From the NCBI RefSeq assembly GCF_000023905.1, contig NC_013192.1, positions 1,550,001 through 1,614,000 of the forward strand: a DNA stretch of 64,000 bases, written 5' to 3'. The position numbers and the translations under genes were made by a program. A model generated the notes under the pieces. The model was not told the DNA's origin. It searched no databases and saw only the letters and a list, made by a program, of their open reading frames with translations. Below, piece by piece: positions 1-64,000 of this stretch. Numbering within the stretch: the stretch's first letter is position 1; each line of letters starts with the position of its first letter. Source of the DNA: Leptotrichia buccalis C-1013-b (GTDB lineage Bacteria > Fusobacteriota > Fusobacteriia > Fusobacteriales > Leptotrichiaceae).

Positions 1-194
1 AGATTCTTTTTCTCAAAAAATTCAATTTCAGCTTCCCCTTGAATTAAAATTACAAATTCATTTTTTTCAGAAACTTGCCAATCTGTTATCTGTCCAGTTG
101 AAATAATTTTTTCAATTTTTATATTTTCATTTTCTGCCAAAATTTTGATAATTTCTTCATTTTCTGATAAATCTCTTAAATCAAAAATATTCAT
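1..194 (-). CDS. cupin-domain protein (partial, C-terminus beyond window)
   Basis: The N-terminal 64 or so codons of a minus-strand gene start with ATG at 194 and run off the left edge. The visible protein begins MNIFDLRDLSENEE and contains STGQITDWQVSEKNEF followed by VILIQGEAEIEF. This resembles the first beta-strands of small single-domain cupins, where a similar TGQ...W...E(W/F)V(I/L)L(L/I)xGEAEL segment is common. The metal-binding residues would lie past the edge, so the function cannot be stated. It lies about 40 bp downstream of the DUF1003 gene on the same strand and may be cotranscribed. Confidence 0.6.
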   Translation of the reverse strand, partial: MNIFDLRDLSENEEIIKILAENENIKIEKIISTGQITDWQVSEKNEFVILIQGEAEIEFFEKKN

Positions 195-236
195 TTTTCC
201 CTTTTCTCTCCTAAATTTACAAATTCACAAACTCGA

Positions 237-854
237 TTATGTTCCTTTTCTGTCATTTTCTGAAATATCAATAAACTTGTATTTCCTCTTTTCCTTTACT
301 GTCGAGCCTTTTTTCTTTGTTTCTAATTCTAGAACTCGTTTTGCCATTTCATTCTGCTTTTCAATCAAATCATCTAATTTATAATGTAAATCTTCTATTA
401 TAATTTCATTTTTTAAATTTACCTTATAATCATTTTCTGATTTTTTTTCATCAAGTTTTTTCATTTTGTTCTGATTAAAAATTATCAATGCGCAAAAAAT
501 AAACATAAAGAATGACAAAATGACATTTAACACTACAAATGAATATGGATTGAATTTTTTAGCTACAAGAAAAAATATATTTATTATGCCCCATATTAAA
601 ATAAATATGCCCATTGAATAAATAATTTTTTTACTTCCTATAAAATCAGAAAGTTTATTTGAAAAATTTTTTTTATCTTTTTCCTCTTCCTTTACAATTT
701 TTGAAACTTTCTGTTCCAAAAGCATATGAATGATTTCTTCCCTTTTTTTATCATCATCCACATCCTTCAGCATTTTTTTCAATGTTTCTTCTTTTTTTCC
801 ATTTACACTTTCCATCCTTAATCTATTATTTTTTTCTTCAGCCCTACTTTTCAA
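237..854 (-). CDS. DUF1003-family membrane protein
   Basis: The 205-residue protein has a charged, coiled-coil-prone N-terminus (about 1-75), two membrane segments (about 77-97 and 106-126) and a charged C-terminal coiled coil. The stretch NPYSFVVLN, then IIFNQN, then DYKVNLKNE...EDLHYKLD matches the DUF1003 pattern (aspartate/asparagine-Pro-Tyr-Pro/Ser-Phe before the second helix, and NLK...E..I..LH.KLD after it). The family is an inner-membrane protein of unknown function. The start is a TTG with AAGGGAAG upstream; an internal ATG at 815 is the alternative but has a poor ribosome binding site. A sigma70-type promoter lies just upstream. Confidence 0.8.
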   Translation of the reverse strand: MKSRAEEKNNRLRMESVNGKKEETLKKMLKDVDDDKKREEIIHMLLEQKVSKIVKEEEKDKKNFSNKLSDFIGSKKIIYSMGIFILIWGIINIFFLVAKKFNPYSFVVLNVILSFFMFIFCALIIFNQNKMKKLDEKKSENDYKVNLKNEIIIEDLHYKLDDLIEKQNEMAKRVLELETKKKGSTVKEKRKYKFIDISENDRKGT

Positions 855-887
855 TTTTGAACTTCCCTTCTCGTATATTTCAACAGT

Positions 888-916
888 ATAATACCATTTT
901 CAGAAAAAAAATACAA
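888..916 (-). promoter_or_regulatory. putative sigma70 promoter of the DUF1003 gene
   Basis: On the minus strand, TTGTAT (911-916) and TATTAT (888-893) are separated by 17 bp and lie about 35 bp upstream of the TTG start. Seen by eye only. Confidence 0.5.
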
Positions 917-967
917 GTAAATAAATATTTTTATTAAAGCCATAAATTTCTTTTATAATCAAAAGGA

Positions 968-1001
968 GACTGTTTCATAAAATTACCATTATGAGACAGT
1001 C
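968..1001. repeat. hairpin-forming inverted repeat
   Basis: GACTGTTTCAT (968-978) and ATGAGACAGTC (991-1001) are 11-bp arms with one G-U-type mismatch around a 12-nt loop. No T-run follows directly on either strand, so this is a weak terminator candidate. It lies in the 288-bp gap between the DUF1003 and OmpA genes. Similar GAGACTGTCTCAT motifs are common at insertion-sequence scars, but no transposase remnant is visible here. Confidence 0.4.
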
Positions 1002-1063
1002 CGAAATTTTATAAAATATATCTATAACTGTTTAAAAAATGTAAATTTACTTTCCTTACAAAC

Positions 1064-1112
1064 AAAAAATAAAAAATTGCCTAATCTTCCAATAAAGAAA
1101 TAATTAGACAAT
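1064..1112 (-). terminator. rho-independent terminator of the FadA-OmpA operon
   Basis: On the minus strand a 10-bp stem, ATTGTCTAAT (1103-1112) with ATTAGGCAAT (1076-1085), is followed by TTTTTATTTTTTG. It ends the operon 30 bp after the OmpA stop codon. Confidence 0.75.
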
Positions 1113-1142
1113 TTATAAAAAATTAATTAATAAATTCTGTTT

Positions 1143-1820
1143 CTACTGATCTTCTGATTGATCGTCAAATTGAATTTCAGCTCCAGATGCTGGATCAGGA
1201 GAAACTACATTTCCATCTTCATCCTTACATATTCTAGTAACCGCTCTATCAAATTTTTCACCATCACGATTTCTAACGTCGAATTCAATTCTTCTATTTT
1301 GAGCTCTACCTTCATCAGTTTCATTTGTTGCAATTGGTTCAGATTCACCTTTAGAATCTATACCACGAATTCTTGAAGAACTTAATCCTAATTCTATTAA
1401 TCTATCTTTAACAGCTTTCGCTCTTCTCATTCCTAAAGCCATATTATATGCATCAGAACCTTTAGAATCTGTATGTCCTGTTATACCAACGTTGTAATCT
1501 TTTTCATTCAAGAATTCTTTCAAGATTCCTAATAATCCATTATAATAAGGTTTTACATATGATTTATCAAAGTCAAAGTTTAATGCACCTTCATCAAATA
1601 CTATTGGTTGTATTGGTCCCATTATATCTTCACATGTTATCTTTTTAGCTGGTACTGTATTATCTCCTGGTTCTTCAATTTCAAGCGCATTAATTCTGAT
1701 TGTATTTTCTCTCATTTGAGTAGTTGTTAATTTTCTAGCTGATAATGGTACAGCAGCAACTAACAATCCGATTGCGACGATTATTGATCTTGTTGATTTT
1801 GATTTTGTTGTTCTACCCAT
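1143..1820 (-). CDS. OmpA-family outer membrane protein
   Basis: The 225-residue protein has a basic N-terminus, a hydrophobic segment IIVAIGLLVAAVPLSA that looks like a signal peptide, a short linker and a C-terminal OmpA-like peptidoglycan-binding domain (about residues 75-185). Diagnostic pieces are LNFDFDKSYVKP, VGITGHTDSKGSDAYN, LGMRRAKAVKDRLIELG and the NRRIEFDVR end. It should anchor the outer membrane to peptidoglycan. There is no room for an N-terminal beta-barrel, so it is of the Pal-like short type. It has its own AGAGAGG ribosome site but starts inside the preceding lipoprotein gene, which it overlaps by 40 bp. It is the last gene of the FadA-type operon. Confidence 0.88.
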   Translation of the reverse strand: MGRTTKSKSTRSIIVAIGLLVAAVPLSARKLTTTQMRENTIRINALEIEEPGDNTVPAKKITCEDIMGPIQPIVFDEGALNFDFDKSYVKPYYNGLLGILKEFLNEKDYNVGITGHTDSKGSDAYNMALGMRRAKAVKDRLIELGLSSSRIRGIDSKGESEPIATNETDEGRAQNRRIEFDVRNRDGEKFDRAVTRICKDEDGNVVSPDPASGAEIQFDDQSEDQ

Positions 1821-1990
1821 CTTTCAGCCTCTCTTTCTAACGATCTGTATTTTTGGCTACCTGGATTCGGTTTATTTTCGTTCAAATAATCTTCTATATG
1901 ATTCAATCTTTGTGTATTAAAATCTACTAATTTTGCATTTGTACAAGACAAAGCTCCTAATCCTACTAATAATAATACTAATTTTTTCAT
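1781..1990 (-). CDS. small lipoprotein of the FadA-OmpA operon
   Basis: The start was placed at the third in-frame ATG (1990) because the protein then begins MKKLVLLLVGLGALSCTNA, a typical lipoprotein signal with lipobox LGALSC (Cys16). Upstream ATGs at 1999 and 2029 would put hydrophilic residues before the signal. The mature part is about 54 residues, charged, and ends in a Gln-rich tail (EQQNQNQQDQ). Its last 40 bp overlap the OmpA gene in another frame. The function is unknown; the position suggests a role in outer-membrane assembly or adhesin display. Confidence 0.7.
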   Translation of the reverse strand: MKKLVLLLVGLGALSCTNAKLVDFNTQRLNHIEDYLNENKPNPGSQKYRSLEREAERWVEQQNQNQQDQ

Positions 1991-2054
1991 ATTTTTCATT
2001 TCCTTTCCAACTCTAAATTTATTTTTCAAAAGATTTTACAATCGTTTCTTTAGT

Positions 2055-2552
2055 CTAATTTGTTTTGAATTTATTTTGAATAGCATCTAATTTTTCTTCC
2101 ATTTGTTCTAACATTTCATTTGTTTGATTGTATTTTTCAATGTTACTGTTGATTTGTTCAACTCTTCTTTTAATTCTTTGAATTTCTACATCCATCATTT
2201 GACTGTCAGACATATTTTTTCTTTGTGCTCTCAATTGTCTTGCTTCTGTTTTTCTTTGAGATGCTAATCTTTCTCTTTCAGCTTTTGCTTCAGCTTTTGC
2301 TTTGGCATCGTCCATTTTTCTACGTGTTTTTTCGCTCATTCTAGATGTTGATCCACTAACTGGAGTTACTGTAACTTCAACATCATCATCAGAATCAGTT
2401 GTAACAGTTTCCGCTTTTGATGGACGTGACTGTTTTTGTTTACCTAATTTGATTAATCTTTTTACATCAGCATCAGTATTTCTTTGAGCCGAAAATGATA
2501 TTTGGTTCATCGCTAATACCATAACAGCTGCTAATCCTAATATTTTTTTCAT
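2055..2552 (-). CDS. secreted coiled-coil protein of the FadA operon
   Basis: The 165-residue protein begins with a signal peptide (MKKILGLAAVMVLAMNQISFSA) followed by a Ser/Thr/Asp-rich stretch (about residues 45-70). A long, Lys/Arg/Glu/Ala-rich helical region with heptad character (about 72-160) follows, including KMDDAKAKAEAKAERERL and IQRIKRRVEQINSNIEKYN. No enzyme motif is present. It lies between the other small exported coiled-coil proteins and the lipoprotein/OmpA pair in one minus-strand operon. I infer a cell-envelope or adhesin-accessory role. It is not a clear FadA homologue. Confidence 0.7.
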   Translation of the reverse strand: MKKILGLAAVMVLAMNQISFSAQRNTDADVKRLIKLGKQKQSRPSKAETVTTDSDDDVEVTVTPVSGSTSRMSEKTRRKMDDAKAKAEAKAERERLASQRKTEARQLRAQRKNMSDSQMMDVEIQRIKRRVEQINSNIEKYNQTNEMLEQMEEKLDAIQNKFKTN

Positions 2553-2622
2553 CGACTTTCCTTTCCTGATAACATTTATAAAAAATATTATTTTTCATAA
2601 ATAAATTATCTTGATTTTTAGT

Positions 2623-2997
2623 TTACTTTTTAGCTTTTCTAGCTTTTCTGATTCCATCTCTTTTTATAACACTATCAAAATCTCCAAGTTCTTTTTCTTC
2701 TCTTTGAACACTTCTTACTACTCTTTCATAGAAGTCTATTCTTTCTTTTGCTTTAGCCATGTTGTATTCTAATTTTTCAATTTGTGATTTTGGTTTAACT
2801 ATTTCTTTTTCTTCAACTACTCCACCTTGTTCTTTATCAATTGTTACTAATTTTTCTGTTTTAGTTCTTGGTGTTTCTTTTAAAGTTTTATAGTAACCGT
2901 CTCTAGCATTTTTCAATGCTTCCTGTGCAGAATCTGCCATTACAGGTACTGATAGCGCTGCTATTATCCCACACAATAATAATTTTTTTGCTTTCAT
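2623..2997 (-). CDS. FadA-like secreted coiled-coil protein
   Basis: The 124-residue protein has a signal peptide (MKAKKLLLCGIIAALSVPVMA) and a charged helical mature part. The C-terminal half (about 75-115, KLEYNMAKAKERIDFYERVV) is coiled-coil-like and resembles the helix-rich layout of FadA-family proteins, but it is shorter and less similar than the gene just upstream. Pro/Lys/Thr-rich residues 45-75 may form an extended linker. It is cotranscribed with the FadA homologue 21 bp upstream. Export is well supported; the family assignment is tentative. Confidence 0.6.
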   Translation of the reverse strand: MKAKKLLLCGIIAALSVPVMADSAQEALKNARDGYYKTLKETPRTKTEKLVTIDKEQGGVVEEKEIVKPKSQIEKLEYNMAKAKERIDFYERVVRSVQREEKELGDFDSVIKRDGIRKARKAKK

Positions 2998-3018
2998 TTT
3001 TATTACCGTTCCTTTCTA

Positions 3019-3405
3019 TTAATTCATTACTGATAATAATGCATCTAATTCTGCTACTTTTTGTTCTTTTTCAGCTATACTTTTGTTTATTTTTTTGTAG
3101 AAAGTATTGACATTGTGTAAGATATTTTTATATTTATCTCTATGCCATCTTACTTCTGAATCCACTTTTAATTTTTCGATTAATTTGTCTCTACCTTCGT
3201 TTTTAGCTTTCAGGTCTTCTATTTCAGCTTCCAATTGTTCTTTTTGTTTTCTGTAAGCTTCTTTTTGTGCTTCTTCTTTTTTGACCAATTCATTAAATTG
3301 GTTTTCAATTGAATCTAGACTACCTTCTAAACTGTTTGCTTCAGCAGAGAAACCTATTGATGAAACCATCATTATTCCAACTAAAAAGAATATTGTCTTT
3401 TTCAT
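3019..3405 (-). CDS. FadA-family adhesin
   Basis: The 128-residue protein has a signal peptide ending ...GFSA, then an alpha-helical hairpin. The layout and length match FadA of Fusobacterium (about 129 residues): SLEGSLDSIENQFNELVKKEE, a long charged helix, the turn region with RWHRDKYKNIL in the place where FadA has TRFYKSQYQDL, then KINKSIAEKEQKVAELDALL to the C-terminus. FadA forms filaments on the outer surface and binds host cadherins in F. nucleatum; whether that holds here is inference. It is the first gene of the operon, with GGAGG 8 nt before the ATG, and a good promoter upstream. Confidence 0.82.
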   Translation of the reverse strand: MKKTIFFLVGIMMVSSIGFSAEANSLEGSLDSIENQFNELVKKEEAQKEAYRKQKEQLEAEIEDLKAKNEGRDKLIEKLKVDSEVRWHRDKYKNILHNVNTFYKKINKSIAEKEQKVAELDALLSVMN

Positions 3406-3454
3406 TCGATTTTCCTCCTAATTATTTAATTTCATAACAATAAATGAATATGAA

Positions 3455-3521
3455 ATCACTATTAAATCACTTACCTATCATCACTTACCCTTATTATACC
3501 AAATTATATAAGAAAATACAA
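3455..3521 (-). promoter_or_regulatory. promoter and direct repeats upstream of the FadA operon
   Basis: On the minus strand, TTGTAT (3516-3521) and TATAAT (3493-3498) are 17 bp apart. Two exact copies of GGTAAGTGAT (3480-3489 and 3466-3475) and a shorter AGTGAT (3455-3460) follow immediately, covering the expected transcription start and early leader. Confidence 0.6.
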
Positions 3522-3629
3522 ATAATTTTTCAAATAAAATGAAAAAATTAATTTTTTTTATATAAATAACCTTTTAAAATCAGTAAATATAATAACATTT
3601 TTAATATTAAATTTCTTTAAATCAAAGTA

Positions 3630-4082
3630 TTATAATTTTAAATTTTCAAAAATTTCTTCCACTGTTTCAGCTTTTTCAATTTTTTCAATTACTTCTTCTT
3701 CGTAAGATAATTTTGAAATTTCAGCCAGTAAATCCAAATGTTCTCTTTTTGTTTCTTCTGGAGCTGCAATCATAAAGATTAATCTTGAAGGCTCATCATC
3801 CATGCTTTCAAAATCTACTCCTTCATCAGAAATACCTAATGCAAGGGAAAGTTTTTTTACAAGCGGTGTTCTTGCATGAGGAATTGCAATTCCATCTTGC
3901 ATTCCAGTAGGTGTCAATTTCTCTCTTTCATTTATTTCCCTTACAAATTCTTCTAAATCCTCTGAATCAATTACTCCATTTTTCACAAATAATTGTGCCA
4001 CTTCCTTAATAATTTCTTTTTTAGTTTTTCCATTAAGGTGTAATTTTACTCTTTCTGGTGTCAAATATTCTAATATTTTCAT
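3630..4082 (-). CDS. PTS EIIA component, fructose/nitrogen (type 2) family
   Basis: This is a 150-residue stand-alone PTS EIIA type-2 domain. The phosphorylatable histidine is His69 in MQDGIAIPHAR, the family signature, and the core runs from KKEIIKEVAQLF to REHLDLLAEISKL. It would accept phosphate from HPr and either pass it to an EIIB or act as a regulator (PtsN-like). No EIIBC partner of the fructose type is adjacent: it follows miaA by 34 bp and lies at the end of a housekeeping run, which favours a regulatory role, but this is inference. Confidence 0.85.
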   Translation of the reverse strand: MKILEYLTPERVKLHLNGKTKKEIIKEVAQLFVKNGVIDSEDLEEFVREINEREKLTPTGMQDGIAIPHARTPLVKKLSLALGISDEGVDFESMDDEPSRLIFMIAAPEETKREHLDLLAEISKLSYEEEVIEKIEKAETVEEIFENLKL

Positions 4083-4116
4083 ATATTTTTACAAGACGAA
4101 TCTTGTAATCTCCTTT

Positions 4117-5022
4117 CTAAAATTTTTCCCATTTTTTAAGAATATCCTTTATTATTTTATTTTCAGATACTTCTGATAAATTATAGGTAATATAGTTTTT
4201 TTCTTTTCTAAACCAAGTCATTTGCCTTTTTGCATACCTTCTACTTTCTCTTTTTATTTCATCAACTGCTTCTTCTAAAGTAATTTTTCCATCAAAATAC
4301 AAAAATAACTCTTTGTAGCCTATTGATGATATTTTGTAAAGGCTTTTTTCATACTTATCGTATATTTTTCGAGCTTCATCAATAAGACCTTTAGAAATCA
4401 TTATATCTACACGTTTATTAATTCGGTCATAAAGTTCATTTCTATCTCTTGTGAGAAATATTTTCAAAAATTTATAATTATTATTTTTTATATTTTTAGT
4501 CCTTAATTCACTAAATTTTTCTCCCGTTAAAAGACAAACTTCAATAGCCCTAACCAATCGCAGTTTATTAGATAAATCAATTTCACTGTAAGATTTTTCA
4601 TCCAGCTCTTTTAACATTTCCTGAAGTTCCTGAAGGTTTTTTATTTCAAGTTCTGCTCTTATTTTTTCATCTTTTGAAGGCAGTTTTGCAAATCCATCTG
4701 TAATTGATTTTATGTAAAGACCCGTACCACCTGCAATAATAACATTTTTTCCATTTTTTTGACAACTTTCATTTAAAATATTATTTACAGCCCTTTCAAA
4801 ATCTCCCACAGAATAATCTTCATCAGGATTTACAACATCAATCATATAATGCGGTATTCCCTGCATTTCCTTCTGTGTTACCTTTGCCGTTCCAATATCC
4901 AGTTCTTTATAAACTTGAGAGGCATCCGCTGAAATAATCTTTGCATTTATTTTTTGAGCAAGTTTTATTGATAAGTCTGTTTTCCCAACTCCAGTTGCAC
5001 CTGCAATTACAATTCCTTTCAA
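4117..5022 (-). CDS. miaA: tRNA dimethylallyltransferase
   Basis: MiaA adds a dimethylallyl group to A37 of tRNAs that read codons beginning with U. The 301-residue length is typical. Visible motifs are the P-loop GATGVGKTDL (residues 8-17), the substrate-binding SADASQVYKELDIGTAK, the PHYMIDVVNPDEDYSVGDF segment, AGGTGLYIKSI, and the C-terminal YAKRQMTWFRK signature. The start ATG is the first codon of the family domain. The EIIA gene lies 34 bp downstream and obg 214 bp upstream. Confidence 0.95.
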   Translation of the reverse strand: MKGIVIAGATGVGKTDLSIKLAQKINAKIISADASQVYKELDIGTAKVTQKEMQGIPHYMIDVVNPDEDYSVGDFERAVNNILNESCQKNGKNVIIAGGTGLYIKSITDGFAKLPSKDEKIRAELEIKNLQELQEMLKELDEKSYSEIDLSNKLRLVRAIEVCLLTGEKFSELRTKNIKNNNYKFLKIFLTRDRNELYDRINKRVDIMISKGLIDEARKIYDKYEKSLYKISSIGYKELFLYFDGKITLEEAVDEIKRESRRYAKRQMTWFRKEKNYITYNLSEVSENKIIKDILKKWEKF

Positions 5023-5079
5023 ATTCTTTATATTCTTTATTTTTTTACCTCCAAATTAATATACACTCAAATCTCTTTA

Positions 5080-5175
5080 AAATCAAACTCATAAAATTTA
5101 TTTAGTGTTTAAATAAAATAGTTATAATCTATGAGTTCAGTTTTGAAAATAGTATTACTATAAGTAAACCACATT
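5080..5175. repeat. dispersed intergenic repeat, copy 1 of 2 (AT-rich family)
   Basis: This stretch between obg and miaA shares an AAAATAGTTATA core, then TGAGTTCA and TTTT with matching flanks, with 15500-15600. Arms AACTCATA (5086-5093) and TATGAGTT (5130-5137) could close a stem. The rest of the 214-bp gap shows nothing else clear. Confidence 0.4.
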
Positions 5176-5236
5176 TTTTCTTTTTTTCAATATCTTTTTT
5201 GAAAAAATTTTAAATACAATTTCATATTAAAACGAT

Positions 5237-6520
5237 CTAAATAATATATTCAAATTCATACCCAGCAATAATTATAACATCTCCTTCTTCAACTCCAGCC
5301 TTTTCAAGCTCTGTTTCCATTCCAAGACTTCGCATTTTCTGAAGGAAATTTATAATTCCCTCTTCTCCAATAAATACATATTTTTTAAGGACATCATCTA
5401 CAATTCGCCCATCCACTTCAAATACATGCTCATCATTTCTTTTAATAATCCAGTCGTCTTTTTTATTATTTTTTTGAATTAATTCCTCAACAGAATGAAC
5501 TTCTTCCAACTCTTCCCTAGGTATTTCCTGTATCATTTCCCACGCTTTTGATAAAACTGGCTTTAATCCATCATTTGCGATTACAGAAACAGGATACACA
5601 TATTTTATACCTTTTTCCTTGACAAATTTTTCAAATTCATCATACTTTTCATCTTCATAAAGCATATCAATCTTGTTAGCGACAACAATTTGAGGTTTAT
5701 TTGCCAATTTTTCACTATAATTTTTTAATTCATGGTTTATTTTTACAAAATCCTCCTCTGGATTACGCCCATCCAGTCCTGAAATATCCACAATATGAAT
5801 AATCAGCTTGCATCTTTCAATATGCTTTAAGAATCGATCTCCAAGCCCCACTCCTTCGTGAGCTCCTTCAATAAGTCCTGGCACATCTGCCACTACAAAA
5901 CTTTCCTCATCTCCCATTCTAACAACTCCCAATTTAGGCTTTAATGTTGTAAAATGATAACTTGCAACTTTTGATTTGGCAGCCGAGACCTTATTAATGA
6001 AACTTGATTTTCCAACGCTTGGATAACCTACAAGAGCCACATCAGCAAGCAGTTTCAATTCCAGCTTTATTTTTAACTCTACACCTTCACGTCCACTTTC
6101 TGCAATTCTTGGAGCTTTTTTTACTGATGATTTGAAATGAATGTTTCCACGTCCACCATCTCCACCTTTTAAAAATATTACTTTTTCATTTGGATTATCC
6201 AAGTCGAGCAGCAGTTTATTAGTTTCAAAATCTCTAATCATTGTTCCAACTGGAACTTTTATAATCAAGTCTTCCCCTGATTTTCCAGTAGAACGTGCAG
6301 CAGACCCTTTTGTTCCGTCTTGTGCCTTAAATTTTTTACTGCTCTTAAAATCCACAAGCGTGTTAATATTTGGATCAGCAATAAAGACAATATCTCCTCC
6401 TTTTCCGCCATCTCCACCGTCAGGTCCTCCAAACTGGACAAATTTTTCACGCCTGAATGTCGCAGCTCCATCTCCTCCTTTTCCAGAAATTACTGTAATT
6501 ACACTTTCATCAATAAACAT
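5237..6520 (-). CDS. obg: GTPase Obg (ribosome-associated)
   Basis: The protein has 427 residues with the three Obg parts in order. A Gly-rich N-terminal Obg fold covers about 1-158 (SGKGGDGAATFRREKF, GGDGGRGN). The GTPase domain covers about 159-330: P-loop GYPSVGKSSF, switch FTTLKPKLG, DVPGL, and the NKID guanine-specificity motif. A C-terminal OCT domain (about 345-427) follows. Obg acts in late 50S assembly and stress signalling. Downstream are miaA and the EIIA gene on the same strand. Confidence 0.96.
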   Translation of the reverse strand: MFIDESVITVISGKGGDGAATFRREKFVQFGGPDGGDGGKGGDIVFIADPNINTLVDFKSSKKFKAQDGTKGSAARSTGKSGEDLIIKVPVGTMIRDFETNKLLLDLDNPNEKVIFLKGGDGGRGNIHFKSSVKKAPRIAESGREGVELKIKLELKLLADVALVGYPSVGKSSFINKVSAAKSKVASYHFTTLKPKLGVVRMGDEESFVVADVPGLIEGAHEGVGLGDRFLKHIERCKLIIHIVDISGLDGRNPEEDFVKINHELKNYSEKLANKPQIVVANKIDMLYEDEKYDEFEKFVKEKGIKYVYPVSVIANDGLKPVLSKAWEMIQEIPREELEEVHSVEELIQKNNKKDDWIIKRNDEHVFEVDGRIVDDVLKKYVFIGEEGIINFLQKMRSLGMETELEKAGVEEGDVIIIAGYEFEYII

Positions 6521-6581
6521 TTTATCATCCTTTTCTTTTTATATTTCTCTTTTCATTCGTTTAATAAATTACTCAAACTCA

Positions 6582-7265
6582 TTATTTGCTTTTTGTTTTG
6601 CTTGTTGCTGCCGCCTTTTTCTCTTTTCTATAATTCCACGGTTCTACATATCCCCTTTTTCCAAACAGCCCAAGTTTATTTTTTTTGGCATTTTCCTGAT
6701 AAGCCTGCATTTTAGTATCTTTTTTATCGTATTCCTGATACCACCATGCATTCCCGTTTTTTACCATTTCTTCATTTACATTTTTCCCATTAACATAAAC
6801 AACAGCCACCGTTCTGCCATATCTATCCCTATTTTTCTCCTCAATTTCAAGTGTCTTTCCATTTACCAGCTTTTCCAACGCCTGCTTACTCTCAATTCCA
6901 TAATCCTGTGTTTTTTCAGGAGCATCAATTCCAAACATCCTGATTTTCACAATTTCTCCGACAAACTTTCCATTTTCCACTTTCTGAACATTCAGAGTAT
7001 CTCCATCGCTGACTTTTACAGCCTGATAACCTTTCAGAATAGTTGGATTTTGCACAACTTTAGCATTTAAAGAATTATTTTTTGTACTTCTTGCAGCTGT
7101 ACTTTTTTTGGAATTAGTTGTTTTTGCTCTTTTTTTACTCGATTTCGAATTAACTCCATTATATGCAAATCCAAATATTGCTAATAACACAGTAATTATC
7201 GCAGCAATTAGTTTTTCATTTCCATTTTTTGAACTTTTTCCAGTTCCTTTTTTTCTCGTTACCAT
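6582..7265 (-). CDS. membrane-anchored or secreted thermonuclease-family protein
   Basis: The 227-residue protein has a short basic N-terminus, one hydrophobic segment (about 22-38, IAAIITVLLAIFGFAY) and a Lys/Ser/Thr-rich linker. A staphylococcal-nuclease (SNc) domain covers about 75-215. Family landmarks are VSDGDTLNV, IRMFGIDAPEK (the Arg and Asp used in catalysis and calcium binding), NRDRYGRTVAVVYV and NGNAWWYQEY. It probably degrades DNA/RNA outside the cytoplasm. It sits between obg and the Cys/Met PLP gene with short spacers. Confidence 0.85.
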   Translation of the reverse strand: MVTRKKGTGKSSKNGNEKLIAAIITVLLAIFGFAYNGVNSKSSKKRAKTTNSKKSTAARSTKNNSLNAKVVQNPTILKGYQAVKVSDGDTLNVQKVENGKFVGEIVKIRMFGIDAPEKTQDYGIESKQALEKLVNGKTLEIEEKNRDRYGRTVAVVYVNGKNVNEEMVKNGNAWWYQEYDKKDTKMQAYQENAKKNKLGLFGKRGYVEPWNYRKEKKAAATSKTKSK

Positions 7266-7283
7266 CTATTTTCCCTTTATTTT

Positions 7284-8417
7284 TTATTTTTCCAATGCCT
7301 GTTTAAAATCTTCAATCAAATCATCAATATTCTCAAATCCGACAGCTATTCTTATCAATGAGTTTGTAAATCCTCTTGCTTCCTTTTCTTCGTCAGGCAT
7401 TTCGGCATGCGTAATCGTACTTGGATGAGTTACCAAAGTCTCTGCTCCACCAAGACTTGCTGCAAATAGTGCCACTTTCAAGCTTTCAAAAAATGTTTTT
7501 ACTTTCGAATCGTCCTTTAAAGTGAAAGAGAATACTGAACCTCCACCTGTTGCCTGACTTTCATGAATTTTTTTGCCTTTATTTGTATCCAAAGTCGGAT
7601 AGTAAATTTTATCAACTGCATCATGGCTTTGAAAAAATTCTATCAGTTTTTCTGCATTCCTTTGTGCCGCTTCCACTCTAAGTTTCAATGTTTTAAGACT
7701 TCTCATCAAAAGCCAGCTGTCAAATGGAGAAATTAAAGCTCCAGCCGCAACTTGTGAAAATTTAATTTTTTCCGCAAGTTCCTCATCATTTGTAATCGCA
7801 ACTCCAGCCAGCAAATCATGATGTCCAGATAAAAATTTAGTTGCACTATGAATTACAATATCAATCCCAAAATCAAGTGGTTTTTGCAAATATGGAGTCA
7901 TAAAAGTGTTGTCTGCAATTGTTATCAAGTTATGCTCTTTTGCAATTTCTACAACTCCTCTCATATCCGTAACATCAAGCAATGGATTTGATGGTGTTTC
8001 AATAAAAATAGCTTTGGTATTTTTTTTAATAGCATTCCGAATATTATCCAGATCAGTTGTATCGACAAAAGTGTATTCCAATCCAAATTTTGAATAAATA
8101 TCATGAACAATCCTATAAGTCCCACCATAAATATCCTGACCTAAAATAATATGATCTCCAGCTTTGAACATTGTAAATACAGACGTTGTAGTCGCCATTC
8201 CCGATGAAAAGGCATACCCATATTTCCCATTTTCCAATGCAGCAAGTATTTCTTCCAACTCGTTTCTTGTAGGTGCCGAAACTCTTGAATATTCAAATTC
8301 CTGCGTTACTCCAAATTCTGCAACAGGAAAAGTTGAAGCAAAATTAACATTCGTTCCCCAAAGTTCTCTCTTTTTTCCTTTTCTTATTCCATGTATCGTT
8401 TTTGTTTCAAATTTCAT
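7284..8417 (-). CDS. Cys/Met-metabolism PLP-dependent enzyme (cystathionine lyase/synthase family)
   Basis: This is a fold-type I PLP enzyme of the trans-sulfuration family. It contains FEYSRVSAPTRNELEEIL, the SSGMAT phosphate loop, IETPSNP, IADNTF, and the PLP lysine in HSATKFLSGH. Total length is about 377 residues if translation starts at ATG 8417; an ATG at 8435 in the same frame adds six residues, and neither has a clearly better ribosome site. Family members include cystathionine gamma-synthase, beta-lyase and methionine gamma-lyase. The sequence alone does not separate them, so no symbol is given. Confidence 0.85.
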   Translation of the reverse strand: MKFETKTIHGIRKGKKRELWGTNVNFASTFPVAEFGVTQEFEYSRVSAPTRNELEEILAALENGKYGYAFSSGMATTTSVFTMFKAGDHIILGQDIYGGTYRIVHDIYSKFGLEYTFVDTTDLDNIRNAIKKNTKAIFIETPSNPLLDVTDMRGVVEIAKEHNLITIADNTFMTPYLQKPLDFGIDIVIHSATKFLSGHHDLLAGVAITNDEELAEKIKFSQVAAGALISPFDSWLLMRSLKTLKLRVEAAQRNAEKLIEFFQSHDAVDKIYYPTLDTNKGKKIHESQATGGGSVFSFTLKDDSKVKTFFESLKVALFAASLGGAETLVTHPSTITHAEMPDEEKEARGFTNSLIRIAVGFENIDDLIEDFKQALEK

Positions 8418-8535
8418 AACACTCTCACACTCCATTTCTTTCTCTTTTTCTTAAATGTGTTTAATAATCTTCTTAGATTAAGATTTTTATATTTTAATTA
8501 ATAATTTTTTCTTTATTTTATATTTTCTCTTTTTT

Positions 8536-8672
8536 TAACGCAAGGGAAATCAATCGCCATTTCCCTTGCATCCCTGGCTCGTCTAAACATTTTTTTGAAA
8601 CAAAATTGAAACTCGCTACGTACAACTTCGCTCAAACAGTCAATTTTATTTCAAAAAAATCACGACATTTTA
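8536..8672. repeat. two-hairpin dispersed element, copy A
   Basis: The element lies between the PLP-enzyme gene and the acetyltransferase gene. Hairpin 1 has perfect 11-bp arms (GCAAGGGAAAT 8540-8550, ATTTCCCTTGC 8559-8569). A linker with GGCTCGTCTAA follows. Hairpin 2 has 21-bp arms (8589-8609 and 8640-8660) with one mismatch, around a 30-nt loop containing CTCGCTACGTACAACTTCGC. It ends in AAAAAAATCACGACATTTT. Copies B (22907-23016) and C (39990-40200) share this plan. Confidence 0.7.
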
Positions 8673-8721
8673 ATTCAATTACAAACTATTATTTTGATTA
8701 AAAATTATTAAAAATAAATTT

Positions 8722-9291
8722 TTACAACAATTTATGTGGTATTTTTATTATTTTCTCATAAGCAATTCTCTTTTCACCAACATCAGGCTCTTTATCCAAA
8801 TAAATCACACCGCAATAGCTGAATCCATTTTTTTCAAGAAACCTTTTCATTGGCTCATTGTTTCCATGTGTATCCGCTTTTATACTGAGTATTTTATTTT
8901 TTATACATTCCTTTTCCGAAAATTCCAATATCTTTGTTGCGATTCCTTTATTCTTTATTTCAGAATCAACTGCCAGCCTGTGAATTACAATATAATCATC
9001 GTTTGTTATCCATTTTCCTTCAATTTTAGAATATGGTTCTTCCTTTTTAGGCGACAATACAATAGTTCCGACAATTTTTTTAGAAATCTGATTTTCGGAT
9101 TTATCATTTTTTTCAGAAATTTCTTCTAAAACATAACTAATCCCATTTTTCACATCATTTTCAATAACTTCTCTATCTGGATATCCATTTTGCCATTGAT
9201 CCAGCCCTAACTTCTTCAATTCAATTTTTGCCTTTTCAATGATTTCCAAAATTCTCTCCACATCATCAAAAGTTGATTTTCTAAAATTCAC
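8722..9291 (-). CDS. GNAT-family N-acetyltransferase
   Basis: The 189-residue protein begins with a GTG codon behind GGGAGGAG. GNAT features include RKSTFDDVERILEII at the N-terminus, IGTIVL-type strand (KIVGTIVLSP), the acetyl-CoA loop HRLAVDSEIKNKGIATKIL (the V-x-x-x-x-x-x-G-I-A/G-x pattern) and NEPMKRFLEKNGFSYCGVIYL near the C-terminus. The substrate is unknown. Confidence 0.8.
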   Translation of the reverse strand: MNFRKSTFDDVERILEIIEKAKIELKKLGLDQWQNGYPDREVIENDVKNGISYVLEEISEKNDKSENQISKKIVGTIVLSPKKEEPYSKIEGKWITNDDYIVIHRLAVDSEIKNKGIATKILEFSEKECIKNKILSIKADTHGNNEPMKRFLEKNGFSYCGVIYLDKEPDVGEKRIAYEKIIKIPHKLL

Positions 9292-9434
9292 AAAAACTCC
9301 TCCCTTTCGTAAAATTTAAATAATCATTTAAAAAATTTCTTTGGAATTTTGTTAACACAGTAACCTTCTATTTTTGGGCAAGAGAACTTAACCCCTAGAT
9401 AGCAATGGTACTCAAATTTTATAATTTTTTATTT

Positions 9435-10106
9435 TTATATTTGCCAGTCAATTTCCTCTTTCCCTAGTTCTTTTAAAATATCATTGGCTTTCTTAAAGTG
9501 TCCACACCCAAAAAATCCACGGCTTGCAGATAATGGGCTTGGATGAACACTTTCCAAAACATAATGTTTATTTGTATCAATAAAGGCTTTCTTGCTTTTG
9601 GCATTATTTCCCCAAAGTATGAAAATTATTGGCGCTTCACGTTCATTCAAATATTTTATCACATTATCTGTAAAAATTTCCCAGCCTATTTTTGAATGTG
9701 AGTTGGCATTTCCAGCGACTACAGTAAGTGCCGTATTTAAAAGTAATACTCCCTGTTTTGCCCATTTTTCAAGAAATCCATTTTTACTCATTTTATACCC
9801 AAATTCATTTTCAATTTCTTTATAAATATTTTTTAGGGAAGGTGGCAAGGCAACTCCCTGCTTTACAGAAAATGCCAGTCCATGTGCCTGATTTTCTCCA
9901 TGATATGGATCTTGTCCCAGAATTACAATTTTACAATTTTTATAACTTGTCAATTTGAATGCAGAAAAAATCTCATATTTATCAGGATAAATCGTTTTTG
10001 TTTTATATTCCTTTATCAAAAATTTTCTCAAATTTAAGTAATAATCTTTTTCAAATTCCTTTTCTTTTTCAAAAATTTCATCCCAATCATTTCCAATATT
10101 AACCAT
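9435..10106 (-). CDS. ung: uracil-DNA glycosylase, family 1
   Basis: Ung removes uracil from DNA in base-excision repair. The 223-residue protein shows the catalytic water-activating motif ILGQDPYHGENQAHGLAFSV (Asp in GQDPYHG), PPSLKNIYKEI, LLLNTALTV and the C-terminal HPSPLSASRGFFGC loop with the conserved His. Start ATG has a ribosome site. The 140-bp gap to the acetyltransferase gene (9292-9434) contains no obvious feature. Confidence 0.95.
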   Translation of the reverse strand: MVNIGNDWDEIFEKEKEFEKDYYLNLRKFLIKEYKTKTIYPDKYEIFSAFKLTSYKNCKIVILGQDPYHGENQAHGLAFSVKQGVALPPSLKNIYKEIENEFGYKMSKNGFLEKWAKQGVLLLNTALTVVAGNANSHSKIGWEIFTDNVIKYLNEREAPIIFILWGNNAKSKKAFIDTNKHYVLESVHPSPLSASRGFFGCGHFKKANDILKELGKEEIDWQI

Positions 10107-10161
10107 TTTCCAATCATTCCTCTCCTTAAAAATTCAAATCTTATTTCACAGTCAGACCTTT

Positions 10162-10998
10162 CTAATTTACAAAAGGATTATAAAATCTTCCATCATTTAT
10201 TTTTATAAGCACAATTGAAGCAATTACGAATATTGCTGTTACAAAGATTGCTATAACATCTGGCATTTTCATTTTTCTTGCCTGATACCACGTTCGCTTT
10301 TTTCTTTTCCCAAATCCTCTTAAAATCATTGCATTACTTATAATATCTATTTTTTCAATGCTTGAAAATATTAATGGCATTAATGTATAGGATATATTTT
10401 TTATCCTTGTTATTAATTTTACATTTTTGGAAATATCTATTCCTTTTGCCTGCTGTGCTTTACTAATGGTTATAAAATCTTCCTGCACCGTTGGAATATA
10501 TCTTAGTGCAATCGAAACTGCATAAGAAAATTTGTACGGCACACCTATCCTGTTTAATGAAGACGCAAACTCGCTTGGATTTGTTGTAATTATAAACAGC
10601 AGAGCGACAGGAATAACTGAAAAATATTTGATAAATATATTAAATTCATAAAACAGCTGTTCCTTCGTTATTACATAATTTCCAAAAATTTTGAAAATAT
10701 CATGCCTTGTTCCATAAATTTTTGTTCCTTCGAGCGGAGAAAATAAAAAAATCATAATTAAATTTAACACAAGAAAAATAGTAATTAGATAAAATACAAT
10801 TTTTATTTCATTAAACTTTATTTTGGAAATTCTGAAAAGTACAAATCCTAAAAATGTCAAAGCTAAAAGAAGCCTCGTATCGTAAGTAAACATAATTGCA
10901 ACAGTCCATAGTATAAAACAAATCAGTTTTGCCGCTCCATTTAGTCTATGAATCACAGAATCCTTTTCAATATACTCCAGTAAAAATGTACCTGCCAT
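10162..10998 (-). CDS. ecfT: ECF transporter transmembrane component EcfT
   Basis: The 278-residue integral membrane protein has about six hydrophobic segments. The cytoplasmic coupling region contains SIALRYIPTVQEDFITISKAQQAKGID and, further on, AMILRGFGKRKK; these carry the two A-R-G-type coupling motifs of EcfT (the first is AKG here). It joins the S-component to the ATPases. Its ATG follows the ATPase stop codon with no gap (TAG-ATG), so translational coupling is likely. Confidence 0.9.
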   Translation of the reverse strand: MAGTFLLEYIEKDSVIHRLNGAAKLICFILWTVAIMFTYDTRLLLALTFLGFVLFRISKIKFNEIKIVFYLITIFLVLNLIMIFLFSPLEGTKIYGTRHDIFKIFGNYVITKEQLFYEFNIFIKYFSVIPVALLFIITTNPSEFASSLNRIGVPYKFSYAVSIALRYIPTVQEDFITISKAQQAKGIDISKNVKLITRIKNISYTLMPLIFSSIEKIDIISNAMILRGFGKRKKRTWYQARKMKMPDVIAIFVTAIFVIASIVLIKINDGRFYNPFVN

Positions 10999-12711
10999 CT
11001 AATCACCCGCCTTTTTCTGCTCTTTTTCATAATGTACAAATGTTCTTATAAGCTCTTCGGAATTTATCCCAGCCTTTTCCGCCACATAATGAAGTGAAGT
11101 TTCCTTCAAATTTGCCTGTTCCAACACATTCCTATCTGCCAAAATCTGTGCTGGATTTCCTGATTTTATAATTTTACCTTCATTAAAAACGTATGCCTTG
11201 TCAGTATACTCTAACATCAGATGCATATCATGCGTTATAAATAAAATTGTAATTCCAAATTCATTCAGCTGTTTCAAAAATTCCATTATTTCCCTGTAAT
11301 GAAATAAATCCTGCCCTGCTGTCGGCTCATCCACTATTATCATCTCAGGCTGTAACACAAGGACAGATGCTATTGTAACCCTTTTTTTCTGACCATAACT
11401 AAGTGCTTTTATAGGCCATTTCCTAAACGACTTTAATTTACATATTTCCAGAATTTCAATAACTCTTTTTTCTATTTCATCTTCTGAAACTCCTCTAGTT
11501 TTAAGTCCTAACGCAACTTCATCAAAAACTGTAACTTTTGAAATCATTGCATTCGGATTTTGCAGCACAAAACCTATTTTCTCAGCTCTTTTTGTTATAT
11601 TTTCATCACTTATATCCAAATTTTTATAATAAATCTTTCCTTCGTCCTGCTTTTCAAATCCTGCAATAACCTTTGACAGCGTAGATTTTCCAGCTCCATT
11701 TGAACCAACTATGCTTATCATTTCACCTTTTTTTACATCTATATCTATGTTTTTTAATATTTTTCTTTTCTTATTGTATGAAAATGAGATATTTCCAAGT
11801 TTTAATAATGTTTCTTCAGATTTTTCCCTTGCTTTCGGAGAATTATATTTTATCCAGTTTAAAATGCCGTCTTTTGCTTCAGAAAAATTAATCTTTTCAA
11901 TATTAGAAATACTGCTATATTTTTCAAGGTTGACATTACTGTATTTTAGCAAGGAAATATACAAAGGCTCTCTTATGTTCATCTTGCTCAATAAATTTCC
12001 AGTTAAAATATCATCTGGCGTATCATCAGCAACAATTCTGCCTTCATTCACAACAATAATCCTGTCAATTCCCCTGTGCAGCACATCTTCAAGCCTATGC
12101 TCTATAATTATTGTAGTTAGTTTTTTATTATTATGAAGTTCATCTATCAGTTCGATAGCATATTTTCCGCTCAAAGGGTCAAGATTTGCAAGTGGTTCAT
12201 CGTAAAGAACAATATTGGTATCGTCCACCATTATTCCAGCAAGTGATACTTTCTGCTTCTGTCCTCCTGACAAATCATGTGGCTTCAAGTCAAGCAATGT
12301 TTCAATTTTTACAAATTTTGCAATTTCCTTTACCTTCTCTTTCATAATCTGTGTCTCTACTTCATCATTTTCCAGAGCAAACGCTATATCTTCCGCAACA
12401 GTAAGCCCCACAAACTGTGCATCCGAATCCTGAAGAACAGTTCCCACATATTTAGAATGTTCAAATACCTCCTTACACTTTTTCCCATAAATCTCAAACT
12501 TTCCTGTTATTTCCCCCTTGTAAAAATAAGGAACAAGTCCATTTATACAATGTCCCAAAGTACTTTTCCCAGAGCCTGACGGCCCTATTATAACGACTTT
12601 CTCCCCTTCATAAATTTTCAAATTTATATTATGTAATGTAGGTTCCGACTGACTTTCGTACTTAAATGTAAAATTTTCAAAATTTACAGCAATTTTTCTA
12701 TTTTTGTCCAA
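10999..12711 (-). CDS. ECF transporter ATPase, two ABC domains fused
   Basis: The 570-residue protein has two complete ABC ATPase domains. Domain 1 (about 5-240) has Walker A GPSGSGKST, signature LSGGQKQKVSLA and Walker B IVLYDEP. Domain 2 (about 300-540) has GSNGAGKST, signature LSYGQKKRVTIA and IIVDEP. In many bacteria the two are separate EcfA1 and EcfA2 proteins; here one chain supplies both. The second signature has LSYGQ, an accepted variant. It is followed directly by ecfT and preceded by an S-component gene, making a dedicated or group-II ECF module. Confidence 0.92.
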   Translation of the reverse strand: MDKNRKIAVNFENFTFKYESQSEPTLHNINLKIYEGEKVVIIGPSGSGKSTLGHCINGLVPYFYKGEITGKFEIYGKKCKEVFEHSKYVGTVLQDSDAQFVGLTVAEDIAFALENDEVETQIMKEKVKEIAKFVKIETLLDLKPHDLSGGQKQKVSLAGIMVDDTNIVLYDEPLANLDPLSGKYAIELIDELHNNKKLTTIIIEHRLEDVLHRGIDRIIVVNEGRIVADDTPDDILTGNLLSKMNIREPLYISLLKYSNVNLEKYSSISNIEKINFSEAKDGILNWIKYNSPKAREKSEETLLKLGNISFSYNKKRKILKNIDIDVKKGEMISIVGSNGAGKSTLSKVIAGFEKQDEGKIYYKNLDISDENITKRAEKIGFVLQNPNAMISKVTVFDEVALGLKTRGVSEDEIEKRVIEILEICKLKSFRKWPIKALSYGQKKRVTIASVLVLQPEMIIVDEPTAGQDLFHYREIMEFLKQLNEFGITILFITHDMHLMLEYTDKAYVFNEGKIIKSGNPAQILADRNVLEQANLKETSLHYVAEKAGINSEELIRTFVHYEKEQKKAGD

Positions 12712-12804
12712 ACTCTCCTCCTTTCGAGTTGAAAATATATTTTTATTTAAATCTATTCAATAATCTAAATTGTAAACTTTTTATTTTATAAAGATTAAAC
12801 AAAA

Positions 12805-12862
12805 TACCCGCCTAATCTTCTCATAGCCATCTAAAACTATTTTGAAAAATGCGGGTTATTTG
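12805..12862 (-). terminator. hairpin after the ECF S-component gene
   Basis: AACCCGC (12850s) and GCGGGTATTTTG (from 12812 down) can pair on the minus strand across a loop of about 40 nt, followed by a short T-rich run. It lies between the S-component stop and the ATPase gene. It may terminate or attenuate transcription so that the S-component is made in excess. Moderate support only. Confidence 0.4.
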
Positions 12863-12864
12863 TA

Positions 12865-13407
12865 TTATTCCTGTTTTAAGCTTCCTTTGCTTACTATTGT
12901 TTTTGAAAATGCAAATATTAAAATTGTACCTAAAATTGCTACAACTATCATATTTCCAAGTGCCGCTGTAACTCCTTGTGCAAATGCTTTTGCTTGCGGT
13001 TCCTTATATATTGCAATATCAATAATTGGAGCTAGAACTACCCAGCTTATCAAACTTATAATTACTTCTCCCACTATAAATTTTACAATTTTTGCTCCAT
13101 TAAAATTCTCGATTTTAACAATTTTTCCTAAAAATCCAGTTGCCAGTCCAAAAAATGCTGCCGCTGCAACCCAGCTGAACCACACACTTCCATATCCCGA
13201 AATATCATTAAGCGTATGCCCAATAAATCCAATCCCTAGACCAACTGCAGGCCCATATATAAATGCCATCAACGCCAGAAAAGCAAAAGTTACTTGTAAT
13301 GTCGTATTAGGAATTGGTGTCGGAATTGCTACAAATCTTGATAATACAATATAAATCGCTGCACCGATTCCCATTGCTACCACTTTTTTAATTGTTGTTG
13401 CTTCCAT
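12865..13407 (-). CDS. ECF transporter S component, UPF0397 family
   Basis: ATG at 13407 was chosen because AGAGGTGAG lies just upstream and the family sequence starts here (MEATTIKKVVAMGIGAA); the reading frame extends 27 codons further but without family similarity. The protein has 180 residues and five or six membrane helices. Family landmarks are RFVAIPTPIPNTTLQV, FAFLALMAFIYGP, GFIGHTLNDISGYGSVWFSW. UPF0397 proteins are often named riboflavin-type S components; the ligand is not proven by the sequence. The fused ATPase and EcfT genes follow on the same strand. Confidence 0.85.
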   Translation of the reverse strand: MEATTIKKVVAMGIGAAIYIVLSRFVAIPTPIPNTTLQVTFAFLALMAFIYGPAVGLGIGFIGHTLNDISGYGSVWFSWVAAAAFFGLATGFLGKIVKIENFNGAKIVKFIVGEVIISLISWVVLAPIIDIAIYKEPQAKAFAQGVTAALGNMIVVAILGTILIFAFSKTIVSKGSLKQE

Positions 13408-13518
13408 TAGTCTCACCTCTTTTAAAATTTTCAAAAGTTTAAATACATTATATACTAATATTACTTTTTTCTCAACTAAAAATAACAATACTTTTTCATA
13501 AATTTTATTAAATTATAT

Positions 13519-14004
13519 TTAATCTTTAAACTGGATATTTATCACTTCTTTCTCAATTTCAAGATGTTTCGTTTCTACCTGTGCATTTTCAAAAATCCTT
13601 TTTGAAGCCTTTGTAGAATCAAGCGACTTGTGTTTATCGGAAAAATATATTACCTTTTTTATTCCTGACTGTACGATTGCTTTTGCACATTCATTACATG
13701 GGAAATGCGTCACATAAATAGTACTGTTCTTCAATGATTTTATACTATTAAGAATAGCGTTCAGTTCAGCATGCACAACATAAGGATATTTGGTATCCAA
13801 AAATTCTCCATCTTTATCCCAAGGCATACTATCATCAGAACTTCCCATTGGAAACCCATTATATCCAATTCCTATTATTTTCTTATCTTCGTCAATAATA
13901 CATGCCCCCACCTGTGTAGACGGGTCTTTGCTTCTCATTCCAGACAAAAATGCAATTCCCATGAAATATTCATCCCACGATAAATAATTTTCTCTTTTAG
14001 ACAT
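13519..14004 (-). CDS. dCMP deaminase family protein
   Basis: This 161-residue zinc-dependent deaminase converts dCMP to dUMP (ComEB-like). Zinc and catalytic motifs are VVHAELNAI (His and Glu) and THFPCNECAKAI (two Cys). The N-terminus LSWDEYFMGIAFLSGMRSKDP...QVGACI is typical of dCMP deaminases. It lies between xseA and the ECF S-component gene on the same strand. Confidence 0.9.
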   Translation of the reverse strand: MSKRENYLSWDEYFMGIAFLSGMRSKDPSTQVGACIIDEDKKIIGIGYNGFPMGSSDDSMPWDKDGEFLDTKYPYVVHAELNAILNSIKSLKNSTIYVTHFPCNECAKAIVQSGIKKVIYFSDKHKSLDSTKASKRIFENAQVETKHLEIEKEVINIQFKD

Positions 14005-14041
14005 TTTTATACCTCGCTTTCTAAAATATCTAATATTTTAA

Positions 14042-15382
14042 TTACTTAACAACCACTTTCTTCTTAACATCCGAAAACTCTATCTCCAATTTATCTTCCT
14101 TACTAAGTTCAATCCCTCTCTTAACAATTTTGCCATTTTTTCGAGTTATTGTATAACCTTGTTTCAAAATATCACTTACTGAATATTTCGAAAGCTGTGC
14201 CTTTTTATATTTGAGTTCCTTTTTTCGATTTTCAAAAGATTCCAGTATTATTTGGTTAAGTTCGGCTGATTTTTTCTTTAAATTTTCTTTTTCACTTAAA
14301 ATTATTTTTTGTAAATTAATTCTATCAAATCTCTGTTTTCGGTAATCCAGCTGTTCTCGTGATTTTTGTACAATTCTTCTAAGTTCCCTTGATAATTTCT
14401 GTTCTTTTTCCATCAAGTCAAATTTTTTATTATCCAGAATATTTGCAAAATTCTTTATGTAATAGTTATTTTTTCTGTATTCTAGCTCTTTTTTCATCAT
14501 TGTAACTTTATTTAAAAGTAATTTACTCAAAAGATTCTTTTTACTTTCCAGTTCATCTGTCAATTTTTCTTTTTCAGGAATCAAGATTTCTGCTGCCTGA
14601 GTTGGTGTAGCCGCCCGTTTATCTGCAACCAAGTCTGAAAGCAAGTTGTCAATTTCGTGACCTACCGCTGAAATTACAGGAATCTCAGACTTATAAATGG
14701 CTTCTATCACTTCTTCCTCATTAAATGCCCACAAATCCTCAATACTTCCTCCACCACGTCCAACAATAAGTGTATCTATTTTAAGCTGTTTTTCTTCATT
14801 CATTCTATTAAAAAACTCAATCCCTGCTGAAACTTCCCGTGCAGCCCCTTCTCCCTGAACCTTTGCTGGATAAAGGTAAATATTCACATTTGGAAACCTT
14901 TTGTGTGTCGTGTTTATAATATCTCTGATTGCAGCCCCTGTATCAGCTGTTACAACAGCGATATTTATAGGTAATTTGGGTAATTGTTTTTTTATTTCAT
15001 CAGAAAAATATCCCTTTTCAAAGTACAACTTTTTAAGCATTTCCATTTTCTCATAAAGCAGTCCAAGAGAATTACTTTTTTCAAGAAAATCCGCAACAAT
15101 CTGATAACTTCCATTTGCTTCATAAAGCGTAACGCTACCCCGAATTTTTACCAAATCCCCTTCCTTTAAGTCTTCAGGCACTCCTCTATACTTATAACGA
15201 AAAATAGCACATTTTACACTTGCACTTGCATCTTTTAACGTAAAATACAAATGTCCTGAACGATAATATGTAATATTAGAAAGTTCCCCTTCAATAAAAA
15301 TGTTCTTAAAAGTATTTGTCCCCTCCAAAAACATTTTAACTTCCCTATTTATATCACTTACGGAAAATACTGTTTGTTCCAT
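14042..15382 (-). CDS. xseA: exodeoxyribonuclease VII large subunit
   Basis: XseA has an N-terminal OB fold (about 1-100; FSVSDINREVKMFLEG, GHLYFTLKDASASVKCAIF), a catalytic core with DTLIVGRGGGSIEDLWAFN and the downstream ISAVGHEIDNLLSDLVADKRAATPTQAAE motifs, then a long coiled coil (about 270-410) and a C-terminal segment. I place the start at ATG 15382, where MEQTVFSVSDIN begins; an ATG four codons upstream is possible. No xseB gene is seen nearby; it must be elsewhere. Confidence 0.93.
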   Translation of the reverse strand: MEQTVFSVSDINREVKMFLEGTNTFKNIFIEGELSNITYYRSGHLYFTLKDASASVKCAIFRYKYRGVPEDLKEGDLVKIRGSVTLYEANGSYQIVADFLEKSNSLGLLYEKMEMLKKLYFEKGYFSDEIKKQLPKLPINIAVVTADTGAAIRDIINTTHKRFPNVNIYLYPAKVQGEGAAREVSAGIEFFNRMNEEKQLKIDTLIVGRGGGSIEDLWAFNEEEVIEAIYKSEIPVISAVGHEIDNLLSDLVADKRAATPTQAAEILIPEKEKLTDELESKKNLLSKLLLNKVTMMKKELEYRKNNYYIKNFANILDNKKFDLMEKEQKLSRELRRIVQKSREQLDYRKQRFDRINLQKIILSEKENLKKKSAELNQIILESFENRKKELKYKKAQLSKYSVSDILKQGYTITRKNGKIVKRGIELSKEDKLEIEFSDVKKKVVVK

Positions 15383-15499
15383 AATTTCCCTCATTTCTTA
15401 GATTTTTTGTTCTTTAATAATAACATATTTCATCTCTTTTCTCAACTGATGAAATTTTTTTACACAATTAATTTAAATATTTTCTAAAATTTTTATAAT

Positions 15500-15600
15500 A
15501 TGTACTAAAATCTATTTTAAATTAAACTACTAAAATTATATGAATTTAAGGTTTTAGTAAAATAGTTATAGTTTTTGAGTTCAATTTTAAAGTTACCTTA
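15500..15600. repeat. dispersed intergenic repeat, copy 2 of 2 (AT-rich family)
   Basis: The stretch between xseA and the WYL remnant contains AAAATAGTTATA, TTTTTGAGTTCA and matching flanks shared with 5080-5175. Arms ACTAAAAT and TTTTAGT could form a stem. Nothing else is seen in this 240-bp gap. Confidence 0.4.
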
Positions 15601-15638
15601 CCATATATAATTACAAAACTATAATACTTTACTTAAAA

Positions 15639-15962
15639 CTATATTTCAAGCTCAAAATTTATCATATTGCAATCATGAATTTTATACATATCTGAATTTA
15701 AATTAACAAACTTTTCAAAAGAAATTGATTCAAATTTATCATCTTCTGCCAAATGAATAATTTTATCACATTGAAAATTTTTAATTTCCCTATCTTCAAA
15801 ATCATATCCTGAAGCAAGCCATTGCCCATAAGCAGATGATATTTTGAAAAACTGAACAAAATAATATTTATCTTTATTTTCTTCTTTATACAAAATTTTA
15901 CAAACTTTTTCTTCTATTGAATTTTCAAGAATTTTCTTTAAAAACGGGCTTTTCTTTTGATA
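15639..15962 (-). pseudogene. C-terminal remnant of a WYL-domain transcriptional regulator
   Basis: An open frame without an upstream ATG runs from 15962 to the stop at 15639 (about 107 codons; a TTG at 15893 is the best internal start). The sequence has YYFVQFFKISSAYGQWLA then SGYDFEDREIKNFQCDKI, which resembles the second half of a WYL domain (strand, W..GYD.E...I..F..DKI). The N-terminal helix-turn-helix and the first half of WYL are missing, and a GGGGGG tract sits at the upstream break. I infer a decayed regulator. A small functional protein is possible but less likely. Confidence 0.5.
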
Positions 15963-16061
15963 TTAAAGGGGGGTTACCTTCTATATATGAAAAGAATATA
16001 AAAAAACAGGTCTTCTTATCTTAAATTTGATATTGAATATGCTGTTTTTTTTATTTTGACT

Positions 16062-16811
16062 CTATTTTCTGAATGTAATGCAATAAAATCTGTTGTTCCA
16101 TAAAAAATCTGTTTTCTTTTCTTTTACACTTTCAGGTATACATTTTTGGATTTCACTTAAATCAAAATCTGTATTTTTATAGTAATTTTTTGTAAAAATA
16201 CTTTTTTTATATTGAGTTCTAATAAAATCTTCAGTTTCGTCTGCAATCATTATCTTTGAACCAGGTTTTGATACACGAATCATTTCTTTTATAGCTAGAG
16301 CCTTATCAGTAAAAAAATTAATTCCTCCCACATGAAAAACAATATCAAAAACATTATCTTTAAAAGGTAAATCTTCAGCACAGCAATTTACTAATGTAAG
16401 ATTTGTTCTTTTTTTCCAGATAGAATGGCACTTTTTTAACATTCCATAGGAAATGTCTATACCTGTAAAGTCTAAAGATTTTAAATCAACATTTTGTGGA
16501 ATAAAATTTAAATCCTTTCCCGTACCGATAGAAACATATAAAACAGAAATGCTATTTCTCCACTCCAGATGTTTCATAAGATTTTTTCTCATTTCTGAAA
16601 CTGTATTACCATATCTGAACAATCCTATCCATTTTTCACCAAAATCATACCAAAATGATAACTTATCATACATATTCATATATTTTTTATTATCTCCTAC
16701 GAGATAGTCTCTGTTTACATATGAAAATATTTTTCCATCTCCTTTTAAGTTTTCAATATCAATATTTTCTTTAATTTTTTCTAGAAATTTTTCCTTATCA
16801 CTTCTCATCAT
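16062..16811 (-). CDS. class I SAM-dependent methyltransferase
   Basis: ATG at 16811 (or 16808) is preferred, with AGAGAG upstream; the frame extends ten codons further without a ribosome site. The protein has about 250 residues with the Methyltransf_11/25 layout. It shows VLYVSIGTGKDL (motif I, with S in place of the first Gly), FTGIDISYGML (acidic residue binding ribose), NCCAEDLPFKDNVFDIVFHV, and IKEMIRVSKPGSKIMIADE. The substrate is unknown. The layout resembles UbiE-like small-molecule methyltransferases. It lies alone between the WYL remnant and the AAA-ATPase gene. Confidence 0.8.
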   Translation of the reverse strand: MMRSDKEKFLEKIKENIDIENLKGDGKIFSYVNRDYLVGDNKKYMNMYDKLSFWYDFGEKWIGLFRYGNTVSEMRKNLMKHLEWRNSISVLYVSIGTGKDLNFIPQNVDLKSLDFTGIDISYGMLKKCHSIWKKRTNLTLVNCCAEDLPFKDNVFDIVFHVGGINFFTDKALAIKEMIRVSKPGSKIMIADETEDFIRTQYKKSIFTKNYYKNTDFDLSEIQKCIPESVKEKKTDFLWNNRFYCITFRK

Positions 16812-16989
16812 AGCACTCTCTTTCAATTTTTTATTATACAAACTAAATTTATTTATAATGAATTTTCTGATTAAACAGATAACACTATATATAGTGCAAT
16901 TTCTTTAATATCGAATTAATGATTCCATACAAAAATTAATTAAATGAAAATTCTCAGTTTTACTTTAAAGTAGTTTCATTATATCTAGC

Positions 16990-17035
16990 TTTAGACAAAA
17001 AAGCTGAACTCAAAATTTTAAGCATTTTGAGACAA
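16990..17035 (-). terminator. hairpin downstream of the AAA-ATPase gene
   Basis: On the minus strand CTCAAAA and TTTTGAG form a short stem, followed by TTCAGCTTTTTTG. It lies about 20-60 bp after the stop of the ATPase gene. Confidence 0.5.
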
Positions 17036-17053
17036 CCTCTTTTTTATAATAAA

Positions 17054-18820
17054 TTATTCTTCCTCTGCTACAACCTCCACATCCTTCTTCCTGAATCCCA
17101 TCCCAATTTTCGCAATTTCCTTATAACCTTCATATTTTAACCCTTCAGAATAATTCCTGTCATTTATTTGCTTCAAGGCGCTTCTTGCAGTTCTTTTCAA
17201 ATTTTTGCTATCTTTTGCTCTTGAATACTTAAATTCAAATATAAATGCTTTTTTAGTTTTATTTTTTGGCTTCAATACCAAATCAGGAATTCCATCTCCA
17301 CTTTCTACATTTGATTTTACAAAATAATTTTCTGACATTATGGAAACTAGTCCAATTACAAACAGATGATAAGAATTTTCCTCCTTCAAGTCTCTAAAAC
17401 TTATCGCATTTTTTAAAAGTTCCCTTATTTCCAATCTAAATTTTTCATAATTTCCATTAATCAAATGCTCTTCAAGTCCATAAAATCTATAATGTCCCCG
17501 ATAAGTTCTATACAAAAATCTGATTCTGAAAAAATCAAACAGTTCCTCATTTGGAATTTTCAAGTCGTAAACGTTTCTTTCAAGCTTCTTTTCGATGGTT
17601 AAATATCCGCTGTGAAGGAAAAACTGCCAAATATTCGCATACCCAAAATCATTCACAAAATAATCCCGCTCAATTTCATAATTTTTTCCATTTTCCCTAA
17701 CTTCAAATCCGTAATTATTTTTATTCAAGTTCAAGGCATAATCTATATCCTGAAACGTCACAAAATCATAAATTTCCTTCCTTATGCTCTTATGGCTAAG
17801 CAACTCCTCCAGCTCAAAAATAATTTTCTCGTCTGAATTTTCCAAATAGTTCATAATTTCATCATTACTTGAAGTATTTACCCAATGTTCTTCAATCTTC
17901 TTGTCATCTAAAAAATTAATCGTAGACCAAGGGTTGTAAACTTCATTTTTCCCAAAACAATAACCATTATACCACTTTTTGACTTCTTCCAGTTCGAAGT
18001 TAAGCTCGTAATATTTTAATGCCTCTTCAACTTCACTTTCCAAAATCCCAAAATGTTCAGTATAATTATCACTCAAAACAGTATTCACTTTAAGATTGTT
18101 GAGTCCAGAAAAAATCCCTTCCTTAGCAATTCTTAAAATCCCTGTTATTACTGTAATTTCCACATAATTATTACCTTTTACCGCATTCTCAAAAAAACTT
18201 TTAAAAAATTTTATCGTTTCTTCATAATAACCGTTCGCATGTGCCTTTATTATTGGTTTATCGTATTCATCAATTAGTAAAACTATCTTTTTCCCGTAAT
18301 ATTCGTACAGATACCTTGATAAATCCAGCAAGGCTCTCGTATAATCATAGTCTTTTTTAAACCATACTTTGTCAAATTCAACCAAATCTCTTTCATCTAA
18401 ATTTTCCCTTAAAAATTTAAACTGATTATAAACATCACTAATAGTCCACTTTATGCTATTATAGCCTTTTTTCCAGTCAGAATCTTCAAAATCCTTAAAA
18501 CTGATAAAAATAACTGGATTCTGCCCTTGTCTATCAAAATATTCACTTTTAGAAATTTCTAGATTTTCGAAAAGTTTTTTATTTTCATCTTTATTCTTCA
18601 CATCAAAAAAATACTTTAACATTGACATATTTAGCGATTTCCCAAATCGACGTGGCCTTGTAAACAGAATTCTTGTCGTTCCACTTTCCAGAATTTCTTC
18701 AATTAGCCCAGTTTTATCAAAATAATAGTAATTATTTTGTATCATCACTTCAAAATTGTCAATTCCAACTGGCAAATTTTTCTTTTTTTCCACTTTCTCA
18801 TTTTTTCCCTTTTTAATCAT
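17054..18820 (-). CDS. AAA-ATPase-like / PD-(D/E)XK nuclease domain protein
   Basis: The 588-residue protein has an N-terminal AAA-ATPase-like domain (about 15-300): LPVGIDNFEVMI, YYYFDKTGLIEEIL, Walker A region FTRPRRFGKSLNMSML, Walker B VLLIDEYDKPI. The C-terminal PD-(D/E)XK-like domain (about 480-570) contains GDGIPDLVL then KAFIFEFKYSR. The family (AAA-ATPase-like plus PDDEXK_9) is abundant and often multicopy in Bacteroidetes and Fusobacteria; its function is not established. It may be a defence, toxin or mobile-element function, but the sequence does not decide. It is monocistronic. Confidence 0.85.
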   Translation of the reverse strand: MIKKGKNEKVEKKKNLPVGIDNFEVMIQNNYYYFDKTGLIEEILESGTTRILFTRPRRFGKSLNMSMLKYFFDVKNKDENKKLFENLEISKSEYFDRQGQNPVIFISFKDFEDSDWKKGYNSIKWTISDVYNQFKFLRENLDERDLVEFDKVWFKKDYDYTRALLDLSRYLYEYYGKKIVLLIDEYDKPIIKAHANGYYEETIKFFKSFFENAVKGNNYVEITVITGILRIAKEGIFSGLNNLKVNTVLSDNYTEHFGILESEVEEALKYYELNFELEEVKKWYNGYCFGKNEVYNPWSTINFLDDKKIEEHWVNTSSNDEIMNYLENSDEKIIFELEELLSHKSIRKEIYDFVTFQDIDYALNLNKNNYGFEVRENGKNYEIERDYFVNDFGYANIWQFFLHSGYLTIEKKLERNVYDLKIPNEELFDFFRIRFLYRTYRGHYRFYGLEEHLINGNYEKFRLEIRELLKNAISFRDLKEENSYHLFVIGLVSIMSENYFVKSNVESGDGIPDLVLKPKNKTKKAFIFEFKYSRAKDSKNLKRTARSALKQINDRNYSEGLKYEGYKEIAKIGMGFRKKDVEVVAEEE

Positions 18821-18895
18821 ATCCCCTCAATTCCTCTCTTTTTTATTTATTATTAACCACATTATATTTATATTCTTACCAAAAGTCAAATACAT

Positions 18896-19747
18896 TTATT
18901 CAATTTTTTTATTCTGGTTTTCAAAAGAATTTTTATATGATTTGCGATAATTTATGGGAGATATATTTTCTTTATTTTTGAATAGTTTTGAGAAATTTTG
19001 AGCATCTTCTATTCCGACAGACTGTGCAATAATATTGACTGGATAATCTGTCTGAGTCAGCAGTTCCTTTGCTTTTGCAATTCTTAAATTTGTCAAATAG
19101 TCTTTTGGAGCTATTTTCATTTTTTCCTTAAATATTCTGTGCAAATATGTTCTGTCAATGTAAAGAGCTTTTGCAATTTCACTTATGTGTACCGAAGTGT
19201 CAAAATTATTTCTCATAATTTGAAGAGCTTTTGCCAAAATTGTGTTTTTGCTATCTTTTTTAGCATAAGTTAATGGAAAACATTCACTCAAATAATAAAG
19301 GATTTCCAGAAGCCGTGCATTTAAAAGCAAATCGTTATCCTCTGAAATAACTGATATTTCAAATATTTCAACTATCTTATCCCTTATAATATCCCCGCCT
19401 TTTTGTGCTGAAAAAATTGGCTTATTCTTATTAACAGAAGTCCGTCTCAAATATTCAGAAACCATATTCCCTCTAAATCCAATCCAGTAATAAGCCCATG
19501 GCTCGTATTCATCCGCTTCATACCAAATAATTTCCTCAGGCTCAATAAAGAAAAACTCTCCCGCCTTCAGATGAAAAGTCTTCCCTCTGGAATAAAAAGT
19601 CCCTTTTCCTGATTTTATATAATGCAACATATAGCCACTTCTAGTGGTTGGGCCATATTTGTGCAAAGGTTTTGTTTCTTCATATCCGACTGTGTATAAA
19701 AATAGATTTTCATTGTTGTTTGAATTATTAAAAAAATATCTTGCCAT
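18896..19747 (-). CDS. AraC-family regulator of the PTS-GH32 gene
   Basis: The 283-residue protein has an N-terminal cupin-like sensor domain (about 10-150; HYIKSGKGTFYSRGKTFHLKAGEFFFIEP) and a C-terminal AraC DNA-binding domain (about 180-275). The latter has two helix-turn-helix units: HISEIAKALYIDRTYLHRIFKE and VNIIAQSVGIEDAQNFSKLFK. It starts with ATG behind GAGGAG. It is divergent from the sucrose PTS/GH32 fusion, and the two promoters share the same 40 bp, so local regulation is likely (inference). AraC regulators of this cupin type commonly sense a sugar. Confidence 0.88.
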   Translation of the reverse strand: MARYFFNNSNNNENLFLYTVGYEETKPLHKYGPTTRSGYMLHYIKSGKGTFYSRGKTFHLKAGEFFFIEPEEIIWYEADEYEPWAYYWIGFRGNMVSEYLRRTSVNKNKPIFSAQKGGDIIRDKIVEIFEISVISEDNDLLLNARLLEILYYLSECFPLTYAKKDSKNTILAKALQIMRNNFDTSVHISEIAKALYIDRTYLHRIFKEKMKIAPKDYLTNLRIAKAKELLTQTDYPVNIIAQSVGIEDAQNFSKLFKNKENISPINYRKSYKNSFENQNKKIE

Positions 19748-19786
19748 ATTTTTGCACTCCTCTACAAATCAACTTATTTTGTCTAC

Positions 19787-19823
19787 ATTATACCATTGTC
19801 TAAAACTTGAATCAAGGTATAAT
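19787..19823. promoter_or_regulatory. overlapping divergent promoters with central palindrome
   Basis: Plus strand: TTGTCT (19796-19801), 16 bp, TATAAT (19818-19823), towards the PTS-GH32 gene. Minus strand: TTGATT (19810-19815), 17 bp, TATAAT (19787-19792), towards the AraC gene. The palindrome CTTGAATCAAG (19806-19816) lies between the plus-strand boxes and covers the minus-strand -35 box. RNA polymerase could occupy only one promoter at a time. Confidence 0.65.
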
Positions 19824-19907
19824 TTAATCAGAAAAAAGATATATAGAATATTTTTAAACAAAAATAATTTTATAAAAAAGCCACATATTTATAAGGAGGA
19901 AATTTTT

Positions 19908-22748
19908 ATGGAAAGAAAATTTGAAGATATTACAACAGCCATTGCTGAAAAAGTTGGAGGTAGTGAGAATATTCAGTCAGTTACTCACTGTGCAACAAGA
20001 TTACGTCTGGTGTTAAATGATTTTGAGAAAGTTAAAATGGAAGAAATTGAAAATTTAAGGCTTGTAAAAGGGGCATTTGTCGCTGGAAATCAGCTACAGA
20101 TAATATTTGGGGCTGGACTTGTAAATGATGTTTACAGGGAACTGGCAGACTCACTTGGATATTCTGTCAATCATCCATCAGCCAAAACAGCCGAAGAATC
20201 AGCAGTAAAACAGAATCCTTTTCAAAAATTTATAAAATCAATATCTGACGTTTTTATAGAAATAATGCCTTGTATCCTTGCAGCCGCATTATTAATGGGA
20301 CTTACATCCCTTCTTACAACAAAAGGCCTTTTTGGCAACAAAACAATCGTTGAAATGATTCCGCAAATTGCAGGAATTAACAGAATGGTATCAATCGCTT
20401 CAACTGGAATATTTGCATTATTGCCAATGATTGTGGCATATTCGGCTACGAAAAGATTTGGAGGTCGAGCTTCACTTGGACTTGCAATAGGAGCTGTAAT
20501 GATTCACCCTGATTTAGCAAATGCTTTTAGTGTAGCAGGAGGTTCAGCAAAGCCTGAAATAATTAATGTTTTTGGATTAAATATAGAATTAGTCGGTTTT
20601 CAAGGCGGAATAATTATAGCACTTATGATTGGTTACATTGTTGCTTCTCTTGACAAATTCTTTAATAAAGTATTGCCTGACTTAATAAAATTTGTACTTG
20701 CACCAATGCTTACAATTTTAATTTCATCAATTCTGTTATTTACAGTTATCGGGCCGTTTGGACGTGAACTTGGAAACGGATTAACTAACGGACTGCTTTG
20801 GATTGCTGAACATACTGGAGTTTTTGGATATATGCTTTTTGCAGGAGTACAGCAAGTAATTGTAATTACAGGACTACATCACACTTTTGGAGCAATAGAG
20901 GCACAGCTTCTTGCAAGTACAAACCATGATTTCTTAAACCCGCTAATGTCAGTAGCTTTAGTTGCACAAGGTGGAGCAGTGTTAGGGTACATGTTTCTTC
21001 ATCGTAATAACAACAAAACAAAGGAAATCTGCATATCAGCATTTACATCTGTTTTATTCGGTATTTCAGAGCCAGCATTATTTGGTGTCAACATTAAATA
21101 CAAATACCCATTAATAGCAGGATGTATCGCAGGAGCAATCAGCGAAGCCTACGTTTATTTCAGCAAACTGACTGCAACAGGTTTTGGAACAACAGGAGTA
21201 CCTGGTTTTACAATCGTCGAACCTGCAAACAACGGACACTTAAACTTTATAATTGCACATTTAATAGCAGTTCTGGCAGGTATTGGATTAACAATAATGA
21301 TTGGAAAAGTTTACGAGAAAAAAATAAAAAAAGAAGTTGATAAAATGGTTAAAAACAGCCCTTTCAGGCAAAAATTTCACATTGAAGCTCCAAGCGGTTA
21401 TTTAAATGATCCGAACGGCTTTAGCTTTTTTAATGGCGAGTGCAATTTATTTTACCAATGGACTCCTTATATGTATTCATCTGAAAATGTCTGGTATCAA
21501 GGATGGTATCATTTAAAAGGGACTGATTTTCTAACTTGGGAAAAACTGGGAGCAGGAATTGAGGCAGATGAAAGATTTGCTACTCATGGTGCATATTCTG
21601 GAAGTGCTATTGCTGATGATGATAAATTAACAATATTTTACACAGGAAATACAAGAAATGAAGACTGGCAACGGATTCCTTATCAAGTTATTGCTACAAT
21701 GGACAAAAACAATATAATTACAAAACGTGAAAATCCTGAAATCACAGGTATTTTAGATGGATACACCGATCATTTTAGATATCCTAAAATATGGAAAAAT
21801 TTTGATGGGGAATATTACGCAATAATAGGAATACAAAGAAAAAATTTGACAGGAACAGCGGTAATTGCACATTCTAAAGACACATATAACTGGCAAATAC
21901 TGGGAGAAATTGACACAAACCTAAAAAATTTTGGATATATGTGGGAATGTCCTGACTACTTTGAACTCGAAGATAACGGAGTGTTCGTTTTTTCACCACA
22001 AGGATTATATCCGCAAGGGAACGATTATCACAATATTTATCAGACAGGATATTTAATAGGAGATAAAATTGATAAAAACAATCTAAAATTAAATGAAATA
22101 ACTGATTTTCAGGAACTTGACAAAGGTTTTGACTTTTATGCTCCACAATCTACAAGCACACCCGATAACCGCAGAATCCTAATTGGCTGGATGGGACTTC
22201 CTGAAATGAAATATCCGACTGAAAAATACGGATATTGCGGATGCCTAACTTTGCCTAGGGAATTAACAATCAAAAATGGAAAATTATATCAAAATCCAGT
22301 AAAAGAAATTGACAAATATAGAAAAAATAAGATAATTTTAAATAAAGAGGAACTCAAAACTGGAATTTCAGCAGAAAACTCATACGAACTTCAAGCAAAA
22401 TTTGAAAATATAAAAGAATCATTTACCATCGACTTATTTTCCAATGAAAAACACACTGAATACGCCAGAATAAAATATTCAGCCACGAAAAAAGAACTAT
22501 GGCTAGACAGAGGAAATATGGACATCCCTGTAAACGAAAGCCATGGAACAAAAAGACTAATTGCAAATAATCTTGAAAATAATTTAACTCTTGACATTTT
22601 TGTTGACACAAGTTCTATCGAAATATTTGTAAATAACGGAGAAAAAATCGCCTCTTCAAGAATTTTTACAACAAATGAAGAAAGATTTATTTTTGCTGAT
22701 TTAAAAGAAAACGCAGGAAAAATAACTTATGTAGAACTTGATTTTTAA
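19908..22748 (+). CDS. sucrose-type PTS EIIBC fused to GH32 sucrose-6-phosphate hydrolase
   Basis: One 946-residue frame starts at ATG 19908 behind AAGGAGG. Residues 1-90 are EIIB (phosphorylatable Cys28 in THCATRLRLVL). Residues about 110-470 are a glucoside-type EIIC (GLHHTFGAIEAQLL, FGISEPALFGVN, about ten helices). After KVYEKKIKKEVDK the GH32 part begins at Met480: YLNDPNG with nucleophile Asp501, YTGNTRNED, and the ECPD motif with acid/base Glu680. A C-terminal beta-sandwich follows. Uptake would give sucrose 6-phosphate, and the fused domain would cleave it to glucose 6-phosphate and fructose. The RDP motif reads RYP (Tyr625), which is odd. No EIIA domain is present. Met480 could serve as an internal start but has only a weak ribosome site. 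Confidence 0.9.
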   Translation: MERKFEDITTAIAEKVGGSENIQSVTHCATRLRLVLNDFEKVKMEEIENLRLVKGAFVAGNQLQIIFGAGLVNDVYRELADSLGYSVNHPSAKTAEESAVKQNPFQKFIKSISDVFIEIMPCILAAALLMGLTSLLTTKGLFGNKTIVEMIPQIAGINRMVSIASTGIFALLPMIVAYSATKRFGGRASLGLAIGAVMIHPDLANAFSVAGGSAKPEIINVFGLNIELVGFQGGIIIALMIGYIVASLDKFFNKVLPDLIKFVLAPMLTILISSILLFTVIGPFGRELGNGLTNGLLWIAEHTGVFGYMLFAGVQQVIVITGLHHTFGAIEAQLLASTNHDFLNPLMSVALVAQGGAVLGYMFLHRNNNKTKEICISAFTSVLFGISEPALFGVNIKYKYPLIAGCIAGAISEAYVYFSKLTATGFGTTGVPGFTIVEPANNGHLNFIIAHLIAVLAGIGLTIMIGKVYEKKIKKEVDKMVKNSPFRQKFHIEAPSGYLNDPNGFSFFNGECNLFYQWTPYMYSSENVWYQGWYHLKGTDFLTWEKLGAGIEADERFATHGAYSGSAIADDDKLTIFYTGNTRNEDWQRIPYQVIATMDKNNIITKRENPEITGILDGYTDHFRYPKIWKNFDGEYYAIIGIQRKNLTGTAVIAHSKDTYNWQILGEIDTNLKNFGYMWECPDYFELEDNGVFVFSPQGLYPQGNDYHNIYQTGYLIGDKIDKNNLKLNEITDFQELDKGFDFYAPQSTSTPDNRRILIGWMGLPEMKYPTEKYGYCGCLTLPRELTIKNGKLYQNPVKEIDKYRKNKIILNKEELKTGISAENSYELQAKFENIKESFTIDLFSNEKHTEYARIKYSATKKELWLDRGNMDIPVNESHGTKRLIANNLENNLTLDIFVDTSSIEIFVNNGEKIASSRIFTTNEERFIFADLKENAGKITYVELDF

Positions 22749-22906
22749 TATTTCACTTTTATTCTAATTCTTTTATAAAATATCAAATTAACTAGATTCA
22801 TTATTAAAAAATCTAACTTTTTATTTAATAACTATTCTCCTTTTAAATAGTAAATGTTTAATAAAGTTTGAATTACATATTTTATTATGTTTTTTCTTTT
22901 TTTCTC

Positions 22907-23016
22907 GCAGGATTGCTCATTGCCGCAAATCCTGCACCTATGGCCAGTCTATGACATTTTTCTGCACTGACAAAAAGCTCGCTATGCTAAAACAGTTTTG
23001 CCAGTACAGAAAAATG
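22907..23016. repeat. two-hairpin dispersed element, copy B
   Basis: The element lies between the converging PTS-GH32 and msmK genes. Hairpin 1: GCAGGATTGC (22907-22916) with GCAAATCCTGC (22925-22935), loop containing TTGCC. Linker with CCAGTCTA. Hairpin 2: 21-bp arms 22955-22975 (CATTTTTCTGCACTG...) and 22996-23016, with two mismatches, loop CTCGCTATGC. The plan is the same as copies A and C but the stem sequences are different. The remainder of the 22749-23149 gap is AT-rich without other clear signals. Confidence 0.6.
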
Positions 23017-23086
23017 CTTCGACAGATTAGTTTATACTAGATTCTATTTAAAAAGTGAAAATTATATTTTAATCATTTGAAAATAA

Positions 23087-23122
23087 TTAAAAACTCAGAT
23101 AACTTCCAAGCTACCTGAGTTT
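23087..23122 (-). terminator. terminator of the msm operon
   Basis: AAACTCAG (23091-23098) and CTGAGTTT (23115-23122) form a stem. On the minus strand it is followed by TTTTTAATTATTTT, ending transcription after msmK. Confidence 0.7.
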
Positions 23123-23149
23123 AATCAAATATATAAACAACTATTTGGA

Positions 23150-24253
23150 TTACAAACTTATATTTTCTTCAGTTTCTATATCAAAAATATGTGCCTTTGT
23201 CGTATCAAATCTAAATATTTTTTCTACTTTCTGATTTGACAAATCATCAATTCCTTCCACGTTCATTCGACAAGTCAGCTGATAATTTCCTAGCGAGAAA
23301 TAAATATATTCTTCATTTCCCATTTGTTCCACAACGCTCACTTTTCCTTTTTTAGAAACACTGTCTTCTTTTTCAGCAACAGTTATACTTTCAGGACGCA
23401 TTCCAAATGTAACTTTTTTTCCTATGTGTGATTTTAATTTATTGGCTTTTTCTCCTAAAATTTCTATTAATGTTCCGTCTAATGAAAAGTATATTTTTCC
23501 GTTTTCTTCTTTTAATTCCCCATCAATAAGGTTCATTGTTGGAGATCCGATAAATCCTGCAACAAATTTGTTGGCTGGATAATGGTATAAATTTAATGGC
23601 GTATCAACTTGCATTATTTTTCCTGAACGCATTACTGTTATTCTATCTCCCATTGTCATTGCCTCAACCTGATCATGCGTTACGTAAATCATCGTTGTTT
23701 TTAGTTCTTTGTGAAGCTGTGTAATTCTTAGTCTCATTGATACTCTTAATTTTGCGTCCAAATTTGAAAGCGGCTCATCAAACAGGAATACATCTGGATT
23801 TCTCACAATTGCTCTTCCAAGAGCTACCCTTTGTCTTTGTCCACCTGACATTTCTTTAGGTTTTCTATCTAATAATTCTGTAATTTCAAGCTTTTCAGCG
23901 GCTTCTCTCACACGTCTATCTATCTCATCTTTTGGAGTTTTTTTCAATTTTAACCCGAAAGACATATTTTCATAAACTGTCATATGTGGATAAAGCGCAT
24001 AATTTTGGAAAACCATTGATATTCCTCTGTCTTTTGGAGGAACATTATTAACTAGTCTGTCGCCTATATAAACTTCTCCACCAGTAATGTCTTCAAGTCC
24101 TGCAATCATTCTCAAAGTTGTTGACTTTGCACAGCCTGAAGGTCCTACAAACACCATAAATTCCCCATCTTTTATATCTAAATCTATTCCATGAACTGCC
24201 TTAAAACCATTTGGATATTGTTTTTCCACTTTTTTTAATCTTACTTCAGCCAT
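23150..24253 (-). CDS. msmK: sugar ABC transporter ATP-binding protein (MsmK/UgpC type)
   Basis: The 367-residue protein has the N-terminal ATPase of CUT1 sugar importers plus a C-terminal TOBE/regulatory domain (about 240-360). Motifs are Walker A GPSGCAKST (Ala replaces the usual third Gly), Q-loop VFQNYALYPHMTV, signature MSGGQRQRVALGRAI, Walker B VFLFDEPLSNLDAKLR and H-loop YVTHDQVEAMTM. It powers the MsmEFG importer encoded upstream. It may also serve other importers, as MsmK does in streptococci. It is the last gene of the operon and starts behind GGAGG. Confidence 0.92.
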   Translation of the reverse strand: MAEVRLKKVEKQYPNGFKAVHGIDLDIKDGEFMVFVGPSGCAKSTTLRMIAGLEDITGGEVYIGDRLVNNVPPKDRGISMVFQNYALYPHMTVYENMSFGLKLKKTPKDEIDRRVREAAEKLEITELLDRKPKEMSGGQRQRVALGRAIVRNPDVFLFDEPLSNLDAKLRVSMRLRITQLHKELKTTMIYVTHDQVEAMTMGDRITVMRSGKIMQVDTPLNLYHYPANKFVAGFIGSPTMNLIDGELKEENGKIYFSLDGTLIEILGEKANKLKSHIGKKVTFGMRPESITVAEKEDSVSKKGKVSVVEQMGNEEYIYFSLGNYQLTCRMNVEGIDDLSNQKVEKIFRFDTTKAHIFDIETEENISL

Positions 24254-24282
24254 TTATATTCCTCCATTTTTTCTATTTTTAT

Positions 24283-26514
24283 TTATTCAGACTTTAAATG
24301 ATACAATTCAGTATAAAAATCTCCTTCAATATTTCTATGCTCATCATTTGTCCCAACTAAAAGTCCAAAATTCATAAGCTCATCTCCGCCAACTTTTTCA
24401 AATTCAATCTTTTTAGAAGAATTTGCCTTTTTCTTTTCAACTTTATAATCAAATTCTGGATTAAGTCCTGTAAGCCTTACCCTTCGCAATCCGTTATTTA
24501 CAGGCATAAGTATTCTGTAATATCCAACAACTGCCTCTTTTTTATCCTTACTTACCATAAGCCATGCCACTTCATTTCCATCAAAAGGCGATTTCACTCT
24601 ATAAAAATCTCCAGCCGTCATTAACTCACGATACCCCTTAAATTCCTCAATTTGTATTCTAATCTCACCTTTTTCAGCTTCCGACAAATCTTTTGGATTG
24701 AGTTCATATCCAAATGTTCCAAACATTGCCACATTTCCTCTTATATCAAGGCTAGTATTTCTTCCTGTCTGATGATTTGGAGTAATCGAAACGTGTGCTC
24801 CCATCGCTGGCACTGGATATACAATTGAAGTTCCATATTGTATTTTTAATCTGTCTATCGCATCACTATTGTCACTTGTCCAAGTTTGAGGCATATAGTA
24901 AAGCATTCCCGCATCAAATCTATTTCCTCCACTTGCACACGATTCAAACAGTACATCTGGAAATTCTGTAACCAGTCTTTCTAAAACCGAATAAAGCCCT
25001 AAAAAATATCTGTGCCATGTTTCTTTCTGTCTTTTTGCTTCTCTTCCGTATGAAAATACTTCCGTCATTGTTCTGTTCATATCCCATTTTACATATTCAA
25101 TATTTGCTTGTCTCAAGTTTTTGGCTACAGATTCATAAACATATTCTGCAACTTCTGGCCTTGATAAATCTAAATAATGCTGATTTCTTGACTGTGTTTC
25201 ATGCCTTTGGGGAGTTGATAGAATCCAGTCAGGATGTTCTCGATAAAGGTTACTGTTCTTATTTACCATTTCAGGCTCAAACCATAACCCAAATTTAAGT
25301 CCCATTTCGTTTATCTTTTCAGCTAGCCCTTTAATTCCATTAGGCAATTTTGCTAAATTTACATCCCAATCTCCAAGTCCCTGAAAATCATCATCCCTAG
25401 TTCCAAACCATCCATCATCTAGTACAAATAGCTCCACTCCCAAATCTTTTGCACCTTCTGCCATTTTCAGTATTTTTTCCTCATTAAAGTCAAAGTATAC
25501 GCCTTCCCAGCTGTTTAAAAGTATTGGACGTGTTTTATTCTTAAATTTCCCTCTTATCAGATTGTCCTTGTATAAATTATGGAAAGTATTGCTCATTCCA
25601 TTTATTCCTTCATCTGAATAGACTAACACCGCTTCTGGCGACTGAAATTCTTCTCCAGATTCAAGGCACCAGTTAAAATCAAAATGATTTATTCCGATAT
25701 TCAGTCTTGTAACATCAAACTGATCGACTTCTACTGCCGCTGAAAAATTTCCGCTGTAAATAAGATTCAGTCCAATTATTTCTCCTTCTGTTTCAGTCGC
25801 ATTCTTTCTTCTTAGCCCAATAAATGGATTGTTTAAGGCACTGCTTGTTCCTCTTTTACTGTCAATCAGAGTTATTCCTCTTTTTGCCTCACGCTCTATT
25901 ATGTGACGCTCTCTTGCCCACGAACCGCTAAGCTGCATTATCATATAATCAGAATCTGGAAGATCAAGCGAAAGACTCATTATTTTTTCGATATTTATTT
26001 CTTCTGCTCCATTATTTACAATTCTTGCATTTCTCAATATTACAGGATATTCTTCAAATATCGTGTAACTTAGTATCAACTCTGTCTGAATAACTTCGTC
26101 TTCCAATGTAATTTCCAAAGTCTGCACCTTATCATTAGTATTTGCATAAACTGCTGGAAGCCCTTTTAACTGAGGTTTTCCATCTATAATTTTATGACTT
26201 TTATAAACAAAGTTTGTAATTCTGCTTCCATTTTCCTGTAAAATCGACAATGCAGGCTCTCTATAGTCACTTGTACCATAAACAGGATATTCCTGTTTTA
26301 TTGCATCCAGCGTGAACCCTTTTCCATCTACTGACGGAGTTATTGACGGCTCTACTTTATGTCGCTGAAACATATGTGAAAAATTATCTTTATGTCTTAT
26401 TCTTTTTCCAAAATAATATTGTCCTAGCTGCTCATTTTGAAGCAATCCTATTACATAACTTATTTTTTCGTTGTATAAATGAAATTCTCTGTTTTTCTCA
26501 TTAAATTTTATCAT
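24283..26514 (-). CDS. alpha-galactosidase, GH36
   Basis: The 743-residue protein matches the full length of GH36 alpha-galactosidases. Landmarks are WEGVYFDFNEEK, LDDGWFG, LGDWDVNLAKLPNG, GLWFEPEMVN, the nucleophile Asp in YVKWDMNR (about residue 475), the ESCASGG loop, and the acid/base Asp in WTSDNSDAIDRL. It would release galactose from raffinose, melibiose or stachyose imported by the ABC system in the same operon. No signal peptide is present, so it acts in the cytoplasm. The galactose would feed the galKT genes 4 kb away. Confidence 0.94.
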   Translation of the reverse strand: MIKFNEKNREFHLYNEKISYVIGLLQNEQLGQYYFGKRIRHKDNFSHMFQRHKVEPSITPSVDGKGFTLDAIKQEYPVYGTSDYREPALSILQENGSRITNFVYKSHKIIDGKPQLKGLPAVYANTNDKVQTLEITLEDEVIQTELILSYTIFEEYPVILRNARIVNNGAEEINIEKIMSLSLDLPDSDYMIMQLSGSWARERHIIEREAKRGITLIDSKRGTSSALNNPFIGLRRKNATETEGEIIGLNLIYSGNFSAAVEVDQFDVTRLNIGINHFDFNWCLESGEEFQSPEAVLVYSDEGINGMSNTFHNLYKDNLIRGKFKNKTRPILLNSWEGVYFDFNEEKILKMAEGAKDLGVELFVLDDGWFGTRDDDFQGLGDWDVNLAKLPNGIKGLAEKINEMGLKFGLWFEPEMVNKNSNLYREHPDWILSTPQRHETQSRNQHYLDLSRPEVAEYVYESVAKNLRQANIEYVKWDMNRTMTEVFSYGREAKRQKETWHRYFLGLYSVLERLVTEFPDVLFESCASGGNRFDAGMLYYMPQTWTSDNSDAIDRLKIQYGTSIVYPVPAMGAHVSITPNHQTGRNTSLDIRGNVAMFGTFGYELNPKDLSEAEKGEIRIQIEEFKGYRELMTAGDFYRVKSPFDGNEVAWLMVSKDKKEAVVGYYRILMPVNNGLRRVRLTGLNPEFDYKVEKKKANSSKKIEFEKVGGDELMNFGLLVGTNDEHRNIEGDFYTELYHLKSE

Positions 26515-26568
26515 TTTTCCTCCATTTTTCTAATTATATCGTTTCTTGAAAATCAAATTTGTACTTTT

Positions 26569-27396
26569 TTATTTTCCACCACTTAATGCTACTCCATTTA
26601 TAAATTGTTTTTGGAATATTACGAAAATTATTATCATTGGAATGATTCCAAGCACTGAACCTGCCATAAGTACAGGATAATTTGTCGCAAATTGTCCAAT
26701 TAACTGTGCCAACCCTGCTGATAATGGCATTTTTTCAATGTCCGCATTTACAATTAACGGCCACATCAATTCTTTCCAAGCAAATAAAGCTGTAAATATG
26801 CTTAAAGAAATCATTCCCGATCTTGCAAGTGGCAGCATAACGTGAACAAATATCTGCCATTTATTCGCTCCGTCAATTACAGCGGCTTCTTCCAGCTCGT
26901 CAGGTAGCCCCATGAAAAACTGTCTCAACAAAAATGTCCCAAACGCAGTTACAATTCCTGGAAATACCAAGGCTGATATACTGTTTAACATTCCCAGCCT
27001 TTGCACCATAAGATATTGCGGAATAATAAATATTTGTCCAGGCACCATCATTTGAATTAGTACAAACATAAACAAAATATCTCTTCCAGGAAATTTAATT
27101 CTGGCAAATCCGTATGCAGCCATTGCCGCAAAGAACGTAGAAACAACGACTCTTATAACTATAACTATTATTGTATTAAAGTAAAATTTGAAAAATGGCA
27201 ATAAACTTACCGCATCTTTATAATTTTTAAAATGAAAACTTTTTGGCATAATTTTTGGCGGTACTGCTAGAGCCTCAGGCAATGTTTTAAACGAAGTAAG
27301 AAGCATCCATATAAAAGGAATTACCATAAATAAAGCTGTCAATATCAATGCAAAATGAATTAAAAATTTACTTTTATCTTTATATCCTATTTTCAT
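26569..27396 (-). CDS. msmG: sugar ABC transporter permease (MsmG/MalG type)
   Basis: This is a CUT1 permease of about 275 residues with six membrane helices and the conserved cytoplasmic coupling loop EEAAVIDGANKWQIFVHVMLPLARSGM (EAA motif with Gly). The start is put at ATG 27396 (MKIGYKDKSK); upstream GTG codons in frame are possible. It pairs with the MsmF permease encoded just upstream. Confidence 0.9.
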   Translation of the reverse strand: MKIGYKDKSKFLIHFALILTALFMVIPFIWMLLTSFKTLPEALAVPPKIMPKSFHFKNYKDAVSLLPFFKFYFNTIIVIVIRVVVSTFFAAMAAYGFARIKFPGRDILFMFVLIQMMVPGQIFIIPQYLMVQRLGMLNSISALVFPGIVTAFGTFLLRQFFMGLPDELEEAAVIDGANKWQIFVHVMLPLARSGMISLSIFTALFAWKELMWPLIVNADIEKMPLSAGLAQLIGQFATNYPVLMAGSVLGIIPMIIIFVIFQKQFINGVALSGGK

Positions 27397-27448
27397 AAGC
27401 ACAATCACATCCTTCTAATTAATTTTTATTTTCTAATTCGGTCACTTT

Positions 27449-28354
27449 TTAGTAATGCACCCATTTTTTCTGAAGTTTTAACTGAATAAACGTTATTACA
27501 AGTATCACAAGGAAAAGTAAAACTATAATTGCCGATCCATAACCCTTCATATTTCTTTCAAATGAGTATCTGTAAAATAACATTACCACAGACTGGACTC
27601 CCGGCAGTGCCTCATTTTTCTTGTCAATCATCATATAAATTACATCAAACACTTGAAGTGATCCAATAAATGTTGTAATTACAACGAAAAACAATGTTGG
27701 TGTAACTAATGGCAAAGTTATTGAAAAGAATTGTCTGACAGGTCCTGCCCCATCTATTTCAGCAGCCTCATAAAATGTAGGAGAAATTTCCTGCAATCCA
27801 GCCAGCAAAATTATCATATTATACCCAATCATGCTCCAAATTCCCACAACTATTATCGCAAACATCGCCGTACTTGGCTGTAATAACCAGTCAGGCCCTT
27901 TTAATCCTATCGAACTTATCATATTGTTTACTAATCCAAATTTTGAGTTAAACAACCAACGCCATACCATCGCAACTGCTGCAGGGGCTGAAACTACTGG
28001 CAGGAAAAATAATGTTCTGTAAATTGTCTTTCCTTTTATTTTTGAATTTAGAAGTACAGCGATAACTAGTGATAAAAATACTCCCAAAGGAACAACAATA
28101 ATTGTATAAGTAAATGTATTTGCAAAAGACTGCATTACCATTTTGTCTTTAAATATGTCAATATAATTTTGAAATCCTATAAATCTCGATTTACCAAATG
28201 TTCCTGTTTTTGTCAGACTCAAATAAAATGTCTGAAATATCGGAAATATATTTAGTAAAAATAATCCAATCATTGTGGGAGCTATCATAAATAATCCCCA
28301 ACTAAAATCAAGTGCTTTTTTGTTTTTTAAATATTTTGATTTTGTAGCTTTCAC
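27449..28354 (-). CDS. msmF: sugar ABC transporter permease (MsmF/MalF type)
   Basis: The 301-residue CUT1 permease has six membrane segments and an EAA loop (YEAAEIDGAGPVRQFFSITLPL). N-terminal LFMIAPTMIGLFLLNIFPI is typical of this subfamily. It sits between the solute-binding protein gene and msmG, with spacers of about 40 bp. Confidence 0.92.
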   Translation of the reverse strand: MKATKSKYLKNKKALDFSWGLFMIAPTMIGLFLLNIFPIFQTFYLSLTKTGTFGKSRFIGFQNYIDIFKDKMVMQSFANTFTYTIIVVPLGVFLSLVIAVLLNSKIKGKTIYRTLFFLPVVSAPAAVAMVWRWLFNSKFGLVNNMISSIGLKGPDWLLQPSTAMFAIIVVGIWSMIGYNMIILLAGLQEISPTFYEAAEIDGAGPVRQFFSITLPLVTPTLFFVVITTFIGSLQVFDVIYMMIDKKNEALPGVQSVVMLFYRYSFERNMKGYGSAIIVLLFLVILVITFIQLKLQKKWVHY

Positions 28355-28394
28355 ATTTCCACCTCTCTAATTAAAATATTTTTCAAATTAACTT

Positions 28395-29612
28395 TTATTT
28401 TTCTTCTTTCATAAGCCTGTTCATTTTATCCGCATATTCCGTAGTTGCATCTTTTACTGTCACTCTTCCCGAAAACATCGGTGCAAATATTTCTTCTTCC
28501 CAAACTCTCCATTTTGCTCCTTCTTTAGACATTGGAAAAATTACACCAAATTTTATTTGATCCACAAGCACTTTCAAATCCATATTTTTATTATGATCTA
28601 TCCACGCTTGCTGTGTTCCTTCATAAGCTGGTATTGCTGCCACTTTCTCTGACTGTATTCTATTTGCTTTTTCTGAAGCAAGAAATTCTAAAAACTTTTT
28701 AACCATTTCAGGATTTTTAGTGTTAGCTGCGGCTGCATAAGCAAGTCCATTGTAAATTGTCGCCTGTTTTTTTCCCTTTGGCAAATATGTTACTCCAATT
28801 TTTTTCGCAAATTCAGGATTTTCTTCAATTCCTCCCACCATCCACGAACCAAGCTGTATCATAGCCACCTTTTCCGAAGTAAACATCGAGAACGGCTCAA
28901 CTTCATCAAAGTCCTTTTGTGTCGGAGAAACTTTCTCCTTCAAGCTCAAGTCAACCCACCATTGTATTGCTTCCTGTGAAGCCTGTATATCATACCCCGA
29001 TTTATTATCCTTCAACACATATCCATCATTTTGATACATCGTATTCCAGAAACCTTCCTGAACATTAAGTGGTGCCGCAAATCCATAAACTCCGTCTTTT
29101 GTCAACTTTTTGGCAACTTCCAGAAATTCTGCCCAGTCCCAAGTACCGTCAGGATAAGGAACGCCAGCTTTATCAAACAGCTCCTTGTTGTAAAATACTC
29201 CAATTGTGTCGTAATCTTTAGGTACTGCATATTGTTTTCCTTCAAATTGGTAAAGTTTTACAAGCTGTTCGGGATAATGCTTAAATCCATTGTCAATATT
29301 CTTGTCAACTTCCAAAAGCATATTATTTGAAGCATAGTCGTAAAATTTTGTCGAATGCATCCAGAATATGTCAGGCAATGCCCCTCCAGTTGCAGATGCT
29401 TCAAGCTTTGTCCAGTACTCATTCCATCCTATTACCTGAACTTTTATCTTAATCCCAGGATTTTCCTTTTCAAATTCTCTTGCAATCGCACTCATTGCAG
29501 GTTCTTGCTGTCTATCCCAGATTACAAAGGTAAGCTCATTTTTGTTACCTTTTTTGCCACAGCTAAGAAGCATCAGCATTACAATTAGAAATAACATTAA
29601 TAGTTTTTTCAT
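28395..29612 (-). CDS. msmE: sugar ABC transporter solute-binding lipoprotein (MsmE type)
   Basis: The 405-residue extracytoplasmic solute-binding protein (family 1) has a lipoprotein signal MKKLLMLFLIVMLMLLSCG (Cys18). The mature part shows TFVIWDRQQEPAMSAIAREFEKENPGIKIKV, DIFWMH, KQYAVPKDYDTIGVFYNKELF and a Trp-rich C-terminal lobe. It delivers an oligosaccharide to MsmFG. The GH36 partner suggests alpha-galactosides such as raffinose or melibiose (inference). It is the first gene of the operon, divergent from the AraC gene. Confidence 0.92.
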   Translation of the reverse strand: MKKLLMLFLIVMLMLLSCGKKGNKNELTFVIWDRQQEPAMSAIAREFEKENPGIKIKVQVIGWNEYWTKLEASATGGALPDIFWMHSTKFYDYASNNMLLEVDKNIDNGFKHYPEQLVKLYQFEGKQYAVPKDYDTIGVFYNKELFDKAGVPYPDGTWDWAEFLEVAKKLTKDGVYGFAAPLNVQEGFWNTMYQNDGYVLKDNKSGYDIQASQEAIQWWVDLSLKEKVSPTQKDFDEVEPFSMFTSEKVAMIQLGSWMVGGIEENPEFAKKIGVTYLPKGKKQATIYNGLAYAAAANTKNPEMVKKFLEFLASEKANRIQSEKVAAIPAYEGTQQAWIDHNKNMDLKVLVDQIKFGVIFPMSKEGAKWRVWEEEIFAPMFSGRVTVKDATTEYADKMNRLMKEEK

Positions 29613-29665
29613 TAAATTCCTCCTATTTTTTTATTTATAAAATCTTTATTTTATCCAAAATATAT

Positions 29666-29694
29666 TGTATAATTTAATTGAAAAAATATTTCAA
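29666..29694 (-). promoter_or_regulatory. putative promoter of the msmE operon
   Basis: Minus strand TTGAAA (29689-29694), 17-bp spacer, TATACA (29666-29671), about 50 bp before the msmE start. Upstream, TTAAATACC and GGTATTTAA form arms of an inverted repeat (about 29704-29752) that may be an operator. Confidence 0.55.
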
Positions 29695-29815
29695 TATTTT
29701 GAGTTTTAAATACCCAAATTTATAGATATTAAAATCAATTTAGGTATTTAAATACTCTTTTTTAAATTTGCTTAGCTATGTTTCGATACAATTATAGCTT
29801 ATTATTTTTAAATTT

Positions 29816-29852
29816 AAAGAGTAAAAAATTGATATAGGGGTAAAAAAATGCT
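29816..29852 (+). promoter_or_regulatory. 37-bp element shared with the galK upstream region (copy 1)
   Basis: The element contains GAGTAAAAAA and GGGTAAAAAA, half-sites 19 bp apart (start to start), around TGATAT. It matches 34 of 37 positions at 33618-33654. Here it overlaps the ribosome site and ATG of the AraC gene, so it could act as an autoregulatory AraC operator or could simply be conserved 5' gene sequence. Confidence 0.45.
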
Positions 29853-30723
29853 AAAAAAAGATAAAAAATGGATTTTGAATGTTTTTGATTTTGAAAAACC
29901 TTTTCCAATGGTTTTCATTCGTGCAATCGGACGGCACAGCATAAGTGACAAGTCTTATTACTGGGACAGCTCAACTAGAAAGGATAAAAATTTCTGTCTT
30001 TTTCAGTACACATTAAACGGACAAGGCGAAATAAAAATCGGCAATAAAACCTATTCCCAAAGAAAAGACGAAGCCTTTTTCATCACAATTCCTGGTAATC
30101 ATGCTTACTATTTACCACAAAACTCGAATTTCTGGGAAGTTTTATATATCGAATTTTCAATTGAAGCCGATGAATTTGTAAAAAATCTGACAAACCTAAA
30201 CAATAACAGCATTTATAAACTTCAAAAAAATAGTAAGCTGCTAAATCTTATCTGGGAATTTTACTATGCTTCCATAAACAATGAAATAACAGATATCTAC
30301 AAATGCTCGCAATATGCCTACAATATTTTATTTGAATTTTCATCATTATTTGTAACGAAAAAAGAAAAAAATTCAGAATTGATAAAGGAAATAAAAAAAT
30401 ATATCAAAAAAAATTATCAAAAGCCAATTTCCAGCGAGGACATTTCCCGCTACGTAAACGTTTCAAAATCTCACTTAACAAGAAAATTCAAAGCCGAAAC
30501 CAATATTTCACCAGGGCAATATCTAATCCAAACTCGCCTTACAAAAGCAAGAGAACTTCTTCTTGATACCGATTCCTCAATTGAAAAAATTTCCGACTAT
30601 GTAGGTTTCTCCTGTGCAAATTATTTCTCAAAGGCTTTTCGGCATAAATTCAAAATTTCCCCAACAGAATATAGAAATTATTACAAAAATTACTATAAAG
30701 TCAATTTTGTTACAGAAAAATAG
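29848..30723 (+). CDS. msmR: AraC-family regulator of the msm operon
   Basis: The 291-residue protein has an N-terminal cupin-like sensor (about 25-130: FQYTLNGQGEIKIGNKTYSQRKDEAFFITIPGNHAYYLP) and a C-terminal AraC domain (about 185-285) with ISSEDISRYVNVSKSHLTRKFK and IEKISDYVGFSCANYFSKAFR. It resembles MsmR/RafR-type regulators that activate alpha-galactoside operons. It is divergent from msmE, which supports control of that operon; direct evidence is lacking. AGGGG precedes the ATG. Confidence 0.85.
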   Translation: MLKKDKKWILNVFDFEKPFPMVFIRAIGRHSISDKSYYWDSSTRKDKNFCLFQYTLNGQGEIKIGNKTYSQRKDEAFFITIPGNHAYYLPQNSNFWEVLYIEFSIEADEFVKNLTNLNNNSIYKLQKNSKLLNLIWEFYYASINNEITDIYKCSQYAYNILFEFSSLFVTKKEKNSELIKEIKKYIKKNYQKPISSEDISRYVNVSKSHLTRKFKAETNISPGQYLIQTRLTKARELLLDTDSSIEKISDYVGFSCANYFSKAFRHKFKISPTEYRNYYKNYYKVNFVTEK

Positions 30724-30730
30724 TTCAAAA

Positions 30731-30766
30731 AAAATACTACCAAATAATAGTAGTATTTTTTATTTT
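30731..30766. terminator. bidirectional terminator between msmR and galT
   Basis: AATACTAC and GTAGTATT form a stem, with TTTTTTATTTT on the plus side and TTTTTTTT on the minus side. It can end both msmR and galT transcripts, which converge here. Confidence 0.75.
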
Positions 30767-30814
30767 AAAATTTTTATATAGAGAACTTTAATTAAATAAT
30801 TGTCAGATATTTTA

Positions 30815-32377
30815 TCAGATTTCTTCATTTATTTTCTCAATAAACTTCAAAAATCCAGCCTTTCCATTTTCATCATTCTTAAACACTCCACAATCTTCAA
30901 GCACCCGTGAAAACGTTTCCCCAACTGCACTATTCAAAAACAAATTCACATCTCGATTCAATAATTCTGATAAATTTTTATCATTCATATAAATTTTTAG
31001 CCATTCTACGTGTTTTTTCAAATTTTCATTTTTTTCCATTTTTCCAAAGGCATCATCATAATTTTTACAATTATTTAGCAATTCTTCAATTTCCCTCATT
31101 TCATATTTTAATCTTCCAGGAAGAACTGCAAGTCCCATTACTTCAATAAGTCCAATGTTTTCCTTTTTAATATTGTGATGTTCGCTGTGGGGATGAAAAA
31201 TTCCTAATGGATGTTCTGGTGTTGTTAAATTATTTCTTAGTGTCAAGTCAAGTTCGTATTTTCCATTTTTATATCTTGCAATCGGCGTTATCGTATTATG
31301 CCGTTCTTCATCTGTATGTGAAAAAATATTTAATTTTTCGCAAGAAAAATCAATCCAGTTTTGCAAAATTTTATCTGCAAGTTCAACTAGCCTATCCTTT
31401 TCCCCTCTCAATCTTATAACCGACAAAGGCCAATTCACAATTCCAGCTTCGATATCTTCATATCCGCTAAATTTTATTTTCTCAGAAATATTTGCCTTTT
31501 CCATCGGAAATTCATGTCTTCCAGCTTGAAAATGATCATGCGTTAGTATCGATCCTCCTACAATCGGCAAATCCGCATTTGAGCCAATCATATAATGTGG
31601 AAACAGCTCAACAAATTTCAACAGTCTTTCAAAACTCGCCTTGTCAATTTTCATTGGACGATGTGTTCCTGAAAATACAATTGAATGCTCGTTGTAGTAA
31701 GTATACGGCGAATACTGCAAATACCAGTCCTCACTATTCAAATCCAGTTTTATAATTCTGTGGTTTTGTCTTGCAGGATGATTTAAATGTCCTGAATATC
31801 CTTCATTTTCTTTACATAACAGGCATTTTGGGTAATTTGTAGTCACTTTATTTTTTGCCATTGCGATTTCTTTTGGATCTTTTTCAGGTTTTGAAAGATT
31901 TACTGTAATTTCCAGTTCTCCATATTTATTTTTGTAGTTCCAGTACATATTTTTAGCTATTCTGTCTGTTCTTATATAGTTTGACTGTTTTGATATTTCA
32001 TAAAAATAATCAGTTGCAGATTCACGATTTTCATTTCCATATTTTCCCCAGAAAACTTTTGAAATTTCAGATGTTCTTGGTAAGATCTGTCCCATTATTT
32101 TTGCATTTAATAAATCCTTAAATGTAGTTGTATTGGCTATCAATTTACCATTTCTAGCTGCCCATTCAGTTATATTGTCTAGTATTTCTGTCGGATATTT
32201 TACATTTTCCACATATTTTTCTATTTCTTTTCTTTCTTCAGATGAAAATTCTACATAATCAACAATTCCAATACTGTCTAAAATTAAATTTGTAACTAAA
32301 ATTCTATCTTCTGGAAGAACTAATCCATTTTTTACCGAATATTCCATCAATTTTTCTATTTCTACATACACATTCAT
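30815..32377 (-). CDS. galT: UDP-glucose--hexose-1-phosphate uridylyltransferase, class II
   Basis: The 520-residue GalT is of the long class II type found in Firmicutes (N-terminal MEYSVKNGLVLPEDRILVTN). It lacks the E. coli-type zinc layout. Landmarks are CLLCKENEGYSGHLNHPARQNHR, GGSILTHDHFQAGRHEFPM (active-site HDHFQ region) and LFHPHSEH-like IFHPHSEHHNIKKENIGLIEVMG. It converts galactose 1-phosphate to UDP-galactose. Its ATG overlaps the galK stop by 4 bp, so the two are coupled. Confidence 0.93.
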   Translation of the reverse strand: MNVYVEIEKLMEYSVKNGLVLPEDRILVTNLILDSIGIVDYVEFSSEERKEIEKYVENVKYPTEILDNITEWAARNGKLIANTTTFKDLLNAKIMGQILPRTSEISKVFWGKYGNENRESATDYFYEISKQSNYIRTDRIAKNMYWNYKNKYGELEITVNLSKPEKDPKEIAMAKNKVTTNYPKCLLCKENEGYSGHLNHPARQNHRIIKLDLNSEDWYLQYSPYTYYNEHSIVFSGTHRPMKIDKASFERLLKFVELFPHYMIGSNADLPIVGGSILTHDHFQAGRHEFPMEKANISEKIKFSGYEDIEAGIVNWPLSVIRLRGEKDRLVELADKILQNWIDFSCEKLNIFSHTDEERHNTITPIARYKNGKYELDLTLRNNLTTPEHPLGIFHPHSEHHNIKKENIGLIEVMGLAVLPGRLKYEMREIEELLNNCKNYDDAFGKMEKNENLKKHVEWLKIYMNDKNLSELLNRDVNLFLNSAVGETFSRVLEDCGVFKNDENGKAGFLKFIEKINEEI

Positions 32378-33534
32378 AATTTTTTCGCTCCATCACTTAT
32401 ATTTACAACATAAAAATCAGCATCCAGCCCAACTTTTTCCTTATATTCCTTTCCAACATTCTCAATAAACTTATCCACAGCGTCCTTTTTAACAATACTG
32501 ATTGTACATCCTCCAAATCCAGCTCCAGTCATTCTTGAGCCAATTACACCTTCCTGATTCCAAGTAATTTCAACCATTGTATCAAGTTCAATTCCAGTAA
32601 CTTCATAATCATCCCTAAGCGACACATGAGACTCATTCATAAGCCGTCCAAATTCTTCCAAATTTCCTTCCATTAATTCTTTTTGTGCCTTTATTGTTCT
32701 TTGATTTTCGTAAATAGCGTGTTTTGCCCTTTTTCTATTAATTTCATTTTTTATAAGTTTTTCACTTTTATTAAATTCTTCAACCGAAAGTTCCCCTAGT
32801 GACTGAATATCCAACTCCTTTTGCAAATCCTTCAAAGCCTCTTCACATTCAGCCCTTCTCTCATTATATTTTGAATCTGCAAGCCCACGTTTTTTATTTG
32901 TATTTCCAATAACAAGCACCTCATCTTTTAAAATAACTGGTGCATAGCTATATTTTAATGTATTGCAGTCAAGCAGGATTGCATTGTCCTTTTTTCCCAT
33001 TCCAACTGCAAACTGATCCATTATCCCTGAATTTACACCAATAAACTGATTTTCAGCTTTTTGGCTCAATTTTACCATTTCAACCATATCAATGTCCAAA
33101 TTATACAAATCCTTTAAAATAATAGATGTAACAATTTCTATCGAAGCAGAAGAAGAAAGTCCAGAACCATTTGGAATGTTCCCATAAAACAGCACATCAA
33201 ATCCGCTATCAATCTTATACCCAGCTTCAATAAACATTCTTACTACACCTTTTGGATAATTAACCCATTTATGCTTTTTCTCATTTACTAAATTATCTAA
33301 CAAAAACTCAATAATTCCAAGATTTTCAAAATTTTCTGAATACATACGAAATTTTTTATCATCTCTCTTTTTTACCAAAGCATAAGTTCCCCTATGAATC
33401 GCACACGGAAAAACATGCCCACCATTATAGTCAGTATGCTCTCCGATAAGATTAACTCTCCCTGGAGCAAAAAATTTACTTTCGGCTTCATAACCAAAAA
33501 GATTTTTGAATTTATTATAAAGTTTTTCTAACAT
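32374..33534 (-). CDS. galK: galactokinase
   Basis: The 386-residue GHMP kinase has the galactokinase signature GRVNLIGEHTDYNGGHVFPCAI, the ATP-binding GSGLSSSASIEI, the catalytic region GVNSGIMDQFAVGMGK and the C-terminal GSRMTGAGFGGCTI. It phosphorylates galactose at C1. No galE or galM is in the window, so the epimerase must be encoded elsewhere. Confidence 0.95.
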   Translation of the reverse strand: MLEKLYNKFKNLFGYEAESKFFAPGRVNLIGEHTDYNGGHVFPCAIHRGTYALVKKRDDKKFRMYSENFENLGIIEFLLDNLVNEKKHKWVNYPKGVVRMFIEAGYKIDSGFDVLFYGNIPNGSGLSSSASIEIVTSIILKDLYNLDIDMVEMVKLSQKAENQFIGVNSGIMDQFAVGMGKKDNAILLDCNTLKYSYAPVILKDEVLVIGNTNKKRGLADSKYNERRAECEEALKDLQKELDIQSLGELSVEEFNKSEKLIKNEINRKRAKHAIYENQRTIKAQKELMEGNLEEFGRLMNESHVSLRDDYEVTGIELDTMVEITWNQEGVIGSRMTGAGFGGCTISIVKKDAVDKFIENVGKEYKEKVGLDADFYVVNISDGAKKL

Positions 33535-33617
33535 TATTATATCCTCCTGTTCTGTTAAGTTTACACTTAAATACTATAAACTTTCTTACTATGTTATATC
33601 ACAATATTCCAAAAATA

Positions 33618-33654
33618 AAAGAGTAAAAAACTGATATGAGGGTAAAAAAATGCT
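33618..33654 (+). promoter_or_regulatory. 37-bp element shared with the msmR upstream region (copy 2)
   Basis: The element lies 84-120 bp upstream of the galK start, in the same orientation relative to the minus-strand operon as the copy upstream of msmE. It keeps the two GTAAAAAA half-sites 19 bp apart. An ATG at its end opens only an 8-codon frame, so here the conservation is not explained by a gene. Confidence 0.45.
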
Positions 33655-33690
33655 TATTTTTTTAGTAAAATTTTGATATTTTTGTTTATT

Positions 33691-33720
33691 AAAACAAAAA
33701 GCACCCCTTTAAGAGTGCTA
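33691..33720 (-). terminator. terminator of the yqhQ-like/disA/radA region
   Basis: Minus strand GCACTC...GGTGC stem followed by TTTTTGTTTT, 14 bp after the DUF1385 stop codon. Confidence 0.7.
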
Positions 33721-33733
33721 AAATCAATATATT

Positions 33734-34642
33734 CTATTCAAAAACTTCCGTCGCATTCGTTACTTCATTCCCCAATGCCACATTCAAAGCCACAATCGCC
33801 ACTTCCAGCTGACTTTCATCAGGTTCACTTGTAGTAATTTTTTGTAGCCACATTCCTGGAACAGCTATTATTTTTGCAAAAATATTATCCAAATGATAAC
33901 TTGTCCAACGTTGTATTTCGTAAGAAAGTCCAGCAACAAATGGTACAAACAATATTCTTGTCACTAATTTGTAAAGCAGCATTGTAAAATGCCCAGTTGG
34001 AACTTTAAAAAATAAGTCAACTGTTGAAAATACTAAAATACTAATAAACATTACAAGTAAAAGAAAACTTGTACCGCATCTTGGGTGAAATCTTGTACAT
34101 TCTTTTGCGTTTTTTGGTGTTAATTCCTTTTCCATTTCGTAATTCATAATACTTTTATGTTCTGCTCCATGATATTCAAAAACTCGCTGTATATCCTTTA
34201 AAAACGAAATTCCGTAAATATATCCCAAGAAAAGTACCAATTTTATAACAGCTTCCACAATGTTAGCCTTCAAAACATTATCCTTAAAGAAAAATCCCCC
34301 AACAGCCGACGGTAGCCACATAAATACTGCAATTCCTAATAAAACTGATGTCATAACAGTAAAACCAACTTGCTTATCCGTCAATTTCTCCTCTTCCAGT
34401 CCAGCCTGATTTGACGCAAAAATAAGCTCCTTTGTTCCTACAACCATTGCATCATAAAGTGCAATAACTCCTCTCACAAAAGGCACTTTTAACCATCTAT
34501 TACTTTTTTCAGTAAGTGTTATTTTTTTATAAACAATACTTCCATCCTGCTTACGAACAGCTGTTGCAATCGCTTTAGGTCCTCTCATCATAACCCCTTC
34601 CACAACAGCCTGTCCTCCAACAGTTACTCTTTTATCTTTCAT
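33734..34642 (-). CDS. DUF1385 (YqhQ-like) membrane protein
   Basis: The 302-residue protein starts VTVGGQAVVEGVMMRGP, the hallmark of DUF1385. It has about four membrane segments, ...YHGAEHKSIMNYE (conserved HGAEHK), FHPRCGTSFLLLV and WLQKITTSEPDESQLEVAI near the C-terminus. The function is unknown. It follows disA by 55 bp on the same strand. Confidence 0.92.
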   Translation of the reverse strand: MKDKRVTVGGQAVVEGVMMRGPKAIATAVRKQDGSIVYKKITLTEKSNRWLKVPFVRGVIALYDAMVVGTKELIFASNQAGLEEEKLTDKQVGFTVMTSVLLGIAVFMWLPSAVGGFFFKDNVLKANIVEAVIKLVLFLGYIYGISFLKDIQRVFEYHGAEHKSIMNYEMEKELTPKNAKECTRFHPRCGTSFLLLVMFISILVFSTVDLFFKVPTGHFTMLLYKLVTRILFVPFVAGLSYEIQRWTSYHLDNIFAKIIAVPGMWLQKITTSEPDESQLEVAIVALNVALGNEVTNATEVFE

Positions 34643-34697
34643 TTTTACCTACTTTCTCTTTTTGTTTTAAAATCAAGTTCAAAAGTTGTCAAAAATT

Positions 34698-35771
34698 TTA
34701 GTCTCTGTCAACAATTGTTTTATTTTTTATACGTTTCAATGATTTACTAATATGCTCAGCTTTAAATTTACTTACTCCTTTTAATTTCGCAATATCTGAT
34801 GCAGTTGACATTAAAATAGACTGAACATTTGAAAACTCCTTTACAAGAATTTCCCTGTCCTTTCTGCTTATCTTTGTTATATTGCTTAAAAGTCCATAAC
34901 CACGCGGTTCTATTTTTTCATCAAGATTTGTAATATCTGTATCAAATCCCAATAAACTCACTATTTTTTCATCATCTAGCAATTCTTCTTTTGTCAAGGA
35001 TTTTAACCTTACTCTAATTTTTTCCGCTTTTTCATTATTTACCTGATAATCTTTTATCAGAGCATTAAAAGTTTCGTTTTTATTTAACATTATTTCTTCA
35101 TACTGAATCTTTATAAGCCGTCCTTCACTTCCAAGTTCCGCCATATACTCAATTAACTCTTCAGACATTCTAAAAAGCAGTCCATACATTCTGACACATT
35201 CAACAATATCATAAAGAGTTACCATATTATCAAATTCAAGTATGGACAAATTAATATGATTCTTTTCAATTGCAATTGAATATTTCTCCAAAGCTGTTAT
35301 CGCCTGTGAAGATTTTGTCAATAAATCCCCAATTTCATTTAACATGTATCTGAATTTCCCGTAATATATTGTTATTTTATTTCGTCTTTCCGAAACTGCC
35401 ACAACTAAATTACCTTTCTGCTGCGCAACTCTATGTGCCGCCTGATGTCTTGTGCCACTTTCATCTGTCTGAATTGAATAATTAGGCTGTAATTGAATAT
35501 TTGCACCATAAATTGTCTTTATATCTGTGGACAAAATTATTCCACCATCCATTTTTGATAATTCATACACTTTTTGAGGTGAATAAACTGTATTTAATTC
35601 AAATCCACCTCCTATGACATCCTTTAAATCAACCGGGTTTCCAAGCACAATTAAAGCTCCTAGTTTTGCTTCCTGAATCTTGTCTATTGCTTCTCGTAAA
35701 GCTGTTCCTGGTGCCACTATACCAAATATATACTCTAATATTTTCTTCTCGCTAACTGTCTGTTTTAACAT
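34698..35771 (-). CDS. disA: DNA integrity scanning protein / diadenylate cyclase
   Basis: The 357-residue DisA has an N-terminal DAC domain (about 1-145), a helical linker and a C-terminal HhH DNA-binding domain (LKGVSKFKAEHISKSLKRI). It makes cyclic di-AMP from two ATP in an octamer. The two catalytic motifs are altered: the usual DGA appears as DGG (SKMDGGIILS) and the usual GTRHR as GTRHQ. Neighbour radA/sms is the usual partner gene. The identity is firm; activity is less certain because of the changes. Confidence 0.9.
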   Translation of the reverse strand: MLKQTVSEKKILEYIFGIVAPGTALREAIDKIQEAKLGALIVLGNPVDLKDVIGGGFELNTVYSPQKVYELSKMDGGIILSTDIKTIYGANIQLQPNYSIQTDESGTRHQAAHRVAQQKGNLVVAVSERRNKITIYYGKFRYMLNEIGDLLTKSSQAITALEKYSIAIEKNHINLSILEFDNMVTLYDIVECVRMYGLLFRMSEELIEYMAELGSEGRLIKIQYEEIMLNKNETFNALIKDYQVNNEKAEKIRVRLKSLTKEELLDDEKIVSLLGFDTDITNLDEKIEPRGYGLLSNITKISRKDREILVKEFSNVQSILMSTASDIAKLKGVSKFKAEHISKSLKRIKNKTIVDRD

Positions 35772-35804
35772 ATTTTTATCCTTTCGCCCTTTTTACTTTT
35801 TGGG

Positions 35805-37163
35805 CTATTTAACCCTTTCGACAAGCTCGCTTATATTACTTATATAATTAAGCTTTATTTTCGTCTTTTCCTTTTCAAAATCAGCTTTATGGCTTTTAGG
35901 CAAGTAAACTCCTGCAAATCCCAATTTTTCCAATTCTGTTACTCTATTTTTTATAAATGAAACTTTTCTCACTTCTCCCCGTAATCCCAATTCACCAATG
36001 GCTGCAATTTTCTGACTTATCGGGATTCCTTTTATTGAAGACAAAAGCGAAAAAACTACTGCCAAATCAGAACTTCTGTCATTCAAGTCAATTCCTCCAG
36101 GAATATTTATGTAAATATCTTTTGAATTTACATCCACTTTTAATGAACGAGACAAGACTGCACTCAAAATTTCCACACGAGTCTTATCGTATCCTTCAAC
36201 CGTTCTTCTCGGCATTCCAAAATTAGGTGTTCCTAGCAATGACTGAACTTCAAACAAAAATACACGGCTTCCTTCAAAGATAGGAACAATAATGCTTCCT
36301 ACATTTTTTTCCTCTCTATCGCTTATAAAAAATTCAGATGGATTTTTTACTTCGCTAATTCCATTTTCCTTCATATCAAAAATAGAAATTTCATTTGTTG
36401 AGCCATAACGGTTCTTTATTGAACGGATTATTCTAAAATAGCTGTTTTCTTCCCCTTCTATTTGCAAAACCGCATCAACCATATGTTCCAGTAATTTTGG
36501 TCCTGCAAGTTTTCCATCTTTTGTAACATGTCCCACAATATAAAATGCAATTTCATTTTTTTTTGCAATTTCAATAATTTTTAATGTTGTTTCACGAATT
36601 TGTGTAACGCTTCCAGGAATTGAATTTACATTTTCAGAATAAAGCGTCTGAATCGAGTCAATTACAACTACTTTCGGTTTTTCTTTCAAAATGACACTTT
36701 CAATTTTTTCAATGTTAGTATCATTTAAAATATATAAATTTTCACTTTTTACATTGACACGTTCTGCCCGCTGTTTTATTTGCCGTGGTGATTCCTCTCC
36801 TGAAACATAAAAAACATTTCCTATTTTTGCATATTCCTGCGACAGCTGAAGCAAAAAAGTTGATTTCCCAATCCCAGGACTTCCTGTAATTAATACAACT
36901 TCCCCTTTTATCAGTCCGCCGCCTAAAACTCTGTCAAATTCTTCAAACGGAGTTACCATTCTAAATTCTTTTTCAATTTCAATTTCTGTTATTTTCTTTA
37001 TTGAAACTTCCTGTGATTCCACATTTTTAAAGGTACTTTTTATATCAATTTCCTCTTCAAATGTTCCCCACGAATCACAGTTTGGACATTTTCCCATCCA
37101 TTTTAATGAACTGTAACCGCATTCTGAACATATATATTTTGTTTTCCCTTTTTTCACAGCCAT
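35805..37163 (-). CDS. radA: DNA repair protein RadA/Sms
   Basis: The 452-residue protein has an N-terminal zinc finger (CSECGYSSLKWMGKCPNCDSWG) and a RecA-like ATPase with Walker A GSPGIGKST and the RadA motif KNRYGSTNE. The C-terminal Lon-like domain (SSDLAVVFSLLSS) is also present. It acts in branch migration during homologous recombination. It lies 33 bp upstream of disA. Confidence 0.96.
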   Translation of the reverse strand: MAVKKGKTKYICSECGYSSLKWMGKCPNCDSWGTFEEEIDIKSTFKNVESQEVSIKKITEIEIEKEFRMVTPFEEFDRVLGGGLIKGEVVLITGSPGIGKSTFLLQLSQEYAKIGNVFYVSGEESPRQIKQRAERVNVKSENLYILNDTNIEKIESVILKEKPKVVVIDSIQTLYSENVNSIPGSVTQIRETTLKIIEIAKKNEIAFYIVGHVTKDGKLAGPKLLEHMVDAVLQIEGEENSYFRIIRSIKNRYGSTNEISIFDMKENGISEVKNPSEFFISDREEKNVGSIIVPIFEGSRVFLFEVQSLLGTPNFGMPRRTVEGYDKTRVEILSAVLSRSLKVDVNSKDIYINIPGGIDLNDRSSDLAVVFSLLSSIKGIPISQKIAAIGELGLRGEVRKVSFIKNRVTELEKLGFAGVYLPKSHKADFEKEKTKIKLNYISNISELVERVK

Positions 37164-37284
37164 ATATTAATTTTCCTTCTTTTTATTTGATTTTCAAAAT
37201 TTATAATGTATATATTATCAAATTTTTTTAACAAAATTATTTTTTTTCCTTTTTATTAACTGTGAAACAGAAAATATCTTTTAT

Positions 37285-37785
37285 TTATCGCTTAAAACTT
37301 TCTACTCTCTCAATCATTCGTTTTTCTACATTTTCTGTTACAAAAAAACTCAAATTTCCTTTATTTTGTGCTACTTCTTTCACAAGACTTGAGCTTAAAT
37401 ACAAGTATTCTCTTGAAGCAGTTAGAAATACTGTTTCAAATTCACTTTTTGCAAGAGTTTTATTTGTTAATGTGAACTGTAATTCATATTCGTAGTCTGA
37501 TAATGCACGTAGTCCTCTTACTAGAATATTTACTTTTTCTTTACACATAAAATCAACTAACAATCCATTAAAAATTTTTATTTCGGCGTTAATATTTTCT
37601 TTTTTTAAAATTTCTTCTATCATTTCAACTTTTTCTTCGTCTGAAAACCAGGCTTTCGATTTTGTAGAATTTTTAAAAATTCCTATTATTAATTTATCAA
37701 ATAAATTTGAAGAACGTTTTATAATATCAACATGTCCTTTTGTTATTGGGTCAAAACTACCTGGATACAAAGCTACTTTTTTCAT
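37285..37785 (-). CDS. coaD: phosphopantetheine adenylyltransferase
   Basis: The 166-residue CoaD has the nucleotidyltransferase TxGH-type motif YPGSFDPITKGHVDIIKRS, NILVRGLRALSDYEYELQF and the C-terminal YLSSSLVKEVAQNKG. It makes dephospho-CoA. It follows rnc on the same strand. Confidence 0.95.
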   Translation of the reverse strand: MKKVALYPGSFDPITKGHVDIIKRSSNLFDKLIIGIFKNSTKSKAWFSDEEKVEMIEEILKKENINAEIKIFNGLLVDFMCKEKVNILVRGLRALSDYEYELQFTLTNKTLAKSEFETVFLTASREYLYLSSSLVKEVAQNKGNLSFFVTENVEKRMIERVESFKR

Positions 37786-37823
37786 TTTGTTCTCCTATTC
37801 TTTTTTACTGCTGCATTTTAGTT

Positions 37824-38522
37824 TTATTTCTTTAATTTTTCTAATGCTTCTTTTGCTGCATGTTTTTCAGCTTCCTTCTTGCTTTTCCCAGTTCCAATAC
37901 CATAGATTTTATCATTCCATCTTACACAGATTTCAAAAACTTTATTATGATCAGGACCTTTAGTTCTAAGTAGTTTGTATTCAGGCATTTTTTTATATTT
38001 ACCTTGCACAAATTCCTGTAGAATTGTTTTATAGTCACCAGTTCCTTCTATTTCTTCCAATTTATTTATTTTCCCAAGTAAAAATTTTAATGCAACATTC
38101 TTCGCAGTATAATAATCTGAATCTTTAAAAATCGCACCAATCAAAGCCTCAAAAGCATCACCTAAAATAGATCTTCTATTTCTTCCACCAGACATAATCT
38201 CTCCATTACTTAAATACAGGTATTCTCCTAATTTAATATCACTGGCAATAGTCGAAAAAACAGGTTCGCTTATAATCTGGCTCTTTAATTTAGCCAATTC
38301 TCCTTCTGTTTTCTTTCCATATAAATCATAGATATATTCAGTCGTTATGAGATTTAGTATGGCATCTCCTAGAAATTCTAATTTCTCATTATTAAACCGT
38401 CTCGTCTTTTCAGCTTCATTAGAATATGATCTATGTGTCAATGCCTCTTCTAAATATTTTTTATTTTTAAATTCATATCCAATTTTTTTTATCAAATCCT
38501 TGGAATTTTTTCTTGCAGTCAT
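37824..38522 (-). CDS. rnc: ribonuclease III
   Basis: The 232-residue RNase III has the catalytic signature NEKLEFLGDAILNLI (Glu, Asp) and GDAFEALIGAIF. The C-terminal double-stranded RNA-binding domain (DYKTILQEFVQGKY...GIGTGKSKKEAEKHAAKEAL) is complete. It is relevant to the sRNA-mRNA pair proposed at 59.6-59.9 kb, since RNase III often cleaves such duplexes. Confidence 0.95.
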   Translation of the reverse strand: MTARKNSKDLIKKIGYEFKNKKYLEEALTHRSYSNEAEKTRRFNNEKLEFLGDAILNLITTEYIYDLYGKKTEGELAKLKSQIISEPVFSTIASDIKLGEYLYLSNGEIMSGGRNRRSILGDAFEALIGAIFKDSDYYTAKNVALKFLLGKINKLEEIEGTGDYKTILQEFVQGKYKKMPEYKLLRTKGPDHNKVFEICVRWNDKIYGIGTGKSKKEAEKHAAKEALEKLKK

Positions 38523-38582
38523 TTCTCTATTTTCACCTCCTTTATTTTTTAAAGATTATAGTCATTTCCTACTTTTATATAA

Positions 38583-38598
38583 GGGGCATAAATGCCCC
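38583..38598 (-). terminator. hairpin after fabF
   Basis: GGGGCA and TGCCCC form a tight stem 10 bp after the fabF stop; the following run (TTATATAAAAG) is poor in T, so termination is likely but not certain. Confidence 0.5.
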
Positions 38599-38606
38599 TA
38601 AAATAA

Positions 38607-39839
38607 CTATTTATATTTTCTAAATGCTAAAACTGCATTATGTCCACCAAATCCCAATGAACTTGACATTCCTACTTCAATATCTCTTTTTACAGGTTTA
38701 TTCGGTACATAATCCAAGTCACATAATGGATCTGGATTTTCATAATTTATAGTTGGAGGCATAATTCCTTCTGAAATTGCAAGTGCTAAAAATGCTGCTT
38801 CAATTCCTCCTGCTCCACCTAATAAATGCCCAGTTGCACCTTTTGTAGAACTTACAGCAAGTTTGTATGCGTGTTCTCCAAATGTTGTTTTTATTGCCTG
38901 AGTTTCATTTTTGTCATTTGCAGGTGTAGATGTTCCGTGCGCATTAATGTATCCAACTTCTTCAGGTTTAATATTTCCTTGCTCCAAAGCCATTTTAAAT
39001 GCTCTTGCTGCACCTTCTCCACCATCAGATGGTGCTGTCATATGATAAGCATCTCCAGTTTCTCCATATCCCACAACTTCTGCATAAATTTTTGCTCCAC
39101 GTTTTTTAGCGTATTCCAATTCTTCCAGCACTAGTACTCCAGCACCTTCTCCAAGTACAAATCCATCTCTATCCGCTGTAAATGGACGTGATGCAGTTTT
39201 TGGATCTGGATTAGTTGATAATGCCTTCAAGTTTGCAAATCCTGCTATTCCTGATGGAGTTACTGTTGCTTCTGTTCCTCCAGCTATCATCGCATCAGCT
39301 TTTCCTAACAAAATTGCCTGAAAAGCATCTCCAATTGAATTTGTTCCTGAAGCACAAGCTGTAACAACAGTTTTATTAGGCCCTTTTGCTCCTATATAAA
39401 TCGAAGTATTTCCTGAAGCCATATTTAAAATTGCCGCTGGAATATAAAATGGTGATACTCTTTTTGGTCCTCTTGTAACAAGTTTTTCCACTTCCTGCTC
39501 AATTACATCCAGTCCTCCAATTCCTGAACCAATAATTACTCCAATTCGATCCGCATTTTCATCTGTAATTTCCAATTTTGCGTCTTCCAACGCTTCCTTT
39601 GATGCCGCAATCGCAAATTGTGAAAATCTGGCTATCTTCTTCAATTCCTTTTTTTCAATATAATTTTCAGGAACAAAATCCTTTACCTCAGCGGCTATAT
39701 GAACTGGATGCTGTGAACTGTCAAATTGAGTGATTTTATCAATTCCGCATTCACCTTCCAACAAATTTTTCCAAGCCTTTTCTTTTCCAGTCCCTAATGG
39801 AGTTACCAGTCCAATTCCTGTAATAACTACTCTTCTCAT
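38607..39839 (-). CDS. fabF: beta-ketoacyl-ACP synthase II
   Basis: I start the gene at ATG 39839 because GAGAGGTG sits 5 nt upstream; an ATG at 39854 lies inside that ribosome site. The 410-residue condensing enzyme has [16 protein letters not shown] (active-site Cys), [17 protein letters not shown] (His) and [15 protein letters not shown] (Lys/His). It elongates acyl-ACP in fatty-acid synthesis. The acpP gene lies upstream, separated by a 540-bp gap holding element copy C. Confidence 0.95.
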
Positions 39840-39989
39840 TAATACACCTCTCATTTTTTATTTTTTTCTTTAATTTTAAATACATTTAATCTATTTAAGA
39901 TAATATTTTTCCTTTTTATACTATTATTTTTTCTTTAACGAGATTTCGCTTATTATTTTTACTAAAATAATCGTTGTATCTAAACTCAA

Positions 39990-40200
39990 AATGTCGTGAT
40001 TTTTTGGAAATTAAATCGACTAAACACATTTATGTGTTTCTTTCGCCATAACTTCTATAATAATTCATTTGATAGAATTAAATTCACTCTGTAATTTGCG
40101 AAAGTGAGCGTAGTTTTACGTAGCGACTTTCAATTTTGTTTTCCAAAAATGCTTAGACGAGCTGGGTTTGCAAAGGAGATAGCGACTGTTCCCCTTTGCT
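39990..40200. repeat. two-hairpin dispersed element, copy C (expanded loop)
   Basis: The element is in opposite orientation to copy A. Hairpin 1: GCAAAGGAGA (40170-40179) with its partner ending CCCCTTTGC (to 40199), loop containing AGCGACTG. Linker AGACGAGC. Hairpin 2 arms: 39999-40019 and 40130-40150. Its loop is about 110 nt and keeps the TACGTAGCGAC/GAGCG core but adds an internal ACACATTTATGTGT hairpin and TTCGC/GCGAA arms. Outer sequence AAAATGTCGTGATTTTTT is identical to copy A (reverse complement). Confidence 0.65.
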
Positions 40201-40360
40201 TTTAAAAAAGAAAAAACATAAATATTATAGAAAAAATATTTATTAATAGTAATCTTAATTTTATAAAAATTATAAACAACTACTAATTTATTTTATTATT
40301 TTAAATAATAATTTTTTTACAATAAGTTTATTTTAACATTTTTTCATTTTTTTTTCAATA

Positions 40361-40385
40361 AAAAAGGGGGAACAACCCCCAAAAG
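40361..40385 (-). terminator. terminator of acpP
   Basis: Minus strand GGGGG-TTGTT-CCCCC followed by TTTTTTATTG, 10 bp after the acpP stop codon. Confidence 0.85.
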
Positions 40386-40394
40386 TTTTATCTA

Positions 40395-40616
40395 TTATTT
40401 AGATTCGATATATTCGATTACATCTTTAACTGTTTTAATTTTTTGTGCATCTTCATCAGGAATTTCAATGTCAAATTCTTCTTCAAAAGCCATGATTAAT
40501 TCAACTGTATCTAATGAATCAGCTCCCAAATCATCAACAAATGATGCATCTTCAGTTACTTGACTTTCATCTACACCTAATTGATCTACTACTATTGATT
40601 TAATTTTATCTAGCAT
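40395..40616 (-). CDS. acpP: acyl carrier protein
   Basis: The 73-residue ACP carries the phosphopantetheine serine in [18 protein letters not shown] (Ser in DSL). It is a single, highly acidic helical domain of typical length. It has its own promoter and terminator, so it can be made at high level independently of fabF. Confidence 0.97.
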
Positions 40617-40651
40617 TATAATGCCACCTCCATATTTTATTATCTAGAGTT

Positions 40652-40680
40652 ATTATACCAAATGAATTTAAAAAATGCAA
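40652..40680 (-). promoter_or_regulatory. promoter of acpP
   Basis: Minus strand TTGCAT (40675-40680), 17-bp spacer, TATAAT (40652-40657), about 36 bp upstream of the ATG. Confidence 0.65.
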
Positions 40681-40751
40681 CAAAAATTCTCTAATATTTT
40701 AAACATTATTTTAACTTTTTTTATTTGCATATACATCATCTTATTTTTTAG

Positions 40752-41342
40752 CTATTTTTTAACTTCATCACACATTTTGATAAAAAATTTATGTACATTA
40801 AGATCAGTATTTAACTCAGGATGATATGAAGTCACAAGAATGTTGTTTTCTCTTGCTGCAACAATATTTCCATCAACTTTTGAAAGAATTTCTACATTTT
40901 CTCCCACATCTAAAATATATGGCGCACGTATAAATGTCATAGGAATAACTCCGATACCTTTAAATTCACTTTTTGTAAAAAAGCTTCCAAGCTGCCTTCC
41001 ATAAGCATTTCTTCTAACTTTTATATCCATTACTCCAAAATAAGAACGATTATCATTTTCAATTTCCTTTGCCAAAAGAATTAAACCTGCGCAAGTACCA
41101 AACACAGGCAATCCGTTCAAAATTAGGTTTTTTATATCATCAAACAAATCAAGGTCGTAAAGTAATTTCCCTATAACTGTACTTTCTCCACCTGGAATAA
41201 TTAACCCATCAATACCGTTATTATTAACTGCATTATCCAAATCATTTTTTTTTCTTATTTCAAACGATTCCACTCCAAGTTTTTCCAGCATTTTTATATG
41301 TTCTGCAAAAGCTCCTTGTAAAGCTAGTACACCTATTTTCAT
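40752..41342 (-). CDS. pdxT: pyridoxal 5'-phosphate synthase glutaminase subunit
   Basis: The 196-residue class I glutaminase shows [22 protein letters not shown], the nucleophile Cys in [12 protein letters not shown] and the His/Glu of [10 protein letters not shown]. It supplies ammonia to PdxS. The start codon and pdxS stop share one base, so translation is coupled. Confidence 0.96.
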
Positions 41343-42217
41343 TATTTACCTCTTTCAGCCATAAGTAACTTAATTTCACTTTCATTGATTCCAACCATAG
41401 CTTCTCCTAAATCTTCTGAAATTTCAGCTAACACTTTTGGATCATTATAGTTAGTAACAGCTTTAACTATTGCTTGAGCTCTTTTTACAGGATCTCCTGA
41501 TTTGAATATTCCTGACCCGACAAATACGCCTTCAGCTCCAAGCTGCATCATTAATGCGGCATCTGCAGGAGTAGCAACACCACCCGCTGCAAAATTTACT
41601 ACTGGCAATTTCCCATTTTCATGAACGTATTTTACTAATTCAAAAGGAACTTGCAATTCTTTGGCAGTAAAATAAAGCTCATCTTCTCGCATATTTTGAA
41701 TTCTTCTTATTTCTTGATTCATCATTCTCATATGTCGTACCGCCTGTACAACATCTCCTGTTCCCGGTTCACCTTTAGTTCTTATCATTGAAGCTCCTTC
41801 AGCTATTCTTCTAAGAGCTTCTCCCAAATCTTTTGCTCCACACACAAAAGGAACTTTAAATTTTTTCTTATCTACATGAAATTTATCATCAGCAGGTGAC
41901 AAAACTTCACTTTCATCTATATAGTCAATTTCTATTGCTTCCAAAATCTGCGCTTCTACAAAATGCCCAATTCTAACTTTTGCCATTACAGGAATTGACA
42001 CAACTTTCTGAATACTTTTAATCATTTTAGGATCACTCATTCTCGAAACTCCGCCTACAGCTCTAATATCCGCTGGAATTCTTTCAAGTGCCATAACCGC
42101 CGCCGCTCCAGCCGCTTCAGCTATTCTTGCTTGTTCAGGAGTAGAAACATCCATTATAACTCCACCTTTTAACATTTGTGCTAAATTTTTGTTTAATTCG
42201 TATCTTTCATTTTCCAT
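41342..42217 (-). CDS. pdxS: pyridoxal 5'-phosphate synthase lyase subunit
   Basis: ATG 42217 is chosen because GAAAGGA lies about 10 nt upstream; the longer frame (42235) lacks a ribosome site. The 291-residue TIM-barrel protein has [43 protein letters not shown] (active-site Lys) and [20 protein letters not shown]. With PdxT it makes PLP from ribose 5-phosphate, glyceraldehyde 3-phosphate and glutamine. Confidence 0.97.
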
Positions 42218-42309
42218 AAAATTCCATCCTTTCATGATAATAAAATTTGATTTTAAATATTATACTATTTTTTCTGGAATTTTACAAATTTATATTTTCA
42301 TATACAAAT

Positions 42310-45300
42310 TTAACTCAATAATTCCATTAACTCTTTATCACTCATTTCAAACAGCACTTTTTCCCCATCTTTGCTTTCCAGCAGATTTTCACTTAACTGA
42401 CGTTTATTTTCCTGAATTTTTATAATTTTTTCCTCAATTGTACCTTCTGTCACAAGTTTTATAACCTGTACACTTTTTTTCTGTCCAATTCTATATGCCC
42501 TGTCACTCGCCTGATTTTCCACAGCGATATTCCACCATGGATCATAATGAATTACAACATCCGCTCCAACAAGATTTAGCCCAGTTCCACCTGCTTTTAA
42601 CGAAATCAATACAACTTGCCGCTCTCCAGCGTTAAATTTATTACAAATATCCACTCTTTCCTTCGACTTCACACTTCCATCAATATAAAAATACTCAATT
42701 CCCATATTTACAAGCTCTTTTTCAATTTCCTTCAAAGTTCCTACAAATTGTGAGAATATCAACAGTCTATGTCCATTTTCAGTAATATCTGGCAATAAAT
42801 CACGTAATACTTCCAGCTTTGCCACTTCTCCTTTATAATCTTCTTTAAATAAAGTCGGAGAATTACAAATCTGACGCAATTTTGTCAATATAGCCAGTAT
42901 TTTCATACGATTGTTTTCATTTTCGTTAAATTTCTTCATTTCACTTTTAGCTTTCTTTATATACGACATATATAGCTGTTTTTGCTCATTGCTAAGAGTT
43001 ACAACCATATTTGATTCGATTTTATCTGGCAATTCTGTAAGCACTTCTTTTTTTGTTCTCCTTAACAAAAATGGAGCAATAATTTCACGTAAGTTATGTA
43101 TTTTTGAAGAATTTGGATTTACAATTGCTTCCTTGTAAGTTTTTTTGAATTTTGTCAAATTATCTAAATATCCTGGTATTATAAAATCAAAAATTGACCA
43201 TAATTCCAGAATATTGTTTTCTACAGGTGTTCCTGTCAATGCAAAATTTACCTTGCTATTAATTTTCATAACGGCTTTCTTTATCTGCGAAGTTGTTGTC
43301 TTAATATTTTGAGCTTCATCAAGTACAACTACATCAAATTCTCTGTTTTTATATTCTTCTATATCATTTCTTAAAGCCTGGTAAGTCGTTATCATAAAGC
43401 CTTTTGACTTTCTTGAAATAATTTCTTTCCTTTGAGCCGCCGTTCCTTCAATCAGAGTCGGACTTATTCCCGTAAACTTGATAATTTCTTCCTTCCAGTT
43501 GTACAATAGCGAACTTGGAACAATGATTAATGCAGAAAAATTTCTATTTTCCTGATAAATTTCATTCAAAAGTGAAATTGTCTGTAAAGTCTTACCAAGC
43601 CCCATATCATCGGCAAGAATTCCTCCGAATCCAATGTCATACATATTTTTTAACCAGTTAAATCCTAATTTCTGATACGGAAATAAGTTTACACTTATAT
43701 TATTCGGCTCAATTTCTTCACGATTTTTTATTTTATGAAACAAGTCTTTAAATTCTTCCATTTTTACCAGCTCTTCTTGAATATTTTTCGAAATTTGAGC
43801 AAGCTGTAGAGCCTTTATTTTAGAAATTTTATTTTCTCCAACTTTTAGATTTGAAATCGAATCTGTAATTCCGACTAATTCTTCGATACTTTTGTTAGCA
43901 ATTTTCACAAGTTCTCCGCTTGAAAGCGTTATGTATTTCTGCTCATTTTTAATTGCTTCCATCACAATTTCCACATCTTCAGTCTTTATCCCCTCAATAT
44001 CAAAGCTGACATTTAAAAAATTGTTTTCCACTTTTTTTATTGCAACATGAACATCTATATTTCTAGCATTTTTTATTTTATTTTCCAAATGAATTTTTAT
44101 TTTTTCAGCATATTTATTATCAATATACTCAGAAATTTTACTCAAGCCTTCATAATTAACGCTATAAGTTCCTCTCGACAAATTCATATTTACAAACGAA
44201 TAACTTTCCACAAGTTTTCTCAAATCTTCAAACAATTGCACATTTTTTCTCGGAATAAAATATTCATTACCTTTTTTTAATGCACAAACTGTATTTGACA
44301 AATTAATTTTTACAATTTCCTTTTCATCAGTTTCTGATACAAAAATATCAATACATCCATCTTCTTCAATATATTTAGCAACATTAATATTTTCATATTT
44401 CAAAATTTCTTTTAATTTCTGATTATCTTCTGTTGACAAATGATTAAATAATTCCATATCAAACGTATCAAATTTTCTAAAAAACTTTTCTTCATTTTCA
44501 TCCATTTTAAAAACTTTTGTCGTATCATTTCCAAGAGTATAAAATGGACAGTTTTCAGAAATTTTTTCAATATTTCTAATTTCTATTTTATCATTTTCAA
44601 TTATAAATAACGGCTCATATGTATTCATTATCTGTTTCTGTTCCCCAAGCAGCAATAAGCTTTTCCCATCTTCCATAGCCAGCAGTAATTTATTTAAAAG
44701 CATTTCATAGACTTTCAGACCTTTTTTGTCTTTGATTCCGCTATCCATAACACTTTGAATTTCTTTACTGTATTCATAAATTGCAAAAATAATTTTTTGA
44801 TCAATATCGTTAAAAAAGCAAGTTTTTGGATTATAAGTGATTTTTGAAGTTATTTCATATTCTCTTTCCTTCACAACCGCTTCAATAAATTTCAAAATAT
44901 CTTTTACATAATATGTTTTCTTAAATCCAGTTTTTATCCGCAAAATATAATCTGGTGCATTATTTTCCTGATTATAGTCGTATCCATATTTGTAATCACT
45001 GTAGCTTCCTTCATCAATTTCCACTTCCAGACGCATTTCCTGTCGCTCTTCAGATTCAATATTTTCACTTTCCAAATGAAAATTATAAATTTCATCAATT
45101 TTTTGAACAATATTTTCTGTATTTTCCAACATATGCTCATTATTCTTATTAAAATTGTGTAAACTTTGAGAATCTGTTTCTATCTTTATTTCATCATCTT
45201 TTGCAATATTTTTGTCATTTCCGTTAACAGTTTCAAACTCAATATTTATATTCTTAGCCTTTTTTCCATTTTTTAAAAGTTTTTCTGTTTCACTATTTTC

Positions 45301-45828
45301 AGAAGTATTATTTATTTTATTCAATCTTTTTTCAGGATATTCTTCTTTTATTTTTAATTTTTCTCTTGATTTATTTTTATTTGAATCTTCAAAAATTTCT
45401 TTTTCAATTTTTTTTGCCTTAATTTTTTCTTCTGCTTTTTTTTCTTCAATCAATTTTTTATTATCTTCTTCAAAATCGTCTTCAAACATCATTTCCATAT
45501 CGTCTGTTCCGATAACTTTTATAATCTTCTCCGACTTGTCAGCCATCATTCCCAACGTTACAACATGTTTACAGCAATTTTGTCTATTATTTTTAAAAAA
45601 ATTACACTCACAGTTTGCTTCTACAAATTCTCCTTTTTTCTGTTCTACTGTGATCGAAGTTTTACATAAATTATTTTCGTGATATTCACCTTCCACAGTC
45701 ATAAAATTTCCATCGGCAAAAAGTGCTGTCAAGTTTCCTAATCTTTGATTATAATATTCCTGCCCAATTGAAAAAATACTCGGTGTTATTTGTTTTTTTA
45801 GTTCCAATGAAATACTATTTTGTCTCAT
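42310..45828 (-). CDS. SNF2/RapA-family helicase with SWIM zinc finger
   Basis: The 1172-residue protein has a SWIM-type zinc finger near the N-terminus (about 60-95: CECNFFKNNRQNCCKHVV). A long variable Lys/Glu-rich region (about 120-260) and a middle domain follow. The SNF2 helicase core covers about 720-1150, with FGGILADDMGLGKTLQTISLL, VVLDEAQNIKT, ALTGTPVENN, LLIFSQFVGTL and RAYRIGQKKSVQV. Such proteins are double-strand DNA translocases. They are widespread in low-GC bacteria, and the role is not known. Confidence 0.92.
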   Translation of the reverse strand: MRQNSISLELKKQITPSIFSIGQEYYNQRLGNLTALFADGNFMTVEGEYHENNLCKTSITVEQKKGEFVEANCECNFFKNNRQNCCKHVVTLGMMADKSEKIIKVIGTDDMEMMFEDDFEEDNKKLIEEKKAEEKIKAKKIEKEIFEDSNKNKSREKLKIKEEYPEKRLNKINNTSENSETEKLLKNGKKAKNINIEFETVNGNDKNIAKDDEIKIETDSQSLHNFNKNNEHMLENTENIVQKIDEIYNFHLESENIESEERQEMRLEVEIDEGSYSDYKYGYDYNQENNAPDYILRIKTGFKKTYYVKDILKFIEAVVKEREYEITSKITYNPKTCFFNDIDQKIIFAIYEYSKEIQSVMDSGIKDKKGLKVYEMLLNKLLLAMEDGKSLLLLGEQKQIMNTYEPLFIIENDKIEIRNIEKISENCPFYTLGNDTTKVFKMDENEEKFFRKFDTFDMELFNHLSTEDNQKLKEILKYENINVAKYIEEDGCIDIFVSETDEKEIVKINLSNTVCALKKGNEYFIPRKNVQLFEDLRKLVESYSFVNMNLSRGTYSVNYEGLSKISEYIDNKYAEKIKIHLENKIKNARNIDVHVAIKKVENNFLNVSFDIEGIKTEDVEIVMEAIKNEQKYITLSSGELVKIANKSIEELVGITDSISNLKVGENKISKIKALQLAQISKNIQEELVKMEEFKDLFHKIKNREEIEPNNISVNLFPYQKLGFNWLKNMYDIGFGGILADDMGLGKTLQTISLLNEIYQENRNFSALIIVPSSLLYNWKEEIIKFTGISPTLIEGTAAQRKEIISRKSKGFMITTYQALRNDIEEYKNREFDVVVLDEAQNIKTTTSQIKKAVMKINSKVNFALTGTPVENNILELWSIFDFIIPGYLDNLTKFKKTYKEAIVNPNSSKIHNLREIIAPFLLRRTKKEVLTELPDKIESNMVVTLSNEQKQLYMSYIKKAKSEMKKFNENENNRMKILAILTKLRQICNSPTLFKEDYKGEVAKLEVLRDLLPDITENGHRLLIFSQFVGTLKEIEKELVNMGIEYFYIDGSVKSKERVDICNKFNAGERQVVLISLKAGGTGLNLVGADVVIHYDPWWNIAVENQASDRAYRIGQKKSVQVIKLVTEGTIEEKIIKIQENKRQLSENLLESKDGEKVLFEMSDKELMELLS

Positions 45829-45861
45829 TTCTCTCCCTTACTTTAGTTTTAATAATAACAT

Positions 45862-46395
45862 TTATGTGATTTTCATCATTATCATTGCATTTTCATTTTT
45901 TCCATAATAATTTTTTCTAATTGATATTTTTTCAAATCCAATTTTTTCATAAAGTTTTAGTGCCTTTACATTTTTTTCATTTACTTCAAGCATAAATTTA
46001 TTTTTAGAAAAATTTCTATTTATATTTTTCTTTACAATATCTTCCATGCTTTCCTTTAGTAATTTTTCACCAAAACTTTGCCCCTGATATTCTTTTTTTA
46101 TTGCTATCTCGAAAATATCCGTGTTCTCTATTGTACCATAAAATACAATATATCCCAAGATTTTTTTTTCAGTATTATTCTTTTTTCTCAGCTTTATCAC
46201 TTTTTCATTATCAACATCTGATTCTTTTTTTAACTTTATTATCTTATTATTTTCTTCTCCAAAATTAAATAAGCAGTATATCTCATACTGCCCATTTAAA
46301 ATCATTTCAGAAAAATATTTATTTTCAACTTTATTTTCAAAGTTTTCATTATGAATCAGTGTCAATTCATCCACAATATTTTCCATTCTATTCAA
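45862..46395 (-). CDS. rimI: ribosomal-protein-alanine N-acetyltransferase-like (RimI) GNAT
   Basis: The 177-residue GNAT protein has LGYIVFYGTIENTDIFEIAIKKEYQGQSFGEKLL (acetyl-CoA site Q-G-x-S/G-x-G) and LEVNEKNVKALKLYEKIGFEKISIRKNYY, the RimI-like C-terminus. An insertion rich in Lys/Asn (about 50-75) lengthens it over the usual 150 residues. It lies between lepB and the SNF2 gene on the same strand. An ATG three codons in is an alternative start. Confidence 0.75.
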   Translation of the reverse strand: MNRMENIVDELTLIHNENFENKVENKYFSEMILNGQYEIYCLFNFGEENNKIIKLKKESDVDNEKVIKLRKKNNTEKKILGYIVFYGTIENTDIFEIAIKKEYQGQSFGEKLLKESMEDIVKKNINRNFSKNKFMLEVNEKNVKALKLYEKIGFEKISIRKNYYGKNENAMIMMKIT

Positions 46396-46410
46396 TTCTC
46401 CAATTTAATT

Positions 46411-48090
46411 TTATAATAACCCTATTCTACTTAATGGCCACCATCTAATTAACAGCTCACCCTTAATTCTTGGTTCAGACACAAGTCCAAAATATCTCGT
46501 ATCCTTACTATTTGCCGTATTATCTCCCATAGCCATATAATAATTTTTGTCAAGCGTTATTGTTTCACCATTTAAAAGTTTCTTAAATAAATCATCATTA
46601 TATTTAAAATCCATAATTGGCATAACCATTTCATCTCTGCCTTCCACTTTTAACGTGAATGTATAATAAGCATTTGTCAATACATTTGCAGGATTTGCAT
46701 TCAATTCATCGTCATTTCCAATTATATCTTTAAAATTCTTATCTGTCTTTATTAATTCCAAAAATTCTTTTCCAGTAATATTTTTATACCCTTTTCCGTC
46801 ATAATAGCTTTCCCAGTCTACTTGCCCTACCAAAGTTCCGTCATCAGTTTTTCCAAAAACTTTGTTAATTGCGATAATTTTATCCAATTTTACTTTATCG
46901 CCTTTTTTAGGAATATAAATTTTGTTGTTCATAAGAAGTCCTTCTGGCAAGTATACTTTTTGCGGTGTTACTTTTTCCAAAATTTCTGATTTTTTATCAT
47001 TTGTCATTATAGCTCCACCAACATTTTGAAGTTTATTTGCATTAAATTCATTTACTTGCTCAGTATATTTTTTAAAATCTTCTTCAAATTTTCTTTTATC
47101 TCCAGAAAATGAAGGATAAACTGGTTTATTATCAACATTTGCTATTTCAAATTTATTTATATCCATTTTCCCTTTAGCAATTTGAAGAGTCGTTCCAGGC
47201 TCTCCGACTAATCTTTTTGTGTACATTACTTTATCTGTCATCGGTTCCTTAAAAGCTATTATTTGTCCAACTTTAGGATGTGTAAAACGGTATTTTACCA
47301 TATTTGCAAAAACTCTATCCTTTATGGCAATCGTTGGCTCCATTGAACCAGATGGAATAACGTAGTTTCCAATGTAGAATACTTGAATAACCATTACTAG
47401 AATAATAGCGAGCATAGTGTTGTCGATTCTTGAAATTGCTTTTCCAAATGTACTTCTTTTTCTTTCTTCCTTTGCAATTCTTTCTTTTACTGAAATATTT
47501 TCATTTGGAAATATTTTTTTGAAAATTTCTTCTGTACTTTCATTTTTTATTTTTGATTCTGTCAATATTTTTTCCAGCTTTTTATTATCCTTCGTAACTT
47601 CCTTTAAAATTGTCTGTTCAGTAATTTCTTCCTTTGGCAAGCTTTTAAATAAATAAATAAGAATCAATGAAATCACGACATTTATTCCCAAATAAATATA
47701 AAAATTCATATCCAAAATATTAAACATCAGTCTTCCTAAAAACATCATAACAAGATTTCCCAAAAAAATCCACTCGTGTTCCGCTCTAAGCACATAAAAC
47801 ACCACATTTAGAATAAATACTCCATAAATTCCCCAAAGTTTAATTCTTATAATCGAATCTGGAGTTCTATCTATAAGTATAAAAAATATCGCCGTTACGA
47901 CTAACGCTACTATTGTCAACATATTCCCAACCATAATATTTTTCTCATTTTTTTCAAGCGAAACCTTTTTTAATATTTCATCTTCCTTGACTCTCAAAAG
48001 ATTGATAACATATTTTTCCTTAAAGAAAAAATACATTAAAATTAACGACACAATAAGATAAAATATTGTCCACAATATCATATTCATCAA
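46411..48090 (-). CDS. lepB: signal peptidase I, long form
   Basis: The 559-residue protein begins with about four membrane helices (residues 1-150), a charged stretch, then another helix (about 225-245). The catalytic domain follows: Ser in VIPSGSMEPT, Lys in MYTKRLVGEPG and the C-terminal MGDNTANSKDTRYFG. Between the Lys and the MGDN box about 190 residues are inserted. Typical signal peptidases have 180-330 residues, so this is a long form. It cleaves signal peptides at the outer face of the inner membrane. rimI follows by 15 bp. Confidence 0.88.
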   Translation of the reverse strand: MMNMILWTIFYLIVSLILMYFFFKEKYVINLLRVKEDEILKKVSLEKNEKNIMVGNMLTIVALVVTAIFFILIDRTPDSIIRIKLWGIYGVFILNVVFYVLRAEHEWIFLGNLVMMFLGRLMFNILDMNFYIYLGINVVISLILIYLFKSLPKEEITEQTILKEVTKDNKKLEKILTESKIKNESTEEIFKKIFPNENISVKERIAKEERKRSTFGKAISRIDNTMLAIILVMVIQVFYIGNYVIPSGSMEPTIAIKDRVFANMVKYRFTHPKVGQIIAFKEPMTDKVMYTKRLVGEPGTTLQIAKGKMDINKFEIANVDNKPVYPSFSGDKRKFEEDFKKYTEQVNEFNANKLQNVGGAIMTNDKKSEILEKVTPQKVYLPEGLLMNNKIYIPKKGDKVKLDKIIAINKVFGKTDDGTLVGQVDWESYYDGKGYKNITGKEFLELIKTDKNFKDIIGNDDELNANPANVLTNAYYTFTLKVEGRDEMVMPIMDFKYNDDLFKKLLNGETITLDKNYYMAMGDNTANSKDTRYFGLVSEPRIKGELLIRWWPLSRIGLL

Positions 48091-48282
48091 TTTTTTCCTT
48101 TCCTATTTTATTATAATTTTTTTATTATTATACACAATCTGACTTTACTTTTTCTAAATTTTTTCTTTGCTCCAAATAAACCAGATTAGCAAAAGTCAAA
48201 TTATAAAGTCCCTTTTTTATCAAATTCACAAAATTAAAAAGAAACCAAAATTTAAGTAAAAATAATCATAAATTTAAAATAT

Positions 48283-48316
48283 CCTAAAAATAAAAAGCTA
48301 GCAAATTGCTAGCCTT
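48283..48316 (-). terminator. terminator of rplS
   Basis: Minus strand GGCTAGCA-ATT-TGCTAGC stem followed by TTTTTATTTTTAGG, just after the rplS stop. Confidence 0.8.
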
Positions 48317-48320
48317 TGAG

Positions 48321-48680
48321 CTACTTTCTGATTTCTTTAATTCTAGCAGCTTTTCCTGATAAGTTTCTTAAGTAGTATAATTTAGCTCTTCTTACTTTAC
48401 CAATTCTCTTAACTTCGATTTTTTCTACTAATGGAGAATTTAAAGGAATGATTCTTTCTACACCGATTCCTGAAGATACTTTTCTAACTGTGAAGTTTTT
48501 AGCAACGCTTCCACCAGAAACTCTAATAACTACACCTTCAAAAACCTGTATTCTTTCTTTGTTTCCCTCTTTTACTTTGTAGTGAACAGCAACTGTATCC
48601 CCTGCTTTAAATTGAGGTACGTCAGCTTTCAAATAATTTTTTTCTACTAATTCGATTAATTTCTCTTTCAAGAAATTCAC
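48321..48680 (-). CDS. rplS: 50S ribosomal protein L19
   Basis: The 119-residue L19 shows [47 protein letters not shown] and [17 protein letters not shown]. It is monocistronic, with its own promoter and terminator. The frame begins with the codon at 48680 ([17 protein letters not shown] after the start). Confidence 0.97.
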
Positions 48681-48812
48681 TCCCTTCTTTCTAAGACATT
48701 CTTTCTATCTATACCAATTTTACCAATTTAAAAACTTTTCTTGCTTGTAAATCCTTTATAAAACTGGTAGCAACAATAAAAGCGGAATATCCTTTTTTTC
48801 AATAACTCATTA

Positions 48813-48841
48813 AGTTTATCATATTTTTTACTAATTTTCAA
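48813..48841 (-). promoter_or_regulatory. promoter and leader of rplS
   Basis: Minus strand TTGAAA (48836-48841), 17 bp, TAAACT (48813-48818). The transcript would carry a leader of about 125 nt before the L19 start, long enough for feedback control, but I recognise no known leader structure. Confidence 0.45.
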
Positions 48842-48974
48842 GACAATTGCAAAATTTTTTATAAATATTTTTTTAAATATCAAATATTTTATTTTTATGA
48901 TTTGTATTATTAATAAAAAAATAAGAGCCTATACACTCTTATTACACATTAATATTATATTTTATAGAAGATGA

Positions 48975-49051
48975 TGGTGGGACTGGTGGGGATCGAACCC
49001 ACAACCTACCGATTAAGAGTCGGTTGCTCTGACCAGTTGAGCTACAGTCCC
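48975..49051 (-). tRNA. tRNA-Lys (anticodon CTT)
   Basis: A complete 77-nt cloverleaf is read on the minus strand: acceptor GGGACTG/CAGTCCC, D arm GCTC...GAGC, anticodon stem ACCGA/TCGGT with loop CTCTTAA (anticodon CTT), variable loop AGGTT, T arm GTGGG-TTCGATC-CCCAC, discriminator A and encoded CCA. It reads AAG. Confidence 0.95.
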
Positions 49052-49226
49052 ATGAAATTAAATTATACAAAAATCCAATTTAACAACGTAAGTATAATAT
49101 CACAATTTTTTTAATTTGTCAATTCCATATTCTTAAAAATTTTCAATTTTTGTTTTTTATATTGGGAAACTTATTTATTCAGCTGCAACTGACCTCCTTT
49201 ATTTTACGTTTTAATCCCTTTAATAT

Positions 49227-50096
49227 TTAGAAGGAGTACCACTCTTCTTCTTCAACATCTCCATAAGTAGCAAAACTATTTTCAAAGTTTTCTATTCTTT
49301 CATTTGAAGGCGTGTTTGTTGCGTCAGATTCTTTCTTCAGTTTTTCAGGATTTTTTTTACTAAATTCTTCTTTCTTATATTCTTTCTCCATAAATTCCTC
49401 GGATACATTATCATAATATGTTCTTTTTAAATTTCTAGAATACAACATTATATATTTAACATTTTTTTCAATTGTTGCAGAATCGTTTGATATGTTCTTT
49501 TCAAGAATGTTACCCTTTCCATCAAGACTAATATTAAATTTTCCACCATTTTTTATGATATGCCCTGAAAAGTCCCACTGTTTTATCCCGTTGTTTTCAA
49601 GCATCATTCTACTTTCAAGTTTTATATCCTCATCCTCTCCTATGACATTTATTGTGGCATCTTCATTGAATCCATAGTGGCCAAGATTATCTTTTAGAGC
49701 AGTTGTCATAGGGGCTATAATTTCAGGCATAACTGATTCAAGAGAAACGTCTATTTTAGTAATCTCTAAATCTGCTTCATGAAGTACTCCCATTATTTCT
49801 GCTAGATATTTATATTTTGCCTTTAAAATTTTTTCATGTAGATCTTCTTTTTCTGATAAAGACTTTTCTACATATTCAACATAAAATTTTTCTATAACTC
49901 CATTTTTATTATGTGTAGTATTTACCACAGGTATTCCCTTATCATTTCTAGAAAACTCCACATCAAAACTTTCAAATTTATTTATAAATTCTTTCTTATC
50001 TATAGCTTTTTCGCGATTCTTTGTCCAGTTTGACAGCTTGTCAAATCCTTTTGAAAAGAAATCAAGTATGCTTTTGCTGTTCTTATTATGTCCCAT
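49227..50096 (-). CDS. hypothetical protein (orphan, cytoplasmic)
   Basis: The 289-residue protein is not recognised. It has no signal peptide or membrane segment. The N-terminus is basic (MGHNKNSKSILDFFSKGFDKL). The middle (about 75-215) looks like an alpha/beta fold with alternating hydrophobics (KIDVSLESVMPEIIAPM, ATINVIGEDEDIKLES, GKFNISLDGKG). The C-terminus is low-complexity and acidic, ending EEEEWYSF. It is monocistronic between tRNA-Lys and purH. No function can be offered. Confidence 0.6.
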   Translation of the reverse strand: MGHNKNSKSILDFFSKGFDKLSNWTKNREKAIDKKEFINKFESFDVEFSRNDKGIPVVNTTHNKNGVIEKFYVEYVEKSLSEKEDLHEKILKAKYKYLAEIMGVLHEADLEITKIDVSLESVMPEIIAPMTTALKDNLGHYGFNEDATINVIGEDEDIKLESRMMLENNGIKQWDFSGHIIKNGGKFNISLDGKGNILEKNISNDSATIEKNVKYIMLYSRNLKRTYYDNVSEEFMEKEYKKEEFSKKNPEKLKKESDATNTPSNERIENFENSFATYGDVEEEEWYSF

Positions 50097-50261
50097 AGTT
50101 CTGATCTCCTTAGATATTAAATTAGGATAACCTATATCTAATTTTGAAACAATATAATTTTTCTATATCTTATATCATTCTTTTATTCTTCAATTTTGAT
50201 ATAGATTACCCCTTTTCATGTATTTTAACACAACTTATCTGTAAAGATAAATAAAAATTTT

Positions 50262-51782
50262 TTAATGTTTAAAATGTCTAATTCCAGTAAATACCATTGT
50301 CATTCCGTGTTCATCGGCAGCTTCGATTGACTCTTTGTCTCTAATTGAGCCACCTGGCTGTACCAATGCTTTGATACCGTATTTTGCAGCTTCGTCTACA
50401 CAGTCTCTGAACGGGAAAAATGCATCTGATGCCAGAACCGCTCCTTCTAGTGAATCTAAGTCTCCTTTGGCATGTTCAAGTGCGTGCTGAGTTGCCCAGA
50501 TTCTGTTTGTCTGTCCTGTTCCAACTCCTGTTGCAGCTCCATCTTTTACGATCACAATTGCATTTGATTTTACGTGTTTTACGACTTTCATTCCAAGTTC
50601 CATATCTTTTAATTCTTGCTCTATTGGCTGTTTTTTCGTTACAATTTCCATATTGTCAATCATTTTTCGATTTGTCTGCTGAACTAATATTCCGCCATCA
50701 ACTTTTACATATTCCACTTTATCCTGCGGTTTTGCAACTTCGCATTTTATTACTCTCAAATTTTTCTTGGAATTTAATATTTCCAGAGCTTCATCAGTAA
50801 ATGCTGGGGCAATAACGATTTCTAAGAAAATTTTGTGCAGTTCCTGTGCAGTTTTTGCATCAATTTCTCTATTAATTGCAACAATTCCGCCAAAAATTGA
50901 TACTGGATCACAATCATGGGCTTTCTTGTAAGCTGTGAAAACATCATCTGCAACTGCCACACCGCAAGGAGTAGAATGTTTTACAGCACAGCAGGCAATT
51001 TCATCAAATTCATTTGCCACTTTCCAAGCAATATCCATATCCCTGATATTATTAAACGACAATTCTTTTCCATTTAACTGAACAAAATCTTTCATACTTC
51101 CATTTTCAGTAGTTGAAACGTAGTATGCAGACGATTGGTGAGGATTTTCCCCATATCTCAAGTCAAATTTCTTTTCATACGAAACATTCAAATATTTTGG
51201 ATATTCCTCTTCCAGCAAGAAATTAGATATAGCCGCATCATAAGCTGATGTCAAATTAAACACCTTCCCAGCCAATCTTTTTTTTGTTTCAAATGAAACT
51301 TCCCCATTATTTTCAATTTCTTCCATAACTTTCTCATAATCTTCTGTTTCGCAGATAACTGTAACGTCCTTGAATGATTTTGCAGCCGAACGAAGCATTG
51401 TAGGCCCGCCTATATCAACAAATTCAATTTTTTCATCAAAAGTCTTATCTGTCTGAACTTCCCTGAAAAACGGATAAAGATTAACAACAACATAATCAAT
51501 CGTCTCTATTCCTTCTTTCGCAATCGTATCCATATGCTCCCTATTGTCCCTAATCGCCAAAATTCCACCATGAATATTCGGATGCAATGTTTTCACCCTT
51601 CCATCCAGCATTTCTTTAAAATTAGTAACTTCTGAAACATCTATTACAGAAAGCCCGTTTTCTTTCAAAAACTTGTAAGTTCCTCCAGTAGAAATAATTT
51701 CTACACCTTTTTGATTTAAAAACTGTGCAAATTCCAATATCCCAGTCTTATCAAAAACACTAATCAAAGCTCTTTTTTTCAT
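50262..51782 (-). CDS. purH: AICAR transformylase / IMP cyclohydrolase
   Basis: The 506-residue bifunctional PurH performs the last two steps of IMP synthesis. The N-terminal cyclohydrolase domain (about 1-190) has [24 protein letters not shown] and [16 protein letters not shown]. The C-terminal transformylase has [30 protein letters not shown] and [12 protein letters not shown] near the end. It stands alone; other pur genes are not in the window. Confidence 0.96.
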
Positions 51783-51816
51783 TCGGCATCATTCCTCCAA
51801 TATATTTTGTTAATTT

Positions 51817-51845
51817 ATTTTATCACAAAGTACTGTATTTATCAA
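51817..51845 (-). promoter_or_regulatory. promoter of purH
   Basis: Minus strand TTGATA (51840-51845), 17 bp, TAAAAT (51817-51822), about 35 bp from the start codon. No purine riboswitch structure is apparent. Confidence 0.6.
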
Positions 51846-52008
51846 GGTTGTGTATTTATTAACGTTTTGAAAATTGTAAATTTAAAATTATTATATAACA
51901 ATCTATAAAATTAACTATATTTTAATTATTTTGTAAGTAGAAATGGTAAAAAATATAGTATAATTAAAAGACAAATATAATTTTAAAAACAATTAAGGAG
52001 GTTTTTTT

Positions 52009-53025
52009 ATGGGATTTATTAATCTATTTCAAATTTACTCTAAAGGAGAGAATACTATTACAAATAATATTCTATTACTTCTATCAAACTTGTATAGAAT
52101 AAACCCAAAAATCTATGAATTGTTTATAAACAGTATTCTTCCAGAAAATATCAATTATGAAGTTATCCCTGTTTTTACACAGCAAAAATCGCAAGAGAAA
52201 GGAGGAATTATAGACGGACATATTCATACAAAAGCAACAAAAATCATTATTGAAACCAAAATTACAGGATTAGATAATACAAAAAAACTTATTAATTACT
52301 GCAAAAACGAAAATCCATCTGAAACAAACATATTAATTCACATAAGTCATTCTACCTTTGATGAAGCTACCATAAAATCTATAAATCAAAGAATAGGAAT
52401 TTATAATTTTAATTTTGTTTCAATAACTTTTTCCGAATTAATTTCTTCCCTTCAGGAAATTGCGGACGAATATCCTTTTAATGAAGAACTATACCGTTTA
52501 TCCAAAGATTTTTATTATTATTGCAGTTCAATGGGTCTAATAAAAAATGTATTCAGAATCGTTCCATGCAATAAAAGTTTTGAATTAAACGAAAAATATC
52601 ATTTATACTTCCAACCTGAATCCAGAGGATATTCAAACCATCAATTTACTGGAATATATACTGCAAAAGAAGTGAAATATATTGGAAAAGTAAACAAAGT
52701 TTTTTTGGCTGAACTTACAAAAGAAGGAAAATTAATTACTAAAAAAATTTCAGGCAATGGGGAAATTACTAGCGAGGAAGAAAACAGAATAATAAGCACA
52801 ATAAAATAATTTCCAGAAATTTATGGCTATGGAGATATTTCAAAAGGACATATTTTCTTTTTATTTGACGATAGTGATTTTTGTCCAACAAAATTTAAAA
52901 AAACTTCAAAATATGGTTTGCTAGGCTCTAGACTTTTTGACTTAAAAACAGATTTAGAAATTGAAAATGTAGAGAAATTATCAACTTTAGAAATTGCAGA
53001 AAAATTAAATGACATTACTTGGTAA
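52009..53025 (+). pseudogene. PD-(D/E)XK nuclease-like gene interrupted by an in-frame TAA
   Basis: The first 266 codons (52009-52806) follow a strong AAGGAGG site and contain GGIIDGHIHTKATKIIIETKI, the D...ExK core of a PD-(D/E)XK nuclease. A TAA at 52807-52809 stops translation, but the same frame stays open to 53025. It encodes FPEIYGYGDISKGHIFFLFDD, TKFKKTSKYGLLGSRLFDL and so on, which looks like real protein: a G-SRLFDL motif close to an FFLFDD motif. The intact gene would encode about 338 codons. A nonsense mutation, readthrough or a base error could each explain this. A truncated but active 266-residue protein is possible. Confidence 0.65.
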
Positions 53026-53055
53026 AAATAAATTTTAAAAGATTGGAGAAGAATT

Positions 53056-53847
53056 ATGAAAAAATTGTTGTTAATTTTAAGTTTGTTTGTTGTAAACATT
53101 GTTGGGATGGCTTATGAGAAATGTAATCCTAAAACAATCTATGAAATTAGTGTAAATGATTTAAATGGAAGTTATTTTGGACAAAACAAAAAAGATGGAA
53201 CAATTATGATAAAACTTGGTAAAAATGCTAACAAAGTACAGGCAATTCACTTTGATGAAAATAGGATTTTAAATAATTGTATTCTTGATCCCAAAATAAC
53301 AGAATTTCATATTGAACATGGTTTATTTATCAATGCGATGTATGCTGAAATGATGGATGGTGTATATAATAATAATCAAGACATAAAAATAGATTATGAT
53401 TCGTGTCTTGAGAAAAATCATCAATTTTGTAAAATTTCTAAAGATGCAGATATTAACGGAAATCCTGTGGGAATTTCATTTAATCAAGAAGTTCAGGATA
53501 TTGAAATTTATGGAAATATAGTTGACGTTGAAAAAAGAAATGATTATAAAAAAGTAATAATAGGCGAAGATTATGAAGAAGATGATATTCCTGTATGTGC
53601 AAGTAAAAGTATTAGTGAAGAAAATTGTAAAAAAGAAAAATTCATAGTAAAATCTCCAAATGGTTATGCCAATCTTACTAGAAAAGCGTATGATAATTCG
53701 ACTATTCGTGATAAAATAAAAAATGGAACAATTGTAGTCATAGATCCAATTGATATAAGTCCTTTTGATGTTGAAGGAGTATATGTTGAAGTTTTAGGAC
53801 AACATAAATTTGGATACATTAATTGGAAATATTTGAAAAAGAAATAG
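53056..53847 (+). CDS. secreted protein with C-terminal SH3-like domain
   Basis: The 263-residue protein has a signal peptide (MKKLLLILSLFVVNIVGMA) and a mature part with six cysteines in the first 200 residues. The last 65 residues look like a bacterial SH3 domain (FIVKSPNGYANLTRKAYDNSTI, then KNGTIVVI and HKFGYINWKYL). SH3b domains often bind cell wall. It starts behind GGAGAAG. It is followed by another exported orphan 39 bp downstream, likely one operon. Confidence 0.65.
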   Translation: MKKLLLILSLFVVNIVGMAYEKCNPKTIYEISVNDLNGSYFGQNKKDGTIMIKLGKNANKVQAIHFDENRILNNCILDPKITEFHIEHGLFINAMYAEMMDGVYNNNQDIKIDYDSCLEKNHQFCKISKDADINGNPVGISFNQEVQDIEIYGNIVDVEKRNDYKKVIIGEDYEEDDIPVCASKSISEENCKKEKFIVKSPNGYANLTRKAYDNSTIRDKIKNGTIVVIDPIDISPFDVEGVYVEVLGQHKFGYINWKYLKKK

Positions 53848-53886
53848 TATTAAACATTTTAAATTTAAAATTTAGGAGAAATATAA

Positions 53887-54564
53887 ATGGAAAATAATAA
53901 TGTTGAAAACAAAAATTTAGTAAAAATTCTAATTGGAATAATAATTGCTCTTGTTCTGGTTATAGGATTTATTATCATAGGTGGTGGTATTTATCAATTT
54001 GTAAGTATGAAAAATAAAATAAATGAGATGGAGAAAGTTCAAAAGGAACAGGAAAAAAAACAGTTGGAAAATCAAATGATGGCTTCAGTACAAACTCAGG
54101 CTAAAGAAGACAACAAAAAAAGTGAAACCAAAACCAACGAAACTAAGATTGAAACTAAAGAAGTCGATCCATATGAAAGAAGATTTACAGCTTCTGATAT
54201 GAATGATACACTTGTAGAAATTAAAGGTGTAAGAGATGGAAATAAAGTGCTAGTGCGGGTTTTGGAAGGAAATAATAAAAATAAAAAAGGATATATTAAT
54301 TTAAAAGGTTTTAAAAATATAAGCAGTTCTTCTTTAAGAAAATTAATTGGGAGCACTTGGGCTGCAACTGGCGTTAATAACGGAGTCGAAATGGAATATG
54401 GCTTAATTCTTCATCGTCCTGGTTCAGATATATATAGTTTTAATTTAAATAAAGCATTAATAGATTACAAGTTATCTGGACATGATTCAGCAGTAAGGTA
54501 TGACTGTGAGCGTGACACAGCAAGAAATTTTGTACAAAACTATGACCCTTCAGCTTGTTATTAA
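53887..54564 (+). CDS. single-pass membrane protein with coiled-coil stalk
   Basis: The 225-residue protein has a short N-terminus, one membrane helix (about 12-36, VKILIGIIIALVLVIGFIIIGGG) and a coiled coil (about 42-70). A Thr/Glu/Lys-rich linker leads to a C-terminal globular region (about 100-225) with two cysteines (YDCERD, PSACY). Residues 100-135 (LVEIKGVRDGNKVLVRVLEGN, KKGYINLKGF) resemble the SH3-like end of the preceding protein, so the two may be partners. Topology is probably N-in with an extracytoplasmic C-domain. Confidence 0.6.
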   Translation: MENNNVENKNLVKILIGIIIALVLVIGFIIIGGGIYQFVSMKNKINEMEKVQKEQEKKQLENQMMASVQTQAKEDNKKSETKTNETKIETKEVDPYERRFTASDMNDTLVEIKGVRDGNKVLVRVLEGNNKNKKGYINLKGFKNISSSSLRKLIGSTWAATGVNNGVEMEYGLILHRPGSDIYSFNLNKALIDYKLSGHDSAVRYDCERDTARNFVQNYDPSACY

Positions 54565-54570
54565 ATATTC

Positions 54571-54616
54571 AAAAAAATACTCAGACAACTGATTACACTA
54601 TTGTTTGAGTATTTTT
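54571..54616. terminator. bidirectional terminator between the orphan operon and rarA
   Basis: TACTCAGACAA and TTGTTTGAGTA form an 11-bp stem (one G-U) flanked by AAAAAAA and TTTTT, so it can end the converging transcripts from both sides. Confidence 0.8.
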
Positions 54617-54648
54617 ATACTAACTATTCTCAAAATTTAATAGACAAT

Positions 54649-55878
54649 TTATTTTTGATTCTTTTTAATCTTCTTCAACCACTCATCCGCCGCCTTTTCA
54701 AATTTATTTTCTCCATGTTCATAAAATTTCATTTTTTCATTCATATAAACTTGCTCTACATAATGATTTTCATAATCGTGCGGGTATTTGTAGGCTTTTA
54801 CTCCAACTTTTGTGAGATGAACTGGCACTTCCTGAATTTTTTCATTTTCAATGTGTTTAAGTGCTGAATTTATGGCATTGTAAGCTGAATTGCTCTTGGG
54901 AGAAATTGCAAGATAGATTGCCACTTCAGATAAGATGATTCTAGCTTCAGGCATTCCAATTTCCTTTATCGCATTAAGCCCTGCCACAGCAATTGGTAAA
55001 GCCTGCGGATTTGCAAGCCCAATATCTTCAGAAGCTAAAATCACAAGCCTTCTTGCAATATATAAAATATCTTCTCCGCCAGAAAGCATTTTTGCCATCC
55101 AGTAGACAGTCGCATCAGGATCACTTCCACGAATACTTTTTATCATTGCTGAAATTGTATTGTACTTGTCTTCTGTCTTATGATATGATTTTTTCGTATT
55201 CAAAATCTCCTTTACTTCTTCCAGCGTAAACTCCACTCCAACATTTGTAATTAGTTCCAAAATGTTTATAGCCTGCCTCGCATCCCCTTCAATTATTTCC
55301 GAAATATATTCCAAAATATCATCTGAAATCCCAAAATTCTCCTTTTCATTAATATTTTTCAATATTTCCATCAAATTCTTCTCACTCAACTTTTTAAATT
55401 CAAATGCCAGACATCTTGATAACAATGCATTATTCAAGTTATAATACGGATTTTCAGTCGTCGCTCCAATCAAAATAATATTCCCATTTTCCAAATCTTG
55501 CAAAAGCGAGTCCTGCTGCAGCTTATTAAACCTATGAATTTCATCCAGAAACAATAACGTCTGCTGTCCATTCATATGAAATCTGTTAGCCGCTTTTTCA
55601 GAAATTTCCTTAATATCAGCCACAGACGCTTTTATCGCATTCAAATATTCATAATGATAATTCATTTTATTGGAAATTATTTCCGCAAGCGTAGTTTTCC
55701 CCGTTCCCGGTGCTCCCCAGAAAATCGCATTCATAAAATTTCCCCGCTCAATAATCTTCCTCAAAATCCCATTTTCCCCAACTAGCCTCTTCTGTCCATA
55801 AAAATCATCAAGACTTTTTGGACGGTATCTAAATGCCAGTGGCTTCTTATCTTCATATACTTCATCAAATAAATTCAT
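54649..55878 (-). CDS. rarA: replication-associated recombination protein RarA (MgsA)
   Basis: The 409-residue AAA+ ATPase has LAFRYRPKSLDDFYGQKRLVG, Walker A WGAPGTGKTTLAE, Walker B LLFLDEIHRFNK, sensor GATTENPYYNLNNALLSRC, then the RarA tetramerisation domain (SIRGSDPDATVYWMAKML). It acts at stalled forks. Monocistronic, divergent from ogt. Confidence 0.95.
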   Translation of the reverse strand: MNLFDEVYEDKKPLAFRYRPKSLDDFYGQKRLVGENGILRKIIERGNFMNAIFWGAPGTGKTTLAEIISNKMNYHYEYLNAIKASVADIKEISEKAANRFHMNGQQTLLFLDEIHRFNKLQQDSLLQDLENGNIILIGATTENPYYNLNNALLSRCLAFEFKKLSEKNLMEILKNINEKENFGISDDILEYISEIIEGDARQAINILELITNVGVEFTLEEVKEILNTKKSYHKTEDKYNTISAMIKSIRGSDPDATVYWMAKMLSGGEDILYIARRLVILASEDIGLANPQALPIAVAGLNAIKEIGMPEARIILSEVAIYLAISPKSNSAYNAINSALKHIENEKIQEVPVHLTKVGVKAYKYPHDYENHYVEQVYMNEKMKFYEHGENKFEKAADEWLKKIKKNQK

Positions 55879-55986
55879 TCTATCATTTTCCTTTTTCTTA
55901 AATTTACTTTTTTAACTATTTATATTATAATACATTTAGTTCTTCAAATACAACAAAATTATTTATAAAAATTGAAAGGTAAAAAA

Positions 55987-56484
55987 ATGAAAAAAAATAT
56001 CTACTTTTATGAAACTAATACTCCAATTGGAAAAATTGGACTTGCTACAACAGAAAATGATTCTCATATTACTGATATAATCTGGAATTATGAAATTGAA
56101 AAATTTAAAAATGATGATAACTTTCAGATTAATGAAACAGAATTGATAAAAAGGGCAAAAAAGCAGTTATTTGAATATTTTTCCAAAAAACGAAAACAAT
56201 TTGACTTGCCACTTCTAAAAGAAGGAACGCCTTTTCAAATTTCCGTCTGGAATGCTCTTGAAACAATCCCTTACGGCGAAACCCGTTCCTACAAGGACAT
56301 AGCAGTCGCAATCAAAAACGAAAAAGCAGTCCGTGCAGTCGGGATGGCAAACAATCGAAATAAAATCTCAATTTTTATTCCATGTCATCGTGTGATTGGT
56401 GTGGATGGAAAGTTAGTTGGATACGGTGGCGGACTTCATATTAAGCAATTTTTGTTGGAATTGGAAGGGATTAAAATAAAATAG
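55987..56484 (+). CDS. ogt: methylated-DNA--protein-cysteine methyltransferase
   Basis: ATG 55987 with GAAAGG upstream is the start; a TTG at 55972 in frame overlaps that site. The 165-residue protein has the active-site IFIPCHRVIGVDGKLVGYGGG (Cys in PCHRV), the helix-turn-helix FQISVWNALETIPYGETRSYKDIA and the NRNK region. It repairs O6-methylguanine. Confidence 0.95.
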   Translation: MKKNIYFYETNTPIGKIGLATTENDSHITDIIWNYEIEKFKNDDNFQINETELIKRAKKQLFEYFSKKRKQFDLPLLKEGTPFQISVWNALETIPYGETRSYKDIAVAIKNEKAVRAVGMANNRNKISIFIPCHRVIGVDGKLVGYGGGLHIKQFLLELEGIKIK

Positions 56485-56568
56485 TTTAATGAAATATTTT
56501 CATTGCTTTTTATTATCTTTTATGTTAAAATTTTATTAACTAAAACAAAAAGAAAGGGTGTGAAATCA

Positions 56569-56805
56569 ATGATAACCGTTTCTATAAATGCTAATCCTGA
56601 CATAGAAAATAAAATAAATAACTATGTTAAGGAAAACAATATCAATTTAAACCAAGTAATGTTAGATTTAATTCTTGAAAAAATCGAAGATGAAGAGGAC
56701 TACAAATTGGCTGTTGAGGCTTATGAAGAAGAAAAAGACAACAGAGAAAACTGGATTAGCCACGAAGATTTAATAAAAAAATTAGGGTTGGAAAATGAAA
56801 TATAG
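56569..56805 (+). CDS. RelB-like antitoxin (DUF6290 type)
   Basis: ATG 56569 behind GAAAGGGTG gives a 78-residue acidic protein. It has a ribbon-helix-helix-like start (MITVSINANPDIENKINNYVKENNINLNQVML) and an acidic tail (LEKIEDEEDYKLAVEAYEEEK). The frame extends 22 codons upstream without a ribosome site. Its last 11 bp overlap the RelE-type toxin gene, the standard layout of a type II toxin-antitoxin pair. Confidence 0.85.
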   Translation: MITVSINANPDIENKINNYVKENNINLNQVMLDLILEKIEDEEDYKLAVEAYEEEKDNRENWISHEDLIKKLGLENEI

Positions 56806-57061
56806 TCTAATGTACTCTGAAAAAGCACAGAAACAGCTAAATAAACTAGATAATTCTATGAAATCAAAAATTTTAAAATATATCGATCAAAATCTTTTCG
56901 ATACAGATAATCCAAAAAAATTTGGAAAAGCTTTGAGATATAATCTAAAAGGATTTTGGAGATATCGAGTTGAAAATTATAGAATTATTGTAAAAATTGA
57001 AGAAAGTGAACTAGTTATTTTGATTGTTCAAATAGATAAAAGGGATAAAATTTATATTTAG
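56795..57061 (+). CDS. RelE/ParE-family toxin
   Basis: The 88-residue basic protein has the RelE fold sequence YSLMYSEKAQKQLNKLDNSMKSKI, GKALRYNLKGFWRYRVENYRIIVKIEE and VQIDKRDKIYI. The KGFWRYRVENYRI stretch carries the Arg/Tyr residues used by mRNA-interferase RelE toxins. It is translated from inside the antitoxin gene's end. Confidence 0.9.
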   Translation: MKYSLMYSEKAQKQLNKLDNSMKSKILKYIDQNLFDTDNPKKFGKALRYNLKGFWRYRVENYRIIVKIEESELVILIVQIDKRDKIYI

Positions 57062-57116
57062 AATTTCTGAATTGAATTTTAAATTATTGGGTTAAATTGA
57101 GTATTAAAAACAAAAA

Positions 57117-57160
57117 AACTGTCTGATATTCCTATTTTTAAGAATATAAGGCAGTTTTTT
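57117..57160. terminator. bidirectional terminator after the RelBE pair
   Basis: AACTGTCTGATATTC and GAATATAAGGCAGTT form a long stem flanked by A- and T-runs (AAAAAA...TTTTTTATTT). Confidence 0.75.
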
Positions 57161-57260
57161 ATTTCATTAAAATTAAATAGTATTAATATAAACTTTATTT
57201 ACAGAATAAAAATTATATTTTAATTAAACAGTAAGATATCTTAAATTTAATAAAATATTA

Positions 57261-57602
57261 TTAATGTCTTACATATATGGTTCTTGTATCATAGTTAATT
57301 TCAATATCATATCCACCTAAATTTATGTTTTTTACTTGTTTTGCAACAAATTTTCCATCATCTCTCGTACGATATGAAAATTTTATATTTCTATATCGTA
57401 ATCCATTTATTTTACATAATGGATATGTTACTCTTACATAAGCAAGATAATTTTCGGTATTTGGATCTTCTTTAATAGAAGTTACTTTCCCATTTTCACA
57501 ATAACCTGTAACATTTTCAAATGTTTTAGTTCCCACTTCCCCAGCTCTTGCATAAGCTACCATAGAAGTAAAAAAAGTCATTAATAGTAAAAATTTTTTC
57601 AT
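57261..57602 (-). CDS. small secreted orphan protein
   Basis: The 113-residue protein has a signal peptide (MKKFLLLMTFFTSMVAYA) and a mature beta-rich part of about 95 residues with two cysteines (TGYCENGK and TYPLCKING) that could form one disulfide. It has Tyr/Arg-rich strands and ends YDTRTIYVRH. No family is recognised. It is monocistronic. The residue pattern recalls other small periplasmic proteins near orphan exported genes at 53-54.5 kb. Confidence 0.6.
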   Translation of the reverse strand: MKKFLLLMTFFTSMVAYARAGEVGTKTFENVTGYCENGKVTSIKEDPNTENYLAYVRVTYPLCKINGLRYRNIKFSYRTRDDGKFVAKQVKNINLGGYDIEINYDTRTIYVRH

Positions 57603-57771
57603 TTTTTATTTCTCCTTAAAATTTTAATTTAATAATTATTTGTAACTAACTAGTATAAAAACTAAATCTATTATATTATACCCCCCACATTTGATTTAGA
57701 TTATATTTTAATTAAAAAAAACTTATTTTAATAACCAAAATTATAATAGTAACAACTTCCTTTTAAGATGC

Positions 57772-57817
57772 AAAAAACTACACCTTCTAAATTACAAATA
57801 ATTTTTTAGGTGCAGTT
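57772..57817 (-). terminator. terminator of the GH13 gene
   Basis: Minus strand AACTGCACCT and AGGTGTAGTT form a 10-bp stem followed by TTTTG, just after the GH13 stop. Confidence 0.7.
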
Positions 57818-57825
57818 CATATTTT

Positions 57826-59568
57826 TTATAAAATCTCAACTAACAAACTTTGAAATCCTTCAAGAACAACTTTCTCCCCATCATTCTCAATCCCATCAAA
57901 ATTATTAATCAAAATTTCTCCAATTTTAATTTCTTTTTCTTCAAGAACTTTTGCAATTTCACTCAACTTAGTTTCTTGTTTCAACTCAGAAAAATTATTG
58001 ATACAAAGAACTTTCTGATTTTCATATTTTCTTACATATGCAATTATTTCATCATTTTCCAATTCTACTGGAATAAATTCTCCATAAATCAAACAATCTG
58101 AATATTTTCCATTTTGTCGTAAGTCAATCATTTTTTTATAATGGGCAAAAATTAAATCTTCATTATTTATTTGAGATTCCGCATTCACTTTTTTATGACT
58201 TCCAGTCAATTCTATCCAGGCTTTTACATTTTCATCTTTTGAAAATCCAGCATTTTTACTGCTATCCCATTGAAAAGGAGTTCTTGAATTATCACGACTT
58301 CGTTTATTTACAAAATATAGTGCTTCTTTAGGAGAAAAACCTTCTCCCAATGCACGCTGATACTGATCTCTGCTGGCAATATCATCAAACTGTGCTATAT
58401 CAGTTCTCTCAAAATTATCCATTCCTATTTCCTGTCCCTGATAAATAAACGGTGTCCCACGTAAAAAGAAAAATAATGTTGCAAGTAGTTTTGCATTTAT
58501 TTCATTTGCTTTTTCCCCTAAAAATTTATTTAAACTTCTAGGTAAGTCATGATTTTCAAGGAATGGTGCTCCCCAGCCATATTTCTGCTGTGTCAATTGA
58601 CTTTCAAAAATTTTATTTCTTAATTCGCTAATTTTCACATCCTGTACTGAATAATAAAAACCTTCTTTCGCCATATCCAAATCTGAATAACTGAAATCAA
58701 AAATCATTGAAAAAAATCCGTCTTCACCAATAAAATCATTGTATCTTTCGTATTCTAGCAAAGGCGTTTCAGCTACAGTCATGCAGTTATACTTCTTAAA
58801 TGTTTTTTCTGCCAGTTCTCCTAAAAATTCCTCAATTCCTGGCTGATTTAACGTATATTTTATGCTAAATGCAAAACCATCCGCTCCATCAACAGGCAAG
58901 TCTAGATAATCTTTGTCTTTTTTTATTGAATTTATAGCATCTACCCTGAAACCTGCAATTCCTTTTTCCAGCCAGTAATTTACCATTTTATAAAGTTCTT
59001 CCCTAACTTCAGGATTTTCCCAATTTAAATCAGGCTGTTTCTTTGAAAATAAATGTAAATAATACATTTCATTCCCATTTTCATCAGTTTCTCCTTCAAC
59101 CTTTTCCCAAGCAGAACCTCCAAAATGACTTCTCCAGTTTGTTGGTGGCAGTCCATTTTTCCCTCTTTTAAAAATGTAATAATTTCTGTACTTGCTTTCA
59201 GGATTTTTCAATGCTTCCAAAAACCACTCATGCTCATCAGAAGTATGATTAATTACTAAATCTAAAATTATCTTTATTCCTCTTTTTTCTGCATCTACAA
59301 TTAATCTTTCTAAATCTTCTTTTGTTCCAAATTCAGGATTGATATCATAATAATCAGAAATATCATATCCATTGTCATCCATTGGTGACTTATACACAGG
59401 ACAAATCCAGATAAGAGTTATCCCCAGTTCTTTTAGATAATCCAATTTTTCAGTAATTCCATTCAAGTCTCCAATTCCATCATTGTTGCTGTCATAAAAA
59501 CTTCTTGGATATATTTGATATCCAACTTCTTTCTTCCACCATTTTTTATCTAATTTTTTTGTATCCAT
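57826..59568 (-). CDS. GH13 alpha-glucosidase (oligo-1,6-glucosidase-like)
   Basis: The 580-residue cytoplasmic GH13 enzyme has the (beta/alpha)8 barrel regions YQIYPRSFYDSNNDGIGDLNG, DLVINHTSDEHEWF (region I), nucleophile Asp in GFRVDAIN, acid/base Glu in MTVAETPLLEY and the stabilising Asp in FLENHDLPRS. Region II reads DAIN rather than the DVIN of classic oligo-1,6-glucosidases, and the acid/base motif is AETP rather than GEMP, so exact substrate preference is open. It would cleave unphosphorylated alpha-glucosides and complement the neighbouring phospho-alpha-glucosidase. Confidence 0.88.
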   Translation of the reverse strand: MDTKKLDKKWWKKEVGYQIYPRSFYDSNNDGIGDLNGITEKLDYLKELGITLIWICPVYKSPMDDNGYDISDYYDINPEFGTKEDLERLIVDAEKRGIKIILDLVINHTSDEHEWFLEALKNPESKYRNYYIFKRGKNGLPPTNWRSHFGGSAWEKVEGETDENGNEMYYLHLFSKKQPDLNWENPEVREELYKMVNYWLEKGIAGFRVDAINSIKKDKDYLDLPVDGADGFAFSIKYTLNQPGIEEFLGELAEKTFKKYNCMTVAETPLLEYERYNDFIGEDGFFSMIFDFSYSDLDMAKEGFYYSVQDVKISELRNKIFESQLTQQKYGWGAPFLENHDLPRSLNKFLGEKANEINAKLLATLFFFLRGTPFIYQGQEIGMDNFERTDIAQFDDIASRDQYQRALGEGFSPKEALYFVNKRSRDNSRTPFQWDSSKNAGFSKDENVKAWIELTGSHKKVNAESQINNEDLIFAHYKKMIDLRQNGKYSDCLIYGEFIPVELENDEIIAYVRKYENQKVLCINNFSELKQETKLSEIAKVLEEKEIKIGEILINNFDGIENDGEKVVLEGFQSLLVEIL

Positions 59569-59606
59569 ATTTTCTCCTTCATATTTAATAAAGTCATTTT
59601 TTTAAA

Positions 59607-59636
59607 CCTGCCAATCTAAATATACAGATTAACAGG
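59607..59636 (-). terminator. 3' hairpin of the small toxin-like mRNA
   Basis: Minus strand CCTGTTAATCT and AGATTGGCAGG pair over 11 positions (two G-U), with an 8-nt loop. Only UUU follows before an A-run, so it may act as a 3'-protecting hairpin as much as a terminator. Confidence 0.5.
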
Positions 59637-59666
59637 CATTAAGGTGATGCCGATGATGAATTTTAA

Positions 59667-59732
59667 CTATTTTTTACTAATAATCAAAAACAAAATGACT
59701 ATAGTTATCAAAATAGTAAAATCCCAATTCAT
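59667..59732 (-). CDS. 21-residue hydrophobic peptide, putative type I toxin
   Basis: ATG 59732 follows an excellent ribosome site (GGGAGGTGG, 5-8 nt spacing). The peptide starts MNWDFTILIT, runs through a wholly hydrophobic Ile/Leu/Val/Phe stretch and ends ISKK: one short membrane helix with a positive C-terminus. Length and character match membrane type I toxins such as Ibs (18-19 residues) and TisB (29). It has its own promoter, a hairpin at the 5' end (GTTAGTT/AACTAAC), and a possible fold-back: ATCACCTT (59641-59648) can pair with the Shine-Dalgarno region (59737-59744). It is not homologous to anything I can name. A small regulatory membrane peptide is the alternative. Confidence 0.6.
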   Translation of the reverse strand: MNWDFTILITIVILFLIISKK

Positions 59733-59789
59733 TTTTACCACCTCCCAACTGTCCCATTTGTTTGTTAGTTTTGCAGAACTAACTTGGTA

Positions 59790-59818
59790 ATTATATCATA
59801 AAAAAAGACCCCATTCAA
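59790..59818 (-). promoter_or_regulatory. promoter of the 21-residue peptide gene
   Basis: Minus strand TTGAAT (59813-59818), 17 bp, TATAAT (59790-59795). The -35 box lies inside the terminator stem of the upstream small RNA. The transcript would begin near 59783 at the 5' hairpin. Confidence 0.65.
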
Positions 59819-59886
59819 TAAAGAATAGAGCCTTTTCTTCTGCAAATTTTTTATTTCCAAATGAAACAGTTGGTTTTTGTTTTCTT
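59800..59886 (-). ncRNA. putative antitoxin small RNA of about 85 nt
   Basis: The transcript from the promoter at 59893-59921 would start near 59886 and end at a terminator: GGCTCTATTC and GAATGGGGTC arms (59807-59832) followed by seven T. It contains no start codon with a ribosome site. Bases 59857-59873, CCAACTGTTTCATTTGG in the RNA, can form a small hairpin (CCAA/UUGG) exposing CUGUUUCAU. They can pair over 16 consecutive positions (14 Watson-Crick, 2 G-U) with CAAATGGGACAGTTGG of the peptide mRNA (59745-59760), directly before its Shine-Dalgarno. Confidence 0.55.
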
Positions 59887-59892
59887 AAAGTA

Positions 59893-59921
59893 ATTATATC
59901 ATAAACTAATTAACATTTCAA
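59893..59921 (-). promoter_or_regulatory. promoter of the small RNA
   Basis: Minus strand TTGAAA (59916-59921), 17 bp, TATAAT (59893-59898), an almost consensus sigma70 promoter. The spacer end TATGATATAATTAC is identical to that of the peptide gene promoter, so the two promoters may be a local duplication. Confidence 0.65.
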
Positions 59922-59964
59922 GCACTAAAAATTTATTTTCATTTTAAAATTATTCAGATGTAAT

Positions 59965-61293
<1,329 letters not shown>

Positions 61294-61343
61294 TCATCTC
61301 CATTTCTATTTTTATTAATTTTTATTTCCTATTTTCATTATTT

Positions 61344-61371
61344 ATTATATCACAATTTTTTTAAATGTCAA
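61344..61371 (-). promoter_or_regulatory. promoter of the GH4 gene
   Basis: Minus strand TTGACA (61366-61371), 16 bp, TATAAT (61344-61349): full consensus boxes. Two direct copies of AAGATTTATA (minus strand, about 61379-61388 and 61410-61420) lie just upstream and may bind the GntR regulator. Confidence 0.7.
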
Positions 61372-61426
61372 TACTTTTATATAAATCTTTTAAATTTTTA
61401 AAAAGAATTGTATAAATCTTTTTTTA

Positions 61427-61455
61427 TTGATATTTATTATTATTTATTGTATAAT
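61427..61455 (+). promoter_or_regulatory. promoter of the GntR gene
   Basis: TTGATA (61427-61432), 17 bp, TATAAT (61450-61455). It is divergent from the GH4 promoter, 55 bp away, with the ATAAATCTTT repeats between them. Confidence 0.65.
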
Positions 61456-61513
61456 CATAGTGATAATACTTAAAATCGAACTTAAAAATTATAAGAAAGG
61501 TTTATATAAATGA

Positions 61514-62221
61514 ATGAATAAATATGAAAAAGTATATCACGATATAAAAGATAAAATTAAAAATGGTAAACTAAAGCCTGGAGATTTTCTAAAAAAAGAA
61601 GACGATTTGGCACTAGATTATAATTTTTCCAAGCTGACTGTAAGAAAAGCTCTCTCCATGCTAGAAGCAGAAGGCTATATTCAAAAAATAAAAGGTAAAA
61701 AATCTATTATACTTGAGAAAAAAAATCTAGAAAATATTTCTTTGACTTCCATTCAAACTGTACAAGAAATTAACAAGCTTCAAAATATTCATCTTGAAAC
61801 TGAACTAATCAGTTTATACATCGTTCAAGGGATCAAAAAACTAATGGAAGAATTTCAAGTACCTGAAAGTGCTGATTTTTATAAAGTTGTCCGTACCAAT
61901 TCTTTAAATGGAGAAGTTTTAAATTATTCTACGAGTTTTTTTGACAGAAAAATTGTACCTTTTCTAAATGAAGAAATAGCAAAAAAATCAATATATGAAT
62001 ATCTGGAAAAAGAACTTAACCTAAAAATAGCTTATTCACGTAGAGATATTAGTTTTAGAAAAATTACTTCTGAAGAACAGAAATATCTTAAGCTAGAGGA
62101 TATAAATATGGTTGTTGTTATTGAAACTCATGCCTATCTTTCAAATGGCACTCTATTTCAATACGAAACAATTATTCACCATCCTGAAAAATTTACTTTT
62201 AGTGCAATTGCAAAAAGATAA
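61514..62221 (+). CDS. GntR-family (UTRA) regulator of alpha-glucoside genes
   Basis: The 235-residue protein has an N-terminal winged-helix GntR domain (about 1-70: YEKVYHDIKDKIKNGKLKPGDFLKKEDDLA, SKLTVRKALSMLEAEGYI) and a C-terminal UTRA effector domain (about 85-232). GntR/UTRA proteins in this setting bind phospho-sugars (TreR, MalR-like). It is divergent from GH4 and convergent with EIICB, so it probably controls both. A second ATG at 61510 opens only three codons (ATGAATGAATAA) overlapping the true start. Confidence 0.9.
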   Translation: MNKYEKVYHDIKDKIKNGKLKPGDFLKKEDDLALDYNFSKLTVRKALSMLEAEGYIQKIKGKKSIILEKKNLENISLTSIQTVQEINKLQNIHLETELISLYIVQGIKKLMEEFQVPESADFYKVVRTNSLNGEVLNYSTSFFDRKIVPFLNEEIAKKSIYEYLEKELNLKIAYSRRDISFRKITSEEQKYLKLEDINMVVVIETHAYLSNGTLFQYETIIHHPEKFTFSAIAKR

Positions 62222-62236
62222 GTATTTTAAAAATAA

Positions 62237-62315
62237 AAGAAAGAACTTTCTTAAGTCTTATATTTTAAAACTTTAAAATTTTTGACTTTTGAAAATTCTT
62301 TCTTAATTTTTTTAT
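62237..62315. terminator. terminator between gntR and the EIICB gene
   Basis: AAGAAAGAA (62237-62245) and TTCTTTCTT (62296-62304) enclose an AT-rich loop with a nested stem; T-runs follow on the plus strand. It separates converging transcripts. Confidence 0.55.
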
Positions 62316-62350
62316 AAGATTTAAATTTAATTATTTATCAAATTTTATTT

Positions 62351-63940
62351 TTATCCTTTTTTCATCATTTCTTCGATTCTTTCTCTTACTTGAGGTACTG
62401 ACAATCCAATGATTACTTGAATTGCTGTACCTTTTCTAACTACACCGTGAGCTCCTGCCGCTTTAAATGCTGCATCTGGTAATAATTTACTTGCATCTTT
62501 TACACTTACTCTAAGTCTAGTTGCACAATTGTTAAGTTCTTCAATGTTTTCTTTTCCACCTAATGCTTCAAGAATGATTGCACCTTTTTGAGCATATTCA
62601 TCTTCTGCTGATGATACGCCGCCTTTTGCATCTCCTTCTCCATGTTTAGCTCTATAATCAGCTTTTGAATAAAGTTTCATTTCTTCATCTTCATCTTCTC
62701 TACCTGGAGTTTTTAAATCCATCTTTAGAATTAAGAATCTAAATACAACGAAGTAAATTGCTGTAAATATTAATCCTATTACTATTTGAGCAATTACTGT
62801 TCCAGAGTGATTTTTAAACATTGGTATCCAGTTTAAGAAGAAGAAGTCTAAAAGTCCTCCACCCATATTTCCAACTACTCCAAAAGCATACATTGTTGCA
62901 GCCATTGTTGCAGCTAAACAAGCATGAACTGCAAATAATACTGGAGCTATAAATAAGAATGTAAATTCTAATGGTTCAGTTATACCTGAAATTACTGCTG
63001 TAAATATTATAGGTATTAATAATGCTGCTACGGCTTTCTTCTTATCAGATTTTGCAGTAGCGTACATAGCAAGCGCTATTCCCGGTGCACCAAATATTTT
63101 TGAGTTTCCGTGTAGCGCAAATCCACCTTGTGGGAATAAAGATTTCAATGATTGTGTACTTTGAGCAAATTCTTTTATATGTTGAACCCAGTAAACTTGA
63201 ATTCCATCAGGTACTGCTGCCGGACCAAATACAAACGGTGTATAAACAAAGTGATGTAATCCAGTTGGAATTAAGATTCTTTCTAAGAACGTATAAATCC
63301 ACACTCCAAATATTCCTGAAGCTTTCATAAATCCTTGTAATGCACTAATTCCCATTTGAAATTTAGGCCAAATTAACACTGTTAAGAATGCACAAGGAAT
63401 CATAACTACAAATCCTACTATATATACAAATACTGAACCTTGGAACACTCCTAAGAAATCAGGTAACTTTTTGTCAAAATATTTGTTATGTAAATATACT
63501 ACTAATGCTGCTATTAAGATACCACCAAATAAGTTTGTATCCAATGTTGGAACTCCACCTATTGCAGAATATCCTGTTACTTTATCTGCTACTTGTTTAG
63601 CTGCATCTATTCCATAAAAAACTTTTAATATTGCTGCTACAAAATAATTAAATGTAGTATATAATGCAAATGTTTCCATACATGCCCTTGCATTTGTCTT
63701 TGTTGCCAAGCTGATTGGCAATCCAATTGCGAACAATATTGGCATTTGTCTAAATACTGTCCAACCACCTTCTGATATCACATACCAGAAATTGTACCAT
63801 ACTGTCCCTTCTTCAGCAATTTTTCCCATAACTTCTGTATTAGTAAATACAGAAGATAATCCTACGACTATACCCGTGAATGCAAATAACAGAACCGGTG
63901 CCATCATTGCTCCACCAAATCGTTGAACCTTTTTCATCAT
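62351..63940 (-). CDS. PTS alpha-glucoside EIICB
   Basis: The 529-residue protein has an N-terminal EIIC (about 1-425, around ten membrane helices; RFGGAMMAPVLLFAFTGIV, GLHHFVYTPF, FGAPGIALAMYATAK, SGITEPLEFTFLF). The C-terminal EIIB domain carries the phosphorylatable Cys in ELNNCATRLRVSV. There is no EIIA domain. It resembles MalX/AglA-type transporters for maltose and sucrose isomers, bringing in the 6-phosphate that the GH4 enzyme cleaves. EIIA must come from another locus. Starts with ATG behind AGGAGG. Confidence 0.93.
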   Translation of the reverse strand: MMKKVQRFGGAMMAPVLLFAFTGIVVGLSSVFTNTEVMGKIAEEGTVWYNFWYVISEGGWTVFRQMPILFAIGLPISLATKTNARACMETFALYTTFNYFVAAILKVFYGIDAAKQVADKVTGYSAIGGVPTLDTNLFGGILIAALVVYLHNKYFDKKLPDFLGVFQGSVFVYIVGFVVMIPCAFLTVLIWPKFQMGISALQGFMKASGIFGVWIYTFLERILIPTGLHHFVYTPFVFGPAAVPDGIQVYWVQHIKEFAQSTQSLKSLFPQGGFALHGNSKIFGAPGIALAMYATAKSDKKKAVAALLIPIIFTAVISGITEPLEFTFLFIAPVLFAVHACLAATMAATMYAFGVVGNMGGGLLDFFFLNWIPMFKNHSGTVIAQIVIGLIFTAIYFVVFRFLILKMDLKTPGREDEDEEMKLYSKADYRAKHGEGDAKGGVSSAEDEYAQKGAIILEALGGKENIEELNNCATRLRVSVKDASKLLPDAAFKAAGAHGVVRKGTAIQVIIGLSVPQVRERIEEMMKKG

Positions 63941-64000
63941 AATTGAATACCTCCTAAAAATTTTATATATTTGATTTATTTTTTCCTTATTTTAAATATA

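Follow-up and report, generated by a model that had tools for sequence, protein, structure and literature searches.

The window analysed here, 64,000 nucleotides of Leptotrichia buccalis C-1013-b, holds three intergenic copies of a repeated element, referred to as A, B and C. Each of them consists of a short first hairpin, a linker and a long second hairpin, and carries at the apex of the latter a variant of the tip AACTCGCTTCGCTCARACA. A tRNA-Lys (CTT) at positions 48975-49051 is the sole RNA gene identified in the window. A first-pass annotation, made from the sequence alone, had already reported the three copies, and they are indeed present at the positions that it gave; the real units are longer than it stated. 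When folded as single-stranded DNA, copies A and B depart clearly from their shuffled counterparts (z = -6.6 and -4.0, respectively; 0 of 200 shuffles were as good), and the predicted fold of copy B contains 19 pairs in its second hairpin. The longest inverted repeat of the window is the one formed by A and C, which match at 81% over 118 nt. Both copies are assigned to a single family, F1. The parts of the three copies are given below in window coordinates.

8484 to 8704 (approximate), + strand: copy A, whole unit, F1 family; based on the recurrent match limits of genus-wide hits and on the orthologous gap, empty in six genomes
8540 to 8569, + strand: first hairpin of copy A, 10 bp stem, loop TCAATCGCCA; based on covariation
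8589 to 8660, + strand: second hairpin of copy A, a long palindrome; based on the fold
8610 to 8639, + strand: apical core of copy A, AACTCGCTACGTACAACTTCGCTCAAACAG, a long-loop version of AACTCGCTTCGCTCARACAG; based on the cross-phylum core
22855 to 23090 (approximate), + strand: conserved part of copy B, B family; the outer TIRs of other copies are missing
22907 to 22935, + strand: first hairpin of copy B, GCAGGATT / AATCCTGC; based on the fold
22955 to 23016, + strand: second hairpin of copy B, 19 pairs predicted; based on the fold
22977 to 22996, + strand: apical core of copy B, GCTCGCTATGCTAAAACAG
about 39930 to 39954, - strand: degenerate 3' end of an F2 partner unit adjoining copy C, TTTAACGAGATTTCGCTTA on the + strand; based on comparison with F2 ends
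39990 to 40280 (approximate), - strand: copy C, F1 family, its second-hairpin loop enlarged by an insert of about 85 nt
about 39999 to 40019 and about 40129 to 40150, - strand: arms of the second hairpin of copy C
40020 to 40104, - strand: loop module of copy C, CTTTCGCAAAT...GGCGAAAGAAACACATAAATGTGTTTAG, which stands in place of the GACAG of simple copies
40170 to 40199, - strand: first hairpin of copy C, loop ACAGTCGCTA

These copies belong to a large set of dispersed intergenic elements of 220-340 nt that occurs throughout the genus, most members of which carry tens of copies. Copy A has 34 blastn matches in its own 2.47 Mb genome, where a covariance model of the first hairpin and linker (R1) finds 39 matches at E below 1. 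When 40 genomes were searched with R1 (this one and relatives), all 13 members of the genus were positive, with 1 to 69 copies each, and only three single marginal matches were found outside it. Besides F1, which includes A and C, copy B represents a separate family, and a third family, F2, pairs with F1 elsewhere; in the L. buccalis genome, F1 units often lie opposite an F2 or a B unit as an inverted pair. A hand count from the R1 matches of this genome revealed no replication-strand bias of F1. Family B, whose copy numbers are lower bounds, is at least as abundant, and most of its members, across loci and species, share 85-92% identity with copy B, which argues for recent activity. The elements are apparently still spreading in Leptotrichia. 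One genus member (G012) has 69 weak R1 matches, the best with an E value of 1.6e-4, and 42 tips; its copies probably represent another divergent family.

The pairing of the first hairpin is maintained across these copies. In 18 copies from the L. buccalis genome, 99.4% of the alignment cells are paired; in 111 copies from the genus (61 of them distinct) the figure is 98.6%, with double changes at 8 of the 10 pairs. None of 500 shuffles matched this, and slid registers were only about 49-64% paired. The F1/F2 register of the first alignment was set with N placeholders and the later, model-fitted alignment leans to its own structure, but the same answer was obtained from both. Since the pairs of the first hairpin change together, and shuffles and slid registers lie far lower, the argument that the first-pass annotation had drawn from three copies, namely that kept pairing under changing sequence reflects a selected structure, holds over many copies, which support selection or active maintenance. 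That annotation had made its finding depend on further copies in the genome and on covariation in a larger alignment, and the finding survived both checks.

The second hairpin is organised differently. Its stems are quite different in F1, F2, B and a variant, B' (CTTTTATTTGCCCAACTC...), and in family B its arms pair no better than swapped arms, but the four groups have the tip in common, as AACTCGCTTCGCTCARACAG or as a variant or longer-looped form of it. The foot of this hairpin reads YGTC (CGTC or TGTC) in F1 and AGTC in B. Extra modules enter the elements at two fixed places, at the first hairpin and beside the tip, and the loop module of copy C recurs in other copies of the same genome. 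ERIC and BOX-type repeats are likewise modular and palindromic; they lie between genes, measure roughly 100-350 nt and contain precisely placed internal inserts or modules. The likeness is one of description and not of compared sequences, and what sets the present elements apart is their tip and the order of their two hairpins.

Comparison of orthologous gaps informs on the mobility of the elements. The gap that holds copy A measures 31-45 nt and is element-free in six genomes of the genus. Elsewhere it is filled by an F1 element (G009 and G005), by a B' element (G007), by an F2-F1 pair (G011) or by inverted F1 elements with inserts (G008 and G010), and different related elements are found at this site in four genomes. 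The copy A locus is a case of gain and of repeated use of one gap. In family B, many of 28 aligned copies reach TIRs (ATACTAAACCCC... and ...GGGGTTTAGTAT), and the full elements measure about 338 nt with TA at both ends. In the L. buccalis genome the TIR is matched 100 times and its reversed control 6 times; the resident IS630 elements carry a related TIR (15 of 18 positions). Judged by their ends, some members of family B resemble IS630-type MITEs.

This likeness may be extended to the whole set, the elements being ordinary IS630-type MITEs, that is, deleted or captured IS630 relatives moved at TA by the IS630 transposase, with the hairpins as passengers. The B copies lying inside TIRs (TACTAAACCCC..GGGGTTTAGTA) with TA at both ends and no ORF, the resident IS630 with its TIR TAGTAAAACCTATTTAAA, and, at 2289214, an IS630 remnant adjoining a small related element would all be explained in this way. 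Full B elements contain no transposase ORF between their TIRs, and no autonomous element with ORFs between B-type TIRs was found in the L. buccalis genome. Nevertheless, these TIRs are missing from some copies of the two-hairpin core, among them all three of the window (the TIR has no match there), and F1 copies end elsewhere. Moreover, two genomes with 67 and 58 R1 copies (G008 and G009, respectively) have no DDE_3 match, and a passenger sequence would neither covary nor have a tip that is found across phyla. It thus seems rather unlikely that these are ordinary IS630-type MITEs. The earlier description of the repeat as MITE-like is apt for some B copies, which lie between TIRs resembling those of the resident IS630, but not for the copies of the window. 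Another small element with TIRs, about 116 nt long (TACTATTCCCCGTTTAAATA ... TACTAAATCCCATTATAAAA), is frequently fused to B' elements at their outer end; its copies in the L. buccalis genome include 2134217-2134333, 424258-424374 and 816723-816838 (L183, L184 and L193) among others. At 2289734-2289853 of the same genome (L197), a fragment of an IS630-type transposase (LPPYSPDLNPI..., DDE_3) directly adjoins such a small TIR element; L196 and L197 resemble a partial tandem duplication.

The tip has a far wider distribution than the stems. Its exact sequence occurs in at least 118 stretches of bacterial genomes from many phyla, when about 4 would be expected in the whole collection (an estimate from collection size at uniform base composition). 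Among the matches listed are Proteobacteria, Bacteroidota, Clostridia, Nitrospira and others, with taxa such as Marinobacter, Variovorax, Stenotrophomonas, Nitrospira, Parabacteroides, Sphingobacterium, Lachnospiraceae and Cellulosilyticum. With up to 2 mismatches, the tip is found in 44 of 98 genomes of Fusobacteriota; at the same stringency it occurs 17 times in the L. buccalis genome (1 control match) and 53 times in G068, a Fusobacteriaceae-like genome of the same order (also 1 control match). At 84 of 123 sites among the matches listed, the tip caps a strong stem (score of at least 7), against 0.8% when the right flanks are swapped, and the scored stems reach up to 38 positions. The stems themselves are unrelated, as 96 different 8-mers adjoin the tip at the sites listed. 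A tip on a near-perfect but variable stem is what defines the proposed cross-phylum class, and this is also the arrangement found in Leptotrichia. No gene family is common to the neighbourhoods of the 118 loci among the matches listed, and the largest cluster of neighbouring genes resembles spurious ORFs running through the element itself. A search of the open-access literature for the tip and flanking motifs returned only primers and unrelated text.

A phage origin was considered and rejected: copy A has no match in phages and, although viral contigs contain 60 exact tips (0 for a rotated control), most of these represent one repeated context without a stem. In eight viral contigs (L386, L394, L404, L405, L410, L416, L425 and L436), mostly of 9-17 kb, the tip is followed by a constant right flank, ctggcgcacttcgtttgcggttcgactggttcggtgagagtgg, and preceded by a variable left flank, so that it looks like the boundary of an element or of an integration. 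As for the sharing of the tip among bacteria, GCGAAGC is a very stable DNA mini-hairpin, and convergence on such a structure could account for it.

Other parts of the two-hairpin plan recur in the distant genomes. An upstream hairpin is present at 72 of 129 tip sites among the matches listed (12 of 120 control windows), and in 26 of these 72 its loop matches the linker over at least 6 nt, compared to 4.1% for swapped pairs. Examples of such complementary loop and linker sequences are CTTGAT/ATCAAG, CTTGAC/GTCAAG, CTTGAA/TTCAAG, CGTGCC/GGGCAC and CGCGGC/GGCCGC. The match between loop and linker is preserved in two subfamilies of G068 whose other parts recombine, and several copies of this genome (L352, L366, L370 and L376) have inserts at two fixed positions, inside the first hairpin and beside the tip, as in Leptotrichia. 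In addition, the linker mirrors the purine arm of the first hairpin in 15 informative cross-phylum cases against 3 (p = 0.0075, calculated on the same data where the pattern was noticed). The Leptotrichia elements follow this scheme in part. Loop and linker match over a short stretch and not consistently (GCCA/TGGC or GCTA/AGC in part of the F1 copies, no match in F2), and a purine mirror is not evident in their first hairpin; a pseudoknot between loop and linker was weighed for Leptotrichia but is not proposed. Since these two features are respectively partial and not evident, the membership of the Leptotrichia units rests on the tip, the order of the hairpins, the near-perfect stems and the insertion points; on this comparison they would be relatives in plan of the cross-phylum class and not proven members in every feature.

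The mirrored linker recalls the class II intrastrand DNA triplexes known as BoxC, PIT and TM_ECO. Passages of Holder et al. 2015 (PMC4666352) describe these as intergenic sequences without strand bias, at unstable loci, and without promoter or terminator activity, and state the authors' view that purine-motif triplexes are unable to form in RNA. The present elements are likewise intergenic, multicopy, free of strand bias and located at unstable loci. The triplex layout of a pyrimidine arm, a loop, a purine arm and a third purine strand corresponds, in many cross-phylum copies, to the first hairpin and linker. Against this, those passages (PMC4666352) mention neither a second hairpin nor a conserved tip nor pairing between loop and linker, and the Leptotrichia first hairpin does not show the purine mirror.

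The composition of the stems bears on the nature of the folded molecule. Across phyla, G-T pairs make up 3 of 764 pairs in the first hairpin and 13 of 1061 in the second, and are no commoner among non-Watson-Crick pairs than random mismatches; in Leptotrichia they amount to 9 of 553 in the first hairpin and 1 of 541 in the F1 second hairpin. Functional RNA helices normally tolerate G-U. With respect to codirectional genes, the tip is oriented without strand preference (30:24), and Rfam 15 returned nothing above gathering score in the window except a tRNA, and nothing at ten cross-phylum loci. The scarcity of G-T pairs, the absence of a strand preference and the lack of an Rfam match therefore favour a single-stranded DNA fold over RNA, with the qualification that transitions alone would make about half of the rare mismatches G-T, as in the Leptotrichia first hairpin. 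A structured RNA acting in 3' untranslated regions, in processing, stability or termination, would also be in keeping with the strong covariation and with an enrichment at gene 3' ends (30 tips in convergent gaps and 8 in divergent ones). Yet with G-T at about 0-2% of the pairs, no strand bias, no Rfam match and no terminator-like site inside the window elements, it seems unlikely, and the RNA that the first-pass annotation had listed first among its candidates is disfavoured. As to intrinsic terminators, no GC-rich hairpin followed by a T run lies inside A, B or C on either strand; the sites found lie outside.

Another possibility is that the elements are double-stranded sites for a nucleoid or chromosome-organising protein. 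They are intergenic, orientation-neutral and near-perfect palindromes, and their arms could have been perfected by template switching, a process that can correct palindrome arms without selection. However, the conserved part is an asymmetric tip and not the stem, and the complementarity of loop and linker would be meaningless in duplex DNA, which makes this scenario highly doubtful. The protein-binding site that had been proposed for the repeat is compatible with these observations if the bound form is a folded single strand.

The resemblance to REP sequences also has to be weighed. GTAG- and CGTC-tagged REPs are dispersed palindromes located between codirectional and convergent genes, often as inverted pairs, and CGTC REPs have stems of 8-9 bp and loops of 4-5 nt (Di Nocera et al. 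2013, PMC3733652). The Leptotrichia elements are also palindromic, dispersed and intergenic, often form inverted pairs, and carry CGTC or TGTC at the foot of the F1 second hairpin. Nevertheless, this hairpin has a stem of about 20 bp and a conserved tip of about 19 nt, far longer than in REPs, and its tag varies, being AGTC in B. The combination of a CGTC (or TGTC/CCTC) tag with a stem of 8-9 bp and a loop of 4-5 nt was not found, the tag being present in F1 only. Mobilisation as REP/BIME elements by a RAYT (TnpA-REP) Y1 transposase is further contradicted by the distribution of this enzyme. Three genomes with 59, 58 and 67 R1 copies (G007, G009 and G010) have no Y1_Tnp match, whereas G006, of the same genus and nearly element-free (one R1 match and no tip), has four Y1 genes. 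Y1 counts do not track copy number, the suggestion of a REP-like repeat with a linked REP-type transposase fails, and such a mobilisation appears very improbable.

The reading that we favour, to which we would give about an even chance, is that the elements are mobile or selfish non-coding repeats that work as a folded single strand of DNA recognised by its tip, and that they are of a kind found across phyla. When exposed, for example during replication, the strand would fold into two hairpins separated by a short linker, the second of them long and topped by the sequence-specific tip AACTCGCTTCGCTCARACA. The stems could vary freely provided that a change in one arm is matched in the other, and the tip would be the part that is read. 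A predicted tip-recognising protein would copy, move or otherwise keep the element. In Leptotrichia, such elements would have spread through intergenic gaps, family B partly inside IS630-type TIR shells and F1 and F2 partly bare; the same two-hairpin plan and tip recur in many other phyla, where the first hairpin could often adopt a purine-motif triplex and its loop pair with the linker. The broader proposal of a trans-phylum superfamily of hairpins, with an invariant 19-nt tip read by a putative conserved single-strand-specific factor and with self-complementary but otherwise unconstrained stems, of which Leptotrichia would hold one lineage, is more tentative, its chances falling somewhat short of even.

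A common tip on unrelated stems points to an undescribed, widely distributed DNA structure, either mobile or protein-binding. Small palindromic repeats are common in bacteria, and the tip offers a concrete handle on what moves or keeps them, as its reader protein could be sought with a single oligonucleotide. Should the connection with triplexes hold, intrastrand triplexes, so far without a known function, would gain a place in a defined element. Finally, as the family is polymorphic between Leptotrichia species and one of them (G006) is almost free of it, its effect on these bacteria is directly comparable.

Follow-up and report, generated by a model that had tools for sequence, protein, structure and literature searches.

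A PTS permease and a GH32 domain lacking a catalytic aspartate share one open reading frame in Leptotrichia buccalis

Introduction

Fusion of a PTS permease to EIIA or EIIB is frequent. Neither the genomes nor the literature searched yielded a second PTS permease fused to a hydrolase that would act on its product. Among the closest described systems are the ScrA/ScrB pairs (TIGR01996/TIGR01322), which match the protein described here in domains and domain order, but in which the permease and the hydrolase are encoded by adjacent genes, sometimes only 0 to 3 nt apart (L002, L004). In the L. buccalis C-1013-b protein, by comparison, both are part of one polypeptide, the sucrose IIBC score is under the equivalog cut-off, and the GH32 half is without the Asp of the RDP motif.

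In GH32 enzymes the Asp of the NDPNG motif is the nucleophile, the Glu of the EC motif the acid/base, and the Asp of the RDP motif, which hydrogen-bonds O3'/O4' of fructose, the transition-state stabiliser (PMC3360783). The Lactobacillus gasseri triad consists of Asp47, Asp167 (RDP) and Glu222 (PMC7833758). We report here the analysis of the fused gene and of its surroundings within a window of 64,000 nt, the whole stretch of DNA that was analysed.

Results

The segment 19908–22748 (+ strand) is a single uninterrupted frame of 946 codons coding for EIIB, EIIC and GH32. It starts with an ATG at 19908, its stop ends at 22748, and the 946 residues are read without internal stop. The frame is not a chance one. 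It is preceded by a strong Shine-Dalgarno sequence (AAGGAGG, 19893–19899, + strand), with an anti-SD duplex of -11.1 kcal/mol versus a median of -7.1 for 37 gene starts in the window. Four Pfam matches, all well over gathering scores, were obtained along the translation: PTS_EIIB (residues 11–42, 19938–20033), PTS_EIIC (residues 113–409, 20244–21134, with a GISEP motif at residues 385–389), Glyco_hydro_32N, the five-bladed propeller (residues 491–797, 21378–22298), and Glyco_hydro_32C, the C-terminal beta-sandwich (residues 809–925, 22332–22682). With PF00367 and PF02378 over cut-off and the phospho-Cys kept, the first half belongs to the sucrose/trehalose-type PTS EIIBCs. The candidate phospho-acceptor is Cys28 in THCATRLR (codon 19989–19991), a Cys in every aligned sequence covering that position. 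The hydrolase half scored 469 bits with TIGR01322 (scrB_fam, cut-off 356), which places it in the GH32/ScrB family, and its best structural match among solved structures is 6nu7, the L. gasseri sucrose-6-phosphate hydrolase. A single 946-codon frame with a sucrose-family EIIBC and a complete GH32, as proposed in an earlier sequence-only reading of this DNA, was thus confirmed by translation, Pfam and NCBIfam. The sucrose IIBC model TIGR01996 gave 484 bits versus a cut-off of 559, so that sucrose is no more than a candidate for the sugar carried by the EIIBC half. A further EIIC-EIIB permease is encoded at 62351–63940 of the window, with a divergent GntR/UTRA regulator at 61514–62221.

Homology to EIIBC reaches approximately residues 472–477 and homology to GH32 begins at approximately 470–478, so that the two coding halves meet in one frame with almost no linker. 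In the AlphaFold model (37 sequences, mean pLDDT 88, pTM 0.77), the linker IKKEVDKMV (residues 474–482, 21327–21353) has a block pLDDT of 86–98, and the last transmembrane helix of EIIC is predicted to continue through it (helix 440–482) into GH32. The sister protein L062 has an EIIA domain at the same C-terminal end, from which the GH32 half should be cytoplasmic. The placement of the hydrolase on that side of the membrane, as first suggested, is thus supported by analogy.

The EIIBC and the hydrolase were expected to be normally separate genes, and this holds in every relative inspected. The nearest relatives overall have EIIBCs 70–75% identical and GH32s about 49–51% identical to the fused copy. 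In a Bacillaceae genome (L094 in G942) identities are 54% for araC, 71% for EIIBC, 51% for GH32 and 55% for GH36, and in Enterococcus plasmids (L144/L145) 61%, 72–75%, 51% and 45%, respectively. The order in L094, L145 and L147 (an L. ultunensis plasmid) is a divergent araC, EIIBC, GH32 and a GH36 alpha-galactosidase, all as separate genes. EIIBCs at 56–59% identity lie mostly in LacI-scrA-scrB-scrK operons, and a few beside GH36 (L091, L098). On E. faecium plasmids, the EIIBC is frameshifted in L145 (8001–9470), and EIIBC, GH32 and GH36 are in pieces in L146 (571–5666).

Comparison of the junctions revealed a shortening in L. buccalis. From the end of the EIIBC (YEKK) to the SPYRQ position there are 33 nt in frame, whereas in L094 this interval measures 146 nt and the reading frame shifts. 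The E. faecalis EIIBC ends with IGKIYEDK and a stop at 473 aa, and the hydrolase there has 28 residues before SPYRQ; the equivalent stretch is about 150 nt long, a 68-nt intergenic part included. Relative to both, some 110–120 bp are absent, corresponding to the EIIBC stop, the hydrolase start and its first 25–28 codons or so. This is more than any single base error could remove. One case that would have undone the fusion, relatives with two genes and a base error here, therefore stands in its first part only: relatives with two genes exist, but the gap is too large for a single base error and the assembly is finished (9.7x Sanger and 42x 454 coverage, with a stated error of less than 1 in 100,000; PMC3035221).

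A single base error could still decide whether the remaining halves share a frame. The junction contains the sequence A7-T-A7 (21318–21332, + strand), and a one-base change in either A7 run breaks the frame. If a surplus A had been called in the first run (21318–21324), there would be two real genes: an EIIBC of 472 aa ending with IGKVYEKK and a stop, at the position at which the E. faecalis protein terminates, and a shortened GH32 starting at Met480 (ATG at 21345–21347), the sole candidate for a separate start near the junction. Homopolymer runs are the classic 454 error, and the A7 suits it; the fusion is, moreover, seen in one genome only. The quality of the finished assembly speaks against such a miscall, and a separate GH32 would be without the roughly 25–28 N-terminal residues of its closest homologues. 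The Shine-Dalgarno before Met480 is very weak (about -1.5 kcal/mol, computed at 21346, one base off), 67% of internal ATGs being at least as good, and Met480 was rejected as an ordinary internal start. Finally, GH32-homologous sequence extends upstream of Met480: the fusion residues preceding SPFRQ align there with the N-terminal helix of ScrB-type enzymes. Two separate genes are thus improbable, although this explanation survives best among the alternatives to a fusion by deletion.

The same architecture was looked for elsewhere, a search proposed in the sequence-only reading for Leptotrichia and other Fusobacteriota. None of 98 Fusobacteriota genomes gave another stop-free match across both domains. 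Conservation of the fusion across Leptotrichia or Fusobacteriota was rejected, all full-length matches having a stop between the halves; an apparent open frame of 972 aa in G027 was also discarded, TGA AAT ATG separating the two genes. In the nearest full-length Fusobacteriota matches (Cetobacterium and others), EIIBC and GH32 lie in one frame, with one stop, 0–3 nt apart. This is the arrangement of scrA and scrB in L002 and L004 (Fusobacteriaceae), in which a change in that stop codon alone would be enough to produce a fusion. No EIIBC-GH32 fusion was found in sampled Bacilli (398 genomes) and Clostridia (391 genomes), nor in the order Bacillales (397 genomes), under an E-value limit and with two candidates scored per genome, so that a weak fusion could escape; nor was any found in a sample of one Bacillales family (80 genomes). 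In the six plasmid records inspected, out of the best 15 of 573, EIIBC and GH32 were present as two genes or as broken copies, the nearest of these 15 records being from Enterococcus and Lactobacillus. A phage collection contained partial or unannotated matching records, two of them human faecal records of about 6 kb with two-piece matches, and a scan of viral contigs for the junction was without yield.

The fused gene lies in an island of about 14.8 kb (18950–33690), delimited by blastn synteny with related Leptotrichia genomes (G005, G007 and G009), in which it is missing at the syntenic site and the flanks are close together. Horizontal acquisition is the simplest inference. Divergent from the fused gene is an AraC-family regulator (18896–19747, - strand), orthologous to those of L094 and L145 (54–61% identity); searches of the 12 other genomes of Leptotrichia did not find it. 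Convergent with the fused gene is an alpha-galactoside operon (23150–29612, - strand) encoding an MsmK-like ATPase, a GH36 alpha-galactosidase (24283–26514, - strand), two permeases and a binding protein; among 13 Leptotrichia, the GH36 and the binding protein were found in L. buccalis only. A second AraC regulator, galT and galK follow (29848–33534). Both this island and the nearest clusters are alpha-galactoside systems of raffinose/melibiose type rather than plain scr operons. Just downstream of the fused gene, an element of about 210 bp (22883–23088), possibly a small mobile or repeat element, has 88% identical copies elsewhere, one in the same genome near the other scrA-scrB (L042:12678–12869) and one in another Leptotrichia (L122:11409–11620). 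A second stretch of about 210 bp (8494–8703 of the window) has displaced copies, 81–82% identical, in related Leptotrichia (L118, L120).

Inspection of the GH32 half revealed an incomplete catalytic triad. The nucleophile Asp501 in NDPNG (21408–21410) and the acid/base Glu680 in WECPD (21945–21947) are intact, both residues being shared by all 81 sequences aligned. In contrast, the Asp of the RDP motif is replaced by Tyr625 (TAT, 21780–21782), a position that is Asp in 80 of 80 homologues, in 6nu7 and in the unfused sisters of Enterococcus, Bacillaceae and Lactobacillus. The substitution makes hydrolysis by the fused protein doubtful, and hence also channelling: most likely, judging from these residues, the GH32 half is without a useful rate of sugar-phosphate hydrolysis. 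Neither the direct channelling of sucrose 6-phosphate nor the union of four activities in one protein, both put forward in the sequence-only reading, is supported. Departures from conserved columns number eight in the GH32 half (rank 1 of 52) versus two in the EIIBC (rank 6 of 33), and the alignment indicates no change in the EIIBC half comparable to the lost Asp.

The GH32 half contains no stop or frameshift, and its domain stays well folded in the AlphaFold model. The branch of the fused copy is long (0.71), but so is that of its unfused sister (0.60), and other cluster pairs span identities that include a GH32 at 49% alongside an EIIBC at 70%. These similar branch lengths and unexceptional identities do not clearly point to free decay, an explanation that was not retained for the GH32 half.

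Other residues set the subfamily apart from canonical ScrB: Gln531 in place of a Lys (L. gasseri Lys74), a change at Trp776, and a 3-residue insertion before WYQGW. The Enterococcus and Bacillaceae copies likewise have Gln at 531, Tyr or His at 776 and the insertion, and the departures common to the fused copy and its sisters are probably the signature of a subfamily that has a substrate of its own. The assignment to a sucrose system accordingly holds for the two protein families, a sucrose-family EIIBC and a ScrB-family GH32, but these departures and the alpha-galactoside-type context make sucrose uncertain as the substrate. In the same genome, RDP is intact in two other GH32 genes (L042 and L043), and a separate scrA-scrB is present elsewhere. 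Another GH32, beside an EIIBCA (L133:3814–5337), reads GDPNG instead of NDPNG, a change also reported for a non-induced L. gasseri copy (PMC8401598).

Discussion

We consider it probable that the L. buccalis gene is a single-lineage fusion made by deletion, encoding a permease that carries a crippled, probably non-working hydrolase domain. An araC-EIIBC-GH32-GH36 cluster, of a type known in Bacilli and on Enterococcus plasmids, would have been acquired by the L. buccalis lineage, probably by transfer. Loss of about 110–120 bp would then have joined the frames, the deleted DNA comprising the stop of EIIBC, the sequence between the genes and the hydrolase start with its first 25–28 codons or so. 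The predicted product is a working PTS permease, in which a separate EIIA would phosphorylate EIIB at Cys28, and the phosphate would go on to the sugar crossing EIIC. Its cytoplasmic C-terminus would bear a folded GH32 domain, joined by a short rigid helix and most likely idle on account of Tyr625, and one of the two separate GH32 enzymes would take over hydrolysis. The fusion is known from one genome of one strain, so that a base error at the junction or at 21780 is conceivable.

The fusion could also be real and on its way to becoming a pseudogene, the PTS and hydrolase of the island being redundant and both halves being lost. The catalytic loss in GH32, the separate scrA-scrB of the same genome and the breakage of the same cluster on E. 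faecium plasmids (L145, L146) would fit such a process. However, 946 open codons, a strong Shine-Dalgarno and an EIIBC with so few departures from conserved columns do not, and we regard it as unlikely, second in rank after the two-gene alternative. Third comes a functional fusion, in which the EIIBC would hand the sugar phosphate directly to an active GH32 pocket at the cytoplasmic face. The single frame, the topology (EIIA at the same end in L062) and the short helical linker agree with it, as do the kept nucleophile and acid/base, the unbroken GH32 half and the lack of clear rate acceleration of that half beyond its sister. It is nevertheless doubtful, given a Tyr seen in none of 80 homologues, an architecture present in no second genome among those searched, and two further intact GH32 genes. 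Least probable of all is a pseudoenzyme, the catalytically dead GH32 half being kept to bind sugar phosphate as it arrives and to sense or hold it at the permease mouth.

If the fusion is real, nature supplies in it a simple experiment on the benefit of tethering the second step; the loss of the catalytic Asp suggests that tethering does not act in that manner here. If the join is instead a base miscall, the L. buccalis type-strain record needs correction. In addition, the locus places in an oral Leptotrichia an alpha-galactoside cluster common to Enterococcus plasmids, one of which comes from a dental-school sample.

Among known systems, the clusters of the E. faecium HY07 plasmid, the L. ultunensis plasmid and the Bacillaceae genome G942 have an orthologous regulator, an orthologous EIIBC, a GH32 of the same subfamily and a GH36 nearby. 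They differ in having separate genes and an intact RDP, whereas the L. buccalis GH36 belongs to a convergent ABC-transporter operon. In the EIIBCA permeases (such as L062), too, the EIIBC is extended by a further domain at its cytoplasmic C-terminus, but theirs is a phosphotransfer EIIA and not a hydrolase. Finally, AgaSK of Ruminococcus gnavus, an alpha-galactosidase/sucrose kinase characterised biochemically as bifunctional, resembles the present case in that two successive raffinose/sucrose-phosphate steps are fused, in an araC-type cluster, but it has no transporter part (PMC6521584).
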